Source: Pseudomonas deceptionensis (GTDB lineage: Bacteria; Pseudomonadota; Gammaproteobacteria; Pseudomonadales; Pseudomonadaceae). Taken from it: a stretch of 64,000 nucleotides of DNA. Under the pieces are notes generated by a model that had not been told where the DNA came from, made no database searches, and saw only the letters and a program-made list of their open reading frames with translations. The position numbers were made by a program, and so were the translations under genes. The stretch is taken from positions 2,625,501 through 2,689,500 of the forward strand of contig NZ_FNUD01000002.1 in NCBI RefSeq assembly GCF_900106095.1, given 5' to 3'. Positions 1-64,000 of the stretch are shown here, piece by piece. Each line of letters starts with the position of its first letter. Position 1 is the stretch's first letter.

Positions 1-1
1 G

Positions 2-838
2 TCATCTACCCAAGCGTGTTTAGATAACGCCTATGGTATAAGTAAAAACAAAGCAGAGAGGCTGTTGAAGGAACATTCGCAGTCAAGTGGTGCAACGGTA
101 CTGATTTACCGGTTGCCTAATGTATTTGGGAAGTGGTCGCGCCCCAATTATAATTCTGCGGTTGCTACTTTTTGCCATAACATTGCCCGTGATTTACCCA
201 TTACAGTCAATGATCCCAGTGCAAAGATTGATCTGGTCTATATAGATGATGTTGTTGAAGAGTTTGTGAGTGCTATGAGGTCCAATATGACGGGGCTTCA
301 TCAGTTAAGTATTGATGCCCACTACCAAACGACTGTGGGTGCACTTGCGGAGCAGATTCAGGCCTATAAAGACTCGCGTGTGACATTGGTGACCGAGAGA
401 GTGGGGGCTGGGCTTTGCCGAGCTCTTTATTCTACGTATTTGAGTTTTATTCCATCAGATAAATTTTCTTACTCTGTCAAAAAGTATGAAGACCCTCGAG
501 GTGTTTTTGTTGAGGTCCTAAAAACCAAAGATTCCGGGCAGTTTTCATATTTTACGGCTCACCCAGGTGTTATCCGTGGGGGACATTATCACCATACAAA
601 AACAGAAAAATTCCTTGTTGTCAAAGGCAATGCCTGTTTCAGGTTTCGACACATTGTGACCAATGAATATTATGAATTGTTTACGGATGGTGCTGTTCCG
701 GAAATTGTAGAAACAGTGCCAGGCTGGACTCATGACATCGTCAATGTAGGGGATGATGAGATGTTGGTAATGCTCTGGGCCAATGAGATTTTTGACCGTT
801 CCCGGCCTGATACCTATACATCGCAGACCGTTAATTAA
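2..838 (+). CDS. wbjC: WbjC/CapF-type UDP-sugar 4-reductase with C-terminal cupin, 5' truncated by window edge
   Basis: The reading frame is open to the left edge, so the gene starts outside the window. The frame contains an SDR catalytic YxxxK signature (Tyr codon at 32, Lys codon at 44), followed by the substrate-binding half of an SDR (RLPNVFGKW, then VYIDDVVEEF). The last ~110 residues form a cupin with a GGHYHHTK metal-binding His cluster and a WTHDI motif. This SDR-cupin arrangement is that of WbjC/CapF/FnlB, which makes UDP-2-acetamido-2,6-dideoxy-L-talose on the way to UDP-L-FucNAc. The next gene is the epimerase of the same pathway, which supports the call. A TTG at 65 is internal and not a real start. 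Confidence 0.88.
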   Translation, partial: SSTQACLDNAYGISKNKAERLLKEHSQSSGATVLIYRLPNVFGKWSRPNYNSAVATFCHNIARDLPITVNDPSAKIDLVYIDDVVEEFVSAMRSNMTGLHQLSIDAHYQTTVGALAEQIQAYKDSRVTLVTERVGAGLCRALYSTYLSFIPSDKFSYSVKKYEDPRGVFVEVLKTKDSGQFSYFTAHPGVIRGGHYHHTKTEKFLVVKGNACFRFRHIVTNEYYELFTDGAVPEIVETVPGWTHDIVNVGDDEMLVMLWANEIFDRSRPDTYTSQTVN

Positions 839-865
839 GTGGTTTTTGGCAGTCATAAGGCACAC

Positions 866-1996
866 ATGAAAAAATTAAAAGTCGTTACTGTTGTTGGTAC
901 ACGCCCCGAGATCATTCGTCTCTCTCGTGTAATTGCACGACTTGATGAACATTGCGAACACGTGTTAGTTCACACGGGGCAAAATTATGATTATGAACTC
1001 AACCAGATTTTTTTCGACGATTTAGGTATCCGCAAACCGGACCATTTTTTAAATGCAGCAGGTCAAAGCGGTGCTGAAACTATCGGGAATGTGATCATTG
1101 CGGTTGATCGTATGCTCGCGGAGGTTGAGCCCGAAGCGCTGTTGGTGTTGGGTGACACGAATAGCTGCATGGCAGTCATTCCTGCCAAACGCCGTAAGAT
1201 TCCCATCTTTCACATGGAAGCCGGTAATCGCTGTTTTGACATGCGAGTACCAGAGGAAATCAATCGTCGCATTGTTGACCACACGGCCGATATTAATCTT
1301 ACGTACAGCACGATTGCCCGCAATTACTTGTTGAGAGAGGGATTGTCTCCGGACATGGTAATTAAAACTGGTAGCCCGATGTTTGAGGTCCTGAACTATT
1401 ACCGTACGGCCATTGAAGCGTCTGATATATTGAGTCGATTACATCTTGAGTCTGGAAAGTTTTTCACGGTCAGTGCCCATCGTGAAGAAAATATCGACTC
1501 GGATAAAAACTTTACAAATCTTGTCTCTGTACTTAACGCTTTGGCTGAAACTTACAACTTGCCTGTTATTGTGTCTACCCATCCACGTACGCAAAAACGT
1601 GTTGATGCCATGGGGGTAAAGTTTCACCCAAATGTACGATTGCTCAAGCCACTAGGGTTCATGGATTATAACAAACTGCAACTGACGTCCAAAACGGTAC
1701 TGTCGGACAGTGGTACTATCAATGAAGAGTCGTCTATCCTCAATTTCCCGGCACTTAATCTAAGGGAAGCTCATGAGCGTCCAGAAGGTATGGAAGAGTC
1801 TGCGGTCATGATGGTGGGCCTTGATGTAGAACGTGTGATGCAGGCGCTCAGCATACTGCAAAGTCAGGGGCGCGGTGATGAGCGCACGTTGCGCCTTGTT
1901 GAAGACTATAGCGTGCCTAATGTTTCAGAGAAGGTTGTGCGGATCATTCATAGTTACAGGGACTATGTAATGCGTTCTGTTTGGAAAAGGTACTGA
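866..1996 (+). CDS. wbjD: UDP-2-acetamido-2,6-dideoxy-L-talose 2-epimerase (WbjD/FnlC/CapG)
   Basis: The 376-residue product belongs to the non-hydrolysing UDP-GlcNAc 2-epimerase superfamily. It shows VGTRPEIIRLSR near the N terminus, HMEAGNRCFD with RVPEEINRR in the middle, HREENID, and the SDSGTINEES nucleotide-binding loop near residue 285. EAGNRCFD is typical of the WbjD/FnlC branch rather than WecB. The enzyme performs the final step to UDP-L-FucNAc. I chose the ATG at 866, which has AAGG six bases upstream; the frame is open to a GTG at 839, directly after the wbjC stop. The following transferase gene starts five bases after the stop, so the three genes are probably one transcript. Confidence 0.9.
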   Translation: MKKLKVVTVVGTRPEIIRLSRVIARLDEHCEHVLVHTGQNYDYELNQIFFDDLGIRKPDHFLNAAGQSGAETIGNVIIAVDRMLAEVEPEALLVLGDTNSCMAVIPAKRRKIPIFHMEAGNRCFDMRVPEEINRRIVDHTADINLTYSTIARNYLLREGLSPDMVIKTGSPMFEVLNYYRTAIEASDILSRLHLESGKFFTVSAHREENIDSDKNFTNLVSVLNALAETYNLPVIVSTHPRTQKRVDAMGVKFHPNVRLLKPLGFMDYNKLQLTSKTVLSDSGTINEESSILNFPALNLREAHERPEGMEESAVMMVGLDVERVMQALSILQSQGRGDERTLRLVEDYSVPNVSEKVVRIIHSYRDYVMRSVWKRY

Positions 1997-2001
1997 TTGA
2001 T

Positions 2002-3219
2002 ATGGCAGTTCGCGTTTTGTTGATGACTCAATGGTTCGACCCAGAGCCCACATTCAAGGGTATTGTTTTTGCTCGAGAGCTCGCTCGTCAGGGGTTTGAA
2101 GTCGAGGTCATTACCGGGTTTCCAAATTACCCAGGTGGTAAGTTATACCCCGGTTATAAAATGAAGTTGTGTCAAAAAGAACAAATTGATGGTGTCAACA
2201 TAACGCGGGTTCCATTGTACCCTAGCCATGATAAAGGCAAAATTGGAAGAGTTCTGAATTATGTGACTTTTTCGATATCGTTGATGTTGTACGGTCTTTT
2301 TGCGAAAAAAGCCGATGTCATTTATTCTTACCACCCTCCTTTGACGGTTGGCATCGCTGCCGCTATTGTCGGTTTTTTTCGTCGCGTACCTGTAGTTAAT
2401 GATGTCCAGGACATGTGGCCTGATACCCTAAGTTCGACGGGAATGGTTTCAAATAAACGTGTACTTTCGCTAGTAGGGAAAGTTTGCGACTGGGTATATA
2501 AGCGGTCTGCGAAAATTGTTGTGCTCTCGCCAGGATTCAAAACACTTTTAGTCGAGCGTGGCGTACCGGCTGAAAAAATTGAAATCATTTATAATTGGTG
2601 CGCTGAGGATGCCATCAATCAATCGCAGAACGTTGAGCAGTCTGTTTTTAAAGCGGACGGAAAATTTCGGATATTGTTTGCCGGAAATATGGGGCTTGCG
2701 CAGGCATTGGATGTTGTATTGGATGCCGCCGCTCTGGTGTCAGCCCAGGTGCCAGAAATTGAATTTGTCTTCTTGGGTGGGGGGCTGGAGGTGGAAAACC
2801 TCAAGCGCTTGTCGCAGGAACGAGCACTTAATAACGTTGTTTTCTTGCCTCCCGTTTCAATGGCTGAGGTAGGGCTGTATTTATATTCGGCAGATGCCTT
2901 GCTGGTTCATCTTAAAGAAGATGACTTATTCAAGATAACCATTCCTTCGAAAACTCAGGCTTATATGGCTGCGGGAAGGCCGATACTGATGGCTGTTGAC
3001 GGCAATGCGGCCGATTTGGTGAGTAGCAGCCAAAGTGGTGTGGTTGCCAAGTCTGGTAACGCAACTTCTGTAGCGGATGCTGCAATTCAGTTGTTTCGTG
3101 CCTCAGACACTGAACGTGCGGCAATGGGTGAAAATGGAATAGCGTTCTATAAAAGTCATCTTTCCTTGGTGCGGGGTGTTGAGAAATTCGGCTCGATTTT
3201 CAAGTTGTTGGCCAATTGA
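2002..3219 (+). CDS. GT4-family glycosyltransferase, WbuB-like (probable L-FucNAc transferase)
   Basis: The 405-residue protein has a GT-B fold pattern: an N-terminal TQWFDPEPTFKG loop as in WbuB-like enzymes, a hydrophobic stretch around residues 85-130, VNDVQDMWPD, and a C-terminal donor domain with ILFAGNMGLAQ and the E..LVHLK..D region. In fnl/wbj clusters this gene follows the 2-epimerase and is thought to transfer L-FucNAc, so linkage to wbjC-wbjD supports that donor. I used the ATG at 2002; an in-frame TTG at 1981 lies inside wbjD. Acceptor and linkage cannot be read from sequence. It acts on the cytoplasmic face of the membrane on undecaprenyl-linked sugar. Confidence 0.8.
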   Translation: MAVRVLLMTQWFDPEPTFKGIVFARELARQGFEVEVITGFPNYPGGKLYPGYKMKLCQKEQIDGVNITRVPLYPSHDKGKIGRVLNYVTFSISLMLYGLFAKKADVIYSYHPPLTVGIAAAIVGFFRRVPVVNDVQDMWPDTLSSTGMVSNKRVLSLVGKVCDWVYKRSAKIVVLSPGFKTLLVERGVPAEKIEIIYNWCAEDAINQSQNVEQSVFKADGKFRILFAGNMGLAQALDVVLDAAALVSAQVPEIEFVFLGGGLEVENLKRLSQERALNNVVFLPPVSMAEVGLYLYSADALLVHLKEDDLFKITIPSKTQAYMAAGRPILMAVDGNAADLVSSSQSGVVAKSGNATSVADAAIQLFRASDTERAAMGENGIAFYKSHLSLVRGVEKFGSIFKLLAN

Positions 3220-3415
3220 TAGTATTTGACTTAGGCGTGCAAGGGTTTCTAGCAAGAGACAGTACTCAATGCTGTGTTCAATATACATCTTAATGATTAT
3301 GCTGATTTGAAATAGCTGAGAGGGGAAATGGTTCCGGTGATTGTCAAGAATGGCCCAAGCCTTTCAGGATAATGGCGTTAACTGAATTTCCTGTTAGGTT
3401 TGATAAATTTGAGTA
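3220..3415. other. Intergenic gap, nothing recognised
   Basis: This gap of about 195 bases separates the WbuB-like gene from the PglC-like gene. It is A+T rich. I see no convincing terminator, RNA or open frame in it. It may hold a promoter for the downstream genes, but no clear -35/-10 pair stands out. Confidence 0.4.
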
Positions 3416-4060
3416 ATGAGGAATTGTGCATTGAAACGCGTATTTGATATAGTTATTGCACTTTTAGGCTTGGTTGTACTGCTACCTGTCTTGGCCGTTG
3501 TGTCAATCTTGATTCGCGTAAAGCTTGGAGGACCTGTTTTTTTTACTCAGCTTCGGCCAGGCCTGAATGGTAAACCCTTCAAAATGATCAAATTCAGAAC
3601 GATGAGGGATGCTGTAGACCAAAATGGGGTTATTCTTCCTGATGCGGATAGGATGACAGCGTTTGGTCGAACATTGAGGTCTACAAGCCTTGATGAGCTT
3701 CCGGAGCTTCTGAACGTTTTGAAGGGTGACATGAGTTTGGTTGGCCCACGGCCTCTGCTGATACAGTATCTCCCCCTGTATTCTCCAGAACAAAATCGTC
3801 GCCATGAGGTGCGGCCCGGCATTACAGGTTGGGCTCAGGTCAATGGACGAAATGCACTTAGCTGGGATGAGAAATTCAAGCTTGATACCTGGTATGTCGA
3901 TAATCAGTCTTTATTATTGGACCTGAAGATATTGTTTCTCACGGTTAAAAAAGTACTTGTGAGGGAGGGCATATCGCAAGAAAATAATGCAACGATGGAA
4001 GCCTTCACAGGATCCATAGTTTTAGAACACAAAATCTCAAGTGATAGGAAACAATTATGA
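3416..4060 (+). CDS. PglC-type monotopic phosphoglycosyl transferase (initiating sugar-1-phosphate transferase)
   Basis: The protein is a bacterial sugar transferase of the short PglC class: one N-terminal hydrophobic re-entrant helix (about residues 8-35), GPVFFTQLRPG, FKMIKFRTM, the catalytic Asp-Glu pair in SLDELPELLNV, KGDMSLVGPRPLL, and RPGITGWAQVNGRN. The match to Campylobacter PglC continues through the C-terminal tail. It would transfer a sugar-1-phosphate from a UDP-sugar to undecaprenyl phosphate and so start the glycan. Together with WbpM, the DegT aminotransferase and the PglD-like acyltransferase, this suggests a bacillosamine-type first sugar. Start: ATG 3416 is given here, but TTG 3431 has AGGA eight bases upstream and yields the usual MKRVFDI N-terminus, so it may be the true start. 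Confidence 0.88.
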   Translation: MRNCALKRVFDIVIALLGLVVLLPVLAVVSILIRVKLGGPVFFTQLRPGLNGKPFKMIKFRTMRDAVDQNGVILPDADRMTAFGRTLRSTSLDELPELLNVLKGDMSLVGPRPLLIQYLPLYSPEQNRRHEVRPGITGWAQVNGRNALSWDEKFKLDTWYVDNQSLLLDLKILFLTVKKVLVREGISQENNATMEAFTGSIVLEHKISSDRKQL

Positions 4061-4263
4061 GCGATACAATTTTGCGTTTGATTGAAGAATCGATGGAAGC
4101 GGATGAAAATACGATTTCTCTTGGTCAGCCATTAGACTGGGATTCCATTGCAATCGTAACTTTTATGGCTTTGGTTGATGAGCGTCTTAATAAGACAATT
4201 TCTGCAGATCGCCTGAATAAGTGTGAGACCGTAGATCAGGTTGTAGAGTTACTGGCAGCTTGA
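4057..4263 (+). CDS. Small acyl carrier protein
   Basis: The 68-residue acidic protein carries the DWDSIAIVTF motif; Ser30 is the expected 4'-phosphopantetheine site. Predicted helices before and after this serine fit a four-helix carrier protein, slightly shorter than AcpP. Its ATG overlaps the stop of the PglC-like gene (ATGA at 4057-4060), so translation is probably coupled. It sits beside two KASIII-like synthases and a FabG-like reductase, so it most likely carries a dedicated short acyl chain used to decorate a sugar rather than serving general lipid synthesis. The cargo is an inference. Confidence 0.85.
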   Translation: MSDTILRLIEESMEADENTISLGQPLDWDSIAIVTFMALVDERLNKTISADRLNKCETVDQVVELLAA

Positions 4264-4295
4264 CTATAAGTCTGTGCGGGCTGTCGATGTATTAG

Positions 4296-4322
4296 TGCTC
4301 AACTGGATGTGTCAGTTGAGCA
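4296..4322 (+). terminator. Strong hairpin after the ACP gene
   Basis: A 10-bp perfect inverted repeat (TGCTCAACTG and CAGTTGAGCA) has a 7-base loop and is followed by a moderately T-rich stretch. It lies 32 bases after the ACP stop and about 100 bases before the Rieske gene. It could terminate or attenuate the upstream transcript, or protect its 3' end. Confidence 0.55.
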
Positions 4323-4423
4323 TTTGCATTTCTGGCTGATGTGCATCAGTGCAGTGTCGGTGAGTATTCACAGCATGCTTGATATATTTTTTGAGCGTGC
4401 GGTGCCAAGAGGGCGTATTGAGT

Positions 4424-5455
4424 ATGGGTGCTTTGGATTCTGTTAAAATATCTGATGATTTGATCAGGTCGTATTGGCACCCCATTGGGCATAAGTCAGA
4501 ACTCGCTAATGATCGGGATTATGTCAGGTTTGAGATCAAGGATTTCGAAGTTGTTATTATCAATGATAAAGGGAGTTTTGTCGCGTTTGATAACCTTTGC
4601 CCGCACAGAGGTGCGCGTTTTTTTACCGATGATTTTGGCAACAGTATCGTAAAGTGTCTCTATCACGGCTGGAGCTATTCGCGTGGCAAAGTAAACGTAG
4701 CAGGCATAAAAACCTTTCAGGGGTGTGGTATTGAACATGCTGCCCTAAAAGAATTTCATTTAGAGGCGTACGGTGATTTTTTATTTTTCGCGATTGATCC
4801 AAAGACGAGTTTGTCAGAACAATTAGGTCCGGAGATATCTTCGGTTCTGCAAAAAGTTGGCGGTGATATTGATTCCTGTGCAGACTTCAATCGATATCCT
4901 TTTCAATGTGATTGGACTATCGCTTTAGAGAATGCTTTAGAACCCTATCATATACCATTAATACATTCGGATACTTTGGCAACGCTGCAGTTAGGTATTG
5001 GTGTTAATGAGTTTTTCGGTGAGAATTCTATTTGGTATTCGCCTGTTGAAAATGAGAAGGTAGAGAAGCGTCTTAAAAGTTTAAATCGATTTTATGCGAC
5101 TACGGACCCTTATCCTGGGTATATGAGTATTTTTCTTTTTCCGTTTTCCATGATCTCCTCAACGTTCGGATACTCTTATTCGGTTCAAAATTTTTTTCCT
5201 TCGACTTCGATCGATAGTACTTTCTTCACTAGTCGCCTTTATCCTGCAAAAAATAGTGACCCTCGGTACAAAGAAATGACATCGGGTTTTGTGCAATCCA
5301 GTGCCGATATTAATAGAAAGATTTTTGAGGAGGATCATCAGATTTGCAGGCGGATTCCAAGTAAGTCGTGGTCAACATCGGCGCCTAAATTTACTAGTAC
5401 TCTCGAACAAAAATTGCTCCATTTCCGGGCATCTTGTGAAAAGTGGAATAAATAG
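4424..5455 (+). CDS. Rieske non-heme iron oxygenase (ring-hydroxylating dioxygenase alpha-subunit-like)
   Basis: The 343-residue protein has an N-terminal Rieske [2Fe-2S] domain with CPHRGAR (Cys59, His61) and CLYHGWSY (Cys78, His81). The catalytic domain shows NALEPYHIPLIH, giving His176 and His181 as mononuclear iron ligands with Glu173 in the bridging acidic position. It is therefore probably an active oxygenase, but no reductase or ferredoxin partner is encoded nearby. The ATG at 4424 follows GAGGG by about ten bases; the frame extends upstream to a TTG at 4379. The gene is among the most A+T-rich here. Position between the ACP and a KASIII gene suggests that it hydroxylates or otherwise oxidises the acyl chain or the sugar; the substrate is unknown. 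Confidence 0.85.
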   Translation: MGALDSVKISDDLIRSYWHPIGHKSELANDRDYVRFEIKDFEVVIINDKGSFVAFDNLCPHRGARFFTDDFGNSIVKCLYHGWSYSRGKVNVAGIKTFQGCGIEHAALKEFHLEAYGDFLFFAIDPKTSLSEQLGPEISSVLQKVGGDIDSCADFNRYPFQCDWTIALENALEPYHIPLIHSDTLATLQLGIGVNEFFGENSIWYSPVENEKVEKRLKSLNRFYATTDPYPGYMSIFLFPFSMISSTFGYSYSVQNFFPSTSIDSTFFTSRLYPAKNSDPRYKEMTSGFVQSSADINRKIFEEDHQICRRIPSKSWSTSAPKFTSTLEQKLLHFRASCEKWNK

Positions 5456-5504
5456 TCATCTTTGATTTATTATGAATCTGCAGTGTTTGGAATAGGAGAG
5501 TGGA

Positions 5505-6587
5505 ATGACATCCAATAATCAAGTTCGATGGGTCAAAAATGTTCGAATTAAAGGGCTCGCCTGTGCCTTGCCTGAAAAGGTAGAGGAGGTGGCGTCCTTG
5601 AGCGAAGTTTTTGGCGCCGACAATATCAATAAAATTATTGGTAGTACAGGAGTTGAACGCCGCCACGTCGTCTTGGATGAATGCTCTTCTGATCTGTGTT
5701 TTTCTGCAGCAGAGCGACTCATTGTAGATCTCGGAATTGATAAAAGCTCTATTGATACCCTGATATTCGTTTCACAAACCCATGACTACACGCTCCCGGC
5801 TACAGCCTGTGTTTTGCAGAAACGACTAGGCCTGCCCATGCACACGGCTGCGTTTGATGTCGCCATGGGGTGTTCAGGATATGTATACGGACTGTGGATG
5901 GCTGCCTCTTTGTTGTCTGGCGGTGGCAGCAAGCGCGCGCTTTTATTGGTAGGCGATACTATCAGCAAGATCGTTTCCCCTGATGACAGGGCTGTAGCTG
6001 CCTTATTTGGAGATGCAGGCACAGCAACTCTTATTGACCATGATACGGACGCTCCTGCTATTCCATTTGTCATGGGCACGGATGGGCGTGGAGCACAGAA
6101 TCTGGTAGTCCCTGCAGGTGGTTATAGAGACCGCAGCGGTAAATCTGTGCAAACGAGTGAAGAGGGCGTTCGGGGGCCATATGATTTGTACATGAATGGG
6201 GCTGAAATTTTCGCATTCACTCTCGCTCGCGTTCCTGCTCTAGTGAGTGCTCTGCACGAGGCTAACCAAGAAAGTGGGGAAGCCATTGACAAATATGTGT
6301 TCCATCAAGCTAACCGTTTCATGCTCGATCACCTGGTAAAAAGAATGAAGCTCGAGCGAGAGAAGGTGGTGCTTGATGTCAAGGATGTTGGTAATACAAG
6401 TTGCGCCTCGATTCCATTGGCGATCAGTTTGCACAAGGGCAAGATGGGCGGACATATTTCCGGTCGTTTTATGCTTGCAGGCTTTGGTGTCGGTTATTCG
6501 TGGGCAGGTTGTGTTGCTGAGTTTGATAATGTGTGGATCAGCCCTTTGACTGTAACTCCAAGCATCAGCGCAGGGACCGCTATATGA
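5505..6587 (+). CDS. KASIII (FabH)-like 3-oxoacyl-ACP synthase, copy A
   Basis: The 360-residue thiolase-fold protein keeps the full KASIII triad: Cys123 in MGCSGYVYG, His267 in FHQANRFM, and Asn297 in VGNTSC. The C-terminal GFGVGYSWAG glycine-rich loop is also present. Such enzymes condense acetyl-CoA (or another acyl-CoA) with malonyl-ACP to give a 3-oxoacyl-ACP. An AGGAGAG ribosome site precedes the ATG by a few bases. Its stop overlaps the next start (ATGA at 6584-6587), coupling it to the reductase. With the ACP and reductase it can make a 3-hydroxyacyl-ACP, for example 3-hydroxybutyryl; the chain identity is inferred. Confidence 0.88.
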   Translation: MTSNNQVRWVKNVRIKGLACALPEKVEEVASLSEVFGADNINKIIGSTGVERRHVVLDECSSDLCFSAAERLIVDLGIDKSSIDTLIFVSQTHDYTLPATACVLQKRLGLPMHTAAFDVAMGCSGYVYGLWMAASLLSGGGSKRALLLVGDTISKIVSPDDRAVAALFGDAGTATLIDHDTDAPAIPFVMGTDGRGAQNLVVPAGGYRDRSGKSVQTSEEGVRGPYDLYMNGAEIFAFTLARVPALVSALHEANQESGEAIDKYVFHQANRFMLDHLVKRMKLEREKVVLDVKDVGNTSCASIPLAISLHKGKMGGHISGRFMLAGFGVGYSWAGCVAEFDNVWISPLTVTPSISAGTAI

Positions 6588-7345
6588 CGCAGTTCAATCC
6601 TTTTTCCTTGTCTGGCAAGCATGTTCTGGTTACCGGCGCTTCTTCTGGCATCGGACGTGAGGTTGCCATATGGCTCAGCAAGCAGGGAGCGACGGTTACT
6701 TTGGCTGCACGGGATGTAAGTCGTCTCGAGGCAACACTTGTGAGGATGGACGGTATTGGCCATAGACTCGAGGTTATTGATTTCCTGGGAGGTACTGACG
6801 TGCCTCAATGGTTGAAGTCGGTAGCCAAGATGTCTTCGCCCTTTGATGGCCTGGTGCATGCCGCCGGCGTGCAAATGCCGATGCCTATTCGTGCTACCAG
6901 CATGGGTCATTGGGAAAAAATAATGTCGACAAATGTCACCTCCGGGTTTTCATTGATAAAGGCATTTCGTCAAAAAGGTGTTTGTAACCCCGATTCAAGT
7001 ATTGTTCTGATTTCTTCAGTAATGGCTCAATCCGGAGAGCCGGCTTTGCTTGGCTATTGCGCCAGTAAAGGCGCTGTTGAAGCCATGGTCAGGGCCGCAG
7101 CTGTTGAGTTGGCTCGCGAAGGGATTCGTGTCAACGCAATTGCTCCTGGCGTTGTCCAGACTGAGCTCGTTGACGCTTTGGAGAGCCTTGTTGGTTCTGA
7201 TTCTATGAAGGCAATCGAGCAGCGGCATCCATTGGGCTTTGGCAAGGCTCAAGACGTTGCCTATGCCGCGAATTATTTATTGTCCCCGGCTGCCAGTTGG
7301 GTTACGGGCACCACTTTGGTTGTTGATGGGGGATACCTGGCATGA
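6584..7345 (+). CDS. FabG-like short-chain dehydrogenase/reductase (3-oxoacyl-ACP reductase)
   Basis: The 253-residue classical SDR has TGASSGIG at residues 17-24 for NADP(H), a catalytic Ser in LISSVMAQSG, Tyr158 and Lys162 in YCASK, and the C-terminal VTGTTLVVDGGY typical of FabG-like enzymes. The ATG at 6584 overlaps the KASIII stop; the longer frame to 6533 would add an unlikely tail. Expected role: reduce the 3-oxoacyl-ACP formed by the neighbouring KASIII enzymes to a 3-hydroxyacyl-ACP. It also overlaps the next gene by an ATGA, so this trio is tightly coupled. Action on a sugar keto group instead cannot be excluded. Confidence 0.85.
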   Translation: MTQFNPFSLSGKHVLVTGASSGIGREVAIWLSKQGATVTLAARDVSRLEATLVRMDGIGHRLEVIDFLGGTDVPQWLKSVAKMSSPFDGLVHAAGVQMPMPIRATSMGHWEKIMSTNVTSGFSLIKAFRQKGVCNPDSSIVLISSVMAQSGEPALLGYCASKGAVEAMVRAAAVELAREGIRVNAIAPGVVQTELVDALESLVGSDSMKAIEQRHPLGFGKAQDVAYAANYLLSPAASWVTGTTLVVDGGYLA

Positions 7346-8007
7346 CTACGACCAAGAAGCTGGTCATCATGGGGGCTGGAGGTTTTGGTCGTGAGGTTCA
7401 TGCCTGGCTCTTGGACTCGATCAAAAATGGTGCCTGCAGAGCCACAAGTGAAACTGTCTGGGAAATCGCCGGTTTTATTGATGATGTCAGCAATGCGCCC
7501 GATATCTTTTCCGGATTGCCGCCGATCTTGTCAAAAATTGATGGGTACATTCCTGAACCCGATACCTATGTTGTTTGTGCGATTGCCAACCCAGCAGCAA
7601 AAAAGCTGTTGACTGAAAAGTTGGTAGCCAAAGGGGTTGAATTTTTTACACTTATTCACTCAACTGTCGTGATTGGAACCAACGTAGTGATTGGCAAGGG
7701 AGCTGTCATTTGCCCGTTCACTGTATTGTCCACGGATCTTAGTGTGGGTGATTTTGTGACCATCAACTCGGGTTGTACCATCGGGCACGATGCACGGATC
7801 GCAGATTACTGCACGTTGAGTGGCCACTGTGATGTTACCGGTGGTGTGACATTGCAAGAGGGCGCTTTTCTAGGCTCGCACGCAGTCATTGTGCCTAAAG
7901 TTGTGGTCGGGGAATATTCGGTCGTGGGCGCAGGTAGCGTGGTGATAAGAAAAGTCGCACCGGGTGTGACAGTTTTTGGTGTTCCAGCCAAACGTATTTC
8001 GGGATAA
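7342..8007 (+). CDS. PglD/NeuD-type left-handed beta-helix sugar N-acyltransferase
   Basis: The 221-residue protein has the Rossmann-like N-terminal half of the NeuD/PglD family (VIMGAGGFGREV) and hexapeptide repeats from about residue 105 (VVIGTNVVIGKGAVI and following). His149 in CTIGHDARI aligns with the catalytic His of PglD, and the protein ends with the family's GVPAKRI. PglD acetylates the 4-amino group of UDP-4-amino sugars with acetyl-CoA. Here the flanking ACP, KASIII and reductase genes suggest the donor is an acyl-ACP. It overlaps the reductase stop by an ATGA, and the next gene starts four bases after its stop. Confidence 0.86.
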   Translation: MTTTKKLVIMGAGGFGREVHAWLLDSIKNGACRATSETVWEIAGFIDDVSNAPDIFSGLPPILSKIDGYIPEPDTYVVCAIANPAAKKLLTEKLVAKGVEFFTLIHSTVVIGTNVVIGKGAVICPFTVLSTDLSVGDFVTINSGCTIGHDARIADYCTLSGHCDVTGGVTLQEGAFLGSHAVIVPKVVVGEYSVVGAGSVVIRKVAPGVTVFGVPAKRISG

Positions 8008-8011
8008 ATAT

Positions 8012-9028
8012 ATGAACCAGTCCGCCAAAATTACTGCTATCGAATACGTGTTGCCTGCACAAACCCTGTCGAATGAAGATTTGGAGCGTGATTTTCCTGA
8101 GTGGAATGTGGACAAGATTTTCGGCAAGACCGGTATTAATAAGCGTCAAGTAGTCGGGGTTAACGAATGCGCCTCCGATTTGGCTTTTAAGGCATGCGAA
8201 AAGCTGATTGACGCCGTGGACCTTGACCGCTCTGATATTGACTTTATTATCCTGTGTACGCAAAGTCCTGATTATTTTTTACCGGCAACAGCTTGCATTC
8301 TCCAAGACCGTTTGGGGCTTTCAACGCGATGTGGTGCCTTTGATTTTAATCAGGGATGTTCCGGCTTCGTTTATGGTTTGGGCTTGGCCAAAGGTTTGAT
8401 CGAAACCGGTCAGGCTAAAAACATTTTGTTGGTGACTGCGGATACTTATAGCAAATATATTCACCCAGCAGATAAAAGTGTTCGTACCTTGTTTGGTGAT
8501 GCCGCTGCAGCCACTTTGATTCAGGCTGTGGCCAGTGGCCCTTTTATCGATCGCTTCCGTTATGGTACTGATGGAGCCGGTGCTAAAAATCTAATAGTGC
8601 CAATTGGCGGCGCGCGCAGTCCTTCAGCGTTGAATCCATCGCCTGAACTGTACGCGGATGATAGCGGTAACGCTCGAACAGACGCTAACCTGTATATGAA
8701 CGGAGCCGCCATATTTGAGTTCTCGATGACTCGAATCCCACAGCTTATGGCATCGATGTTCGACGACTCGTTCTCGATTGACGATGTTGACTTGTTTGCA
8801 TTTCATCAGGCCAACAAGTTTATGCTTGACTCCTTGCGCCGTCGGTTGAAGTTGCCGGCTGAAAAATTTATTTCCGAATTCGAGCACTGTGGTAACACAG
8901 TGTCATCGAGCATTCCTATCGCCCTGAAAGAATCACTAGATAAAGGTGTGTTATCCGTAGGAAATACTGTCGTTTGTGTTGGTTTTGGCGTGGGATATTC
9001 TTGGGCAGGATGTGTAATCAAGTGGTAA
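8012..9028 (+). CDS. KASIII (FabH)-like 3-oxoacyl-ACP synthase, copy B
   Basis: The 338-residue second KASIII-like protein is related to, but clearly diverged from, the one at 5505. The catalytic residues are intact: Cys116 in NQGCSGFVYG, His265 in FHQANKFM, and Asn295 in CGNTVSSS. The C-terminal VGFGVGYSWAG is conserved. The ATG at 8012 follows the acyltransferase stop by four bases; the frame open to 7976 lies inside that gene. Two active synthases could give two chain lengths, use two starter CoAs, or form a heteromer. It probably ends the coupled block, since a 49-base gap precedes the aminotransferase. Confidence 0.86.
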   Translation: MNQSAKITAIEYVLPAQTLSNEDLERDFPEWNVDKIFGKTGINKRQVVGVNECASDLAFKACEKLIDAVDLDRSDIDFIILCTQSPDYFLPATACILQDRLGLSTRCGAFDFNQGCSGFVYGLGLAKGLIETGQAKNILLVTADTYSKYIHPADKSVRTLFGDAAAATLIQAVASGPFIDRFRYGTDGAGAKNLIVPIGGARSPSALNPSPELYADDSGNARTDANLYMNGAAIFEFSMTRIPQLMASMFDDSFSIDDVDLFAFHQANKFMLDSLRRRLKLPAEKFISEFEHCGNTVSSSIPIALKESLDKGVLSVGNTVVCVGFGVGYSWAGCVIKW

Positions 9029-9077
9029 ATATGCTTGGGTAACCATTTATTTTCAGTGTTTCCGTAGGGGTTATTCT

Positions 9078-10256
9078 GTGCTGAATACTAAATTTTCTCC
9101 TTGGCCTTCTTTCACCGAAGAAGAAGCCAATGCTGCTCGCGATGTCATCTTGTCGAACAAGGTCAACTACTGGACAGGCCAGGAAACGCGCTCTTTCGAG
9201 AAAGAGTTCGCCGAGTGGTCGGGTGCTGAATATGCCGTTGCCCTGGCCAATGGCACCGTTGCCCTGGACTTGGCGTTGAAAGCGCTAGGAATAGGGGCAG
9301 GAGATGAGGTGGTTGTTACGTCCCGCACGTTCCTGGCGTCGGTTTCCAGTATCGTTAATGCCGGTGCAGTACCCGTGTTTGCCGATGTTGATCTGGACTC
9401 GCAAAATTTCACAGCGCAAACGATCCGAGCTGTTTTGACGCCACGTACCAAGGCTCTGATCTGTGTTCATTTGGCAGGATGGCCATGTGATATGGATCCG
9501 ATCATGGCACTGGCCGATGAGCATGGCCTGAAAGTGATTGAAGATTGTGCCCAGGCTCACGGTGCGTTCTATAAAGGTCGGCCGGTCGGTTCTATTGGTC
9601 ATATTGGTGCCTGGTCATTCTGTCAGGACAAGATCATGACCACTGGAGGTGAGGGCGGTATGGTCACCACCAATGATCGCCAGCTTTGGGCTGATATGTG
9701 GGCCTATAAAGACCACGGCAAGAGCTGGGAAGCCGTGTATGAGCGTGAGCACGCACCAGGTTTTCGTTGGCTGCATGAAAGTTTTGGTACTAACTGGCGG
9801 ATGCTTGAAGTTCAGGCCGTCATTGGTCGGATTCAATTGCGTCGAATGCAGGACTGGCACCTTGCTCGCTTGGATAATGCACAGGCCATCTGGAAAACGG
9901 CTCAGCAGCTCCCGGCGCTGCGTGTTCCCGTATTGCCTGACAATGAGGTACACGCTGCTTATAAGTGTTATGTATTTGTTCGGCCTGAATGCCTGAAGCA
10001 GGATTGGTCCCGGGATCGTATTCTCAATGAAATTATCGCTCGGGGTGTGCCGGCCTTTTCCGGCTCATGCTCTGAGGTTTATCTGGAAAAGGCTTTCGAC
10101 AATACCGGCTGGCGGCCGGCGCAACGCTTGGTAAATGCGAGAGAGTTGGGCGACACGAGCATGATGTTTATGGTTCATCCTACATTGACCGCGCAAGAGA
10201 TCGAGTTGACCTGCAAGGTAATCAGTGAGGTTGTTCAGGAAGCTTCGTTGATGTGA
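9078..10256 (+). CDS. DegT/DnrJ/EryC1/StrS PLP-dependent sugar aminotransferase (PglE-like)
   Basis: The 392-residue sugar aminotransferase starts at a GTG with GGGG seven bases upstream. The family features are ALANGTVALDLAL near residue 55, VVVTSRTFLASVSS, EDCAQAHGA, and the PLP lysine Lys185 in FCQDKIMTTGGEGGM. Such enzymes transfer an amino group to a 4-keto-6-deoxy UDP-sugar. Together with WbpM (dehydratase) and the PglD-like acyltransferase this gives UDP-2-acetamido-4-acylamino-2,4,6-trideoxy-hexose, i.e. a bacillosamine-type sugar. C3 versus C4 amination cannot be decided from sequence, but the PglC/PglD company favours C4. Base composition already approaches that of the core genes. 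Confidence 0.85.
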   Translation: MLNTKFSPWPSFTEEEANAARDVILSNKVNYWTGQETRSFEKEFAEWSGAEYAVALANGTVALDLALKALGIGAGDEVVVTSRTFLASVSSIVNAGAVPVFADVDLDSQNFTAQTIRAVLTPRTKALICVHLAGWPCDMDPIMALADEHGLKVIEDCAQAHGAFYKGRPVGSIGHIGAWSFCQDKIMTTGGEGGMVTTNDRQLWADMWAYKDHGKSWEAVYEREHAPGFRWLHESFGTNWRMLEVQAVIGRIQLRRMQDWHLARLDNAQAIWKTAQQLPALRVPVLPDNEVHAAYKCYVFVRPECLKQDWSRDRILNEIIARGVPAFSGSCSEVYLEKAFDNTGWRPAQRLVNARELGDTSMMFMVHPTLTAQEIELTCKVISEVVQEASLM

Positions 10257-10341
10257 GGTGTAACCTTGCAGTAACGGGATGGGGCATTGGGCTGTAGAGT
10301 GTTGATGGTTTTTAGAGCAGCAAAAGGTGTTCAAGGGATTT

Positions 10342-12339
10342 ATGGATAAAATTCGAGCGTACTTACTCAACCTTTCGCGGCGGCAAAAACGCGTTATACA
10401 GGTCACCACGGATATAGTGCTCGTTTGGCTTGCCTTGTGGCTGGCATTCGGCGTACGCCTGGGCATTGACGAGATGGTCAACCCTGTCAAATTGCATTTT
10501 TGGCTATTTGTCTCCGCCCCAATTGTAGCCATCCCCTTTTTCATCCGTTTCGGCATGTACCGCGCCGTCATGCGCTATTTTGGCAACGACGCCCTGATCG
10601 CAATCATCAAGGCTGTCAGTCTGTCTTCGCTTGTCCTGGCCGTGGTGATGTACTGGTACAGCACCCCTGAGATCGCCGTACCGCGCTCGATCATTTTCAA
10701 CTACTGGTGGCTGAGCCTGATCATGCTCGGCGGTTTGCGCCTGGCCATGCGTCAATACTTCTTGGGTGATTGGTTTGCCGCTGCCCAGCATGTGCCATTC
10801 ACTAACCGTGATGACGGTCTGCCGCGCGTGGCCATTTACGGTGCAGGGGCAGCTGGTAATCAATTGGTTGCTGCATTACGTATGGGCCGTGCCATGCGGC
10901 CCGTGGCGTTTATTGATGACGATGAGAGCATTGCTGATCGCATCATTTCAGGATTGCAGGTTTACAAGCCCGAGCACATTCAGCAGATGATCGAGCGTAC
11001 GGGTGCGCAGGAGTTGCTATTGGCGATCCCTTCTTCATCCCGCGGTCGTCGTCGTGAGATTTTGGGTTTGCTTGAAGGGTTTCCGCTCCACGTTCGCAGT
11101 GTCCCAGGCTTTATGGACTTGGCCAGCGGACGGGTCAAGGTTGACGATATTCAGGAAGTGGATATTGCCGATTTGCTGGGCCGTGATGCGGTACCCGCGC
11201 AAGGAGAGTTGCTGGAGCATTGTATAAAAGGCCAGTGCGTCCTGGTGACGGGTGCCGGCGGGTCTATTGGTTCAGAGCTGTGTCGTCAGATTTTGCAACT
11301 GGGGCCGACAACTTTGCTGCTGTTCGATCACAGCGAGTTTAACCTGTACAGCATTCTTGGTGAGCTGGAGCAGCGGGTTAATCGCGAGTCGCTTTCAGTA
11401 AAGGTGTTGCCGATTTTGGGCTCGGTGCGTAACCCGCACAAGTTGCTGGATGTGATGAAGACCTGGCGTGTCGATACGGTCTATCACGCTGCGGCCTACA
11501 AGCACGTGCCAATGGTTGAGCACAATATTGCCGAAGGCGTGCTTAACAACGTTATTGGCACGCTCAATACCGCCCAGGCTGCCTTGCAGTCGGGTGTGGC
11601 CAACTTTGTGCTGATCTCTACTGACAAGGCTGTACGGCCGACCAATGTGATGGGCAGTACCAAGCGCCTGGCCGAGATGACGCTCCAGGCACTTAGTCGA
11701 GAAGTGGCTCCGGTGTTGTTTGGTGATGCTGCCAATGTCTCGCGGGTTAATAAAACCCGCTTCACTATGGTTCGTTTTGGCAATGTGCTGGGCTCTTCGG
11801 GCTCGGTGATTCCACTCTTTCACAAACAGATCAAGGCCGGTGGGCCGTTGACTGTGACGCACCCCAAGATCACCCGTTACTTCATGACTATCCCCGAGGC
11901 GGCGCAACTAGTGATTCAAGCCGGCTCCATGGGCCAGGGCGGTGATGTGTTTGTTCTTGATATGGGTGAGCCTGTTCGTATTGTCGAACTGGCGGAGAAG
12001 ATGATTCACCTTTCCGGTTTGAGCGTGCGCTCGGAAAAAAACTTGCATGGCGATATCGAGATCGAGTTCACAGGCCTGCGCCCCGGTGAAAAGCTTTACG
12101 AAGAGTTGCTGATTGGTGACAACGTAGTAGCGACACGGCATCCGATGATCATGTGCGCTAATGAAGACCTTTTGTCCTGGGATGAGCTCAAGCAACGCCT
12201 GTCGCATTTGCTTGAGGCTGTTGATCAGGATGACTACGTAAGGGTTCGCCAACTGTTGCGCGATACCGTCAGTGGTTATGCCCCCGAGGGCGAAATTGTG
12301 GACTGGATCCATCAGCAGCGTCGTAGCGACTTATCGTGA
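10342..12339 (+). CDS. wbpM: WbpM-type UDP-GlcNAc 4,6-dehydratase (membrane-bound, PglF family)
   Basis: The 665-residue product equals P. aeruginosa WbpM in length. Four hydrophobic segments fill about residues 20-140, followed by a CoA-binding-like Rossmann domain (YGAGAAGNQLVAAL) and a C-terminal SDR domain with VTGAGGSIGSEL. The dehydratase signature STDKAVRPTNVMGSTKR has Met in place of the usual catalytic Tyr, as in the SMK triad of this family. The reaction turns UDP-GlcNAc into UDP-2-acetamido-2,6-dideoxy-4-hexulose, precursor of FucNAc, QuiNAc and bacillosamine. I preferred ATG 10342 because it gives the WbpM N terminus (MDKIRAYLL); a GTG at 10327 would add five residues. In Pseudomonas wbpM commonly closes the O-antigen locus. 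Confidence 0.93.
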   Translation: MDKIRAYLLNLSRRQKRVIQVTTDIVLVWLALWLAFGVRLGIDEMVNPVKLHFWLFVSAPIVAIPFFIRFGMYRAVMRYFGNDALIAIIKAVSLSSLVLAVVMYWYSTPEIAVPRSIIFNYWWLSLIMLGGLRLAMRQYFLGDWFAAAQHVPFTNRDDGLPRVAIYGAGAAGNQLVAALRMGRAMRPVAFIDDDESIADRIISGLQVYKPEHIQQMIERTGAQELLLAIPSSSRGRRREILGLLEGFPLHVRSVPGFMDLASGRVKVDDIQEVDIADLLGRDAVPAQGELLEHCIKGQCVLVTGAGGSIGSELCRQILQLGPTTLLLFDHSEFNLYSILGELEQRVNRESLSVKVLPILGSVRNPHKLLDVMKTWRVDTVYHAAAYKHVPMVEHNIAEGVLNNVIGTLNTAQAALQSGVANFVLISTDKAVRPTNVMGSTKRLAEMTLQALSREVAPVLFGDAANVSRVNKTRFTMVRFGNVLGSSGSVIPLFHKQIKAGGPLTVTHPKITRYFMTIPEAAQLVIQAGSMGQGGDVFVLDMGEPVRIVELAEKMIHLSGLSVRSEKNLHGDIEIEFTGLRPGEKLYEELLIGDNVVATRHPMIMCANEDLLSWDELKQRLSHLLEAVDQDDYVRVRQLLRDTVSGYAPEGEIVDWIHQQRRSDLS

Positions 12340-12448
12340 CTACATACTCTGCAACGCAGTGAGTTTTGACACTCGAGAACCATCGCCTAAGTTTGGATTA
12401 CAGCTCAGGAAAGCTGTTTCCACTTAACGATGTAATGGAGTGTCACTT

Positions 12449-12778
12449 ATGCGTACTGCGTTTATTTCTTCTGTGTTTTTGGCTCTGATGGTGGGTGTTT
12501 CCAGTGTGGCTCATGCTGCGCCTTCGGCAAAAGTGGCTGAACCGGTTGCTGTCACTCAAGTCGCACCGGATGCTCATTTGGTGACAATCAACCTCAATAC
12601 AGCGGATGAGGCGACACTTCAGCGAGAGCTCTCTGGTGTAGGTGCCGCTAAAGCCAAGGCGATAGTGGTTTACCGCGAAGCTAACGGTAACTTCACTTCA
12701 ACGGATGAACTGCTGGAGGTTAAAGGGATAGGTAAAGCGATCTTTGAGAAAAACCGCCATAAGGTGGCAGTAAACTAA
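12449..12778 (+). CDS. ComEA-like helix-hairpin-helix DNA-binding protein, secreted
   Basis: The 109-residue protein begins with a clear signal peptide (charged MR, hydrophobic core, cleavage near AHA-AP at residue 23). It has a C-terminal helix-hairpin-helix pair (INLNTADEATLQREL, GVGAAKAKAIVVYRE, VKGIGKAIFEKN). That is the ComEA architecture, in which periplasmic DNA is held during uptake. GGAG lies eight bases before the ATG at 12449. A gene of this kind also follows wbpM in P. aeruginosa. A strong terminator follows. DNA uptake as its role here is family inference only. Confidence 0.85.
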   Translation: MRTAFISSVFLALMVGVSSVAHAAPSAKVAEPVAVTQVAPDAHLVTINLNTADEATLQRELSGVGAAKAKAIVVYREANGNFTSTDELLEVKGIGKAIFEKNRHKVAVN

Positions 12779-12795
12779 GCCAAGCGGATAAAAGT

Positions 12796-12823
12796 AAAAA
12801 GCCAGTCATTGACTGGCTTTTTT
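12796..12823 (+). terminator. Rho-independent terminator after comEA-like gene
   Basis: A 7-bp stem (GCCAGTC / GACTGGC) with a 3-base loop is flanked by A5 and T6. The A tract makes it usable in both directions, so it may also end the TetR gene that converges from the right. Confidence 0.9.
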
Positions 12824-12843
12824 GTATCTGGCGAAAAGGATGT

Positions 12844-13407
12844 TCAAGCTTGCACGGTGGGCTGTTTCAAAGCACTTCGTGTTGCGTCCAGGATCTTTTC
12901 TTTTAGCTCGGCATTCTCTGCCCCTCTCGCAAGCACCAGCGCCCCGACGAGGGTTGCGAAGATCACGATGCTTTGGTCTTCGACGTCTGGTCCGTGGAGT
13001 GTGTCCTGGATCTGTTTGAGCCTGGCGTCGATAACGTAGTCGGTGGTCGCGCTGGCTTGCCCCTGTTGCGCCATTTCTGAGGACATGGTCGGTAGCGGGC
13101 AGCCCTCATGGGGAGAGGTGAGGTGCCATTCAGACAGATAGGCGTCGATGAAGGCATTCAGCGGCTGTGGCTGGCTGAACAGCTCTGCACAAAGCCCGTC
13201 AACCTGACCGGCTGCGTGTTGCAGGGCTTTCTCTACCAACTCGTTTTTGGACGAGAAATGGGCATAGAAACCTCCGTGGGTCAGCCCCATTGATTTCATT
13301 AAGGGTTGCAGGCCCGTTGCGCCAATCCCGTCTCTTCGGAAGAGCCCGGATGCTTCCTTGATGATGCGCTGATGGGTTTGGGCCTTGTGATCTTGTGAGT
13401 AGCGCAT
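12844..13407 (-). CDS. TetR/AcrR-family transcriptional regulator
   Basis: The 187-residue protein has an N-terminal TetR helix-turn-helix (about residues 10-56, with GATGLQPLMKSMGLTHGGFYAHFSSKNELV). The all-helical ligand domain contains CPLPTMSSEMA. I used ATG 13407; the frame extends to a TTG at 13428 without a good ribosome site. No target gene is adjacent in a divergent arrangement, so the regulon is unclear. It converges on the comEA-like gene across a bidirectional terminator. Confidence 0.85.
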   Translation of the reverse strand: MRYSQDHKAQTHQRIIKEASGLFRRDGIGATGLQPLMKSMGLTHGGFYAHFSSKNELVEKALQHAAGQVDGLCAELFSQPQPLNAFIDAYLSEWHLTSPHEGCPLPTMSSEMAQQGQASATTDYVIDARLKQIQDTLHGPDVEDQSIVIFATLVGALVLARGAENAELKEKILDATRSALKQPTVQA

Positions 13408-13543
13408 GACAGGTGTCTCTTTATGCAATGGACAATCATAGCGTTGAGTTCCAAGGAGGTGCAGCGGTGTTTAGTGCAATTGTGTGTAGGTTTTTCCTTG
13501 GAAACTCATTCTGTTGCGATACAGGCCCTGACCGCCAAGTGGG

Positions 13544-13711
13544 TTACCTGTCCTTCGATTCTTTGGCATCCATTTCAGCATTGCGTTCGGCTACGCGTTT
13601 GCGCTGTTCATCGGTCAGTTCAACTTTGTTGGCTGTGTCGCGCAGGGTCATCAGCCCGCCGACGATAACCCCGATGGCGACAATAAGTATTAACCAGGCA
13701 TACCAGGGCAT
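13544..13711 (-). CDS. DUF2897 small membrane protein
   Basis: The 55-residue protein is mostly one transmembrane helix (MPWYAWLILIVAIGVIVGGL) followed by a charged cytosolic tail rich in Glu, Arg and Lys. The sequence fits the DUF2897 family of pseudomonads, whose function is not known. The ATG at 13711 is chosen because GGAG lies seven bases upstream; longer in-frame starts exist at 13723 and 13744. Confidence 0.75.
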   Translation of the reverse strand: MPWYAWLILIVAIGVIVGGLMTLRDTANKVELTDEQRKRVAERNAEMDAKESKDR

Positions 13712-13832
13712 AGTGTTCTCCATGATGCGAGCATCACTGAGCAAGATCTGCGCAGTGGGTTGCTGTCTATAATATTGAGTAAGTTTGTATGTACAGGTTC
13801 TATTGTAGGTCGCTTATCCTTCTGCGCGCGTT

Positions 13833-13869
13833 ATTACCCCGGTAATGACTAAAATCGTGAATTTACGAT
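13833..13869. promoter_or_regulatory. Two inverted repeats in front of pyrF
   Basis: ATTACC-CC-GGTAAT (13833-13846) is followed eight bases later by ATCGT-N6-ACGAT (13854-13869). Both lie 70-110 bases before pyrF in the region divergent from the DUF2897 gene. They look like protein-binding sites or a promoter-overlapping operator. No regulator is assigned. Confidence 0.35.
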
Positions 13870-13939
13870 CATCGGGTGCCGGTGAGCGGCTGGTTCCGCT
13901 ACAATGCGCGCCGATTTCGACCAGCCTGAGAACCCGCTA

Positions 13940-14638
13940 ATGTCCGACTGCCAGACTCCTATTATCGTCGCCCTGGATTTCCCGACGCGTGATGCAGCAC
14001 TGAAACTGGCTGATCAGTTGGACCCCAAGCTATGCCGCGTCAAAGTGGGCAAAGAGCTGTTCACCAGCTGCGCTTCGGAAATTGTCGGCACTCTGCGTGA
14101 CAAGGGTTTCGAAGTGTTCCTGGATCTCAAGTTCCACGATATCCCCAATACCACGGCAATGGCGGTTAAAGCGGCTGCCGAAATGGGCGTGTGGATGGTT
14201 AACGTGCACTGTTCGGGCGGGTTGCGCATGATGGCCGCGTGCCGTGAAGTGCTCGATAAACGTACCGGCCCTCAGCCGCTGCTGATTGGTGTGACCGTGC
14301 TGACGAGCATGGAGCGTGAAGACCTTGCCGGTATAGGCCTGGATATCGAGCCTCAAGAGCAGGTGCTGCGTTTGGCTGCCCTGGCGCAAAAAGCCGGGCT
14401 GGATGGCCTCGTGTGTTCGGCTCTTGAAGCTCAAGCGCTCAAAGCTGCGCACCCGGGCCTCAAACTGGTAACCCCGGGTATTCGCCCGGCGGGCAGTGCG
14501 CAGGATGACCAGCGCCGTATTCTGACCCCGCGTCAGGCGCTGGATGCAGGCTCTGACTATCTGGTGATTGGCCGTCCAATCAGCCAGGCGGCTGACCCGG
14601 CCAAGGCGTTGGCTGCTGTGGTCGCGGAACTGGCTTAA
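13940..14638 (+). CDS. pyrF: Orotidine-5'-phosphate decarboxylase
   Basis: The 232-residue TIM-barrel enzyme catalyses the last step of de novo UMP synthesis. The catalytic Asp/Lys network is visible in [10 protein letters not shown] near residues 60-70. [11 protein letters not shown] at the N terminus and [11 protein letters not shown] near the C terminus bind the phosphate. I used ATG 13940; a longer frame to 13904 would add an unconserved leader. The gene stands alone, with a hairpin just downstream shared with the converging oxidoreductase. Confidence 0.96.
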
Positions 14639-14659
14639 GCGCTCAAGACTGAGTGCATC

Positions 14660-14690
14660 CTGTGGGAACTGGCGCTGCCGGCGCCCACAG
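14660..14690. repeat. REP-like inverted repeat between convergent genes
   Basis: CTGTGGG and CCCACAG enclose an inner GGCGC / GCGCC pair. It lies between the ends of pyrF and the oxidoreductase and probably acts as a two-way transcription end. Confidence 0.6.
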
Positions 14691-14702
14691 GAGCCTTGCG
14701 TT

Positions 14703-15707
14703 TTAGACTTTCAAGATCAACTTGCCGTTGTTTTCCCCGCTAAACAGTTTCATCAAGGTTTCCGGGAAAGTTTCGAGCCCTTCGACAATATGTTCCTTGC
14801 TTTTGAGTTGGCCTTTGGCCAGCCATCCCGCCATTTCTTGCCCGGCCGCGCCATAGCGATCGGCATAGTCAAATACGATAAAGCCTTCCATACGGGCGCG
14901 ATTGACCAACAGTGACAAGTAGTTGGCCGGGCCTTTTACGGCTTCCTTGTTGTTGTACTGGCTGATTGCTCCGCAGATCACGACGCGGGCCTTGAGGTTC
15001 AGGCGGCTGAGTACCGCGTCAAGAATATCGCCACCTACGTTGTCGAAAAATACATCGACGCCTTTAGGGCATTCGCGTTTCAGGCCAGCGATTACGTCTT
15101 CATTTTTGTAGTCGATGGCCCCGTCAAAACCGAACTCTTCGATCAGCGATTTGCACTTCTCTTGTCCGCCCGCAATGCCTACTACACGGCAGCCTTTGAG
15201 CTTGGCAATTTGCCCGGCAATACTGCCGACGGCACCTGCGGCGCCGGAAATGACCACGGTATCACCGGCTTTAGGCGCGCCTACTTCGAGCAAGGCGAAA
15301 TAGGCGGTCATGCCGGTCATGCCCAAAGCGGACAAATACACGGGCAAGGGGACGAGGTTCGGGTCGACCTTGTAGAAACTCCGGGGTTCGCCCACGTAGT
15401 AATCCTGCACGCCGAGTGCGCCGTTCACGTAGTCACCCACTGCAAAGTCCGGGTGCGCGGAGGCGATTACTTTGCCTACACCCAAAGCGCGCATTACTTC
15501 GCCAAGACCCACTGGCGGGATGTAGGACTTGCCTTCGTTCATCCAGCCTCGCATGGCCGGGTCGAGGGAAAGGTACTGGTTCTTGACCAGGATCTGGCCT
15601 TCTTTGGGCTGGGCAACCGGCACTTGCTGGTAGGTAAACGTATCGCGGGTGGCTGCACCCACAGGGCGTTTGGCGAGAAGGAATTGGCGGTTGGTCTCGG
15701 CGGTCAT
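14703..15707 (-). CDS. NADP-dependent MDR-family oxidoreductase (CurA / leukotriene B4 dehydrogenase-like)
   Basis: The 334-residue protein is a zinc-free medium-chain reductase: YLSLDPAMRGWMN near residue 45, a Rossmann motif VISGAAGAVGSIAGQIAK near residue 150, and YFDNVGG-like VFFDNVGGDILDAV. Family members reduce alpha,beta-unsaturated ketones or aldehydes with NADPH; E. coli CurA (YncB) is the closest type by motif. I used ATG 15707; a GTG at 15716 would add three residues. It is a single gene and its physiological substrate is not evident. Confidence 0.85.
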   Translation of the reverse strand: MTAETNRQFLLAKRPVGAATRDTFTYQQVPVAQPKEGQILVKNQYLSLDPAMRGWMNEGKSYIPPVGLGEVMRALGVGKVIASAHPDFAVGDYVNGALGVQDYYVGEPRSFYKVDPNLVPLPVYLSALGMTGMTAYFALLEVGAPKAGDTVVISGAAGAVGSIAGQIAKLKGCRVVGIAGGQEKCKSLIEEFGFDGAIDYKNEDVIAGLKRECPKGVDVFFDNVGGDILDAVLSRLNLKARVVICGAISQYNNKEAVKGPANYLSLLVNRARMEGFIVFDYADRYGAAGQEMAGWLAKGQLKSKEHIVEGLETFPETLMKLFSGENNGKLILKV

Positions 15708-15898
15708 CTCTGGCACTCAGCTAAAGGACAATGCTTGTAGATAGACCTTCTTGATCATTGCAGCAAGTGAATATGGGCTCAGGAATGGTTTTTCATTAGT
15801 TCTGGTGATTTTACTAGGCGCAGTTTTATCACTTCGATAAATAAGGGTTTGATAGGTGTGTGCTTACACTGAGTGTTTCCCGTTCGAGGATAAAAATA

Positions 15899-16660
15899 AT
15901 GAGCATGAGGTTTTCCGGGCAGGTTGCTGTGGTTACGGGGGCAGGGGCCGGCATTGGTCGGGCGACGGCTTTGGCATTTGCCGCCGAAGGCTTGAAAGTG
16001 GTTGTGGCCGATCTGGATGTGGCCAGTGGTGAGGCAACGGCTGAGCAGATCAGGGCGGCGGGCGGGACGGCCGTGTTTGTGCCGTGTGATGTGACACTTG
16101 AAGCCGATGTGGAGCAGTTGATGGGGCAGACCATTAACCTCTATGGCCGCCTCGACTATGCCTTCAACAATGCCGGAATCGAGATTGAGCATGGGCGCCT
16201 GGCCGACGGCACTCAGTCCGAGTTTGACGCAATCATGGGCGTAAACGTAAAGGGGGTCTGGTTATGCATGAAGTATCAGTTGCCGCTGATGTTGGCTCAG
16301 GGCGGCGGGGCGATCGTCAATACGGCGTCGGTTGCCGGCCTGGGAGCGGCACCGAAGATGAGCATTTATTCGGCGTCCAAGCATGCGGTGATTGGCTTGA
16401 CCAAATCGGCTGCCATTGAGTACGCCAAGAAGCACATCCGGGTGAATGCGGTGTGCCCGGGTGTAATTGATACCGATATGTTCCGCCGGGCCTATGAAGC
16501 CGATCCGAAAAAGGCCGAGTTCGCCGCAGCAATGCACCCGGTTGGTCGCATAGGCAAGGTCGAGGAAGTGGCCAGTGCGGTGCTGTTTTTGTGCTCGGAC
16601 GGTGCAGCCTTTACGACGGGGCATGCCTTGGCGGTAGATGGCGGGGCAATGGCTATCTGA
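15899..16660 (+). CDS. Short-chain dehydrogenase/reductase
   Basis: The 253-residue classical SDR has TGAGAGIGRA for the cofactor, NNAGIE, a catalytic Ser in NTASVAG, Tyr and Lys in YSASK, and VNAVCPGVIDTDM. A GAGGA ribosome site lies eight bases before the ATG at 15899. The substrate is unknown. It stands alone, divergent from the MDR reductase, and converges on the BenE-like gene across a short REP hairpin. Confidence 0.85.
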   Translation: MSMRFSGQVAVVTGAGAGIGRATALAFAAEGLKVVVADLDVASGEATAEQIRAAGGTAVFVPCDVTLEADVEQLMGQTINLYGRLDYAFNNAGIEIEHGRLADGTQSEFDAIMGVNVKGVWLCMKYQLPLMLAQGGGAIVNTASVAGLGAAPKMSIYSASKHAVIGLTKSAAIEYAKKHIRVNAVCPGVIDTDMFRRAYEADPKKAEFAAAMHPVGRIGKVEEVASAVLFLCSDGAAFTTGHALAVDGGAMAI

Positions 16661-16662
16661 TC

Positions 16663-16690
16663 TGTGGGAGCCGGCAGGCCAGCTCCCACA
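16663..16690. repeat. Single REP hairpin between convergent genes
   Basis: TGTGGGAG and CTCCCACA form an 8-bp stem around a 12-base centre. It is placed exactly between the ends of the SDR and transporter genes and may terminate both. Confidence 0.7.
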
Positions 16691-16704
16691 AGTGGTGCAC
16701 TAAT

Positions 16705-17898
16705 TCACTGGCGCGTTTTCCAGTTCAGGATCATCAGGGTCAGCACGCCGGCCACAATCCCCCAAAAGGCCGAGCCGACCGAGAACAGGGTCATGCCTGA
16801 TGCGGTGACCATAAAGGTAACCAGGGCCGCCTCACGCTCCCTGGTTTCGCTCATGGCGATGCTCAGGCCATTGATGATCGAGCCAAAAAGGGCCAGTGCA
16901 GCAATCGACAGCACCAGTTCTTTGGGCAAGGCCGCAAACAGCGCTGCGAGGGTGGCGCCAAAGACGCCGGCGATGCCATAGAAAATCCCGCACCACATGG
17001 CTGCGGTGTAACGTTTTTTTGGATCTTCGTGGGCATGCGGACCGGTGCAAATGGCGGCACTGATCGCGGCCAGGTTAATCCCGTGGGAGCCGAAAGGCGC
17101 GAGCAGCAACGAAGCCACGCCGGTGGTGGTGATCAGCGGCGAAGCCGGGACGTTATAGCCATCAGCCCGCAGTACGGCGATGCCCGGCATGTTTTGCGAG
17201 GTCATGGCGACCACGAACAGTGGAATGCCGATGCTGATGGTGGCAGCCAGCGAAAATGAAGGCGTGGTCCATACCGGGACGGCCACTTCCAGCGCGAAAC
17301 CGCTGAAGTCCAGTAGCCCGAGCAACCCCGAGATCAGGGTGCCAACCACCAGTGCCGCCAGTACCGCATAGCGTGGCGACAGGCGCTTGACGATCAAGTA
17401 GGTAAAAAACATGCCGATGACCAGGCCGGTGCGGTGCTGCGCGGCGACGAAGATTTCGCTGCCGATCTTGAACAGGATGCCTGCCAGCAATGCGGCAGCC
17501 AGGGATGACGGAATACGTTTGACCAGGCGCTCGAAGCTGCCGGTCATGCCGCAGATAATGACCAGCACTGCGCAGGTGATATAGGCGCCGATGGCCTCGC
17601 CGTAACTGACCCCGCCCAGGCTTGTAATCAGCAAGGCGGCGCCCGGTGTCGACCAGGCGATGGTGATCGGTGTGCGATAACGCAAGGACAAGCCTATGCT
17701 GCAAATGGCCATCCCGATCGACAATGCCCAGATCCACGAAGAGATTTGCCCGCTGGTGAGCCCTGCTGCCTGGCCGGCCTGAAACATCAGGACCAATGAA
17801 CTGGTGTAGCCGGTCATCATGGCAATGAAGCCTGCGACCACGGCCGAGGGGGAGGTGTCTGCCAGTGGGTGCAAGCGCGGCTGCGTGGCGTCGGTCAT
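16705..17898 (-). CDS. BenE-family (benzoate/H+ symporter-like) membrane transporter
   Basis: The 397-residue protein has about 12 hydrophobic segments and BenE signatures such as AWSTPGAALL, SQNMPGIAVLRADGY and GSHGINLAAISAAICTGP. AGGA precedes the ATG at 17898 at a slightly long distance. BenE proteins are related to the NCS2 nucleobase transporters. No benzoate catabolic gene is near; the divergent GntR gene and the xdh-guaD operon suggest a purine-related or aromatic heterocycle substrate, which is only inference. Confidence 0.85.
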   Translation of the reverse strand: MTDATQPRLHPLADTSPSAVVAGFIAMMTGYTSSLVLMFQAGQAAGLTSGQISSWIWALSIGMAICSIGLSLRYRTPITIAWSTPGAALLITSLGGVSYGEAIGAYITCAVLVIICGMTGSFERLVKRIPSSLAAALLAGILFKIGSEIFVAAQHRTGLVIGMFFTYLIVKRLSPRYAVLAALVVGTLISGLLGLLDFSGFALEVAVPVWTTPSFSLAATISIGIPLFVVAMTSQNMPGIAVLRADGYNVPASPLITTTGVASLLLAPFGSHGINLAAISAAICTGPHAHEDPKKRYTAAMWCGIFYGIAGVFGATLAALFAALPKELVLSIAALALFGSIINGLSIAMSETREREAALVTFMVTASGMTLFSVGSAFWGIVAGVLTLMILNWKTRQ

Positions 17899-18124
17899 GG
17901 AGCGGTATTCCTTGTTCTTGATTAGAGGTGGAGCAAGGTGCAAGCCTAAACGCAAATGTCATATTTCATTGCGATACAGCCGGGGGCGTAAATGACCGTA
18001 CAGTCGTACTGGCACTCTGGCTTGTGTACAATGCGCCTTGCTTTTTGCATTAATTCCCAGTCAGCGACGCCCGTTTACGTATTAACGGAACCTAATTCGC
18101 CGCCGCTTCCCCACACGAGTGCCC
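17899..18124. promoter_or_regulatory. Divergent promoter region of transporter and GntR gene
   Basis: About 225 bases separate the two divergent starts. CAGT-CGT-ACTG at 18001-18011 and TTGTGTACAATG at 18023-18034 are small inverted elements that could be operators for the adjacent GntR protein. No clear promoter hexamer pair was assigned. Confidence 0.35.
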
Positions 18125-18892
18125 ATGAACGAACAGTTGCAGCCTCTCAAGAAACAATCCCGCGCAGGCAAGGCCGGCCGCAGTGGAACCCAGGACGATA
18201 TCGTCTATGCGCATATTTTTGAGGCGATCCTCGAGCAGCGTCTGGCGCCTGGCACGAAGTTGAGTGAAGAGGCTCTGGGCGAAATCTTTGGGGTGAGCCG
18301 CACCATTATTCGTCGTGCCTTGTCACGCCTGGCCCATGAGGGGGTTGTGCTGTTGCGCCCCAATCGTGGCGCGGTGGTGGCGAGCCCGAGCGTCGAAGAA
18401 GCCCGCCAGGTATTTCTGGCCCGGCGTCTGGTTGAAAAAGCCATTACTGAATTGGCGGTGGTTCATGCCACGGCCGAAGATTTGGCGCAGTTGCGCAAGA
18501 TGGTGCAGGACGAGCGCGACAGTTTCTCGCGAGGCGATCGCGGTGCGGGTATCCGGTTGTCCGGCGAGTTCCACCTGAAATTGGCCGAGGCGGCAAAGAA
18601 TGCGCCCCTGATCAGCTTTCAGCGCAGTCTGGTGTCGCAAACGTCGTTGATTATCGCCCAGTACGAAAGCGGTAACCGCTCGCATTGTTCCTACGACGAA
18701 CATATGCAGCTGATCGATGCCATTGAGGCGCGTGATGCTGCCCAGGCCGTGCACCTGATGATGCACCACATGGATCATATCGACAGCAAGCTCAACCTCG
18801 ACGAAGAAAGCGCCTCGGATGACTTGCACGCCGTGTTCTCGCACTTGCTGCAAACCAAGGGCAAAGGCTCCCGGCCTGCTGCCAAGCTCTGA
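18125..18892 (+). CDS. GntR-family (FCD) transcriptional regulator, probably of purine catabolism
   Basis: The 255-residue regulator has an N-terminal winged helix (residues ~25-95, with LSEEALGEIFGVSRTIIRRALSRL split over helix-turn-helix) and an all-helical FCD ligand domain containing the metal-type residues in SGEFHLKLAEAA and DEHMQLIDAI. The ATG at 18125 is chosen over GTG 18119. It is divergent from the BenE-like transporter and convergent with the xdh-guaD operon, so control of one or both is likely. A regulator of this type holds the same place in P. aeruginosa. Confidence 0.87.
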   Translation: MNEQLQPLKKQSRAGKAGRSGTQDDIVYAHIFEAILEQRLAPGTKLSEEALGEIFGVSRTIIRRALSRLAHEGVVLLRPNRGAVVASPSVEEARQVFLARRLVEKAITELAVVHATAEDLAQLRKMVQDERDSFSRGDRGAGIRLSGEFHLKLAEAAKNAPLISFQRSLVSQTSLIIAQYESGNRSHCSYDEHMQLIDAIEARDAAQAVHLMMHHMDHIDSKLNLDEESASDDLHAVFSHLLQTKGKGSRPAAKL

Positions 18893-18897
18893 ACTAC

Positions 18898-19027
18898 CTG
18901 TAGCCGCTGACGAGCTTGGCGAGGCTGTGATCGGCGGCGCAGCCGTTGTAAAACCTGAATTCAAGGTCTGCCCGACACGCCAACTGCTTCGCAGCCCAAC
19001 GCAGCCTCGCTACGCTCCTCAGCGGCT
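18898..19027. repeat. Imperfect long inverted repeat of the TGTAGCCGCTG family
   Basis: CTGTAGCCGCTGACGAGC at the left and GCTCCTCAGCGGCTA at the right form an imperfect inverted pair with smaller repeats inside (CGAGGCTG / CGCAGCCTCG). It separates the converging GntR and guaD genes. The same terminal sequence recurs at 36718. Confidence 0.65.
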
Positions 19028-19045
19028 AAAGTATTAGCCATTTAC

Positions 19046-20344
19046 TCAGCGCTGATGCACCAGGTTGCCCGCTGCATAGGTCTGTTGCACAGTGCGATCG
19101 TCGCCCAGGGTCATCAATACAAACAACGTTTCAGCGATGTTTTTCGACTGCTTGAGGCGATAGCTCATCAGCGGTGTGGCGTTGTAATCGAGCACCAGGA
19201 AGTCCGCATCGCTACCCGGTTGCAAGTTACCGATCCGGTCTTCCAGTCGCAGCGCCCGAGCACCGCCCAGTGTTGCCAAGTACAGCGACTTGAACGGATC
19301 GAGGCGTGCGCCTTGCAGCTGCATGACCTTGTACGCTTCGTTCAGGGTGTTGAGCAGCGAGAAACTGGTGCCCGCACCGACGTCTGTGCCCAGTCCGACA
19401 TTGAGCTTGTGCTTCTCGGCCATCGGCAGGTTGAACAGGCCGCTGCCCAGGAACAGGTTTGACGTCGGGCAGAAGGCAACTGCCGAGCCCGTTTCCGCCA
19501 GCCGCGCACATTCCTCATCACACAGATGCACACCGTGGGCAAACACCGAACGTTCGCCTAGCAACTGGTAGTGGTCGTACACATCCAGATAGCCTTTACG
19601 CTCAGGGAACAGTGACTTAACCCACTCGATTTCCTGAAGGTTCTCGCTGATATGGGTGTGCAGATACACATCCGGGTATTCGCTCAGCAACTTGCCGGCC
19701 AGGGTCAATTGCTCCGGAGTGCTGGTGGGTGCGAAACGTGGGGTGACGGCGTAATGCAGCCGGCCTTTACCGTGCCAGCGCTCGATCAACGCCTTGCTCT
19801 CGCTGTAGCCTGTTTCGGCCGTGTCGGTCAGGTAGTCGGGCGCGTTGCGGTCCATCATCACTTTGCCGGCAATCAGGCGCAGGTCCAGCCGTTGTGCGGC
19901 TTCAAACAGGGCATCCACCGACTGCGGGTGCACGCTGCCAAACACCAGTGCGGTGGTGGTGCCGTTGCGCAGCAGTTCCTTGAGGAAAATATCGGCGACT
20001 TCATCGGCGTGGGCCTTGTCGGCGAACTGGTTTTCGCACGGGAACGTGTAAGTGTTGAGCCAGTCGAGTAGTTGTTCGCCGTAGGCACCAATCATTCCGG
20101 TCTGCGGAAAGTGGATGTGCGTGTCGATAAAACCGGGTGTGATCAGCGCATCCTTGTACTCGGTGACTTCTATGTCTGCGGCCAGTGTTGCGAGCAATTC
20201 GGTGGCCGGGCCAACCGCTTTGATCCGGCCGTTGTCGACTACCAGCAAGCCGTCTTCGAAATACTGATAGGAGGCCTCGATCCCGACTTCGGCAGGGTCG
20301 GCGATGCTGTGCAAAATGGCGGCGCGATAGGCTTTAGAGGTCAT
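19046..20344 (-). CDS. guaD: Guanine deaminase
   Basis: The 432-residue amidohydrolase converts guanine to xanthine. Zinc ligands are visible in DTHIHFPQTG, HTHISE, FAHGVHL and GLGTDVGAG. The SVHPQS and FPCENQF regions are typical of the guaD branch. The start lies eight bases after the xdhC stop, so it is the last gene of an xdhABC-guaD operon, and its product xanthine is the substrate of the upstream enzyme. The terminator region is an inverted repeat shared with the converging GntR gene. Confidence 0.95.
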   Translation of the reverse strand: MTSKAYRAAILHSIADPAEVGIEASYQYFEDGLLVVDNGRIKAVGPATELLATLAADIEVTEYKDALITPGFIDTHIHFPQTGMIGAYGEQLLDWLNTYTFPCENQFADKAHADEVADIFLKELLRNGTTTALVFGSVHPQSVDALFEAAQRLDLRLIAGKVMMDRNAPDYLTDTAETGYSESKALIERWHGKGRLHYAVTPRFAPTSTPEQLTLAGKLLSEYPDVYLHTHISENLQEIEWVKSLFPERKGYLDVYDHYQLLGERSVFAHGVHLCDEECARLAETGSAVAFCPTSNLFLGSGLFNLPMAEKHKLNVGLGTDVGAGTSFSLLNTLNEAYKVMQLQGARLDPFKSLYLATLGGARALRLEDRIGNLQPGSDADFLVLDYNATPLMSYRLKQSKNIAETLFVLMTLGDDRTVQQTYAAGNLVHQR

Positions 20345-20352
20345 GACAATTC

Positions 20353-21210
20353 TCAGTGTGTGGCATGGCTGCGTCGAGAAGACGGCAGCAATTGTTTAAT
20401 GGATTCAGATGAAGCAGGGTCGGCACAGGCTGTGTGCTGACCGAAGTGGGTGTTGTAGGTGGCAATAATTTCGCCTGCGATGGAAATCGCGATTTCGACA
20501 GGCAGTTTGCCTTTGACTTCGTTCAAGCCCATCGGGCAGCGCATGCGCTGCAAATGTGACGCACTGATACCCCGCTCACGCAGGCGATGTTCAAACTTCA
20601 CGCGTTTGGTTTTGGAACCAATCAAGCCGAAGTAGGTGAAATCGTTGCGTTTGAGCAGGGCCGCGCTAAGTTCCAGATCCAGGGCGTGATTATGCGTCAT
20701 GACGATGCAGTAGCAACCCGCAGGCAGTGCATCTATCTCGTCAACGGGCTCATCGGTAATGATTTTCTGCACCCCCGGGGGGATGAGCGCGGGGAATTCC
20801 TGTTCCCGCGAGTCGATCCAGCGTACGCGGCACGGCAGGCTGGCCAGCAAGGGTACCAGTGCCCGCGCCACATGGCCTGCACCAAAAACGGCGATATGCG
20901 CCTGCACCTGGCCCATGGGTTCGAACAGCAATACGGTCGCGCCGCCACAGCATTGACCCAGGCTGGCGCCGAGGCTGAAGCGCTGCAAGTGGGTGTCTTG
21001 CTTGCCGCTGCCGAGCATCTCGCGGGCAATCTGCATCGCCTTGTATTCCAGATGGCCGCCACCGATGGTGTCGAAGGTGTGCGCGGCACTGATGACCATC
21101 TTTGAGCCCGCATTGCGAGGGGTCGAGCCTTGTTCTTCGATGATGGTGACCAGCACGCAGGGTTCACCTTGCTGCTGCAACTCGGCCAGAGCGCTGATCC
21201 AGTTATTCAT
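20353..21210 (-). CDS. xdhC: Xanthine dehydrogenase accessory protein XdhC
   Basis: The 285-residue protein matches XdhC, which binds the molybdenum cofactor and passes the sulfurated form to XdhB. Motifs are EEQGSTPRNAGSKMV, TIGGGHLEYKA, GQCCGGATVLLFEP, and a C-terminal Rossmann domain with VFGAGHVARAL and LIGSKTKRV. The ATG at 21210 overlaps the end of xdhB by eight bases and has GGAG seven bases upstream. An upstream in-frame start at 21246 lies within xdhB. Confidence 0.94.
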   Translation of the reverse strand: MNNWISALAELQQQGEPCVLVTIIEEQGSTPRNAGSKMVISAAHTFDTIGGGHLEYKAMQIAREMLGSGKQDTHLQRFSLGASLGQCCGGATVLLFEPMGQVQAHIAVFGAGHVARALVPLLASLPCRVRWIDSREQEFPALIPPGVQKIITDEPVDEIDALPAGCYCIVMTHNHALDLELSAALLKRNDFTYFGLIGSKTKRVKFEHRLRERGISASHLQRMRCPMGLNEVKGKLPVEIAISIAGEIIATYNTHFGQHTACADPASSESIKQLLPSSRRSHATH

Positions 21211-23578
21211 GCTGATCTCCTGCCAGGCTTTTACGCATCTGCTCACAGCCCCAGAGCACCCGTTCCGGGGTGGCTGGCGCGTCGATGCCGGGCTGCACGC
21301 GATAGTCGGCCAGGCTTGCCACAGCGTCCTTGATCGCGCACCAGGCGGCGATACCGAGCATGAACGGCGGCTCGCCGACCGCTTTGGAATGGAACACCGT
21401 GTCTTCCGGGTTTTTACGGTTTTCCACCAGCGTGACGCGCAGGTCCAGTGGCATGTCCGCCACGGCCGGGATCTTGTAGCTGGCGGGGCCGTTGGTCATC
21501 AGCTTGCCTTTGGCATTCCACACCAGCTCTTCCATGGTCAGCCAGCCGGCGCCCTGAATATAGCCGCCTTCGACCTGACCGATATCGATGGCCGGGTTCA
21601 GCGAGGCGCCGACGTCGTGGAGGATGTCGGTGCGCAGCATTTTGTATTCGCCGGTCAGGGTGTCGACGATGACTTCAGCGCAGGCGGCTCCAAAGGCAAA
21701 GTAGTAGAACGGCCGACCGCGGGACTGGGTGCGGTCATAGAATATTTTCGGGGTTTTGTAGTAGCCGGTGCTCGACAGCGAAACCTGGCCGAAATACGCC
21801 TGCTGGATCAGGGTTTCAAAGCTGATGATCTGCTCGCCCACGCGGACCTGGCCATTGTGGAAGATCACCGCATGCGGCTCGACCTGATACTTGCCGGCCG
21901 CAAATTCGATCAGCCGTTGCTTGATGGTTTCGGCGGCATTCTGCGCGGCCTTGCCATTGAGGTCTGCACCGCTTGAGGCGGCGGTGGGCGAAGTGTTTGG
22001 CACTTTATCGGTGTTGGTGGCGGTGATCTGTACGCGACCGATTTCTACCTGGAACACCTCGGCCACCACTTGCGCGACCTTGATGTTCAAGCCCTGGCCC
22101 ATCTCGGTGCCGCCGTGGTTGAGATGGATGCTGCCATCGGTGTAAATGTGGATCAGCGCGCCGGCCTGGTTGAGGAAGCTGGCGGTAAAGGAAATACCGA
22201 ATTTGACCGGGGTCAGCGCCAGGCCTTTTTTCAGGATCGGGCTGGCGGCGTTGAATGCCTTGATCGCTTCCCGGCGCTCGGCGTATTGGCTGCTGGCCTC
22301 CAGGTCGGCGGTCATTTCCTGCAGCAGGTTGTGCTCCACCGTCTGGTAGTAGTGGGTCACGTTGCGCTCGGTTTTGCCGTAGTAGTTGGCCTTGCGCACC
22401 GCCAGCGGGTCCAGGCCCAGATGGCGGGCGATGCGGTCCATGACTTCTTCGATGGCGACCATGCCTTGCGGGCCGCCGAACCCCCGGTAGGCAGTGTTTG
22501 ACGCGGTATTGGTCTTGCAGCGGTAGCCATTGATTGTCGCGTCGCCCAGGTAGTACGCGTTGTCGGCATGGAACATGGCGCGGTCGACGATGGAGTTGGA
22601 CAAGTCCGGCGAGCAGCCGCAGTTCCCCGCCAGATCCAGTTGGATACCGTGCAATTGACCATTGGCATCGAAGCCGACGTCGTACTCGATATAGAACGGG
22701 TGTCGCTTGCCCGTCATCAGCATGTCTTCGACCCGTGGCAGGCGCATCTTGGCGGGTTGCCCGGTCAGGCGTGCCACCACTGCGCACATGCACGCGGGGC
22801 CGGCAGCCTGGGTTTCCTTACCGCCAAAGCCGCCACCCATGCGGCGCATGTCCACAACGATTTTGTTCATTGAGACGTCGAGTACTTCAGCCACCAGCTT
22901 TTGCACTTCGGTGGGGTTTTGCGTGGAGCAGTACACGATCATTCCGCCATCTTCGGTGGGCATTACGGAGGAGATCTGGGTTTCGAGATAGAAGTGCTCT
23001 TGCCCGCCAATGTGCAGGCTGCCTTGCAGCCGATGGGGTGCCCCGGCCAGCGCGCCGGTTGAGTCGCCGCGTTGATGGGTGTGTGTGTCGAGCACAAAGT
23101 GCTTGTTGCGCAGGGCCTGAACCACGTCGAGCACTGGCTCCAGGTCTTCGTATTCGATAATGGCGGCCATTGCCGCCTTGCGTGCGGTGTCCAGGTCGCA
23201 GGCAGCCACGGCCAATATGGCCTGGCCCACATACTCCACCTTGTCGATGGCCAGCAGCGGGTCGCCGGGCAGCAGCGGGCCGATGTCTTTGAGGCCGGGA
23301 ATATCCTCGTGGGTAATCACCAGACGCACGCCTTCAAAGGCAAGGCAGGGCGATGTATCGACGCTGATGATCCGGGCGTGGGCCCGATCGGACAAGCGTG
23401 CGAATAGATGCAGCTGGTTGGGGAATTCGAGTCGGTCATCGATGTACTGCGCTTCACCCGAGACGTGCTTCTCGGCGCTGTCATGCTTGACGCTGCGGCC
23501 CACGCCGGTCTTCAGATCCTGCTGGAAGAGGGCGGCCAGCTCGGCCTGGGTCGGCCCAATCTTGTGATGGTTAGACAT
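21203..23578 (-). CDS. xdhB: Xanthine dehydrogenase molybdopterin-binding subunit
   Basis: The 791-residue large subunit binds the molybdenum cofactor and oxidises hypoxanthine and xanthine. Visible family motifs are GRSVKHDSAEKHVSGEA near the N terminus, GGGFGGKET, YRGFGGPQGM, GGTEMGQGLN, and the catalytic Glu in KAVGEPPFMLG near the C terminus. It overlaps xdhA by eight bases upstream and xdhC by eight bases downstream, so the three are translationally coupled in the order A-B-C. Confidence 0.95.
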   Translation of the reverse strand: MSNHHKIGPTQAELAALFQQDLKTGVGRSVKHDSAEKHVSGEAQYIDDRLEFPNQLHLFARLSDRAHARIISVDTSPCLAFEGVRLVITHEDIPGLKDIGPLLPGDPLLAIDKVEYVGQAILAVAACDLDTARKAAMAAIIEYEDLEPVLDVVQALRNKHFVLDTHTHQRGDSTGALAGAPHRLQGSLHIGGQEHFYLETQISSVMPTEDGGMIVYCSTQNPTEVQKLVAEVLDVSMNKIVVDMRRMGGGFGGKETQAAGPACMCAVVARLTGQPAKMRLPRVEDMLMTGKRHPFYIEYDVGFDANGQLHGIQLDLAGNCGCSPDLSNSIVDRAMFHADNAYYLGDATINGYRCKTNTASNTAYRGFGGPQGMVAIEEVMDRIARHLGLDPLAVRKANYYGKTERNVTHYYQTVEHNLLQEMTADLEASSQYAERREAIKAFNAASPILKKGLALTPVKFGISFTASFLNQAGALIHIYTDGSIHLNHGGTEMGQGLNIKVAQVVAEVFQVEIGRVQITATNTDKVPNTSPTAASSGADLNGKAAQNAAETIKQRLIEFAAGKYQVEPHAVIFHNGQVRVGEQIISFETLIQQAYFGQVSLSSTGYYKTPKIFYDRTQSRGRPFYYFAFGAACAEVIVDTLTGEYKMLRTDILHDVGASLNPAIDIGQVEGGYIQGAGWLTMEELVWNAKGKLMTNGPASYKIPAVADMPLDLRVTLVENRKNPEDTVFHSKAVGEPPFMLGIAAWCAIKDAVASLADYRVQPGIDAPATPERVLWGCEQMRKSLAGDQHE

Positions 23579-25028
23579 AAGCAGTTACCCGTGTCTCAAG
23601 ATGTGGCGTTTGCAGTTCGATGAAGTACTTGCGCAGCAGGTTTTGTGCACTCAAGAGGCGGTATTCCTTGCTGGCGCGAAAGTCCGACAGAGGGGTGAAG
23701 TCTTTGGCCAGGGCCGTGCAGGCAACCTCAATGGTGGCGCTGTTCCAGGGGGCGCCGAGCAGTGCGGCCTCGCAGGCGCCAGCGCGTTTGGAGATGGCCG
23801 CCATGCCGCCGAATGCCACGCGTGCCTGGGTGACTAGGCCGTTGTCGATACGCAGGTTGAAGGCTGCGCACACGGCGCTGATGTCGTCATCCAGGCGTTT
23901 GGAGATTTTATAGGCGCGAAATGAATGGGCCGCGTCAGAGCGGGGGACGGTGATCTTCTCGATAAATTCGCCTTCCTGGCGGGCCGTCACCCGGTAATCG
24001 ATGAAGTAGTCTTCAATCGCCAGCGTGCGGCGGGTCTGACCTTTGCGCAGAACCAGCTGTGCGCCGAGGGCAATCAGCAGCGGTGGTGAATCGCCAATCG
24101 GCGAAGCGTTGCCAATATTGCCGCCCAGGGTGCCTTGATTGCGGATCTGCAGCGAAGCGAATCGTTGCAGCAGCTCGCCGAAATCCGGGTATTCGGCCTT
24201 TAGTGTGCTGTAGGCGTCAGTCAGCGAAACTGCTGCGCCTATTTCAAGGCGATCGTCAAAGCGCTCGATACGCTTCATCTCGGCCACGTTGCCGACGTAG
24301 ATCATGACGGGCAATGGGCGGTGGAACTGGGTGACTTCCAGCGCGAGGTCGGTGCCGCCAGCCAGCAGGCGGGCCTGGGGTTGGGACTCATAAAGTTCGG
24401 CCAGGTCGCTGATAGTCAGGGGCAGCAGGCAGCGTTTGTCGCCGCTGTTCAGTTCGCCGGTCTGTGTGGGGGCTATGGCCTTTAGCAGGGTGATGGTTTC
24501 GGTCTGATGCGCATCAAACTGATCGTCCTGATGGGGGCTGCACACTTGCTCGGCGGCAGCCAGAATCGGCCGGTAGCCGGTGCAGCGGCACAGGTTGCCG
24601 GCCAGTGCTTCATGGGCCTGGTGGCTGTCAGGCTGGCCCGTGCAGTTCTTTTGCAGCGCGAACAGCGACATCACAAAGCCTGGTGTGCAGAAGCCGCACT
24701 GCGAGCCGTGGCAATCGACCATTGCCCGTTGCACGCTGTGCAGCTGGCCTTGATGCTTCAAGTCTTCGATGCTGATCAGTTGCTTGCCGTGCAACGCCGA
24801 AACAAAGGTCAGGCAAGAGTTGAGGCTGCGATAACGCAGCCGTTCAAGACCTTGATCGTCCGTGTGCAGTTCGCCTACCACCACTGTGCAGGCGCCGCAG
24901 TCACCGCTGGCACAACCTTCTTTGGTGCCGGGTTTGTGCAGGTGTTCACGCAAGTAGTTAAGCACGGTCAAATTCGGGTCCAGCGTGTGCTCGGTGCGCA
25001 GCGTCTGGTTGAGTAGGAACTGGATCAC
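23571..25028 (-). CDS. xdhA: Xanthine dehydrogenase small subunit (2x[2Fe-2S] and FAD)
   Basis: The 485-residue subunit starts with a plant-type [2Fe-2S] domain (CASGDCGAC, with Cys39, 44, 47 and Cys72). A second cluster domain follows (SQCGFCTPGF, LCRCTGYRPI). The C-terminal half is the FAD-binding domain (LLAGGTDLALEV, LGGNIGNASPIGDS). It passes electrons from the molybdenum site in XdhB to NAD+. The start is a GTG at 25028 with GAGG six bases upstream. It is the first gene of the purine operon and divergent from a GntR gene. Confidence 0.94.
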   Translation of the reverse strand: MIQFLLNQTLRTEHTLDPNLTVLNYLREHLHKPGTKEGCASGDCGACTVVVGELHTDDQGLERLRYRSLNSCLTFVSALHGKQLISIEDLKHQGQLHSVQRAMVDCHGSQCGFCTPGFVMSLFALQKNCTGQPDSHQAHEALAGNLCRCTGYRPILAAAEQVCSPHQDDQFDAHQTETITLLKAIAPTQTGELNSGDKRCLLPLTISDLAELYESQPQARLLAGGTDLALEVTQFHRPLPVMIYVGNVAEMKRIERFDDRLEIGAAVSLTDAYSTLKAEYPDFGELLQRFASLQIRNQGTLGGNIGNASPIGDSPPLLIALGAQLVLRKGQTRRTLAIEDYFIDYRVTARQEGEFIEKITVPRSDAAHSFRAYKISKRLDDDISAVCAAFNLRIDNGLVTQARVAFGGMAAISKRAGACEAALLGAPWNSATIEVACTALAKDFTPLSDFRASKEYRLLSAQNLLRKYFIELQTPHLETRVTAYV

Positions 25029-25252
25029 GGAAGGCCTCGCATAATCATTATTGTTGTAACGCGGGATGAGCTGAATCTAGCTAAAGCTGACCTCCGGGTC
25101 AAGAAATAGAGTTCGGTAATCCCAGTGATGTCTATCAAGGGGATTTATTTGCTTAAATCGTGCCATATTCCGCCTCTGGGGCTCTGCGCGAGCACACACC
25201 AAGTGCGTTACACTGCGCCGCTGGTAATGATCAAAGATTTTGAAGGTAAAAC
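25029..25252. promoter_or_regulatory. Divergent promoter region of xdhA and GntR gene
   Basis: The 224-base divergent gap must hold promoters for the xdh operon and the GntR-smc direction. A short inverted repeat ATAAT-C-ATTAT (25041-25051) lies just before xdhA. I could not assign promoter hexamers with confidence. Confidence 0.35.
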
Positions 25253-25912
25253 ATGACGTTCAAGGCGCCGGACAGCCTCGCCGAGCAAATCGCTCACCAC
25301 CTCGCCGAACGGATCATTCGTGGCGAGCTAAAGCCTGGGGAACGCATTCAAGAACAGAAGGTGACACTGGCGTTAAATGTCAGTCGTGGCTCTGTGCGCG
25401 AAGCGTTATTAATCCTTGAGCGTCGGCACCTCATCGCCATCCTCCCGCGGCGTGGCGCCCATGTGACCGAGCTCACGGCGCACAAGGTGCAGAGCCTGTG
25501 CACCCTGATGAGCGAGATGTATATCCTGCTCGGCAATGCGGTTGCGCAGCGTTGGGTCGTCCAGGCCGATCTGGGCCCGTTTCTGCAAATTCAGCAGCGT
25601 TTGATGGCCAGCTACGAGCGCCAGGACATCAGCACCTTTGTTGAAGACAGCTTCAACGTGATGCGTGCGGCGTACCCGTTTGCCGACAATCCATACCTGC
25701 AGGAAACCGTCGAGAACCTGCACCCGGCCATGAGCCGTGCCTATTACCTTGCACTGGATCAGCGCAAGGCGGAGATGAGCGAGTTTCTGGCGTTGTTTGC
25801 GCAGTTGCTCGAGGCCGTGGTGGCCCGTGATCTGGTACAAATTCGTGTGGTGCTGAGCAACTATGCCCAGCGCAGTTGTGCGCTGGTGCTGTCTGCCTTG
25901 ACGGTTGCCTGA
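25253..25912 (+). CDS. GntR-family (FCD) transcriptional regulator
   Basis: The 219-residue protein has a winged-helix N terminus (IIRGELKPGERIQEQK, LNVSRGSVREALLILERR) and a helical FCD-type domain. It is divergent from xdhA and ends two bases before the smc start codon. A GntR gene occupies the same place in P. aeruginosa. Regulation of xdhABC-guaD is plausible from position; whether it also affects smc expression is unknown. Confidence 0.87.
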   Translation: MTFKAPDSLAEQIAHHLAERIIRGELKPGERIQEQKVTLALNVSRGSVREALLILERRHLIAILPRRGAHVTELTAHKVQSLCTLMSEMYILLGNAVAQRWVVQADLGPFLQIQQRLMASYERQDISTFVEDSFNVMRAAYPFADNPYLQETVENLHPAMSRAYYLALDQRKAEMSEFLALFAQLLEAVVARDLVQIRVVLSNYAQRSCALVLSALTVA

Positions 25913-25914
25913 GC

Positions 25915-28900
25915 GTGCGCCTGACGTGTATCAAGCTGGCCGGCTTCAAGTCTTTCGTCGATCCGACAACGGTTAGCTTTCCGAGCAATATGGCGGCGGT
26001 CGTAGGCCCGAACGGCTGTGGGAAGTCGAACATCATCGACGCCGTACGTTGGGTAATGGGCGAAAGTTCAGCCAAAAACCTGCGTGGCGAGTCGATGACG
26101 GACGTCATCTTCAACGGCTCAACCACCCGTAAACCGGTGAGCCAGGCCAGTATCGAACTGGTTTTCGATAACTCCGATGGCACGCTGCTGGGCGAGTACG
26201 CGGCTTACGCCGAGATCTCCATCCGACGCAAAGTCACCCGTGACAGCCAGACCACCTATTACCTCAATGGCACCAAATGCCGTCGTCGTGACATCACCGA
26301 TATCTTCCTCGGTACGGGCCTCGGGCCGCGCAGCTACTCGATTATCGAGCAGGGCATGATCTCCAAGTTGATCGAGTCCAAGCCCGAAGACTTGCGCAAC
26401 TTTATCGAAGAAGCAGCTGGCATCTCCAAGTACAAGGAGCGCCGTCGCGAGACGGAAAACCGGATTCGCCGCACCCACGAAAACCTCGCCCGCCTGACCG
26501 ACTTGCGGGACGAGCTGGGGCGTCAGCTTGAGCGCTTGCACCGTCAGGCCCAGGCCGCTGAAAAGTATCAGGAATACAAGGCCGAAGAGCGTCAGCTCAA
26601 GGCGCAGCTGTCGGCCTTGCGCTGGCAGGCGCTGAACGAGCAGGTGGGGCAGCGCGAGGCGGTCATTGGCAACCAGGAGGTCAGCTTCGAAGCCCTGGTG
26701 GCTGAGCAGCGCAATGCCGATGCCAGCATCGAGCGCTTGCGTGACGGGCACCATGATCTGTCAGAGCGCTTCAATCTGGTGCAAGGTCGCTTCTATTCGG
26801 TGGGGGGTGATATTGCCCGCGTCGAGCAAAGCATTCAGCACGGCCAACAACGTTTGCGTCAGTTGCAGGATGACCTGCGCGAGGCCGAGCGCTCACGCCT
26901 CGAAACCGAGTCGCACCTGGGGCACGACCGCACGATGCTCGCCACGCTTGGCGAAGAGCTGCTGATGCTTGAGCCCGAGCAGGAGCTGACGAGCGCTGCC
27001 GCCGAAGAAGCCGCGGCCGCGCTAGAAGCGTCCGAGCACACCATGCACGGCTGGCAAGAGCAGTGGGACAGTTTCAACCAGCGCTCGGCCGAGCCGCAGC
27101 GTCAATCCGAGGTCTTGCAAGCCCGCATCCAGCAGCTGGAAACCAGTATGGAGCGCGTGGCCGAGCGTCAGCGCCGTCTGGCTGAAGAGCGCGCGTTGTT
27201 GGCGGCAGACCCGGAAGATGCGGCGATTCTGGAACTGAGCGAGCAGTTGGCTACCAGCGAATTGACGCAAGAAGAGCTGCAAGCCAGCGAAGAACAATTG
27301 GTCGAGCGACTGGAGCAAGTGCGGCATGACTTGCAGCAGGCAACTCAGAATCAGCAGCAGGCACAAGGTGAGTTGCAGCGGCTTAACGGTCGCCTGGCCT
27401 CGCTTGAGGCGCTGCAACAGGCGGCCCTCGACCCAGGCACCGGTGCGAGCGAATGGTTGCGTGATCAGCACCTTGCCGAGCAGCCACGTCTGGCCGAAGG
27501 CCTGCGGGTTGAGGCGGGCTGGGAGCTGGCGGTCGAGACCGTACTGGGTGCAGACCTGCAGGCGGTGCTGGTTGAGGATTTTTCCCGTCTGGATCTGGCC
27601 GGCTTTGACCAGGGTGATTTGCGCCTGTTCAGTGCCGGGTCACAGGCCGGCCGCCTGTCGGGCAGCCTGCTTGACAAGGTCGAGGCCGATTTCGATCTGG
27701 CGCCGTGGTTGGGTCAGATAAAGCCGGTTGAAACCCTTGAGCAGGCGCTGGCTCTGCGCGCGCAGCTGCTTGATGGCCAAAGTCTGATCAGCCGTGATGG
27801 CTATTGGGTCGGTCGCAATTTCTTGCGTGTGCGCCGTGCCAGTGAGGCCGAAAGCGGTGTGCTGGCGCGGGGGCAGGAAATCCAGCGTCTGGGGCTTGAA
27901 CGCGAAGAGCGCGAAGCCACACTCGCGACCCTCGAAGAACAACTGCAACGCTTACGTGAGCAACAGCTTGTACAGGAAGACTCGCGGGAGCAGGTTCGCC
28001 GTCGCTTGCAAGACGAGGCGCGGCAGCAGGGCGAGATCAAGGCCAGGTTGTCTGCCAGCAAAGCCAAGGTCGAGCAGTTGACCTTGCGTCGTCGCCGTCT
28101 GGACGAAGAGCTGGCTGAGCTGGGTGAGCAGCGGGCGCTGGAGCATGAGCAGGTGGGCGAAGCGCGCTTGCTGTTGCAGGATGCGCTGGATGCCATGGCC
28201 AGCGATACCGAACAGCGCGAGCTGTTGCTGGCTCAGCGCGACAGCCTGCGCGAGCGCCTGGATCGGGTGCGTCAGGACGCGCGTCAGCACAAGGATCACG
28301 CCCACCAGCTGGCCGTGCGCCTGGGCTCGCTTAAAGCGCAGCACGATTCGACGCGTCAGGCGCTGGAACGACTGGAGTTGCAGTCCGAGCGGCTGGCTGA
28401 AAAGCGGGAGCAGCTCAATCTCAACCTGGAAGAGGGCGAAGCCCCTCTCGAAGAGCTGCGCCTGAAGCTGGAAGAGTTGCTCGACAAGCGCTTGAGTGTT
28501 GACGAGGAGCTCAAGATTGCCCAGACCGCACTTGAAGATGCCGACCGTGAATTGCGTGACGCTGAAAAGCGCCGCAATCAGGCCGAACAACAATCGCAGC
28601 TGATTCGTGGCCAGCTGGAGCAGCAACGCATGGAGTGGCAAGCGCTGACCGTGCGCCGCACCACGTTGCAGGATCAGTTGCTGGCCGATGGCTATGACTT
28701 GCACGGGGTGCTTGCCACCTTGAGCTCTGAGGTCAATGAGCAGCAGGCGGAAGAAGAGCTGGAGCGTATAGCTGCGCGTATTCAACGCCTGGGTGCAATC
28801 AACCTCGCAGCCATCGATGAGTATCAGCAGCAATCCGAACGCAAGCGCTACCTGGATGCTCAGGACGCCGATCTGGTCGAGGCGCTCGATACGCTGGAAA

Positions 28901-29403
28901 ACGTCATTCGCAAAATCGATAAAGAGACCCGTAGTCGCTTTAAAGACACCTTTGATCAGATAAATGGCGGATTACAGGCGCTTTTCCCAAAAGTTTTCGG
29001 TGGTGGCAGCGCTTACCTGGAACTGACGGGCGAAGATTTACTCGATACAGGGGTAACTATCATGGCGCGTCCGCCGGGCAAGAAGAACAGCACCATTCAT
29101 TTGCTGTCTGGTGGTGAGAAAGCGCTGACTGCCCTGGCACTGGTTTTTGCCATTTTCAAACTCAACCCGGCGCCGTTCTGCATGCTCGACGAAGTCGATG
29201 CACCGCTTGATGACGCTAACGTAGGCCGCTATGCACGCTTGGTAAAAGAGATGTCACAGACGGTGCAATTCATCTACATCACCCACAACAAAATCGCCAT
29301 GGAAATGGCCGATCAGTTGATGGGCGTGACGATGCATGAGCCCGGTTGCTCACGTCTTGTAGCGGTTGATGTTGAGGAGGCAATGGCAATGGTCGATGCT
29401 TGA
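25915..29403 (+). CDS. smc: Chromosome segregation ATPase SMC
   Basis: The 1162-residue protein has the complete SMC layout: an N-terminal Walker A (VGPNGCGKSN, about residue 33), a first long coiled coil rich in Glu/Gln/Arg/Leu, a hinge near residues 490-660 (GAGWELAVETVLGADL region is RVEAGWELAVETVLGADL), a second coiled coil, and the C-terminal ABC signature HLLSGGEKALTALAL with Walker B FCMLDEVDAPLDDAN. SMC condenses and orients sister chromosomes. The GTG at 25915 is chosen because it starts at the conserved VRLTCIKLAGFKSF; it lies two bases after the GntR stop, implying co-transcription. scpA/scpB are not here. Confidence 0.96.
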   Translation: MRLTCIKLAGFKSFVDPTTVSFPSNMAAVVGPNGCGKSNIIDAVRWVMGESSAKNLRGESMTDVIFNGSTTRKPVSQASIELVFDNSDGTLLGEYAAYAEISIRRKVTRDSQTTYYLNGTKCRRRDITDIFLGTGLGPRSYSIIEQGMISKLIESKPEDLRNFIEEAAGISKYKERRRETENRIRRTHENLARLTDLRDELGRQLERLHRQAQAAEKYQEYKAEERQLKAQLSALRWQALNEQVGQREAVIGNQEVSFEALVAEQRNADASIERLRDGHHDLSERFNLVQGRFYSVGGDIARVEQSIQHGQQRLRQLQDDLREAERSRLETESHLGHDRTMLATLGEELLMLEPEQELTSAAAEEAAAALEASEHTMHGWQEQWDSFNQRSAEPQRQSEVLQARIQQLETSMERVAERQRRLAEERALLAADPEDAAILELSEQLATSELTQEELQASEEQLVERLEQVRHDLQQATQNQQQAQGELQRLNGRLASLEALQQAALDPGTGASEWLRDQHLAEQPRLAEGLRVEAGWELAVETVLGADLQAVLVEDFSRLDLAGFDQGDLRLFSAGSQAGRLSGSLLDKVEADFDLAPWLGQIKPVETLEQALALRAQLLDGQSLISRDGYWVGRNFLRVRRASEAESGVLARGQEIQRLGLEREEREATLATLEEQLQRLREQQLVQEDSREQVRRRLQDEARQQGEIKARLSASKAKVEQLTLRRRRLDEELAELGEQRALEHEQVGEARLLLQDALDAMASDTEQRELLLAQRDSLRERLDRVRQDARQHKDHAHQLAVRLGSLKAQHDSTRQALERLELQSERLAEKREQLNLNLEEGEAPLEELRLKLEELLDKRLSVDEELKIAQTALEDADRELRDAEKRRNQAEQQSQLIRGQLEQQRMEWQALTVRRTTLQDQLLADGYDLHGVLATLSSEVNEQQAEEELERIAARIQRLGAINLAAIDEYQQQSERKRYLDAQDADLVEALDTLENVIRKIDKETRSRFKDTFDQINGGLQALFPKVFGGGSAYLELTGEDLLDTGVTIMARPPGKKNSTIHLLSGGEKALTALALVFAIFKLNPAPFCMLDEVDAPLDDANVGRYARLVKEMSQTVQFIYITHNKIAMEMADQLMGVTMHEPGCSRLVAVDVEEAMAMVDA

Positions 29404-29661
29404 GCTATAAGCATGTAGGAGGAAATTATTCTACTTGTAGGGGAAATTCTGAATATTTGACGGGCATGACTTGCAAGTCGAAGGCTTTATGGCCCTAGCT
29501 CAATGCGACAGACGGTGTAAAGTTATCTTTGGTCGTGTTAATTTAACGTCTAATTTTTTTGTACGTGGGTAAAACGCCATTCAGAACATAGAGTTGGCGC
29601 CACGTTTTAAAGGGCTTTAGGCTCTTCTTCATAGAATCATTTTTTAGGGGCACGGGATTAC
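29404..29661. other. Intergenic region between smc and zipA, no feature assigned
   Basis: The 258 bases are A+T rich compared with both neighbours, which fits a promoter for zipA. A poly-T run (TTTTTTT near 29553) follows an A+T-rich stretch, but I see no stable stem in front of it. No open frame with a ribosome site was found. Confidence 0.4.
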
Positions 29662-30540
29662 ATGGAAATCGGTCTGCGCGAGTGGCTGATAGTCATCGGC
29701 ATAGTGGTCATAGCCGGTATTCTTTTTGATGGCTGGCGCCGCATGCGCGGTGGCAAGGGCAAGCTCAAGTTTCGCCTTGATCGAAGCTTTTCCAGCGCCC
29801 CTGACGACGAGAGCAGCCCGGAGCTTCTGGGGCCTTCGCGGGTTCTGGATACGCCACACCACAAAGAACCGCAGCTGGATGAGCACGACCTGCCATCCGT
29901 CAGCATGCCGGCCCGGGATAAAGGCGCCAAGCGTGGCAAGCGTAGCGGCGAGCCTAGCCAGGGTGACCTGAACCTCAACCTTGATCTGGATGACGGCCCT
30001 AGCATCAGCGCCCGCGATGATGATTTTGCGCCTGAAGCCAAGCCGCGTGGGCGTTCAGCCCCAAGCGTGGCGGCAGTCGAGGTCAAGGAGCAGCAACCGC
30101 AGCAGGCCGCTGAAGAAGTGTTGGTGATCAGCGTGATCAGCCGTGACCCTGCAGGGTTCAAGGGCCCGGCCCTGTTGCAGAACATCCTGGAAAGCGGATT
30201 GCGTTTTGGCGAGATGGATATTTTCCACCGTCACGAAAGCATGGCCGGTAACGGGGAAGTTCTGTTCTCCATGGCCAACGCGGTAAAACCGGGCGTGTTC
30301 GATCTGGATGATATTGACCTGTTCAGCACTCCGGCCGTCAGCTTCTTCCTGGGTTTGCCGGGGCCGCGTCATCCCAAGCAGGCTTTCGACGTGATGGTTG
30401 CTGCTGCACGCAAGCTGTCCCAGGAGCTCAACGGTGAGCTCAAGGATGACCAGCGCAGTGTGCTGACAGCCCAGACCATTGAGCATTACCGTCAGCGCAT
30501 CGTTGAATTCGAACGCCGCGCCCTGACTCAAAAACGCTAA
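29662..30540 (+). CDS. zipA: Cell division protein ZipA
   Basis: The 292-residue protein has an N-terminal membrane anchor (residues 6-24, [18 protein letters not shown]) followed by a basic stretch. A disordered charged linker (about residues 40-145) leads to a C-terminal ZipA domain ([35 protein letters not shown]). ZipA tethers FtsZ to the inner membrane at midcell. It sits between smc and ligA as in other pseudomonads, and a terminator separates it from ligA. Confidence 0.95.
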
Positions 30541-30590
30541 ACATGTGGGGGGGCGGCTTGTCTGCTCCCGCGCACATGCAAAATGATTAA

Positions 30591-32996
<2,406 letters not shown>

Positions 32997-33007
32997 CGGA
33001 TCTCTCG

Positions 33008-33062
33008 GCAGTCGCTGCTGCGGGCTGCTTTGGAGCCCATCGCAGCCTGCGGCGGCGACTGC
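33008..33062. repeat. Imperfect inverted repeat after ligA
   Basis: GCAGTCGCTGCTGCGGGCTGC and its near complement (GCAGCCTGCGGCGGCGACTGC) are separated by 13 bases. It resembles the repeats at 36718 and 18898 and may end ligA transcription. Confidence 0.6.
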
Positions 33063-33129
33063 ATGGGGTTTGTGCCCGGCTGAATCCAAGTACTTGAGCC
33101 CATTCATTTTTTTATTCTTGCAGCAGCGG

Positions 33130-33157
33130 TTGTAAGTTTTTCTCAGACAGGTACAAT
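33130..33157 (+). promoter_or_regulatory. Candidate sigma70 promoter of the 4.5S RNA gene
   Basis: TTGTAA (33130-33135) and TACAAT (33152-33157) are 16 bases apart and lie about 32 bases before the RNA. The implied transcript would have a short 5' leader removed by processing. Confidence 0.5.
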
Positions 33158-33189
33158 GGCGCCGTTCGCTGCTAGGCGGATGTTGTTAT

Positions 33190-33299
33190 GGTGACCCTAT
33201 CGGTCCCCCCGCAACGATTACCCGTGAACCTGGTCAGATCCGGAAGGAAGCAGCCACAGCGGGAACATTGTGTGCCGGGGTGTGGCTGGTGGGGTTGCC
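33190..33299 (+). ncRNA. ffs: 4.5S RNA of the signal recognition particle
   Basis: The sequence contains the conserved SRP hairpin: GGTCAGATCCGGAAGGAAGC with the symmetric and asymmetric loops that bind Ffh, capped by GGAA. Long flanking arms pair (5' GGTGACCC and CCCCCCGCAA with the 3' GTGGGGTTGCC side). The size of about 110 bases is normal for gamma-proteobacteria. The RNA works with Ffh to target membrane proteins. The exact ends are estimates from base pairing. Confidence 0.93.
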
Positions 33300-33307
33300 T
33301 CCATTTT

Positions 33308-33333
33308 AAAAACCCTCAGTCCTGAAGGGTTTT
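33308..33333 (+). terminator. Terminator after 4.5S RNA
   Basis: AAAACCCT and AGGGTTTT form an 8-bp stem around a 9-base loop, ending in a T run. It lies directly after the RNA gene and before dnaX. Confidence 0.8.
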
Positions 33334-33510
33334 AGTCAAAATACCAATCCAGTTACTTTCGACGTTCAATTGAACTGTCGGCGTATTGTCGTGCGTGGGT
33401 AAAGCCCGCATTGCAGCAGTGCCGAGCAGTTTAAAGTGCGCATCGGATGCAATTTTGGCCTTGCTCCGCTAGCATTAGCCCCTTCCGCTTTTCAGACGCG
33501 ACGGTTATCA

Positions 33511-35568
33511 ATGAGTTATCAGGTTCTTGCACGTAAATGGCGTCCGCGCTCGTTCCGCGAAATGGTCGGCCAGACCCATGTGCTCAAGGCTCTGATCAAC
33601 GCCCTGGACAGTCAGCGCTTGCACCACGCCTACCTCTTTACCGGTACCCGTGGCGTCGGCAAGACCACCATCGCGCGGATCATCGCCAAATGCCTGAACT
33701 GTGAAACAGGTATCACCTCGACCCCGTGCGGTGAGTGTTCGGTTTGCCGCGAAATCGATGAGGGGCGCTTTGTCGACCTGATCGAAATCGACGCCGCCAG
33801 CCGCACCAAGGTCGAAGACACCCGTGAGCTGCTCGATAACGTGCAGTACGCGCCGAGCCGTGGGCGCTTCAAGGTCTACCTGATCGACGAAGTGCACATG
33901 CTCTCCAGCCATTCGTTCAATGCGCTGCTTAAAACCCTTGAAGAGCCGCCGCCCTACGTCAAATTCATCCTGGCGACTACCGATCCGCAAAAGTTGCCGG
34001 CGACGATTCTTTCCCGCTGCCTGCAGTTCTCTCTGAAAAACATGACGCCCGAGCGTGTGGTCGAGCATTTGACTCATGTACTCGGTGTAGAAAACGTTCC
34101 GTTTGAAGATGATGCACTGTGGTTGCTGGGCCGCGCCGCAGACGGCTCGATGCGTGATGCGATGAGCCTGACCGACCAGGCCATTGCGTTTGGTGAAGGC
34201 AAGGTACTGGCGGCCGATGTCCGGGCGATGCTCGGCACACTCGATCACGGTCAGGTTTTTGACCTGTTGCACGCGCTGATCGAAGGCGATGCGCGGGCTT
34301 TGCTTGAAGCTGTGCGCCATCTGGCCGAGCAAGGGCCGGACTGGAACGGCGTACTGTCCGAAATTCTTAACGTATTCCATCGCGTTGCGATTGCCCAGGC
34401 ACTGCCTGACGGTGTCGACAATGGTCACGGCGACCGTGACCGGGTGTTGGCCCTGGCCAAGGCGCTGCCCGCCGAAGATGTGCAGTTTTATTACCAGATG
34501 GGCCTGATTGGCCGGCGCGATTTACCGCTGGCCCCGGACCCGCGAGGCGGCTTTGAGATGGTCTTGTTGCGGATGCTTGCCTTCCGCCCGGCGGACGCCG
34601 GTAATGCACCGAGTCAGCCGCTAAAGCCAGTGGGGATCAGCCAGGCCACAGTTGATTCCGCCCCAACCGTGGCGGCTGCAACCCCTGTTGCGCCAATAGC
34701 TGCTGCACCTGTTGTGGTGCCGGCGCCAGCAGCAGAAGCGCTCAAGCCGGAACCCGTGGCCGCGCCTGCCCCTGTGGTCGCGCCCAATGTGCCTGCAGTG
34801 CCGGAAAAGGACTTGCCCTGGAACGAGCCGTCAGTGCCGGTGATCGAAGTCGAGGCTGCACCAGAGCCGATGCTGGACACCGTGGGCGAGCCGCCCGAGT
34901 TGCCGCCAATGCCTCTGCCGACGCCTGACAGCGTTGTGCCGGATGCGCCCGAGTGGAGCGCCGCGCCGATTCCCGAGCCGACCCCTGAACAAGTGGATGC
35001 AGCGCTTTCAGGTATGGACCGCGATGACGAGCCGCCGCTGGATGAAGACTACATCGAGCCGGACATGGACTCGGCGGCGTACAGTTACCTCGACGAGCTG
35101 GCCAGTGAGCATGCGGCCGAGCCTGCGCCGGAACCCGAGCCGTTGCCTGCTGCAATGCCGGCGACCGGGCTGGCCCTTGAATGGCTGAACATGTTCCCCA
35201 AATTACCGGTATCGGGCATGACCGCCAGCATTGGCGCCAACTGCACGCTGATTGCCGTTGAGGGCGATGACTGGCTGTTGCACCTGGACCCGGCCCACAG
35301 CGCACTGTTTAACTCGACACAGCAGCGCCGGCTAAACGATGCACTGAACCAGTCCACTCAGCGCACACTCAAAGTGACAATCGAGCTGGTCAAGCCGGAG
35401 CAGGAAACCCCGGCCCAGGCGGCTTCACGCTTTCGTGCAGAGCGTCAGCGCCTGGCTGAAGAGTCGATTTATGCCGATCCGCTGATCCAGCAAATGATTG
35501 AGCAGTTTGGCGCGGCAGTCCGTGAGGATACGATTCAACCTGTAGAGGTTGTCGAGGCTCAGGCTTAG
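33511..35568 (+). CDS. dnaX: DNA polymerase III subunits gamma/tau
   Basis: The 685-residue clamp-loader ATPase starts MSYQVLARKWRP. It has Walker A GTRGVGKT (residues 45-52), a four-Cys zinc module (Cys64 to Cys79 region, PCGECSVC), the LLKTLEEPP motif, and the SRC motif in TILSRCLQF. After about residue 370 comes a long Pro/Ala/Glu-rich linker, then a folded tau C-terminal domain (ALEWLNMFPKLPVSG onward). Frame 33436 is open upstream but the ATG at 33511 gives the family start. I saw no A-AAA-AAG slippery heptamer of the E. coli gamma-frameshift type. ybaB and recR follow. Confidence 0.96.
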   Translation: MSYQVLARKWRPRSFREMVGQTHVLKALINALDSQRLHHAYLFTGTRGVGKTTIARIIAKCLNCETGITSTPCGECSVCREIDEGRFVDLIEIDAASRTKVEDTRELLDNVQYAPSRGRFKVYLIDEVHMLSSHSFNALLKTLEEPPPYVKFILATTDPQKLPATILSRCLQFSLKNMTPERVVEHLTHVLGVENVPFEDDALWLLGRAADGSMRDAMSLTDQAIAFGEGKVLAADVRAMLGTLDHGQVFDLLHALIEGDARALLEAVRHLAEQGPDWNGVLSEILNVFHRVAIAQALPDGVDNGHGDRDRVLALAKALPAEDVQFYYQMGLIGRRDLPLAPDPRGGFEMVLLRMLAFRPADAGNAPSQPLKPVGISQATVDSAPTVAAATPVAPIAAAPVVVPAPAAEALKPEPVAAPAPVVAPNVPAVPEKDLPWNEPSVPVIEVEAAPEPMLDTVGEPPELPPMPLPTPDSVVPDAPEWSAAPIPEPTPEQVDAALSGMDRDDEPPLDEDYIEPDMDSAAYSYLDELASEHAAEPAPEPEPLPAAMPATGLALEWLNMFPKLPVSGMTASIGANCTLIAVEGDDWLLHLDPAHSALFNSTQQRRLNDALNQSTQRTLKVTIELVKPEQETPAQAASRFRAERQRLAEESIYADPLIQQMIEQFGAAVREDTIQPVEVVEAQA

Positions 35569-35592
35569 TAACGCCAGGATAGAAACTTACAG

Positions 35593-35615
35593 CCCGGGGT
35601 CGTTTTGATCCCGGG
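35593..35615 (+). other. Stable hairpin between dnaX and ybaB
   Basis: CCCGGGGTC and GATCCCGGG pair over 9 bp (one G-T) with a GTTTT loop. There is no T tract, so it is more likely an mRNA stabiliser or attenuator between co-transcribed genes than a terminator. Confidence 0.5.
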
Positions 35616-35648
35616 TGCATTGTCCAAATAACGTTTGAGGTGATTCCC

Positions 35649-35987
35649 ATGATGAAAGGTGGCATGGCCGGCCTGATGAAGCAGGCGCAGCAGATGCAGG
35701 AAAAAATGGCCAAGATGCAGGAAGAACTGGCCAATGCAGAAGTGACCGGCAAGGCCGGTGGCGACATGGTGACTGTGGTCATGACCGGTCGTCACGACAT
35801 CAAGCGGGTAAGCATTGATCCGGCCCTGCTTGAAGGCGTCAGCGAAGACGACCGTGAAGTGCTGGAAGATCTGTTTGCCGCTGCCGTCAACGACGCCGTG
35901 CGCAAGATCGAAGCCAACAGCCAGGACAAAATGTCTGGCGTGACCGCCGGCATGCAACTGCCGCCGGGCATGAAGCTGCCGTTCTAA
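35649..35987 (+). CDS. ybaB: YbaB/EbfC nucleoid-associated protein
   Basis: The 112-residue protein has the YbaB pattern: an N-terminal Met/Gln/Lys-rich helix ([19 protein letters not shown]), a central strand region ([26 protein letters not shown]) and a C-terminal helix. It binds DNA as a dimer. GAGG lies eight bases before ATG 35649. The dnaX-ybaB-recR order is widely conserved, which supports the call. Confidence 0.94.
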
Positions 35988-35998
35988 GGCGCTTGAAG

Positions 35999-36028
35999 AA
36001 TGCCAGGTCTCGTGCCTGGCATTTTTTT
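35999..36028 (+). terminator. Terminator between ybaB and recR
   Basis: AATGCCAGG / CCTGGCATT forms a 9-bp stem with a 7-base loop followed by a T7 run. recR starts about 80 bases later and so probably has its own promoter or depends on read-through. Confidence 0.9.
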
Positions 36029-36106
36029 GCCTGTTTTACGGGCATTTGACGCTGGCCCACACCGCGGGTATAAACCGCGTCTCGTTGTTTTGTCGGACCT
36101 TTCCCT

Positions 36107-36709
36107 ATGAGCTTTAGCCCCCTGATTCGCCAACTGATCGATGCCTTGCGCACTTTGCCGGGTGTGGGTCAAAAGACCGCGCAGCGCATGGCCCTGCAAT
36201 TGCTTGAGCGTGACCGCAGTGGCGGCTCGCGCCTGGCGTTGGCGCTGACTCAGGCGATGGAGGGCGTGGGGCATTGCCGGCTGTGCAGAACCCTTACGGA
36301 AGACGATTTGTGCCCGCAGTGTGCTGATATGCGCCGTGACGACACCTTGTTGTGCGTGGTCGAGGGGCCGATGGATGTGTATGCGGTCGAACAGACTGGC
36401 TATCGCGGTCGTTACTTTGTGCTCAAGGGGCACTTGTCGCCGCTCGATGGTCTGGGGCCCGAGGCGATTGGCATTCCGCAACTGATGACACGCATTGCGG
36501 AGCAGGGCACTTTCGCCGAAGTGATCCTGGCCACCAACCCGACGGTCGAAGGCGAAGCCACTGCGCATTACATTGCCCAGCTACTGAGCAACAAGGGCCT
36601 GATCGCTTCGCGCATCGCCCATGGCGTGCCGCTGGGTGGCGAACTGGAGCTGGTGGATGGCGGTACGTTGGCCCATTCGTTCTCGGGGCGTCGTCCGATT
36701 ACGTTGTAA
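36107..36709 (+). CDS. recR: Recombination mediator protein RecR
   Basis: The 200-residue protein has an N-terminal helix-hairpin-helix ([16 protein letters not shown]), a Cys4 zinc finger ([16 protein letters not shown]), a Toprim domain ([15 protein letters not shown]) and a C-terminal Walker-B-like tail ([17 protein letters not shown]). RecR acts with RecO/RecF to load RecA at gaps. It ends the dnaX-ybaB-recR series. Confidence 0.96.
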
Positions 36710-36717
36710 GCACTGCC

Positions 36718-36807
36718 TGTAGCCGCTGCCGAAGGCTGCGATAAAGACCGCAGGTCTTTCAGTTGGACCTGCTGCGCAGTCCATCGCAGCCTGGGGCAGC
36801 GGCTACA
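36718..36807. repeat. Inverted repeat of the TGTAGCCGCTG family
   Basis: TGTAGCCGCTGCCGAAGGCT at the left and the near-complement ending in GGGCAGCGGCTACA at the right enclose an internal hairpin (AAAGACC-GCA-GGTCTTT, 36744-36760). It lies between the converging recR and apt genes. The same end sequence occurs at 18898. Confidence 0.75.
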
Positions 36808-36819
36808 TAGTGAATGGTA

Positions 36820-37365
36820 TTACTCAGTCAGCAAAAACTCGGTCAGGCAGAAGCTGGGTACGCCCATATCCTGCAAGCGTTTGGAGCCGCCCAGCTCGGG
36901 CAGGTCAATAATCGCCGCTGCTTCAAACACCTGCGCACCCATGCGCCGCACCAGGTTGGCTGCCGCGATCAGCGTGCCGCCTGTAGCGATCAGGTCATCG
37001 ACGATCAGCAGCGAGTCGCCTTCGCACAGGCTGTCGGCGTGAACCTCCAGAAACGCTTCGCCATATTCCGTCTGATAGCCTTCGGCCAATACATCAGCGG
37101 GCAATTTGCCTTGTTTGCGAAACAGGATCAGCGGCTTGTTGAGTTGATGGGCCAGCACCGAGCCGATCAGAAAACCACGGGCATCCATGGCGCCGATGTG
37201 GCTGAAGTCAGCCTCGACGTAGCGCTCGATAAAGCGGTCGGCGATCACCCGCATGGCGCGGGGCGATTGGTACAGTGGCGTGATATCGCGAAAGATGACC
37301 CCCGGCTTGGGGAAATCAACTACCGGGCGGATCAGGGATTTGAGGCAAAAATCGTCGAAGACCAT
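36820..37365 (-). CDS. apt: Adenine phosphoribosyltransferase
   Basis: The 181-residue enzyme salvages adenine to AMP using PRPP. The type I PRTase PRPP loop is [14 protein letters not shown], and [14 protein letters not shown] and [11 protein letters not shown] are typical of Apt. AGGACACC lies before the ATG. It converges on recR and lies downstream of anr, as in P. aeruginosa. Confidence 0.96.
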
Positions 37366-37417
37366 ATCAGGTGTCCTGGCGTGCGTTAAGCGCGCCAGTA
37401 TAACCCCTCAAGCCGTT

Positions 37418-38152
37418 TTAGACTTCCAGCGAACCACCCGCGAGGGCACACAGCTTGATCGGATCAAGAATATGCACTTCCTTGCCTTCGGCCGTGATCA
37501 GCCGGTTTTCTTGCAGGCGGGTGAATACGCGGGAGACGGTCTCAACGGCCAGGCCCAGGTAATTGCCGATTTCGTTGCGCGACATGCTCAGGCGGTACTG
37601 ATTGGCCGAGAAGCCGCGGGCGCGGAAACGGGCTGACAGGTTGACCAGAAAGGTCGCAATGCGCTCGTCCGCCGTCTTTTTCGACAGCAACAACATCATT
37701 TGCTGGTCGTCACGAATTTCCCGGCTCATCACACGCATGAGCTGGCGACGAAGTTGTGGCAATTGCACGGAGAGTTCGTCAAGACGCTCGAAAGGGATTT
37801 CGCACACTGGCGTGGTCTCCAGTGCTTGAGCCGACACCGGGTAGGTTTCAGTGTCCATGCCGGAAAGGCCGACCAGCTCGCTTGGCAGGTGGAAGCCGGT
37901 AATTTGCTCTTCACCGCTGTCACTCAGGCTGAACGTTTTTAGCGCGCCGGAACGCACGGCATACACCGAGCCGAAAGTATCGCCCTGGCGGAACAGGAAC
38001 TCGCCTTTTTTCAGGGGGCGTCCACGCTTGACGATTTCCTCCAGCGCGTCCATGTCTTCCAGGTTCAACGAAAGTGGCAAGCAAAGAGGGGCCAGGCTGC
38101 AATCCTTGCAATGTGCCTGGTTATGAGCGCGCACTTTTACTGGCTCAGGCAT
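37418..38152 (-). CDS. anr: Oxygen-sensing regulator Anr (FNR family)
   Basis: The 244-residue protein carries the FNR-type cluster cysteines Cys15, Cys18 and Cys24 in [11 protein letters not shown] and a fourth near residue 117 (PVCEIPF), so it should hold a [4Fe-4S] cluster. The cNMP-binding-like fold, dimer helix, and a C-terminal helix-turn-helix ([20 protein letters not shown]) follow; the ETVSR recognition helix predicts binding to TTGAT-N4-ATCAA. Matching sites lie before hemN, ccoG and both ccoN genes in this window, giving a coherent low-oxygen neighbourhood. Confidence 0.96.
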
Positions 38153-38258
38153 TTCTTAAATCCTTGTAGGAAAACACACATAAGATGCAAGGGTACCCCA
38201 GCGCAGGGGGGGTAGGCCAGTCGCACCATGATAGTGCGTTCATCTCATGTGTTGGATG

Positions 38259-38280
38259 ACCGGGCCCGAGCCCGGTCAAA
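38259..38280 (-). other. GC-rich hairpin between hemN and anr
   Basis: GACCGGGC and GCCCGGTC pair over 8 bp with a 4-base centre. It lies 15 bases after hemN and before anr on the same strand. No T run follows, so the role as terminator is uncertain. Confidence 0.5.
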
Positions 38281-38294
38281 CGTTGGTACAGGGC

Positions 38295-39677
38295 TTAGAT
38301 CACCCGAGAAAAACGTTGGCGGCTTTGCTGCTCCAGGTAGGCATCGAACACCATGCACACCGAGCGCACCAGCAGTCGTCCGGCGGGCAGTACGGTCAAT
38401 TGCTGGTCGTCCAGGGCAATCAGCCCGTCCGCTGCCATGGTTTTGAGCATCGGCCACTGCGGCGCAAAATAGCCCCGGAAGTCGATGTTGAAAGCATGTT
38501 CTATGCGGGCGAACGGCACGTGCAAATTGCAAATGATCTGCTGAATGACTTCGCGCCGTATCCGGTCGTCCTGATTGCACAGCAGGCCACGCTTGGTGGC
38601 GAGCTGGCCGCTGGCGAGGGTGTGCTGGTAGTGAACCAGGTCGCTGTCGTTCTGGCAGTAAAGGTCGCCAATCTGGCTGATGGCCGATACGCCAAGCCCG
38701 ATCAGGTCGCAATGACCGTGGGTGGTGTAACCCTGGAAGTTGCGCTGCAGGGTGGATTCTTCCTGGGCAATCGCCAGTTCGTCGTCCGGCAATGCGAAGT
38801 GATCCATGCCGATGTAGCGGTACCCGGCGCCAGTCAGTTGCTCGATGGTACGTTCCAGCATCTGCAGCTTCATGGCGGGCGAGGGCAGGTCGCTGCTGTT
38901 GATCCGGCGCTGGGGCATGAAGCGTTCAGGCAGGTGGGCGTAGTTGAACACTGACAGCCGATCGGGCTGCAAGCTGATCACTTCGTCAACGGTCCGCGCA
39001 AAGGCTTCGGGGGTTTGCTTGGGCAGGCCGTAGATCAGGTCGATATTGATCGAGCGGAACTGCAGGGTGCGCGCCGCGTCGATCACTGCCCGGGTTTCCT
39101 CCAGGCTTTGCAGGCGATTGACTGCCCGCTGTACGTCCGGGTCGAGATCTTGCAGGCCGATGCTGACGCGGTTGAAGCCCAGTTCGCGCAACAGGCCCAT
39201 GGTTGACCAGTCGGCCTCCCTGGGGTCTATTTCGATGCCGTAGTCCCCCGAGTCGTCGTCCAGCAAATTGAAGTGCTTGCGCAATTTGGCCATCAGCTGG
39301 CGCAATTCGTCGTGGCTGAGAAAAGTCGGTGTACCGCCCCCAAAGTGCAACTGCTCGACCTTTTGTTTGGGGTCGAGGTGGCAGGCAATCATCTGGATTT
39401 CGTGTTCCAGTTTTTGCAGGTAGGGCTGGGCCCGGCCACGGTCTTTGGTGATGACCTTGTTGCAGGCGCAGTAGTAGCAAATGTTCGCGCAGAACGGCAC
39501 GTGCACATACAGCGACAACGGGCGCTGCGCCTTGCGGCTTTCGCGCAGGGCGTGCAGGAGGTCGAACGGGCTGACCTGATCGTTGAACTGCAGCGCCGTC
39601 GGGTACGAGGTGTAACGCGGGCCGGCCAGGTCGTAGCGGTGAATCAAATCTGGGTCCCAACGAATGGCGTCGAGCAT
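38295..39677 (-). CDS. hemN: Oxygen-independent coproporphyrinogen III dehydrogenase
   Basis: The 460-residue radical-SAM enzyme converts coproporphyrinogen III to protoporphyrinogen IX without oxygen. The [4Fe-4S]/SAM motif is Cys63, Cys67, Cys70 in CANICYYCAC with an adjacent fourth Cys. HFGGGTPTFLS, RVSIGLQDLDPDVQ and YRYIGMDHFALPDDELA are HemN signatures. A perfect Anr box lies 65 bases before the ATG, fitting low-oxygen induction of heme supply for the cbb3 oxidases encoded nearby. Confidence 0.96.
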   Translation of the reverse strand: MLDAIRWDPDLIHRYDLAGPRYTSYPTALQFNDQVSPFDLLHALRESRKAQRPLSLYVHVPFCANICYYCACNKVITKDRGRAQPYLQKLEHEIQMIACHLDPKQKVEQLHFGGGTPTFLSHDELRQLMAKLRKHFNLLDDDSGDYGIEIDPREADWSTMGLLRELGFNRVSIGLQDLDPDVQRAVNRLQSLEETRAVIDAARTLQFRSINIDLIYGLPKQTPEAFARTVDEVISLQPDRLSVFNYAHLPERFMPQRRINSSDLPSPAMKLQMLERTIEQLTGAGYRYIGMDHFALPDDELAIAQEESTLQRNFQGYTTHGHCDLIGLGVSAISQIGDLYCQNDSDLVHYQHTLASGQLATKRGLLCNQDDRIRREVIQQIICNLHVPFARIEHAFNIDFRGYFAPQWPMLKTMAADGLIALDDQQLTVLPAGRLLVRSVCMVFDAYLEQQSRQRFSRVI

Positions 39678-39741
39678 GCGGGCATTCCCCTGGGATGACT
39701 GACAATGCGTTGGAGTCTAGGGGCTGGGGATTTGTGACACC

Positions 39742-39755
39742 TTGATTTGCGTCAA
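39742..39755 (-). promoter_or_regulatory. Anr/FNR box upstream of hemN
   Basis: TTGAT-TTGC-GTCAA fully fits the TTGAT-N4-(A/G)TCAA consensus. It lies in the gap between the SafE-like gene and hemN, 65 bases before the hemN start. Confidence 0.8.
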
Positions 39756-39793
39756 CGGGTGTGGAGGCAGGCCTGGAGCCTGCGGGCGCTGGC

Positions 39794-40477
39794 TTAATGC
39801 CCCATCAACCAATGCTGATGCGGGCCGGGCAGGGTCCAGATGCCGAAGAGAATCACCAGCAATCCGCCTGCCATGCGCACACTGCGTTTGCGCAGCAGCG
39901 CCGTTACGCGCTCCGCCGCAAGGCCGGTGGCGAGCAACACAGGCCAGGTGCCAAGACCAAACGCCAGCATCAAAAGTGCACTGTCGATGGCGCTGCCCTG
40001 GCTGGCGGACCAGATCAGTGTGCTGTAGACCAGGCCGCAAGGCAGCCAGCCCCAGAGCGCGCCCAGCAGCAGGGCGCGGGGCAGGCTCGATACCGGTAGC
40101 AAGCGGGTGGCCACGGGCTGTATGTGCCGCCACAGGCCGCGGCCCAGGCTTTCGATGCGGGTCAGGCCGCTCCACCAGCCGGCCAGGTACAGGCCCATGC
40201 AAATCAGCAGCAGCCCGGCCAGGATGCGCATAAACATCGCCGCGGGGCTGTTGGCTACCGCCCATCCGGCCAGGCCCAGCAGTAATCCCGCCGTGGCATA
40301 GCTAAGAATTCTTCCCAGGTTGTAGGCCAATAGCAGCCTGAAGCGTCGGCTGCGTTGCTCTTTGGGGATGGCCAGGGTCAGCGCACCCATCAGGCCACCG
40401 CACATGCCCAGGCAATGCCCCCCTCCGAGCAGGCCCAGAATTACGGCGGATACCAACAGCGGTGCCAGCTCAAGCAT
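39794..40477 (-). CDS. SafE/UreH-type membrane protein linked to cbb3 oxidase assembly
   Basis: The 227-residue protein has about six transmembrane segments and two conserved Cys-bearing motifs, GGGHCLGMCGG in the first helix and WGWLPCGLVYS later. This is the SafE-like/DsbD-beta type (often labelled sulfite exporter TauE/SafE family). The His/Cys/Met motif suggests metal, perhaps copper, handling. It overlaps the ccoS stop by eight bases, so it is translated with the ccoGHIS assembly genes and likely helps copper or heme insertion; that role is inferred. Confidence 0.8.
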   Translation of the reverse strand: MLELAPLLVSAVILGLLGGGHCLGMCGGLMGALTLAIPKEQRSRRFRLLLAYNLGRILSYATAGLLLGLAGWAVANSPAAMFMRILAGLLLICMGLYLAGWWSGLTRIESLGRGLWRHIQPVATRLLPVSSLPRALLLGALWGWLPCGLVYSTLIWSASQGSAIDSALLMLAFGLGTWPVLLATGLAAERVTALLRKRSVRMAGGLLVILFGIWTLPGPHQHWLMGH

Positions 40478-40700
40478 GGGGAGGCGCTTTTTTGTCGGTG
40501 TCTGCGGGGGATTCCGGGTGCTGGCTTTTCGCTTCTTCGACGGCGGCGGTGTGTTGCGGGTCCTGGTCGTCGAACAGGATGCTGTGTGCCGGGCTGTCGA
40601 GGTCGTCGTACTGGCCGCTGTCTACCGCCCAGAAAAAGATGTAGATGGCGATGGCGACAATCAGCAGGGCCGCAGGAATCATGACGTAGAGGGCTGGCAT
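40470..40700 (-). CDS. ccoS: cbb3-type oxidase assembly protein CcoS
   Basis: The 76-residue protein has one N-terminal membrane helix (LYVMIPAALLIVAIAIYIFFWA) followed by the CcoS/FixS signature VDSGQYDDLDSPAHSILFDD and a disordered tail. It is needed for cofactor insertion into CcoN in other bacteria. ATG 40700 was chosen from the family start; the longer frame runs into ccoI. It follows ccoI by 20 bases. Confidence 0.93.
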   Translation of the reverse strand: MPALYVMIPAALLIVAIAIYIFFWAVDSGQYDDLDSPAHSILFDDQDPQHTAAVEEAKSQHPESPADTDKKAPPHA

Positions 40701-40720
40701 ATGGGCTCCGGGCGGCCGCT

Positions 40721-43171
40721 TCAGGCCGCAGGCGTGCGGGAGTGTGACGTGGCTGGAGTATGCGCCTGGCCGGGCATGCGAGTCAGGCGCAAGGCATTGA
40801 GCACCACGGTCAGCGAGCTGATCGACATGCCAATGGCCGCCCAGATGGGGGTGATCCAGCCCAGGGCGGCAAAGGGAAGCATAAGGCCATTGTACAGGCC
40901 GGCCCACAGCAGGTTCTCGATGATTACCCGGCGTGTGCGGCGCGCCAAGGTAAAGGCTTGAACCAGGGCGTCCAGTCGATTGGACAGCAGTACCGCGTCG
41001 GCGCTGGTTTTGGCCAGGTCCGTGGCCGAACCCATCGCCACGCTGATGTCGGCGGCGGCGAGCACCGGGACATCATTGACGCCGTCACCCAGCATCAGCA
41101 CCTTGCGGCCCTGGGCGTGCAGTTGCTGCAGGACCCGCAGCTTGTCATCCGGGCGCAACCCGCCCTGTGCTTCATCGATACCCAGCTCGGCCGCCACGCT
41201 GGCGACCATCGGCGAGCTGTCCCCGGAGAGCAGCAGCGTATGCCAGCCGCGCGCCTTGCACGCAGCCAGCAGCGCCGGGGCGTCGTCGCGCAGGCGGTCA
41301 TCGAGGACAAGCCAGGCCAGCACGCCTCGGGTATCACCCAGCAACAGCCATTGCCCGGGTTCATTCGGCATGTCCGGGACCTGGCACTGGCTCAGTTCGC
41401 AGACAAATCCTGGCTGGCCAATGCGCAAGCGCTGTTCGCCAACCCGCCCTTCGAGGCCCAGGCCCGGAGTGCTGTGGACTTCCCCGGCGGCTTGCGGGGC
41501 GCGGCCAAAGGCGCGGGCAATGGGGTGCTCGGAACGGTTTTCGAGTGCGGCTGCCAGGCCCAGGCACTGGTCGGCGTCCAGATCGCGCAAGGGGCGAATG
41601 GCGCGCAGCGTCAGGCGACCTTCGGTCAAGGTGCCGGTTTTGTCGAAAATCACCGTGTCGATCTGGTTCAGGCCCTCGATCACGTGGCCGCGAGTCAGCA
41701 GCAAGCCCAGCTTGTGCAGGGTGCCGGTGGCAGCGGTGAGTGCAGTGGGGGTGGCCAGGGACAATGCACAAGGGCACGTGGCCACCAGCATCGCCAGCAC
41801 AATCCAGAAGGCCCGTGATGGATCAAGCTGCCACCACAGCAGGCCGATACCGGCCGCGGCGATCAATGAAAACAGCAGGAACCATTGCGCGGCCGTGTCG
41901 GCAATTTCGGCCAGACGCGGCTTTTCGCTTTGGGCGCGATCGAGCAAGCGCACGATGGCGGACAGGCGCGTGTCCTGGCCCAGTGCCGTGACTTCAATGG
42001 TCAGTGCGCCTTCGACGTTCAAGGTGCCCGCCGTTACCGCATCGCCCACGCGACGTGGCTGCGGCAAGTATTCGCCGGTCAGCAGGGACTCGTCGATGCT
42101 TGACTGGCCATCAAGGATCTTGCCGTCAGCCGGAAGAATTGCGCCGGGGTGCACCAGCACGTGGTCGCCGACTTTCAGCTCGGTCAGCAGGATGCGTTCG
42201 CTTTGGCCATCGCCGCTCAATCGCAGGCAGGAGGCAGGCAGCAGATTGACCAGCTGTGCGGTGGCGGCAGCGGTGCGCTCGCGGGCGCGGCGTTCGAGGT
42301 AACGTCCGGCCAGCAGGAACAGGGCGAACATGCCGACCGCATCGAAATACAACTCGCCGATGCCGGTGATGGCGGTCCAGATCCCGGCGATGTAAGCGCC
42401 GCCGATGGCCAGTGACACCGACACATCCATGGTCAGGTGGCGGGTGCGCAGGTCGCGCATGGCGCCTTTGAAAAAGGGTGCACAGCTGTAGAACACGATA
42501 GGCGTGGTCAAGAACAGCGCGACCCAGCGCAGGATGGTGTGCATCTCGGGGCTGAGGTCGATGTTGAATTCGGGCCAGGTGGCCATGGTTGCCATCATTG
42601 CCTGAAACCACAGCAACCCGGCGACACCCAGCTGACGCAGGGCCAGGCGGTTTTCGCTGGCCAGCTGTTCTGTGGCGCGATCGGCCTGGTACGGGTGCGC
42701 GGCATAACCGATATGTCGCAGTTCGCTCAAGACTTCACTGAGGGGTAACTGGCTGTCGGCCCAGCGCACGTGCAGGCGATGGTTGGACAGGTTGAGCCGC
42801 GCCTCGCTCACGGCAGGCAGACTGCGCAGGTGTTTTTCAATCAGCCAGCCACAGGCGGCGCAGCTGATGCCTTCGACCAGCAGCGTGGCTTCGGCCTGTT
42901 CGCCTTCATGTCGGACAAAGGGTTTTTGCACATCGGCGCGGTCATACAGCGCCAGTTCTTCTACCAGTTGCACGGGCAGTGCCTGGGGGTTGGCAGAAGG
43001 TTCGCTGCGGTGTTGGTAGTAGCTTTCGAGGCCGCCGGCTACGATGGCCTCGGCCACTGCCTGACAGCCCGGGCAGCAGAACTCGCGAACTTCGCCCAGA
43101 ACAACGGCGGTAAAGCGACTGCCAGGCGGGACGGGCAGGGCGCAGTGATAGCAGGGAACGGGAGTGGTCAT
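40721..43171 (-). CDS. ccoI: Copper-exporting P1B-type ATPase CcoI
   Basis: The 816-residue ATPase supplies copper to the periplasmic side for cbb3 oxidase assembly. The N terminus has CYHC and CCPGC cysteine pairs and a heavy-metal domain with GISCAACGW. Later come the CPC metal site in VATCPCALSLATP, the phosphorylated Asp in DKTGTLTEGR, and the GDGVNDVPVLA hinge. About eight membrane helices are visible. It lies between ccoH and ccoS in the usual ccoGHIS order. Confidence 0.95.
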   Translation of the reverse strand: MTTPVPCYHCALPVPPGSRFTAVVLGEVREFCCPGCQAVAEAIVAGGLESYYQHRSEPSANPQALPVQLVEELALYDRADVQKPFVRHEGEQAEATLLVEGISCAACGWLIEKHLRSLPAVSEARLNLSNHRLHVRWADSQLPLSEVLSELRHIGYAAHPYQADRATEQLASENRLALRQLGVAGLLWFQAMMATMATWPEFNIDLSPEMHTILRWVALFLTTPIVFYSCAPFFKGAMRDLRTRHLTMDVSVSLAIGGAYIAGIWTAITGIGELYFDAVGMFALFLLAGRYLERRARERTAAATAQLVNLLPASCLRLSGDGQSERILLTELKVGDHVLVHPGAILPADGKILDGQSSIDESLLTGEYLPQPRRVGDAVTAGTLNVEGALTIEVTALGQDTRLSAIVRLLDRAQSEKPRLAEIADTAAQWFLLFSLIAAAGIGLLWWQLDPSRAFWIVLAMLVATCPCALSLATPTALTAATGTLHKLGLLLTRGHVIEGLNQIDTVIFDKTGTLTEGRLTLRAIRPLRDLDADQCLGLAAALENRSEHPIARAFGRAPQAAGEVHSTPGLGLEGRVGEQRLRIGQPGFVCELSQCQVPDMPNEPGQWLLLGDTRGVLAWLVLDDRLRDDAPALLAACKARGWHTLLLSGDSSPMVASVAAELGIDEAQGGLRPDDKLRVLQQLHAQGRKVLMLGDGVNDVPVLAAADISVAMGSATDLAKTSADAVLLSNRLDALVQAFTLARRTRRVIIENLLWAGLYNGLMLPFAALGWITPIWAAIGMSISSLTVVLNALRLTRMPGQAHTPATSHSRTPAA

Positions 43172-43210
43172 GGCGGTCTATCGCGGTTTTGTGTCGCAGG
43201 GAAGAACGTC

Positions 43211-43260
43211 ATCGCGGGCAAGCCCGTTCCCGCACTGGCAGGAACGGCCTTGCCCGCGAC
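43211..43260. repeat. REPIN variant between ccoH and ccoI
   Basis: TCGCGGGCAAGCCCGTTCC and its near-complement (GGAACGGCCTTGCCCGCGA) face each other. This is a REP subtype different from the GGGAGCGAGCCTGCTCGCGA repeats found later. It lies inside an apparent operon and may tune the relative amount of downstream mRNA. Confidence 0.75.
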
Positions 43261-43264
43261 GGGA

Positions 43265-43807
43265 TTACTTCTTGTTGTGGTCTTCCGCGCCTTGAAGCGG
43301 CTCGTCACCCAGTAGCAGGTCCATGTCGTGGCCGACCACCTCTTCCTCAAACAGACGCCAGGTCTTGCCGTCTTCTACGCCCAGCAACTCGACGAAGCGA
43401 CGACCTTCGATCTTGTCATCCAGCTGGCCGATGTAGCGCCCTGGCTCTGACGCGCTCTGGCTCAGGCTGATCTTGCGGTCTTTTTCAGGCTGGGTCGGAG
43501 AGATCAGGTTCAGTTCCAGCACCTGCGGCTTGCTGTTGCCCTCAAGCAGCAGCACGACTTCACCGGTCATTTCGTCCAGGCGCAGCTTGGCTTTCAATTG
43601 CAGGGTCTGGCCCAGCAATTCACGGTCCAGCGCTCGGTTGATGCCTTTGCCAGCCTCGTAGTAGTTGTCGTTCACCAGGTTGTCCGGGTTGTTCACGGCA
43701 ATGGTGACCATTGACAGGGTCAAGGTTACCGAACAGGCGAGGATGGCGATGATGATCCAGGGCCAAATATGCTTGTACCAGGGGCTGGAGGCATTTGCTG
43801 CGGGCAT
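43265..43807 (-). CDS. ccoH: cbb3 oxidase assembly protein CcoH (FixH)
   Basis: The 180-residue protein has one N-terminal transmembrane helix (PWIIIAILACSVTLTLSMV) and a periplasmic FixH domain with the NNPDNLVNDNYYEAGKGIN motif. CcoH contacts the oxidase subunits during assembly. It follows ccoG by 11 bases and precedes ccoI. Confidence 0.92.
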   Translation of the reverse strand: MPAANASSPWYKHIWPWIIIAILACSVTLTLSMVTIAVNNPDNLVNDNYYEAGKGINRALDRELLGQTLQLKAKLRLDEMTGEVVLLLEGNSKPQVLELNLISPTQPEKDRKISLSQSASEPGRYIGQLDDKIEGRRFVELLGVEDGKTWRLFEEEVVGHDMDLLLGDEPLQGAEDHNKK

Positions 43808-43818
43808 GTCGAGTTCTC

Positions 43819-45234
43819 TTATCTGATTTGTGGGCCGATGAATCGGCTCTTGGCTTTAACGTTGACGTCGTTGTTGTCGGCGTCCTTGAGGATAAAGAAC
43901 ACCTCGTTGGTGCTTGACGGTAGTTTCTCGGGCGCAATCGACAACTCGACCGGCAGGCTGACGATATCGCCGGCCGCGACCTTGATTTCGCGTTTGCCTT
44001 GCAGCTTGAGGTCAGGCAGGCCGGTGGCGTCCAGTACGTAGGTGTGGTCTTGCTGGTCCTTGTTCATGATCTTCAGGCTGTAGACGTTTTCGATCCGGCC
44101 TTCAGCGTTTTCGCGGTAGAGCACCCGGTCCTTGCTGACATCGAAGCCCACCAGTGTGCGGGTGAAAAATGCGGCGGCCAGCAGCCCCATCATGGTCAGC
44201 AATACCAGCGCATAGCCAATCAGGCGCGGGCGCAGCTTATGGGTTTTCTGGCCCGAAAGGTTGTGCTCGGTGGTGTAGCTGATCAGGCCGCGGGGGTAAT
44301 TCATCTTGTCCATGATGCTGTCGCAGGCGTCGATGCACGCGGCGCAGCCGATGCACTCGATCTGCAGGCCGTCACGAATATCGATCCCGGTCGGGCACAC
44401 CTGTACGCACATGGTGCAGTCAATGCAGTCGCCCAGGCCCTGGGCCTTGTAGTCAGCGTCTTTTTTGCGTGGGCCCCGGACTTCGCCGCGACGCGGGTCG
44501 TAGGAAACGATCAGGGTGTCTTTATCGAACATGACGCTCTGGAAGCGCGCATACGGGCACATGTAAATGCACACTTGCTCGCGCAGCCAGCCTGCGTTGC
44601 CGTAGGTGGCGAGGGTGAAAAAGCCGACCCAGAAATACGCCCAGCCATCGGCCTGGCCGGTAAAGAAGTCGAACACCAGCTCGCGGATGGGCGAGAAGTA
44701 ACCGACAAAAGTCAGGCCCGTGACAAAGCCGATCAGCAGCCACAGGGTGTGCTTGCTGAGTTTGCGCAGGAACTTGTTGGCGCTCATTGGCGCCTTGTCG
44801 AGTTTGATGCGCTGGTTGCGGTCGCCTTCAGTGACCTTCTCGCACCACATGAAAACCCAGGTCCAGACACTTTGCGGGCAGGTATAGCCGCACCACACAC
44901 GCCCGGCGTACACGGTAATGAAGAACAGGCCAAAGGCCGCGACGATTAACAGCCCGGACAGCAGGATGAAATCCTGTGGCCAGAAGGTAGCGCCAAAAAT
45001 AAAGAACTTACGCTCGGGAAGGTTCCACCAGACGGCTTGATGGCCACCCCAGTTGAGCCACACCGTGCCGAAATACAGCAGGAACAGGATGGCCCCGCCA
45101 CCGATGCGCAGGTTGCGGAAAAGGCCGGTGAAGGCGCGGGTGTAGATTTTTTCCCGGGCTGCGTACAAATCGACGCTTTCAGTGGGTTTTTTGGCAGGTG
45201 GAGTGACGTCGTGTACAGGAATCTGATTGCTCAT
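43819..45234 (-). CDS. ccoG: cbb3 oxidase accessory ferredoxin-like protein CcoG (RdxA/FixG)
   Basis: The 471-residue membrane protein has several N-terminal helices, VWCGYTCPQSVW, and two ferredoxin-type [4Fe-4S] motifs (CIDCTMCVQVCP and CIGCAACIDAC). The C-terminal immunoglobulin-like domain is typical of FixG. CcoG reduces Cu(II) to Cu(I) for oxidase assembly in other bacteria. It is the first gene of ccoG-H-I-S. A likely Anr site lies about 165 bases upstream. Confidence 0.95.
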   Translation of the reverse strand: MSNQIPVHDVTPPAKKPTESVDLYAAREKIYTRAFTGLFRNLRIGGGAILFLLYFGTVWLNWGGHQAVWWNLPERKFFIFGATFWPQDFILLSGLLIVAAFGLFFITVYAGRVWCGYTCPQSVWTWVFMWCEKVTEGDRNQRIKLDKAPMSANKFLRKLSKHTLWLLIGFVTGLTFVGYFSPIRELVFDFFTGQADGWAYFWVGFFTLATYGNAGWLREQVCIYMCPYARFQSVMFDKDTLIVSYDPRRGEVRGPRKKDADYKAQGLGDCIDCTMCVQVCPTGIDIRDGLQIECIGCAACIDACDSIMDKMNYPRGLISYTTEHNLSGQKTHKLRPRLIGYALVLLTMMGLLAAAFFTRTLVGFDVSKDRVLYRENAEGRIENVYSLKIMNKDQQDHTYVLDATGLPDLKLQGKREIKVAAGDIVSLPVELSIAPEKLPSSTNEVFFILKDADNNDVNVKAKSRFIGPQIR

Positions 45235-45336
45235 TAGTGCGTCCCACGGCAGTGGAAAATGCCTCGGTCAGTACGTGCCGACCGCGGTCAGAAGGTGTTG
45301 CGATAGCGTAATGATACGCCTGTGACTCTAGCTCAA

Positions 45337-45356
45337 GGGTGCGACCTTTGGTCGCG
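45337..45356. repeat. Small hairpin GTGCGACC...GGTCGCG, copy 1
   Basis: GCGACC-TTT-GGTCGC gives a 6-bp stem, about 105 bases before ccoG in its leader region. A 17-of-20 match lies at 49882 downstream of the ccoP2 gene. Confidence 0.5.
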
Positions 45357-45397
45357 TTCCGGAAAAGAAGAAGTTGGTATAGGAGTTGTAACAAGTC

Positions 45398-45411
45398 GTG
45401 ACATGGATCAA
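45398..45411 (-). promoter_or_regulatory. Anr-like box upstream of ccoG
   Basis: TTGAT-CCAT-GTCAC on the minus strand matches nine of the ten defined positions of the Anr consensus. It is about 165 bases before ccoG and 40 bases past the end of the toxin gene. Confidence 0.5.
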
Positions 45412-45450
45412 TTGACTTAGGGCGGCAGGTGAGTTGTGCGCAGCCTTGAA

Positions 45451-45861
45451 TCAGAGCTCCCAAGGGTTGAGCAGGGAGGCGCCGCTGAAGGCGAAGTCCT
45501 TTGTATTGCGGGTGACGACGGTCATGTTGTGGATCAGTGCAGTGGCAGCGATCAGGGCATCGCTCTCGTTGCTGCGGTCAGGGACGTGCAGGCGTGCGCA
45601 GCGTCGGGCAACGCTGCCGTCTACGGACAGCACGCGCCCGGCAAAAGCGGGGATGACATGGTTGTCCAGCCAGTTGCGCAACGGAACGGCTTGCGCAGGG
45701 TCGCGACGCTCCAGGCGCAAAATGCCGGTTTCGATTTCAAGCAGGCTAATGGCCGAAATGTACAGCCTGTAGGCCGGAACATTGCGGGCCCAGGCTACCA
45801 CGTTGGGATCCGCCTGGGGTTTACGCAGTTCAGAGATGACGTTGGTATCGAGCAGGAACAT
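45451..45861 (-). CDS. PIN-domain (VapC/FitB-type) toxin
   Basis: The 136-residue PIN-domain protein carries the acidic residues of the nuclease site: Asp5 in LLDTNVISELR, Glu in LLEIETGILRLE, and Asp in ESDALIAATAL and TRNTKDF. FitB/VapC-type toxins cleave RNA when free of antitoxin. The ATG overlaps the antitoxin stop (TAATG), a usual antitoxin-first arrangement. It lies between ccoG and the first oxidase operon, unlike the continuous cco cluster of P. aeruginosa. Confidence 0.88.
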   Translation of the reverse strand: MFLLDTNVISELRKPQADPNVVAWARNVPAYRLYISAISLLEIETGILRLERRDPAQAVPLRNWLDNHVIPAFAGRVLSVDGSVARRCARLHVPDRSNESDALIAATALIHNMTVVTRNTKDFAFSGASLLNPWEL

Positions 45862-46109
45862 TAGAAGTCCACTGGGCGCGGCGTGATGACTGCGCGTTCA
45901 GGTTCAAATTCAACCGCTGGCTCTGGCATGACGAGAAGGTCGACGATGCTGGCGTTCAGTCCGGTCAGTCGTTGGTACTCCTCCATGCATAGCAGTACAT
46001 GGGCGGGGCGACCACGATCAGTGATGTAAACCGGCCCATTTTGGGCTGCCTTTTTGGCACCACTTGTGTCCTGGTTGAAATCGCGGCTTGAAATGGTCGT
46101 GATTGACAT
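45861..46109 (-). CDS. Phd/YefM-family antitoxin
   Basis: The 82-residue protein shows the Phd/YefM N terminus (TISSRDFNQDTSGAKKAA, GPVYITDRGRPAHVLLCMEEYQRL) that binds operator DNA. Its C-terminal tail is acidic and proline-rich and would wrap the toxin. A GGGGAGGAAC ribosome site precedes the ATG. A palindrome overlapping the presumed promoter lies about 30-45 bases upstream. Confidence 0.88.
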   Translation of the reverse strand: MSITTISSRDFNQDTSGAKKAAQNGPVYITDRGRPAHVLLCMEEYQRLTGLNASIVDLLVMPEPAVEFEPERAVITPRPVDF

Positions 46110-46128
46110 GGGCTGTTCCTCCCCGAAA

Positions 46129-46158
46129 AGTATAATGTAGAAACGTTACTACCTTTAA
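46129..46158 (-). promoter_or_regulatory. Toxin-antitoxin promoter with palindromic operator
   Basis: GTAG-A-AACGTT-A-CTAC at 46137-46152 is palindromic apart from one mismatched pair. It overlaps the spacer between TATACT (46129-46134, minus strand) and TTAAAG, a plausible -10/-35. This is the usual layout for autorepression by antitoxin. Confidence 0.5.
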
Positions 46159-46193
46159 GGCCTGGGCTGCAACAGCCTGGGGGATCCTGAAAC

Positions 46194-46233
46194 AAAATGG
46201 CCCCGCCAACTTTCGTGGGCGGGGCCATTTTTT
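46194..46233. terminator. Strong terminator after ccoP1
   Basis: AAAATGGCCCCGCC and GGCGGGGCCATTTTT form a stem of about 14 bp with flanking A and T runs, active in both directions. It ends the ccoN1O1Q1P1 transcript and isolates it from the toxin-antitoxin operon. Confidence 0.92.
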
Positions 46234-46253
46234 GCTGCGTTCAGGCTTCTGCG

Positions 46254-47231
46254 TTACTCGGCTGCCTTGGCGTCATCGCCGTGGGACAGGCTGTAAACGT
46301 AGGCGGCCAGCAAGTGAACCTTGTCATTCCCTTGCATGTCAGCCTGTGCAGGCATCTGGCCCTGACGGCCGTAACGGATGGTCTGCTGCAGTTGAGCGAA
46401 GCTCGAACCGTAGATGAATGCCCCTGGGTGGGTCAGGTCAGGTGCGCCCATCAGAGGGTTGCCCTTGCCTTCAGGCCCGTGGCAAACCGAACAGTTGGTG
46501 GCGAAGATTTCCTTGCCTTTGGCAGGGTCGGCCTTCGCGCCTTCTGGCAGTTTGCGGCCATCGAGGTTGGTGAGCACGTAGGCAGCGACGTCGCTGACGC
46601 CTTGCTCGCCAATCACTTCAGACCAGCCCGGCATTACAGCGTGACGACCATTCATGATGGTGGTCTTGATGTCTGCCGGCGTACCGCCCCAGCGCCAGTC
46701 GGCGTCGGTCAGGTTCGGGAAGCCATAAGCGCCCTTGGCGTCGGAACCGTGGCACACGGAACAGTTGGACGCGAACAGACGGCCACCCATTTTCAGTGCT
46801 TGCGGATCCTTGGCGACTTCTTCAATGGGCATGGCTGCGAATTTGGCGAAGATCGGCCCAAATTTGGCGTCCGATTTGGCCATTTCCTTTTCCCACTCGT
46901 GAACGCCGGTCCAGCCTGACTGGCCATTGGCAAACGGAGTTTGCTCTTTGGTGTCCAGGTACTGATAGCCCGGCAGCAGGCCTTTCCAGTTACCCAGGCC
47001 CGGGTACAGAACGAGGTAGCCAAGGGCGAAAATGACGGTGCCGACAAACAGCATGAACCACCATTTCGGCATCGGGTTGTCGTACTCTTCGATCCCATCG
47101 AAAGCGTGCCCGACTTTCTCGTCGGTCTGCTCGCTGCGCTGGCCCTTGCGTGTGGCCAGCAGCAGCCAGGTCAAGGCGAAGATGGTACCCAGAGTGAGGA
47201 CTGTAACGTACAGACTCCAGAATGTAGTCAT
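46254..47231 (-). CDS. ccoP: cbb3 cytochrome c oxidase subunit III (diheme), CcoP1
   Basis: The 325-residue diheme cytochrome c subunit has two N-terminal membrane segments (residues 4-26 and 55-77) and two CSVCH heme c sites with downstream Met ligands (AVMPGW, GQMPAQ). It receives electrons from soluble cytochromes and feeds CcoO. ATGA overlap with ccoQ1 indicates coupling. The second copy at 49955 is clearly related but shorter in the linker (the [18 protein letters not shown] segment is missing there). Confidence 0.96.
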
Positions 47232-47419
47232 TCTTTGTTACTCCTAGAAGCTTGCTCTTGCTCGACGTGCTTGATGGCTTCGGGATCATCCTTGAACGGC
47301 AACAAGGTAGCGTCGTCAAACTCAGACTTGCGTCGCGGGCTGAAAACCCACAATGCCAAACCGATAAAAGCCACCATCACGACGACGGTGCCCAGGCCTC
47401 GAATCATCCCGATATCCAT
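47228..47419 (-). CDS. ccoQ: cbb3 oxidase small subunit CcoQ1
   Basis: The 63-residue single-helix protein ([21 protein letters not shown], then [15 protein letters not shown]) is the CcoQ type, which stabilises CcoP in the complex. It lies between ccoO1 and ccoP1 and overlaps ccoP1 by four bases. The C-terminal half is nearly identical to CcoQ2. Confidence 0.93.
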
Positions 47420-47424
47420 CTAGA

Positions 47425-48033
47425 TCACCGTTTGCTTTTGATGATGGTGCCCAAGCCCTGGAGGTAAGCCACCAGTGCGTCCATTTCGGTTTTGCCCTTC
47501 ACAGCATCCTTGGCACCGGCGATGTCTTCGTCGGTGTAAGGAACGCCGAGCTTGCGCAAGACTTCCATTTTTTTCGCCGTATCCTTGCCGTCGAGCTTGC
47601 GCTCTACGAGGAAGGGATACGCCGGCATGATCGACTCAGGCACTACGTTGCGCGGGTTGTACAAGTGCGCACGCTGCCAGTCATCGGAGTAGCGGCCGCC
47701 GACGCGGGCCAGGTCCGGGCCGGTACGCTTGGAACCCCACAGGAACGGGTGGTCCCAGACGCTTTCACCGGCAACCGAGTAGTGGCCGTAGCGTTCGGTT
47801 TCGGCGCGGAACGGACGAATCATCTGCGAGTGGCAACCGACACAGCCGTTGGCGATGTAGATATCGCGACCTTCAAGCTCCAGCGCGCTGCGAGGCTTCA
47901 TGCCCTCAACCGGGGTGTTGGTCACGTCCTGGAAGAACAGCGGAACGATTTGGGTCAGGCCGCCAATACTGACAGCGATGACCATGAAGAAGGCCATCAG
48001 GCCAATATTCTTCTCGATTGTTTCGTGCTTCAT
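47425..48033 (-). CDS. ccoO: cbb3 cytochrome c oxidase subunit II (monoheme), CcoO1
   Basis: The 202-residue subunit has one N-terminal membrane helix ([20 protein letters not shown]) and a heme c site CVGCHSQ, with a distal Met in PESIMPAYP. It carries electrons from CcoP to CcoN. It overlaps ccoN1 by one base. Confidence 0.95.
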
Positions 48034-49475
48034 CAGTGGGCTCCAACTACAGAGATCTTGGTCGCCGCTTCAGCTTCTACCGGGTTCGAGGCACGTACGG
48101 TGCGGAACACGTTGTAAGCCATGAACAGCATGCCGCTGGCGAAAATTGCACCGCCGATGGCGCGAACGATAAAGCCCGGGTGGCTGGCTTGCAGCGCTTC
48201 CACGAACGAGTAGGTCAGGGTGCCGTCGTCGTTGATTGCACGCCACATCAGGCCCTGGGTGATGCCGTTGACCCACATCGAAGCGATGTAAAGCACGGTA
48301 CCGATAGTCGCCAGCCAGAAGTGCGTGTTGATCAGGCTGGTGCTGTACATCTGCTTCTGACCGTAGATTTTCGGGATCATGTGGTACATGGCGCCGATCG
48401 AAATCATCGCAACCCAACCCAGTGCACCGGCGTGTACGTGGCCGATGGTCCAGTCGGTGTAGTGCGACAGCGAGTTGACGGTCTTGATTGCCATCATCGG
48501 GCCTTCGAAGGTCGACATGCCGTAGAAGGCCAGGGACACAACGAGGAATCGCAGGATCGGGTCGGTGCGCAGCTTATGCCATGCGCCCGAGAGGGTCATC
48601 ATGCCGTTGATCATGCCGCCCCAGCTTGGAGCCAGCAGGATGATCGACATCGCCATGCCCAGGGACTGGGCCCAGTCCGGCAGAGCGGTGTAGTGCAAGT
48701 GGTGCGGGCCTGCCCAGATGTACAGGGTGATCAGTGCCCAGAAGTGCACGATGGACAGGCGATACGAGTAGATCGGACGCTCGGCTTGCTTGGGCACGAA
48801 GTAGTACATCATGCCCAGGAAGCCTGTAGTCAGGAAGAAACCTACAGCGTTGTGACCGTACCACCACTGGATCATGGCGTCAGTCGCACCGGCGTATGCC
48901 GAGTAGGACTTGAAGAAGCTCACCGGCAGGGACGCGTGGTTGACGATGTGCAGCATTGCCGTCACGACAATGAACGCACCGTAGAACCAGTTACCCACAT
49001 AGATGTGCTTGGTTTTGCGCTTGGTAATGGTGCCGAAGAACACAATGCCGTAGGTCACCCAGACGATGGCCAGCAGGATAGCCAAAGGCCATTCCAGCTC
49101 TGCGTATTCTTTGGTCGTGGTGTAACCCAGCGGCAACGTGATGATCGCGCCGAGGATGACCGCCTGCCAGCCCCAGAAGGTGAACGAGGCAAGGGCATCG
49201 GAGATCAGGCGCGTCTGGCAGGTGCGCTGCACGACATAGTAAGAGGTACCGAACAATGCACAGCCACCGAAGGCAAAGATCACAAGGTTGGTATGCAAGG
49301 GGCGCAGACGGCCGAAGGTCGTCCATTCGAGGCCAAGGTTCAATTCAGGCCACACAAGCTGTGACGCGATGAAAACCCCGAGCCCCATGCCAAGGATCCC
49401 CCAGACCACCGTCATGATGGCGAACTGGCGGACTACCTTATAGTTATAAGCAGTCGGACTGATTGCTGTGCTCAT
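48033..49475 (-). CDS. ccoN: cbb3 cytochrome c oxidase catalytic subunit I, CcoN1
   Basis: The 480-residue subunit has 12 membrane helices and the heme-copper residues: His in [15 protein letters not shown] (low-spin heme), the copper-B ligands in [11 protein letters not shown] and [13 protein letters not shown], and the heme ligands in [11 protein letters not shown]. It reduces O2 to water with high affinity. First gene of ccoN1O1Q1P1. An imperfect Anr box lies 85 bases before the start. Confidence 0.97.
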
Positions 49476-49559
49476 TCTAAGGTTCCACGGTTTAGGTGTT
49501 TTATTAGGATAAAAATCGGTCGCAAGTATGTATAAAGCGTAGGGTTATTGCAACGAAGC

Positions 49560-49573
49560 ATGACCCCGGTCAA
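49560..49573 (-). promoter_or_regulatory. Anr-like box upstream of ccoN1
   Basis: TTGAC-CGGG-GTCAT on the minus strand keeps the dyad but departs from consensus at two outer positions, including the last base. It lies 85 bases before ccoN1. A weaker match than that of ccoN2 would fit a less oxygen-dependent first operon. Confidence 0.55.
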
Positions 49574-49875
49574 TGCTTTCCAAGGCTGATTCTGCGGCCT
49601 TTCCATGCGGGTAGTAAGGTCAAAGTGACCTCGCCAAAAATGCCGAATGGAGGGCAAAACCGAAGGGGGTGAGGCGGGCAGATTCTGGTGGGGGTAGGGC
49701 GTGGCAAGAGCATGGCGAAGATCGCGATGGACGATAGCCGGTGTAAACCCACTAGTGTGGCCCGTAACAGTGCCCTTCAACTTACCGATTTTTTTCACTT
49801 GACGTGAAGCCGGGGGAGTCCCGAACACGCAAGTTAAGAGCTTAGTCCTGAATGGCGGGAGAGCAATGACGGACT

Positions 49876-49901
49876 AAAAAGAGGTGCGACACTTGGTCGC
49901 G
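49876..49901 (-). terminator. Hairpin downstream of ccoP2 (GTGCGAC...GGTCGC, copy 2)
   Basis: On the minus strand GCGAC and GTCGC pair over 5 bp with a 5-base loop, followed after six bases by T5. It lies just after the ccoP2 stop. Its core repeats the element in the ccoG leader (45337). Confidence 0.5.
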
Positions 49902-49954
49902 CTTTGGGGCGGGAACTGCCGCACCAAAATGATGCGACAGGAAATGTCTGGTAA

Positions 49955-50893
49955 TTATTCGGCTGTTTTTTCCTCTTGATTACCATGTGACAAACTGAAC
50001 ACGTATGCCGCCAGCAGCTGCACCTTGTCGTTGCCCAACAACTCGTTTTGCGCAGGCATGTGGCCTTGTCGGCCGTGGCGAATGGTTTGCTGCAATTGCG
50101 CCAGGCTGGTGCCGTAGATAAAGCCTGCAGGTTGCGTCAGGTCCGGCGCGCCCATCATGGGCATGCCTTTACCGTTGGCACCGTGGCATGCCACGCAGGT
50201 GGTATCAAACGCCTGCTTGCCTGCAGCCAGATCCACCGCAGAGTCTTGCGGCAATGGCAGGCCGGCCAGATCGTGACGCACGTAGGCGGCGACGTTTTTG
50301 ACCCCGGCTTCACCCAGCACTTCACCCCATGCCGGCATGGCCGCGATGCGCCCGCCCATGATGGTGGCCTTGATGGTGTCGGCATCGCCGCCCCAGCGCC
50401 AGGTGTTGTCGGCCAGGTTAGGGAAGCCGAAAGCACCCTTGGCATCCGAGCCGTGGCACACCGAGCAGTTGGAGGCGAACAGGCGGCCACCCATTTTCAG
50501 TGCGGCCGGGTCCTGTGCCACTTGCTCCACGGGCATGGAGGCATATTTGGCATAAATCGGTCCGAACTTGGCATCCGCCTTGTCCATTTCCTTTTGCCAT
50601 TCGTTAACGCCAGTCCAGCCATCCTCATAACCGGGCAGCAGGCCTTTCCAGTTGCCCAGGCCCGGGTACAGGATCAGGTACCCCACGGCAAACACCAGGG
50701 TGCCCACGAACAACATGAACCACCATTGCGGCAGCGGGTTGTCGTACTCCTCGATGCCATCAAAGCTATGGCCCATGGTCTGGACGGTATCGCTTTTGGT
50801 TTCACCCTTGCGCGTACTGACCAGCAGCCAGGTCAGGCCGATCAGCGTGCCAATGGTCAGCACGCATATATAGAGACTCCAGAAGGTGGTCAT
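49955..50893 (-). CDS. ccoP: cbb3 cytochrome c oxidase subunit III (diheme), CcoP2
   Basis: The 312-residue diheme subunit has two membrane helices, a first heme site CSVCH and a second CVACH, with Met ligands in AAMPAWG and GHMPAQN. It differs from CcoP1 in the second heme motif and a shorter loop after the GLLPGY segment. It overlaps ccoQ2 by four bases. Confidence 0.96.
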
Positions 50894-51093
50894 GCTTTGT
50901 TACTCCTAGACGCTTGTTCTTGCTCGACGTGTTGAATCGCCTCTGGATCGTCCTTGAATGGCAGTAAGGTCGCGTCTTCAAATTCTGACTTGCGCCGCGG
51001 GCTGAACACCCACAGCGCCAGGCCGATAAACGCCACGGCCACCACCACAGTGCCCAGGCCGCGAATCATTCCACTACTCATCTCGAAGACCAT
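50890..51093 (-). CDS. ccoQ: cbb3 oxidase small subunit CcoQ2
   Basis: The 67-residue single-helix protein is nearly identical to CcoQ1 in its membrane helix and tail ([15 protein letters not shown]). The first ATG at 51093 is preferred because GAGGT lies six bases upstream; a later ATG at 51081 would match the CcoQ1 start. Confidence 0.92.
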
Positions 51094-51096
51094 GAC

Positions 51097-51705
51097 TTAC
51101 CTCTTGCTCTTGATGGCAGTGCCAAGCACTTGCAGGTAGGCCACCAACGCGTCCATCTCTGTTTTGCCCTGCACGGACTGCTTGGCGTTGGCGATGTCTT
51201 CGTCGGTGTACGGCACGCCCAGGGTGCGCATCACTTCGAGTTTCTTCTCGGTATGGCTGCTGTCTACCGGAGCCTCCACCAGCCACGGGTACGCTGGCAT
51301 TTTCGACTCGGGCACGACGTTGCGCGGGTTGTACAAGTGCGCGCGATGCCAGTCATCCGAGTAGCGACCGCCTACGCGGGCCAGGTCCGGCCCGGTGCGC
51401 TTGGAACCCCACAGGAACGGGTGGTCCCACACGCTTTCACCGGCCACCGAGTAGTGGCCATAGCGCTCGGTTTCTGCACGGAACGGACGGATCATCTGCG
51501 AGTGACACTGCACACAGCCTTCGCGAATGTAGATGTCGCGACCTTCCAGTTGCAGTGCGGTGTAAGGCTTCATGCCCTCAACCGGCGTGTTGGTCACGTC
51601 CTCAAAGAACAGCGGGACGATTTGCGTCAGGCCGCCGACACTCACGCACAGAATCATCAGCAACAGCATCAGGCCGATATTTTTTTCAACGACTTCGTGT
51701 TTCAT
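51097..51705 (-). CDS. ccoO: cbb3 cytochrome c oxidase subunit II (monoheme), CcoO2
   Basis: The 202-residue paralogue of CcoO1 has an N-terminal helix and a heme c site CVQCHSQ, with the distal Met in [13 protein letters not shown] lies six bases before ATG 51705; a TTG at 51711 would add two residues. It lies between ccoN2 and ccoQ2. Confidence 0.95.
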
Positions 51706-51715
51706 TGCCAACTCC

Positions 51716-53140
51716 TCAGGCCATCTGCGCGGCGGCTACGACTTCAGCGGGCTCGGCGTTACGCACGGTGCGCCAAGTGTTGTAAGCCATCAGCAACATG
51801 CCGCTGAAGAAGATCGCACCGCCGACCAGTCGCACGACATAGCCCGGGTGGCTGGCCACCAGGGTTTCGACGAAGGAGTAAGTCAGCGTGCCGTCTTCGT
51901 TGACTGCGCGCCACATAAGGCCTTGAGCGATGCCGTTGACCCACATCGAAGCGATGTAGAGCACGGTACCGATGGTGGCCAGCCAGAAATGCGCGTTGAT
52001 CAGGCCCAGGCTGTACATCTGCGGGCGACCGAAGATTTTCGGGATCATGTGATACAGCGCACCGATCGAAATCATCGCAACCCAGCCCAGCGCACCGGCG
52101 TGTACGTGGCCGATGGTCCAGTCGGTGTAGTGCGAGAGGGCGTTGACGGTCTTGATGGCCATCATCGGACCTTCGAAGGTCGACATGCCGTAGAAGGCCA
52201 GGGACACAACGAGGAATCGCAGGATCGGGTCACTGCGCAACTTATGCCAGGCGCCCGAGAGGGTCATCATGCCGTTGATCATGCCGCCCCAGCTGGGTGC
52301 CAGCAGGATCAGCGACATCACCATGCCCAGCGACTGGGCCCAGTCCGGCAGTGCGGTGTAGTGCAGGTGATGGGGGCCGGCCCAGATGTACAGGGTGATC
52401 AGCGCCCAGAAGTGCACGATGGACAGGCGATAGGAGTAGATCGGACGTTCGGCCTGTTTCGGCACGAAGTAGTACATCATCCCCAAAAAGCCAGCCGTCA
52501 GGAAAAAGCCCACAGCGTTATGTCCGTACCACCACTGCACCATGGCGTCAGTGGCGCCACCGTAGAGCGAGTAGGACTTGGTGAAACTGACCGGGATTTC
52601 CAGGTTGTTGACGATGTGCAAAATGGCCACGGTCACGATAAAGGCGCCGAAAAACCAGTTGCCCACGTAGATGTGCTTGGTCTTGCGTTTCATGATCGTG
52701 CCGAAGAACACGATGGCGTATGCGACCCAGACGATGGTGATCAAAATGTCGATCGGCCATTCCAGTTCGGCGTATTCCTTGGAACTGGTGTAGCCCAGCG
52801 GCAAGCTGATGGCTGCCAGCACAATCACCAGTTGCCAGCCCCAAAAGGTAAACGCCGCGATCTTGGGCGAGAACAATGTGGCCTGGCAGGTACGTTGTAC
52901 CGAGTAGAACGAAGCGGCGAACAAGGCGCAGCCGCCGAAGGCGAAGATCACTGCGTTTGTGTGTAAAGGGCGCAGGCGCCCGAAACTGGTCCAAGGCAAA
53001 TTGAAGTTGAGTTCCGGCCAAACCAACTGCGCGGCGAGAAAAACGCCGAGCCCCATACCGACGATGCCCCAAACCACCGTCATAATGGCAAATTGGCGGA
53101 CCACCTTGTAGTTGTAGGCGGTACTTGTAGAAGTGTTCAT
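51716..53140 (-). CDS. ccoN: cbb3 cytochrome c oxidase catalytic subunit I, CcoN2
   Basis: The 474-residue second CcoN has the same heme and copper-B motifs as CcoN1 ([50 protein letters not shown]). Long stretches are identical to CcoN1, while the N terminus and the region around residues 75-130 differ. A perfect Anr box 99 bases upstream suggests this is the low-oxygen-induced copy. Confidence 0.97.
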
Positions 53141-53213
53141 GGTTCCCCATCCACGGTTCAGGCGAATACAAATGCACGCCTGGAGTTATAGGCAGACTAA
53201 AAGCGAGGCAAGC

Positions 53214-53897
53214 ATGGGTGTAGGAGGCAAGGCCGGTATTGACGGGGATCAATGGCTGAAGTGCGTGGAACAGCGGGGCTGGCTGTGGAATGGCGCGCCA
53301 ACCCCCTCATCCATGACGCTGATTCTGGCCCACGGAGCGGGGGCTCCGATGGACAGTGCCTGGATGACAGGCATGGCTGAGCGCCTTGCTGCACGCGGGG
53401 TGAGCGTGTTGCGCTTCGAGTTCCCGTACATGGCTCAGCGACGGCTAGATGGTGGTAAAAGGCCACCCAATCAGCAGGCAAAATTGCTTGAATGCTGGCA
53501 TGAGGTATTTACCGAGGTGCGACGGCATGTCGCTGGGCAATTAGCCATCGGCGGCAAGTCGATGGGCGGGCGCATGGCCAGTCTGGTTGCTGATGAGCTA
53601 GAGACGCACGCTCTGGTGTGCCTGGGTTATCCGTTTTATGCCGCAGGCAAACCGGAAAAACCGCGTGTGGCGCACTTGGCTGAACTGCAAACGCCGACTC
53701 TGATTGTGCAGGGCGAGCGTGATGCGCTGGGCAACCGGGAGGCGGTGGAGGCCTACACGCTGGCACCGGGTATTGAAGTGTCGTGGCTCGTGTCGGGGGA
53801 TCACGACCTGAAGCCATTAAAGGCTTCGGGGTTTACCCATGAGCAGCATCTGGATGCGGCGGCAGACAAGATAGCGCGGTGGTTGCAGCAACCTTGA
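53214..53897 (+). CDS. Alpha/beta hydrolase of the KANL3/Tex30-like type
   Basis: The 227-residue protein has LILAHGAGAPMDS (oxyanion region), a nucleophile elbow GGKSMGGRMAS with Ser, an acid in VQGERDALG, and a His in SGDHDLKPLK. This fits an alpha/beta hydrolase of the dienelactone-hydrolase-like KANL3/Tex30 group. GAGG lies five bases before ATG 53214. The ccoN2 Anr box falls inside its first codons. Substrate unknown. It is divergent from the ccoN2 operon. Confidence 0.82.
   Translation: MGVGGKAGIDGDQWLKCVEQRGWLWNGAPTPSSMTLILAHGAGAPMDSAWMTGMAERLAARGVSVLRFEFPYMAQRRLDGGKRPPNQQAKLLECWHEVFTEVRRHVAGQLAIGGKSMGGRMASLVADELETHALVCLGYPFYAAGKPEKPRVAHLAELQTPTLIVQGERDALGNREAVEAYTLAPGIEVSWLVSGDHDLKPLKASGFTHEQHLDAAADKIARWLQQP
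53239..53252 (-). promoter_or_regulatory. Anr/FNR box upstream of ccoN2
   Basis: TTGAC-GGGG-ATCAA fits the Anr consensus except for C in place of T at the fifth base, and is symmetric otherwise. It lies 99 bases before the ccoN2 start and within codons 9-13 of the divergent hydrolase gene. Confidence 0.75.
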
Positions 53898-53902
53898 ACG
53901 AT

Positions 53903-53991
53903 TTGTGGGAGCGAGCCTGCTCGCGATGGCATCAACGCGGTGCAAGTGTTGAACCGCGGCGATCCAATCGCGAGCAGGCTCGCTCCCACAA
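53903..53991. repeat. REPIN, GGGAGCGAGCCTGCTCGCGA type, copy 1
   Basis: Two REP units in inverted orientation (TGTGGGAGCGAGCCTGCTCG and its complement) are separated by about 40 bases. It lies between the converging hydrolase and aer genes. The units are identical to those at 56527 and 60936 apart from single bases at the ends. Confidence 0.9.
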
Positions 53992-53994
53992 GGG

Positions 53995-55560
53995 TCAGCG
54001 GTTAAACCGCGCTACCAGCGAGTACTGGGTGTTCACGGTCTGGCTCAGCTCTTCGCTCAACAGCGCCGAGTGTTGCGCCTGCTCGGAGGTCTGGTCCGCG
54101 AGATCGGCAATGGTGCTGATGTTGCGGCTGACTTCTTCAGCCACTGCACTTTGCTCTTCGGTCGCGGCGGCGATCTGGGCGGTCATGTCCGTGATATTGG
54201 CTACCGCCTCGCTGATGCCGATCAGTGCCTGGTCAGCCTCCAGCACGCGAGCCACGCCTTCTTCAGCCTGACGGTGCCCGGCGTTCATGGTTTGTACGGC
54301 CGTGGCGGCGGTCTGTTGCAGCTTGGCAATCAGGCTATGAATTTGCCCGGTCGATGTGCTGGTACGTTGTGCCAGCTGGCGCACTTCGTCAGCCACCACG
54401 GCAAAGCCGCGGCCCATTTCACCTGCCCGTGCGGCCTCGATGGCGGCGTTCAAGGCCAAGAGGTTGGTCTGGTCGGCAATGCCCTTGATCACATCTACAA
54501 CGCCGCCGATCTCATCGCTGTCCTTGGCCAACTGCGTGACCGTGGCCCCGGTTTCGCCCACTACCACCGACAAACGCTCAATGGCCTCGCGGGTTTCACC
54601 GGCAATGTCGCGCCCGCGGCTGGTCAGGCGATTGGCCTCTTGCGTGGCGTCAGCGGTACGTTGCACGTGGCTGGCCACTTCTTGCGTGGTCGCGGCCATC
54701 TGATTGACCGCAGTTGCCACTTGCTCGGTCTCAACGCGCTGGCGTTCCAGCCCGACCGAACTCTTGTGCGCTAGGATGTCGGATTGACGGGCTTGCCCGC
54801 TCAGGTGTTCAGCGGTGTCCTGCAGACGCGTCAGGCAGGTTTTGAGGCGTGCTTCCTGGCTCAGGATGGACATTTCCAGACGCGCTTGCGGGCCACGGCT
54901 GTCGGTGTACATCTGGGCGATAAGCGGGTCGGACGTGGTTTGTTCGGCCAGGCGCAACAGGCGCTTGATCCCGCGCTGTTGCCAGCTCAGGCCGAGCAAC
55001 CCCAGCGGGATCGATAGCAGGGCGGCCAGGGCGAAACCCCAACTGGAATTGAGCAGGGCACCAATCATGAAGCTCAACTGGCTGACCAGAATAAAGGGCA
55101 GCCAGTCCTGCAGCACCGGCAGCCACTTGTCGCGTTGAGGCACTGCCGACTTGCCACTATTGAGGCGAGAGTACAAGGCTTCGGCGCGGCGGATTTGTTC
55201 GGCAGTCGGCTTGATCCGTACCGATTCGTAGCCCACCACGCGCTCGTTCTCGAACACCGGGGTCACGTAGGCATTGACCCAGTAGTGGTCGCCATTCTTG
55301 CAGCGGTTTTTCACAATACCCATCCATGGGGCGCCCTTTTTCAGGGTGCTCCACATATGCTCAAACACTGCCGACGGCACATCGGGGTGGCGCACAAGGT
55401 TGTGCGGCGCGCGTATCAGCTCCTCACGCGAAAACCCGCTGATTTCCATAAAATCATCGTTGCAATAGGAAATGACGCCTTTGGCATCAGTCGTGGAAAT
55501 CAACCGTTGTTGCGCGGGGAATGTCCGTTCGCGTTGAGTGATGGGCTGGTTGTTACGCAT
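53995..55560 (-). CDS. aer: Aerotaxis receptor Aer (PAS-domain methyl-accepting chemotaxis protein)
   Basis: The 521-residue protein has an N-terminal PAS domain ([54 protein letters not shown]) that in Aer binds FAD. Two close membrane segments (about residues 150-190) and a cytoplasmic chemoreceptor module with the conserved tip ([35 protein letters not shown]) follow. It senses redox or oxygen change and signals to CheA. Its place beside the cbb3 operons matches P. aeruginosa. A FliA-type promoter lies upstream. Confidence 0.93.
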
Positions 55561-55589
55561 GTCGTTTCAATCCGCAAGACTTTGACAGG

Positions 55590-55616
55590 CTGTCGGCACA
55601 TGCAGGGATTTGTTTA
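55590..55616 (-). promoter_or_regulatory. Candidate sigma28 (FliA) promoter of aer
   Basis: On the minus strand TAAA is followed after exactly 15 bases by GCCGACAG, close to the FliA consensus TAAA-N15-GCCGATAA (10 of 12 positions). It ends 30 bases before the aer ATG, a suitable distance. Confidence 0.6.
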
Positions 55617-55631
55617 ATTTATATTTCAGGC

Positions 55632-55654
55632 CGGGGCGTGGAGGAACGCCCCGG
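55632..55654 (-). terminator. Hairpin after CPBP protease gene
   Basis: CCGGGGCGT and ACGCCCCGG pair over 9 bp around a 5-base loop. It follows the protease stop on the minus strand; a weak A+T-rich tail follows rather than a clean T run. Confidence 0.6.
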
Positions 55655-55663
55655 TTGTTGTTG

Positions 55664-56455
55664 CTAGGGGACGAGCATCGGGTAGGTGAAAAACACGAAG
55701 TGCAGCACGTTGACGCCAAAGTGCGTGGTAATCGCCGCACTCAGCCCGCCAAAGCGGTAGGCCAGGCCGTAACCGATCCCTGCCAACCCTGCCAGTAATA
55801 CCCATTTCCAGCCTGCGGCGGCATGGGCCAGGCCGAACAGCACGGCGGCCACCAGCAGCGCTATGGTCTGGCCATAGGGCAACAGCTTGAGGCGGCGGCT
55901 CATCCCGCCCTGGATATAACCGCGAAACAGTGCTTCTTCAACCAGCGTCACCAGCAGCAGATTGTTCAACAGCCAGATCGTGCTTTGGGGTGGCCATTTT
56001 GGCGCCCAGGCAATCATGCCCAGCAGCATCGCACCCCCCAGCGCCAGAATGGCCGCCAGTGCCAGGCCCATCAAGCTGGCGCCCAGAGATACCCTCCAGG
56101 CAAATCGTGGCGCAATCCACGGGCATACCAGCAGCAGCCAGAAGCCGATCAGTGGTTTGTCCAGGTTGAAGTACATCGAGAACGGTACGGCATCGGGTGT
56201 CAGCCACGTCGGGCTGATGGCCCGGCCGTTATGGAAACCGGGCAGCCAATGCAGGGCCAGGGCCAGGGCGAGCAGAACAAAGAGCCCGTGGCCGGCATAA
56301 CGCAGGTAATGGTTTTTGTTCTGGAGGACGGCAAGCCCGCTGATAATCAGCAGGGCCAGCGCGATCAGGGTTTGAACTCCCAATTGCCCATAGCTCAGGG
56401 CAAGGCCGTAGCCGAGGGTAAGAAGTGCCAGATAAGGCCATGGCAAAGCGATCAT
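55664..56455 (-). CDS. CPBP-family intramembrane glutamic protease
   Basis: The 263-residue protein has about eight hydrophobic segments and the CPBP (Abi/Rce1-like) motifs: VEEALFRGYIQG with the catalytic Glu-Glu-x3-Arg, FGLAHAAAGW, and THFGVNVLHF near the C terminus. AAGGA lies six bases before ATG 56455; the frame continues upstream without a better start. The substrate is unknown. It follows acnA on the same strand but is separated by a terminator. Confidence 0.85.
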   Translation of the reverse strand: MIALPWPYLALLTLGYGLALSYGQLGVQTLIALALLIISGLAVLQNKNHYLRYAGHGLFVLLALALALHWLPGFHNGRAISPTWLTPDAVPFSMYFNLDKPLIGFWLLLVCPWIAPRFAWRVSLGASLMGLALAAILALGGAMLLGMIAWAPKWPPQSTIWLLNNLLLVTLVEEALFRGYIQGGMSRRLKLLPYGQTIALLVAAVLFGLAHAAAGWKWVLLAGLAGIGYGLAYRFGGLSAAITTHFGVNVLHFVFFTYPMLVP

Positions 56456-56474
56456 GAAAATCCTTGGAATCGTT

Positions 56475-56505
56475 AAAAAAGCGCCCCAAATGCAATTTGG
56501 GGCGC
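56475..56505 (-). terminator. Terminator of acnA
   Basis: GCGCCCCAAAT and ATTTGGGGCGC pair over 11 bp with a 3-base loop and a T6 run on the minus strand. It follows the REPIN after acnA and precedes the CPBP gene. Confidence 0.9.
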
Positions 56506-56526
56506 GCAAGTATAACGACTCGGGCA

Positions 56527-56617
56527 CTTGTAGGAGCGAGCCTGCTCGCGATGCATGCAATGCGGTCCGCCAGGATTAACGCGGTGATGCAATCGCGAGC
56601 AGGCTCGCTCCCACAAG
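56527..56617. repeat. REPIN, GGGAGCGAGCCTGCTCGCGA type, copy 2
   Basis: Inverted REP units at 56527-56552 (with TAGGAGCG in place of TGGGAGCG) and 56591-56616 are separated by about 38 bases. It lies just after acnA, ahead of its terminator, and shares the units with copies 1 and 3. Confidence 0.9.
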
Positions 56618-56629
56618 GTTGAGGTGTCG

Positions 56630-59374
<2,745 letters not shown>

Positions 59375-59578
59375 GAAATGACTCCTTTGGGCGGATCACG
59401 TTACGCAAGCAGAGCTTCTAACCTAGCTCTGATTCCGGGCGCTGGCTAATAACTGGACTGTCTATGGGGGTTCAAGGTTCCGAACTCAGTTATCATGCCC
59501 GCCTTTTCGTGACACACCTTGCTCCAAAGCAAGGTTGCGCAGCCGGCCAATTCCCGCCTGTTGCCCAGGAGTAATTCA

Positions 59579-60655
59579 ATGAACACCGTTTTTATGCACT
59601 GCCGTCCCGGTTTTGAAGGCGAAGTCTGCTCGGAAATCGCCGAGCACGCCGCACGCCTCAATGTCTCCGGCTATGCCAAGGCCAAAACCAGCGCTGCCTG
59701 TGCCGAGTTTGTGTGTACCGAAGCAGGCGGCGCCGAGCGCCTGATGCGCAGCTTGCGGTTTGCCGAACTGATTTTCCCGCGCCAGTGGGCTCGGGGTGGC
59801 TTTGTCGATCTGCCAGAAACCGACCGTATCAGCGTGATCCTTGAGCACATGGCCGACTTCCCGGTGTGTGGCAGCCTGTGGTTGGAAATCGTCGACACCA
59901 ATGATGGCAAAGAGCTGTCCAACTTCTGCAAAAAGTTTGAAGCCCATTTGCGCAAGGCGCTGATCAAGGCCGGCAAACTGGTGGAAGAAGACGCGCACAA
60001 GCCGCGCCTGCTGCTGACCTTTAAAAGTGGCCGTGAAGTGTTCCTTGGTCTGGCGGAGTCTGATAACTGCGCCATGTGGCCCATGGGTATTCCGCGTCTG
60101 AAGTTCCCGCGTGAAGCGCCGAGCCGCTCGACCCTCAAGCTGGAAGAGGCCTGGCACCACTTCATCCCCCGCGATCAGTGGGACGAGCGCTTGCACAGCG
60201 ACATGACCGGCGTTGATCTGGGCGCAGCCCCGGGTGGCTGGACCTGGCAGTTGGTCAATCGCGGCATGATCGTGACGGCCATCGACAACGGCCCAATGGC
60301 CGAGAGCCTGATGGACACCGGTTTGGTGCAACACTTGATGGCCGATGGTTTCACCTTCAAGCCCAAGCAGCCCGTGGACTGGATGGTGTGCGATATCGTC
60401 GAAAAGCCGGCGCGTAATGCGGCGATGCTTGAAGAGTGGATTGGCGAAGGTCATTGCCGTGAAGCCGTGGTTAACCTGAAACTGCCGATGAAGCAACGTT
60501 ATGCCGAAGTGCGTCGCTTGCTTGACCGTATTGCTGACGGTTTCAAGGCACGGGGCATCCAGGTGGAAATCGGCTGCAAGCAGCTGTACCACGACCGCGA
60601 AGAAGTCACCTGTCACTTGCGTCGCATTGACGTGAAAAAACCAAAATCTCGCTGA
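59579..60655 (+). CDS. rlmM: 23S rRNA C2498 2'-O-ribose methyltransferase RlmM
   Basis: The 358-residue protein has an N-terminal THUMP-like domain and a C-terminal methyltransferase with the SAM loop VDLGAAPGGWTWQL. The DWMVCDIVEKP and VVNLKLPMKQRY motifs supply the catalytic Lys-Asp-Lys set. A CAGGAG ribosome site precedes ATG 59579. It is divergent from acnA and followed closely by tusA. Confidence 0.93.
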   Translation: MNTVFMHCRPGFEGEVCSEIAEHAARLNVSGYAKAKTSAACAEFVCTEAGGAERLMRSLRFAELIFPRQWARGGFVDLPETDRISVILEHMADFPVCGSLWLEIVDTNDGKELSNFCKKFEAHLRKALIKAGKLVEEDAHKPRLLLTFKSGREVFLGLAESDNCAMWPMGIPRLKFPREAPSRSTLKLEEAWHHFIPRDQWDERLHSDMTGVDLGAAPGGWTWQLVNRGMIVTAIDNGPMAESLMDTGLVQHLMADGFTFKPKQPVDWMVCDIVEKPARNAAMLEEWIGEGHCREAVVNLKLPMKQRYAEVRRLLDRIADGFKARGIQVEIGCKQLYHDREEVTCHLRRIDVKKPKSR

Positions 60656-60669
60656 TTCAGGAGTGAATG

Positions 60670-60918
60670 ATGAGTTTTGCTGATCTGCCGGTTGACGGCA
60701 CTCTGGACGCTACCGGCCTCAATTGCCCTGAGCCGGTGATGATGCTGCACCAGTACATACGCGACCTGGCGCCGGGTGGCTTGCTGAAAGTCATCGCCAC
60801 CGACCCCTCGACCCGCCGCGACATTCCCAAGTTCTGCGTGTTTCTGGACCATGAACTGGTAGGGCAGCAGGAAGAGGCGGGCACGTACCTGTACTGGATC
60901 CGCAAGAAGCAGGATTAA
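60670..60918 (+). CDS. tusA: Sulfur carrier protein TusA
   Basis: The 82-residue protein has the TusA core ([15 protein letters not shown]) with the active Cys carrying sulfur, followed by [13 protein letters not shown]. It relays sulfur from IscS toward 2-thiouridine in tRNA and other acceptors. Tandem ATGs occur at 60667 and 60670; the second sits at a better distance from GGAG. The gene begins 11-14 bases after rlmM, so they are likely co-transcribed. Confidence 0.93.
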
Positions 60919-60935
60919 ACGTTCAGGTAGCTACC

Positions 60936-60999
60936 GTGGGAGCGAGCCTGCTCGCGAAAGTCGCCGTATTGAGGCGTTCGCGAGCAGGCTCGCTCCCAG
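60936..60999. repeat. REPIN, GGGAGCGAGCCTGCTCGCGA type, copy 3
   Basis: Two inverted REP units are separated by only about 22 bases, the shortest spacer of the three. It lies between the converging tusA and MATE genes. Confidence 0.9.
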
Positions 61000-61002
61000 A
61001 GG

Positions 61003-62403
61003 TCAGGCCCTGCGGCGAATATGTTTTTTCGCACTGCGGGCCAGCCGCACGCCGAGCATCAGCGCGGCGCAGGTCAGGCCCACGATCAAACCCTGCCACA
61101 GCCCGCTCGGGCCATTGGCTTCGCCGAACCAGTCGGTCAGCCCCAGCGCATAGCCCACCGGCAAACCAATCCCCCAATACGCAAACAACGTCAGGATCAT
61201 CGTCACCCGCGTGTCCTGATAACCGCGCAGTGCGCCGGCGGCGGTCACTTGAATCACATCCGAGAATTGGTACAGCGCGGCAAACATCAGCAGCATGGTC
61301 GCTACCTCGATCACCATCGGGTCTGCGGTGTAGACGGTTGCAATTTGCTCGCGCAACAACAGGATCAAACTGGCTGAAATCGCCGCCCACACCAGCGCCG
61401 TACCCATGCCAACCCCAGCCACAAACCGCGCTTCGCGGGGTTGCTCACGGCCCAGGGCCTGGCCCACGCGCACGGTAATTGCCATGCCCAGCGAGTACGG
61501 GATCATGAACACCAGTGAACTGAAGTTCAGGGCGATTTGATGGCCCGCCACGACGGTGGCGCCCAGGCTGCCGATCAACAGCGCAATCACCGCAAAAATA
61601 CTCGACTCGGCAAAGACCGCGATCCCGATCGGCAGGCCCACGCTGAGCAAGCGCTTGATGATCGCCCACTTCGGCCATTCAAAATGGCTGTACACCTGGC
61701 TCGACTTGTAAATCGCGCCACGAAAAGTCCAGACCACCATACCGAGTGCCATAAACCACATCACAATGGCCGTGGCCCAGCCGCAGCCCACGCCGCCCAT
61801 GGCCGGTACACCGAAGTGGCCATAGATAAAGATGTAGTTGATCGGGATATTGAGGGCCAGCGCGCTCAGCCCCAGCACCATGCTGGGACGGGTCTTGCCC
61901 AGGCCGTCGCTGAAATTGCGCAACACGCAATAGAGCCCCACGGCCGGCATGCCACTGGCGATGCCGTGCAGATAGCCCATGCTCGGTTCGATCAGTTCGG
62001 GGTCGACCTTCATCAAATGCAGCAGCGGTTCGGCCCCGATCAAAATCAGGGCTGCGCACAGGCCGGTCATTAAGGCTAGCCACATGGCCTGGCGCACGAT
62101 CGGGCCGATTTCACCCTGTGCATTGGCGCCAAAGCGCTGGGCGACCTTGGGCGTGGTTGCCAGCAAAATGCCCGACATCAGCAAAAATACCGGCACCCAA
62201 ATGGAGTTGCCCAGCGCCACGGCAGCCAGATCCCGTGGCCCGACGCGCCCTGCCATGACCGCATCGACAAACCCCATGGCGGTGGTGGCGATCTGGGAAA
62301 TGATGATTGGAAACGCCAGCGCCAACAGCGCTCGCACTTCCGTGCGGACCCGGGCCGGGCGGCTGACAGTGAGGGAAGGAGGGTTATGAGTCACAGAGTT
62401 CAC
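61003..62403 (-). CDS. MATE-family multidrug efflux protein, PmpM-like
   Basis: The 466-residue protein has 12 membrane helices and close motif similarity to P. aeruginosa PmpM: TTAMGFVDAVMAGR, LAAVALGNSIW, ATTPKVAQRFGA, VAGHQIALNFSSLVFMIPYSLGMA, VTAAGALRGYQDTRVT, WGIGLPVGY. PmpM is an H+-driven exporter of cationic drugs and fluoroquinolones. The GTG at 62403 is chosen because the product then begins MNSVTHNPPSL, like PmpM; the frame runs open to 62544. It is divergent from pdxB across a region with a perfect palindrome. Confidence 0.88.
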   Translation of the reverse strand: MNSVTHNPPSLTVSRPARVRTEVRALLALAFPIIISQIATTAMGFVDAVMAGRVGPRDLAAVALGNSIWVPVFLLMSGILLATTPKVAQRFGANAQGEIGPIVRQAMWLALMTGLCAALILIGAEPLLHLMKVDPELIEPSMGYLHGIASGMPAVGLYCVLRNFSDGLGKTRPSMVLGLSALALNIPINYIFIYGHFGVPAMGGVGCGWATAIVMWFMALGMVVWTFRGAIYKSSQVYSHFEWPKWAIIKRLLSVGLPIGIAVFAESSIFAVIALLIGSLGATVVAGHQIALNFSSLVFMIPYSLGMAITVRVGQALGREQPREARFVAGVGMGTALVWAAISASLILLLREQIATVYTADPMVIEVATMLLMFAALYQFSDVIQVTAAGALRGYQDTRVTMILTLFAYWGIGLPVGYALGLTDWFGEANGPSGLWQGLIVGLTCAALMLGVRLARSAKKHIRRRA

Positions 62404-62450
62404 AAGCGTGTATCCACAGTGATTAACGCGCAAAGCCGGCAATTGTACGC

Positions 62451-62466
62451 CTGACCAAATGGTCAG
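62451..62466. promoter_or_regulatory. Palindromic operator candidate between MATE and pdxB
   Basis: CTGACCA-AA-TGGTCAG is a perfect 7-bp inverted repeat with a 2-base centre. It lies 48 bases before the MATE start and 113 before pdxB. The form resembles operators of TetR-family regulators. Confidence 0.55.
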
Positions 62467-62578
62467 AAAACACTGAGTTGTAGGAGCTTTGTAAACGTGA
62501 TTGTAAGTACCTTCTACACCCGGCTGGCCCATTCGTCGCAACAACGCCTACACTGCCACTCCGCGAAAGGAGCCTGCC

Positions 62579-63724
62579 ATGTTGATTGTTGCTGACGAAA
62601 ATATTCCGCTGCTCGAAGAATTTTTTGCTGACTTCGGTGAAATACGCCGTTTTCCGGGCCGCCAGATCAGCCGCGCCGACGTGCTTGATGCCGATATCCT
62701 GCTGGTGCGCTCTGTGACCAAAGTCGACCGCGACCTGCTTGAAGGCAGCGCAGTGCGGTTTGTCGGGACGTGCACCATCGGCACTGACCACCTGGCGCTC
62801 GAGTACTTTCAGCGCGCCGGGATTCAGTGGTCCAGCGCCCCCGGCTGCAATGCCCGTGGCGTGGTGGACTACGTGCTCGGCAGCTTGCTGACCCTGGCCG
62901 AAATCGAAGGCGCCGATCTGACGCAACGCACCTACGGTGTGGTGGGCGTCGGGGAAGTGGGCGGGCGTCTGGTCCAGGTGCTGCGTTCGCTGGGCTTCAA
63001 CGTGCTGCTCTGCGACCCGCCGCGTCAGGCAGATGAAGGTGGCGATTACGTCAGCCTCGAACAGATCATCGAGCAATGCGATGTCATCAGCCTGCACACC
63101 CCGCTGGACAAAACCGGCAGCGACCCGACCTGGCACTTGCTCGACCGCGAGCGCCTGAACCAGTTGAAACCCGGTACATGGCTGATCAATGCCAGCCGTG
63201 GCGCGGTCGTCGACAATGCCGCGCTGCGTGAAGTGCTGACCCGGCGCGAAGACCTGCAAGCGGTGCTGGACGTGTGGGAAGGCGAGCCACAAGTAGACGT
63301 CGAGCTGGCTGACCTGTGCGTACTGGCGACCCCGCACATTGCCGGGTACAGCCTGGATGGAAAGCAGCGGGGGACTGCGCAGATCTATCAGGCGCTGTGC
63401 GATTACCTCGGCCATTTGCCGCAGGTCAAACTTGCCGACTTGTTGCCTGCGCCCTGGCTGGCGAAGGTTGAACTGAGTGCCGACAGCGATCCTGCCTGGG
63501 CCATGGCCATGCTTTGTCGTGGCGTGTACGACCCGCGTCGCGACGATGCGGATTTTCGCCGCAGCCTGACCGGCAGTGTCGAAGAGCAAAAGCTGGCGTT
63601 TGATGGCTTGCGCAAGAACTACCCGATTCGCCGTGAAATCGAAGGCCTGGCCGTGCATGTCGACGGCGAATCAGTGGCCTTGAATCAACTGGTGAAAGCC
63701 TTGGGCGGGGTGCTGGTGCCGTAA
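62579..63724 (+). CDS. pdxB: Erythronate-4-phosphate dehydrogenase
   Basis: The 381-residue D-2-hydroxyacid dehydrogenase takes part in pyridoxal-5-phosphate synthesis. It starts [16 protein letters not shown]. It has [10 protein letters not shown], the NAD motif [15 protein letters not shown], an Arg in [11 protein letters not shown], a Glu in VWEGEP and a His in TPHIAGYS, plus the PdxB-specific C-terminal domain. AAGGAG lies before the ATG. Confidence 0.96.
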
Positions 63725-63734
63725 TTGAAGGCAT

Positions 63735-63765
63735 AAAAAAACCGGCCTCACGCTGTAAGGCCGGT
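63735..63765 (-). terminator. Terminator between convergent pdxB and the edge gene
   Basis: ACCGGCCT and AGGCCGGT pair over 8 bp with a 9-base loop. On the minus strand a T7 run follows, so it serves the gene at the right edge; pdxB may use it only weakly. Confidence 0.85.
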
Positions 63766-63838
63766 CAGTGATTCTTGAACTGCTATCTAACATGCAGGCG
63801 CTGGCTAGTCAGCTCCTGCAGAGGGGCACGACAGAGGA

Positions 63839-64000
63839 TCAGTCTTTGAGCACAGGCTTGACCAGACGCTGCTCCAGCTCATGGCAGGCGTTCTGGATCA
63901 TCGCCTCGGTGATCAAAATCTCCTTGCCATTTTCGTCGATAATCGCGCAGCCCAAAGATTGCTGTGGTTGGGTGCGAATCACCGGTACGGCTTGAGCGTT
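63839..64000 (-). CDS. Uncharacterised protein, 3' end only (continues beyond the window)
   Basis: The minus strand is open from base 64000 to a TGA at 63839, giving 53 C-terminal residues, with a terminator just downstream. The peptide begins NAQAVPVIRTQPQQ, then SLGCAIIDENGKEILI, and ends KPVLKD. I do not recognise the family with confidence. Codon use looks like that of neighbouring genes. The start lies outside the window. Confidence 0.7.
   Translation of the reverse strand, partial: NAQAVPVIRTQPQQSLGCAIIDENGKEILITEAMIQNACHELEQRLVKPVLKD

What the first reader, a model, noticed from the sequence alone, without database searches (positions are those of the whole stretch)
3416..12339. Dedicated ACP-based acyl supply built into a bacillosamine-type sugar pathway
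Seen: ACP, two KASIII-like synthases with intact Cys-His-Asn, a FabG-like reductase, a PglD/NeuD-type N-acyltransferase, a DegT aminotransferase, WbpM dehydratase and a PglC-like initiating transferase lie together, with four tight joins (ATGA overlaps at 4057, 6584 and 7342, a 4-base gap before 8012). Known: PglF/E/D/C make and transfer UDP-diNAc-bacillosamine using acetyl-CoA, and Pseudomonas glycans can carry N-(3-hydroxybutanoyl) groups. Inference: this block makes a hydroxyacyl-ACP and transfers it to the 4-amino group of the first sugar of the glycan.
Basis: partly seen in the sequence, partly recalled or inferred. Interest (0 to 1): 0.78.

Follow-up and report, generated by a model that had tools for sequence, protein, structure and literature searches.

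The report
Oxygenase-equipped acyl cassette for glycan sugars
Beside the genes that start a Pseudomonas O-antigen lies a small assembly line that appears to build a short hydroxylated fatty-acid-like group on a carrier protein and attach it to the first sugar, and it contains an oxygen-using iron-sulfur enzyme that I found linked to this job in no paper, although the same six genes recur across distant bacteria.

Summary
In detail: all eight named genes and four tight joins check out. The general idea (ACP-made hydroxyacyl put on the 4-amino group of UDP-QuiNAc4N) is well supported but already in print for relatives: P. syringae vioS/B/R/acp (3-hydroxybutanoyl) and F. psychrophilum wfpC-G (3,5-dihydroxyhexanoyl). 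Beyond that I find a conserved six-gene cassette of KAS2, ACP, KAS1, SDR, PglD and Rieske. Of 48 Rieske loci examined outside the window, 44 have exactly one KAS1 and one KAS2; the other four are cut by contig ends. They come mostly from Pseudomonas and Burkholderiales, with a few from other phyla, in O-antigen and flagellin-glycan loci. Of 298 genomes of the genus, 11 have KAS2: 5 with Rieske and KAS1, 6 with neither; the KAS2 tree needs at least two switches. Best reading: one KAS gives a C4 hydroxyacyl, two give a C6 dihydroxyacyl, and Rieske adds one oxidation. Product and site of oxidation are inferred, not shown.

The parts
3416..4060 (+). PglC-like initiating sugar-phosphate transferase (214 aa)
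   Evidence: PF02397 1.7e-67
4057..4263 (+). dedicated acyl carrier protein (68 aa), DSI phosphopantetheine serine
   Evidence: PF00550 above cut-off; TIGR00517 20.5 bits, far below its 70.45 cut-off; serine in 41 of 41 ACP rows aligned, from Rieske, one-KAS and divergent loci together
4424..5455 (+).
5505..6587 (+). KAS1: second KASIII-like ketosynthase; in the 298-genome genus sample seen only where the Rieske gene is
   Evidence: closest solved structure 4efi
6584..7345 (+). SDR, FabG-like 3-ketoacyl reductase (VioR/WfpF role)
7342..8007 (+). PglD/NeuD/VioB-type left-handed beta-helix N-acyltransferase
   Evidence: TIGR03570 above cut-off; PDB VioB 7txp best hit
8012..9028 (+). KAS2: KASIII-like ketosynthase of the clade that holds the one-KAS (VioS-type) synthases
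9078..10256 (+). DegT-type aminotransferase (PglE role)
   Evidence: PF01041 6.5e-90
10327..12339 (+). WbpM/PglF-type UDP-GlcNAc 4,6-dehydratase
   Evidence: PF02719 8.9e-125
839..1996 (+). WbjD-type UDP-GlcNAc 2-epimerase (L-FucNAc branch)
   Evidence: TIGR00236 above cut-off; context
1981..3219 (+). WbuB-like glycosyltransferase, probable L-FucNAc transferase
   Evidence: PF13579/PF00534; role by analogy with PMC6519341

Best explanation
The block 4057-9028 is one module that builds an N-acyl group. KAS2 condenses acetyl-CoA with malonyl on the dedicated ACP, the SDR reduces it to 3-hydroxybutanoyl-ACP, KAS1 extends this once more and the SDR reduces again, giving a 3,5-dihydroxyhexanoyl-type chain; the Rieske oxygenase then makes one O2-dependent oxidation (most simply a hydroxylation, giving a trihydroxyhexanoyl group), and PglD transfers the acyl to the 4-amino group of UDP-QuiNAc4N made by WbpM and DegT. 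The PglC-like enzyme starts the O-antigen repeat with that sugar. Shown here: gene content, intact catalytic residues, conserved gene set and the joint presence or absence of Rieske and KAS1. Inferred: chain length, order of steps, site and kind of oxidation, and use of a shared reductase encoded elsewhere.
For: (1) 44 of 48 Rieske loci outside the window carry exactly one KAS1 and one KAS2; the four exceptions (L048, L057, L073, L077) are cut by contig ends. Of those 44, ACP in 44, SDR in 43, PglD in 41, all six in 41, and 42 are on one strand within 9 kb; several are near-copies of one another, so 44 is not 44 independent cases. (2) KAS1 is one side of a branch, 45 of 45 rows, SH-aLRT 100 (quick tree). 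(3) Of 298 genomes of the genus, the window's included, 11 have KAS2: 5 with Rieske and KAS1, 6 with neither. The six one-KAS rows do not form one clade (p-AU 2.7e-7), so the state changed at least twice. In G182 against G184 (flanks 90-92% identical) Rieske and KAS1 are missing between ACP and SDR. (4) Product anchors: the one-KAS set gives 3-hydroxybutanoyl; a two-KAS set is assigned to 3,5-dihydroxyhexanoyl. (5) The sugar pathway varies (PglC/WbpM loci; flagellin islands) while the six genes stay together, so the acyl chain is the likely substrate. (6) The Rieske model is nearest to CntA, solved with carnitine, an aliphatic 3-hydroxy C4 acid (recalled chemistry).
Against: No chemical structure of a Rieske-cassette glycan turned up in my searches. 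No reductase gene was recognised among recurrent neighbours (by eye); candidates lie elsewhere in the genome. G182 lacks not two but five genes of the G184 island: three more (192, 282 and 236 aa) upstream of ACP are gone too; these three are in none of the 6 one-KAS loci and not in the window or L035-L037, so in the viosamine islands a change of acyl group cannot be pinned on Rieske+KAS1 alone. Two phylum-sample loci (L114, L115) have a single KAS that scores as KAS1 and no Rieske, so KAS1-like enzymes do exist without it. KAS1 could use a different starter. The F. psychrophilum figure legend mentions genes of unknown function that I could not read, so absence of an oxygenase there is unproven. 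L075 has a Rieske frame lacking cluster ligands. Distance correlations (0.85-0.92) are also expected from shared ancestry.
Confidence: 0.52

Rival explanations
1. Post-transfer hydroxylation: PglD first transfers the dihydroxyhexanoyl group and the Rieske enzyme then hydroxylates the N-acyl group on the nucleotide sugar, as animal CMP-Neu5Ac hydroxylase does on N-acetyl (recalled).
For: In the Burkholderiales order the Rieske gene is last, after PglD; no ACP-docking feature was demonstrated.
Against: In the Pseudomonas order it directly follows the ACP gene and precedes KAS1, and it occurs with different sugar pathways, which would demand a broad nucleotide-sugar substrate.
Confidence: 0.2
2. 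One reading: the block makes only 3-hydroxybutanoyl, with KAS1 redundant or a partner of KAS2, and the Rieske enzyme acts on something unrelated.
For: QuiNAc4N with 4-N-(3-hydroxybutanoyl) is reported repeatedly in O-antigens and capsules (passage in PMC8074265); the one-KAS set suffices for it on viosamine.
Against: KAS1 and Rieske are conserved, catalytically intact and present or absent together in the genus sample.
Confidence: 0.16
3. KAS1 uses an oxidised or non-acetyl starter produced with the help of the Rieske enzyme, so that oxidation comes before chain building.
For: KAS1 and Rieske are adjacent in the Pseudomonas order and occur together in all 44 uncut loci.
Against: No gene for a special starter recurs across all loci; the most frequent extra neighbours that I recognised were in 11 of 48.
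Confidence: 0.08

Closest known systems
VioS-VioB-VioR-ACP of the P. syringae viosamine island (PMC3927599)
   Same: ACP, KASIII, FabG-like reductase and PglD-type acyltransferase side by side, feeding a 4-amino-4,6-dideoxy sugar; synthases of six such one-KAS islands (identified by gene order and protein sizes) nest inside the KAS2 clade
   Different: one KAS only, no Rieske gene, dTDP-Qui4N on flagellin instead of UDP-QuiNAc4N starting an O-antigen
WfpC-WfpD-WfpE-WfpF-WfpG of the F. psychrophilum O-PS locus (PMC6519341)
   Same: two different KAS, ACP, reductase, PglD homologue, PglC homologue, PglE/F, FucNAc genes and a WbuB homologue in one O-antigen locus; 3,5-dihydroxyhexanoyl product by NMR
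   Different: the words oxygenase and Rieske do not occur in the main text; gene order is inferred from the gene letters; sequences were not compared here
CntA carnitine monooxygenase and GbcA-type Rieske oxygenases
   Different: far below the GbcA equivalog cut-off (59.2 against 670 bits); sits in an acyl cassette, no partner reductase beside it
PglF/E/D/C bacillosamine pathway of Campylobacter
   Same: dehydratase, aminotransferase, PglD-family acyltransferase, PglC-like transferase
   Different: acetyl-CoA and N-acetyl in Campylobacter; here an ACP-based acyl supply
CMP-Neu5Ac hydroxylase (recalled, no call)
   Same: Rieske-type enzyme that hydroxylates an N-acyl group of a sugar
   Different: animal enzyme, acts on CMP-sialic acid; no sequence comparison made

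Membership tests
Rieske non-heme iron oxygenase | [2Fe-2S] ligands C-x-H and C-x2-H | tested here: met
   C59 H61 C78 H81; 44 of 45 compared, invariant in the 31 rows of A1
Rieske non-heme iron oxygenase | two His plus carboxylate at the mononuclear iron, bridging acid | tested here: met
   H176, H181, E303/D304 in 45 of 45; acidic bridge E173 in 42 and D in 3 of 45
Rieske non-heme iron oxygenase | partner reductase | tested here: inconclusive
   none recognised in the cassette; 10 PF00175 places elsewhere in the genome
GbcA/CntA subfamily | curated equivalog score of GbcA | tested here: not met
   NF058607 59.2 bits against 670
VioS/B/R/ACP hydroxybutanoyl cassette | ACP, KASIII, reductase and PglD-type acyltransferase adjacent | tested here: met
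VioS/B/R/ACP hydroxybutanoyl cassette | single KAS | tested here: not met
   two KAS of different clades
WfpC-G type two-KAS cassette | two different KAS, ACP, reductase, PglD homologue in an O-antigen locus | tested here: met
   compared with passages of PMC6519341 only, not with its sequences
WfpC-G type two-KAS cassette | 3,5-dihydroxyhexanoyl product | not testable with these tools
   needs NMR or MS of the polysaccharide
NeuD/PglD/VioB sugar acyltransferase | TIGR03570 above cut-off | tested here: met
   184.8 bits against 160.8
NeuD/PglD/VioB sugar acyltransferase | acyl donor (acyl-ACP or acetyl-CoA) | not testable with these tools
   in vitro assay needed
CMP-Neu5Ac hydroxylase | sequence or fold kinship | not tested
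   recalled analogue only

The most novel reading that the evidence does not exclude
A widespread and undescribed O2-dependent tailoring step in bacterial surface-glycan assembly: a Rieske oxygenase that hydroxylates a carrier-bound (or sugar-bound) two-step polyketide which becomes an N-acyl group on O-antigen and flagellin sugars. Rieske enzymes of other subfamilies may have been recruited independently into acyl cassettes of nonulosonic-acid and flagellin loci (L112, L113, L117).
Probability: 0.45. Interest if true: 0.78.

Novelty: new variant of a known kind. Interest (0 to 1): 0.62.

Why it matters
If true, the number of KAS genes and the presence of the Rieske gene would let one read the N-acyl group of O-antigens and flagellin glycans from sequence (C4 hydroxy, C6 dihydroxy, C6 plus one oxygen). 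It would put an O2-requiring Rieske enzyme into surface-glycan assembly, suggest a function for ketosynthase structures whose entries name only a 3-oxoacyl synthase (4efi is identical to the KAS1 of the P. xenovorans LB400 cassette; 3gwa/3gwe is KAS2-type), and show how strains may change a surface antigen by gain or loss of small gene blocks.

Tried and rejected
A single-sequence Rieske scan of genome contigs found no confirmed relative; the alignment scan did. Paper searches for viosamine+flagellin+'acyl carrier protein'+Pseudomonas, Rieske+flagellin+glycosylation+3-oxoacyl and Rieske+pseudaminic acid returned no paper; Rieske+O-antigen+acyl carrier protein+aminotransferase returned one Xanthomonas genome paper, seen as listing only; a mixed search matched 174 papers, and none of the 12 listed holds Rieske together with bacillosamine, viosamine or QuiNAc4N by the printed counts. 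These searches cover an open-licence library only.

Mass lead, weak: Qui4N plus trihydroxyhexanoyl has residue mass 291.13 (the same arithmetic reproduces the 231 of demethylated mVio). A review gives 291.1 Da for the Burkholderia pseudomallei flagellin glycan, and a Rieske homologue of 47% identity bears that species' name (P0114). Against it: Neu5Ac has 291.10, the review speaks of acetyl, formic acid and possibly acetamidino groups, and I saw no gene context for P0114. I do not rely on it.

Corrected on re-check: I first took G182 and G184 to differ by Rieske+KAS1 alone; one search shows a second missing block of three genes upstream of ACP.

Positions that separate KAS1 from KAS2 (four at the thresholds used, one three residues after the catalytic Asn) did not tell substrate. 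No inverted repeat was found in 4040-4430. Passages of an Acinetobacter K-antigen review (PMC10320297) hold no 'acyl carrier'.

Limits: the 96-row KAS tree is the quick one, its careful search did not finish; the 23-row tree is the careful one. Of 67 loci I examined 48 (L035-L082); L083-L101, 20-28% identical over about half the protein, were dropped before counting. KAS1 and KAS2 were told apart by the higher phmmer score to the window's two proteins, with at least 120 bits. Distance correlations used 41 of 45 loci (L045, L049, L054 lack SDR or PglD, L058 dropped as near-copy); no control correlation with sugar genes was computed. In a sample of 299 genomes of the phylum the Rieske protein was found at 1e-40 only in the window's genome. 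KAS1 at 1e-60 was found in 7 of those 299; of the six other genomes, three loci hold a distant Rieske-like protein (L112, L113, L117) and three hold none (L114, L115, L116).
Full report
What is there. The window opens in the 3' half of an O-antigen locus of a Pseudomonas (genus by the kinship table and by contig G106:C68, which equals a P. lundensis record in length). Upstream in the same genome (ORFs; families) lie RmlC, a WecE-type transaminase and WbjC over their cut-offs, FnlA/WbjB and Wzx below theirs, and by eye RmlA, a hexapeptide transferase, a glycosyltransferase and a Wzy. The window continues with WbjD, a WbuB-like transferase, the block in question, WbpM and a ComEA-like ORF. G+C is 43-50% from 1 to 10000 and about 56-66% beyond 14000.

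A conserved six-gene set. A scan of the genome-contig collection with a Rieske alignment gave 67 loci. I examined 48 (L035-L082). With KAS proteins assigned by score, 44 of 48 have exactly one KAS1 and one KAS2; L048, L057, L073 and L077 are cut by contig ends. Of the 44, ACP was found in 44, SDR in 43, PglD in 41, all six in 41, and 42 lie on one strand within 9 kb. Two gene orders dominate: ACP-Rieske-KAS1-SDR-PglD-KAS2 in Pseudomonas, and KAS2-ACP-KAS1-SDR-PglD-Rieske in Burkholderiales. Outside these two groups the 44 include a Sphingomonas, a Methylopumilus MAG, an Acidobacteria MAG, an Epsilonproteobacteria MAG and two Prochlorococcus records. The loci were chosen by the Rieske gene alone, so the KAS pairing is not built in; several loci are close kin, so they are not independent.

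Same cassette, different sugars. Loci with PglC and WbpM homologues resemble the window (for example L035, L036, L037, L053, L059, L060, L066, L080, L082). Others look like flagellin-glycan islands: flagellin genes, found by motif, lie in L047, L050, L063, L064, L068, L072 and L075, and in P. xenovorans a flagellin gene lies about 10 kb from the Rieske gene (the same spacing for L046, L074 and L076 if the contigs are the same). In Pseudomonas the cassette also occupies islands beside 1173- to 1195-aa transferases like the published VioT. The shared element is the acyl machinery, not the sugar.

Joint presence and absence. In 298 genomes of the genus, the window's included, the Rieske protein is in 5 (1e-60) and KAS2 in 11 (1e-70). 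The same 5 have KAS1; the other 6 have ACP, SDR, PglD and KAS2 only. KAS1 is one side of a branch (45 of 45, quick tree). KAS2 of the six one-KAS islands falls among KAS2 of Rieske cassettes and is not one clade (AU p 2.7e-7). G182 and G184 carry the same island (flanks 90-92% identical); G182 lacks 2.3 kb with Rieske and KAS1 between ACP and SDR, and also 2.6 kb with three genes (192, 282 and 236 aa) upstream of ACP. Those three genes are in none of the six one-KAS loci, but they are also absent from the window and L035-L037 and from most other Rieske loci, so only the Rieske-KAS1 pairing holds throughout. In a sample of 299 genomes of the phylum the Rieske protein was found at 1e-40 only in the window's own genome, so the cassette is sparse. 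In that sample two loci hold a single KAS scoring as KAS1 with no Rieske (L114, L115), and three hold a distant Rieske-like protein inside an ACP/KAS/SDR cluster (L112, L113, L117).

Product anchors in print. P. syringae: vioS 338, vioB 213, vioR 253, acp 69 aa; deletion of vioR, and in earlier work vioA, vioB or vioT, removes the modified viosamine (PMC3927599, abstract and two of four parts of the text read). F. psychrophilum: PglC homologue wfpB, two KAS wfpC and wfpE, ACP wfpD, reductase wfpF, PglD homologue wfpG, genes for L-FucNAc and a WbuB homologue; NMR shows 4-N-(3,5-dihydroxyhexanoyl)-QuiNAc4N (PMC6519341, abstract and passages). A 3,5-dihydroxyhexanoyl group is also reported for V. 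cholerae O3 and O100 (PMC8074265 passage).

Mechanism. One KAS gives a C4 hydroxyacyl and two KAS a C6 dihydroxyacyl; the Rieske enzyme, in the genus sample present only with KAS1, would then act on the C6 chain. Hydroxylation is the simplest outcome; desaturation or keto formation is not excluded. Predicted QuiNAc4N-acyl residue masses: 272.14 (C4), 316.16 (C6), 332.16 (C6+O). Chain length, order of steps and regiochemistry are inference.

Solved structures. PDB 4efi is identical over its full 354 residues to KAS1 of the P. xenovorans LB400 cassette, and 3gwa/3gwe is KAS2-type; the entries name only a 3-oxoacyl synthase.

Verdict. The Rieske-containing six-gene variant, its spread and its pairing with KAS1 are what is new as far as my ten paper searches of an open-licence library show.

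Noticed in passing
L112 6510-7619, L113 8402-9490, L117 12457-13821: Distant Rieske-like proteins (22-29% identity) lie inside ACP/KAS/SDR clusters of a nonulosonic-acid-type locus (by eye) and of two loci with flagellin genes, suggesting repeated recruitment of Rieske enzymes to glycan acyl cassettes.
   Followed up: partly
L026 12973-15242, and relatives in L027, L038-L042, L046, L058, L074-L076, L078: A 282-aa protein of phytanoyl-CoA-dioxygenase look and a 192-aa methyltransferase-like protein, often with a 236-aa one, recur beside viosamine-type and Paraburkholderia cassettes and are absent from the six one-KAS loci; names by eye.
   Followed up: partly
L032 12845-14823: A transposase-like ORF and a second acyltransferase-like ORF lie between the ACP gene and the reductase in one one-KAS viosamine island.
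   Followed up: no
L004 10667-13952: rmlA (by eye), rmlC, a WecE-type transaminase (620.9 bits against 375) and a hexapeptide transferase (by eye) suggest a dTDP-Fuc4NAc-like sugar as a further residue of the repeat.
   Followed up: partly
L075 10222-11076: In a Paraburkholderia symbiont MAG the open Rieske frame lacks the iron-sulfur ligands, so the copy looks broken.
   Followed up: no
window 46254-53140: Two similar sets of cbb3-type cytochrome oxidase genes lie in tandem (by eye); I recall this as usual in Pseudomonas.
   Followed up: no
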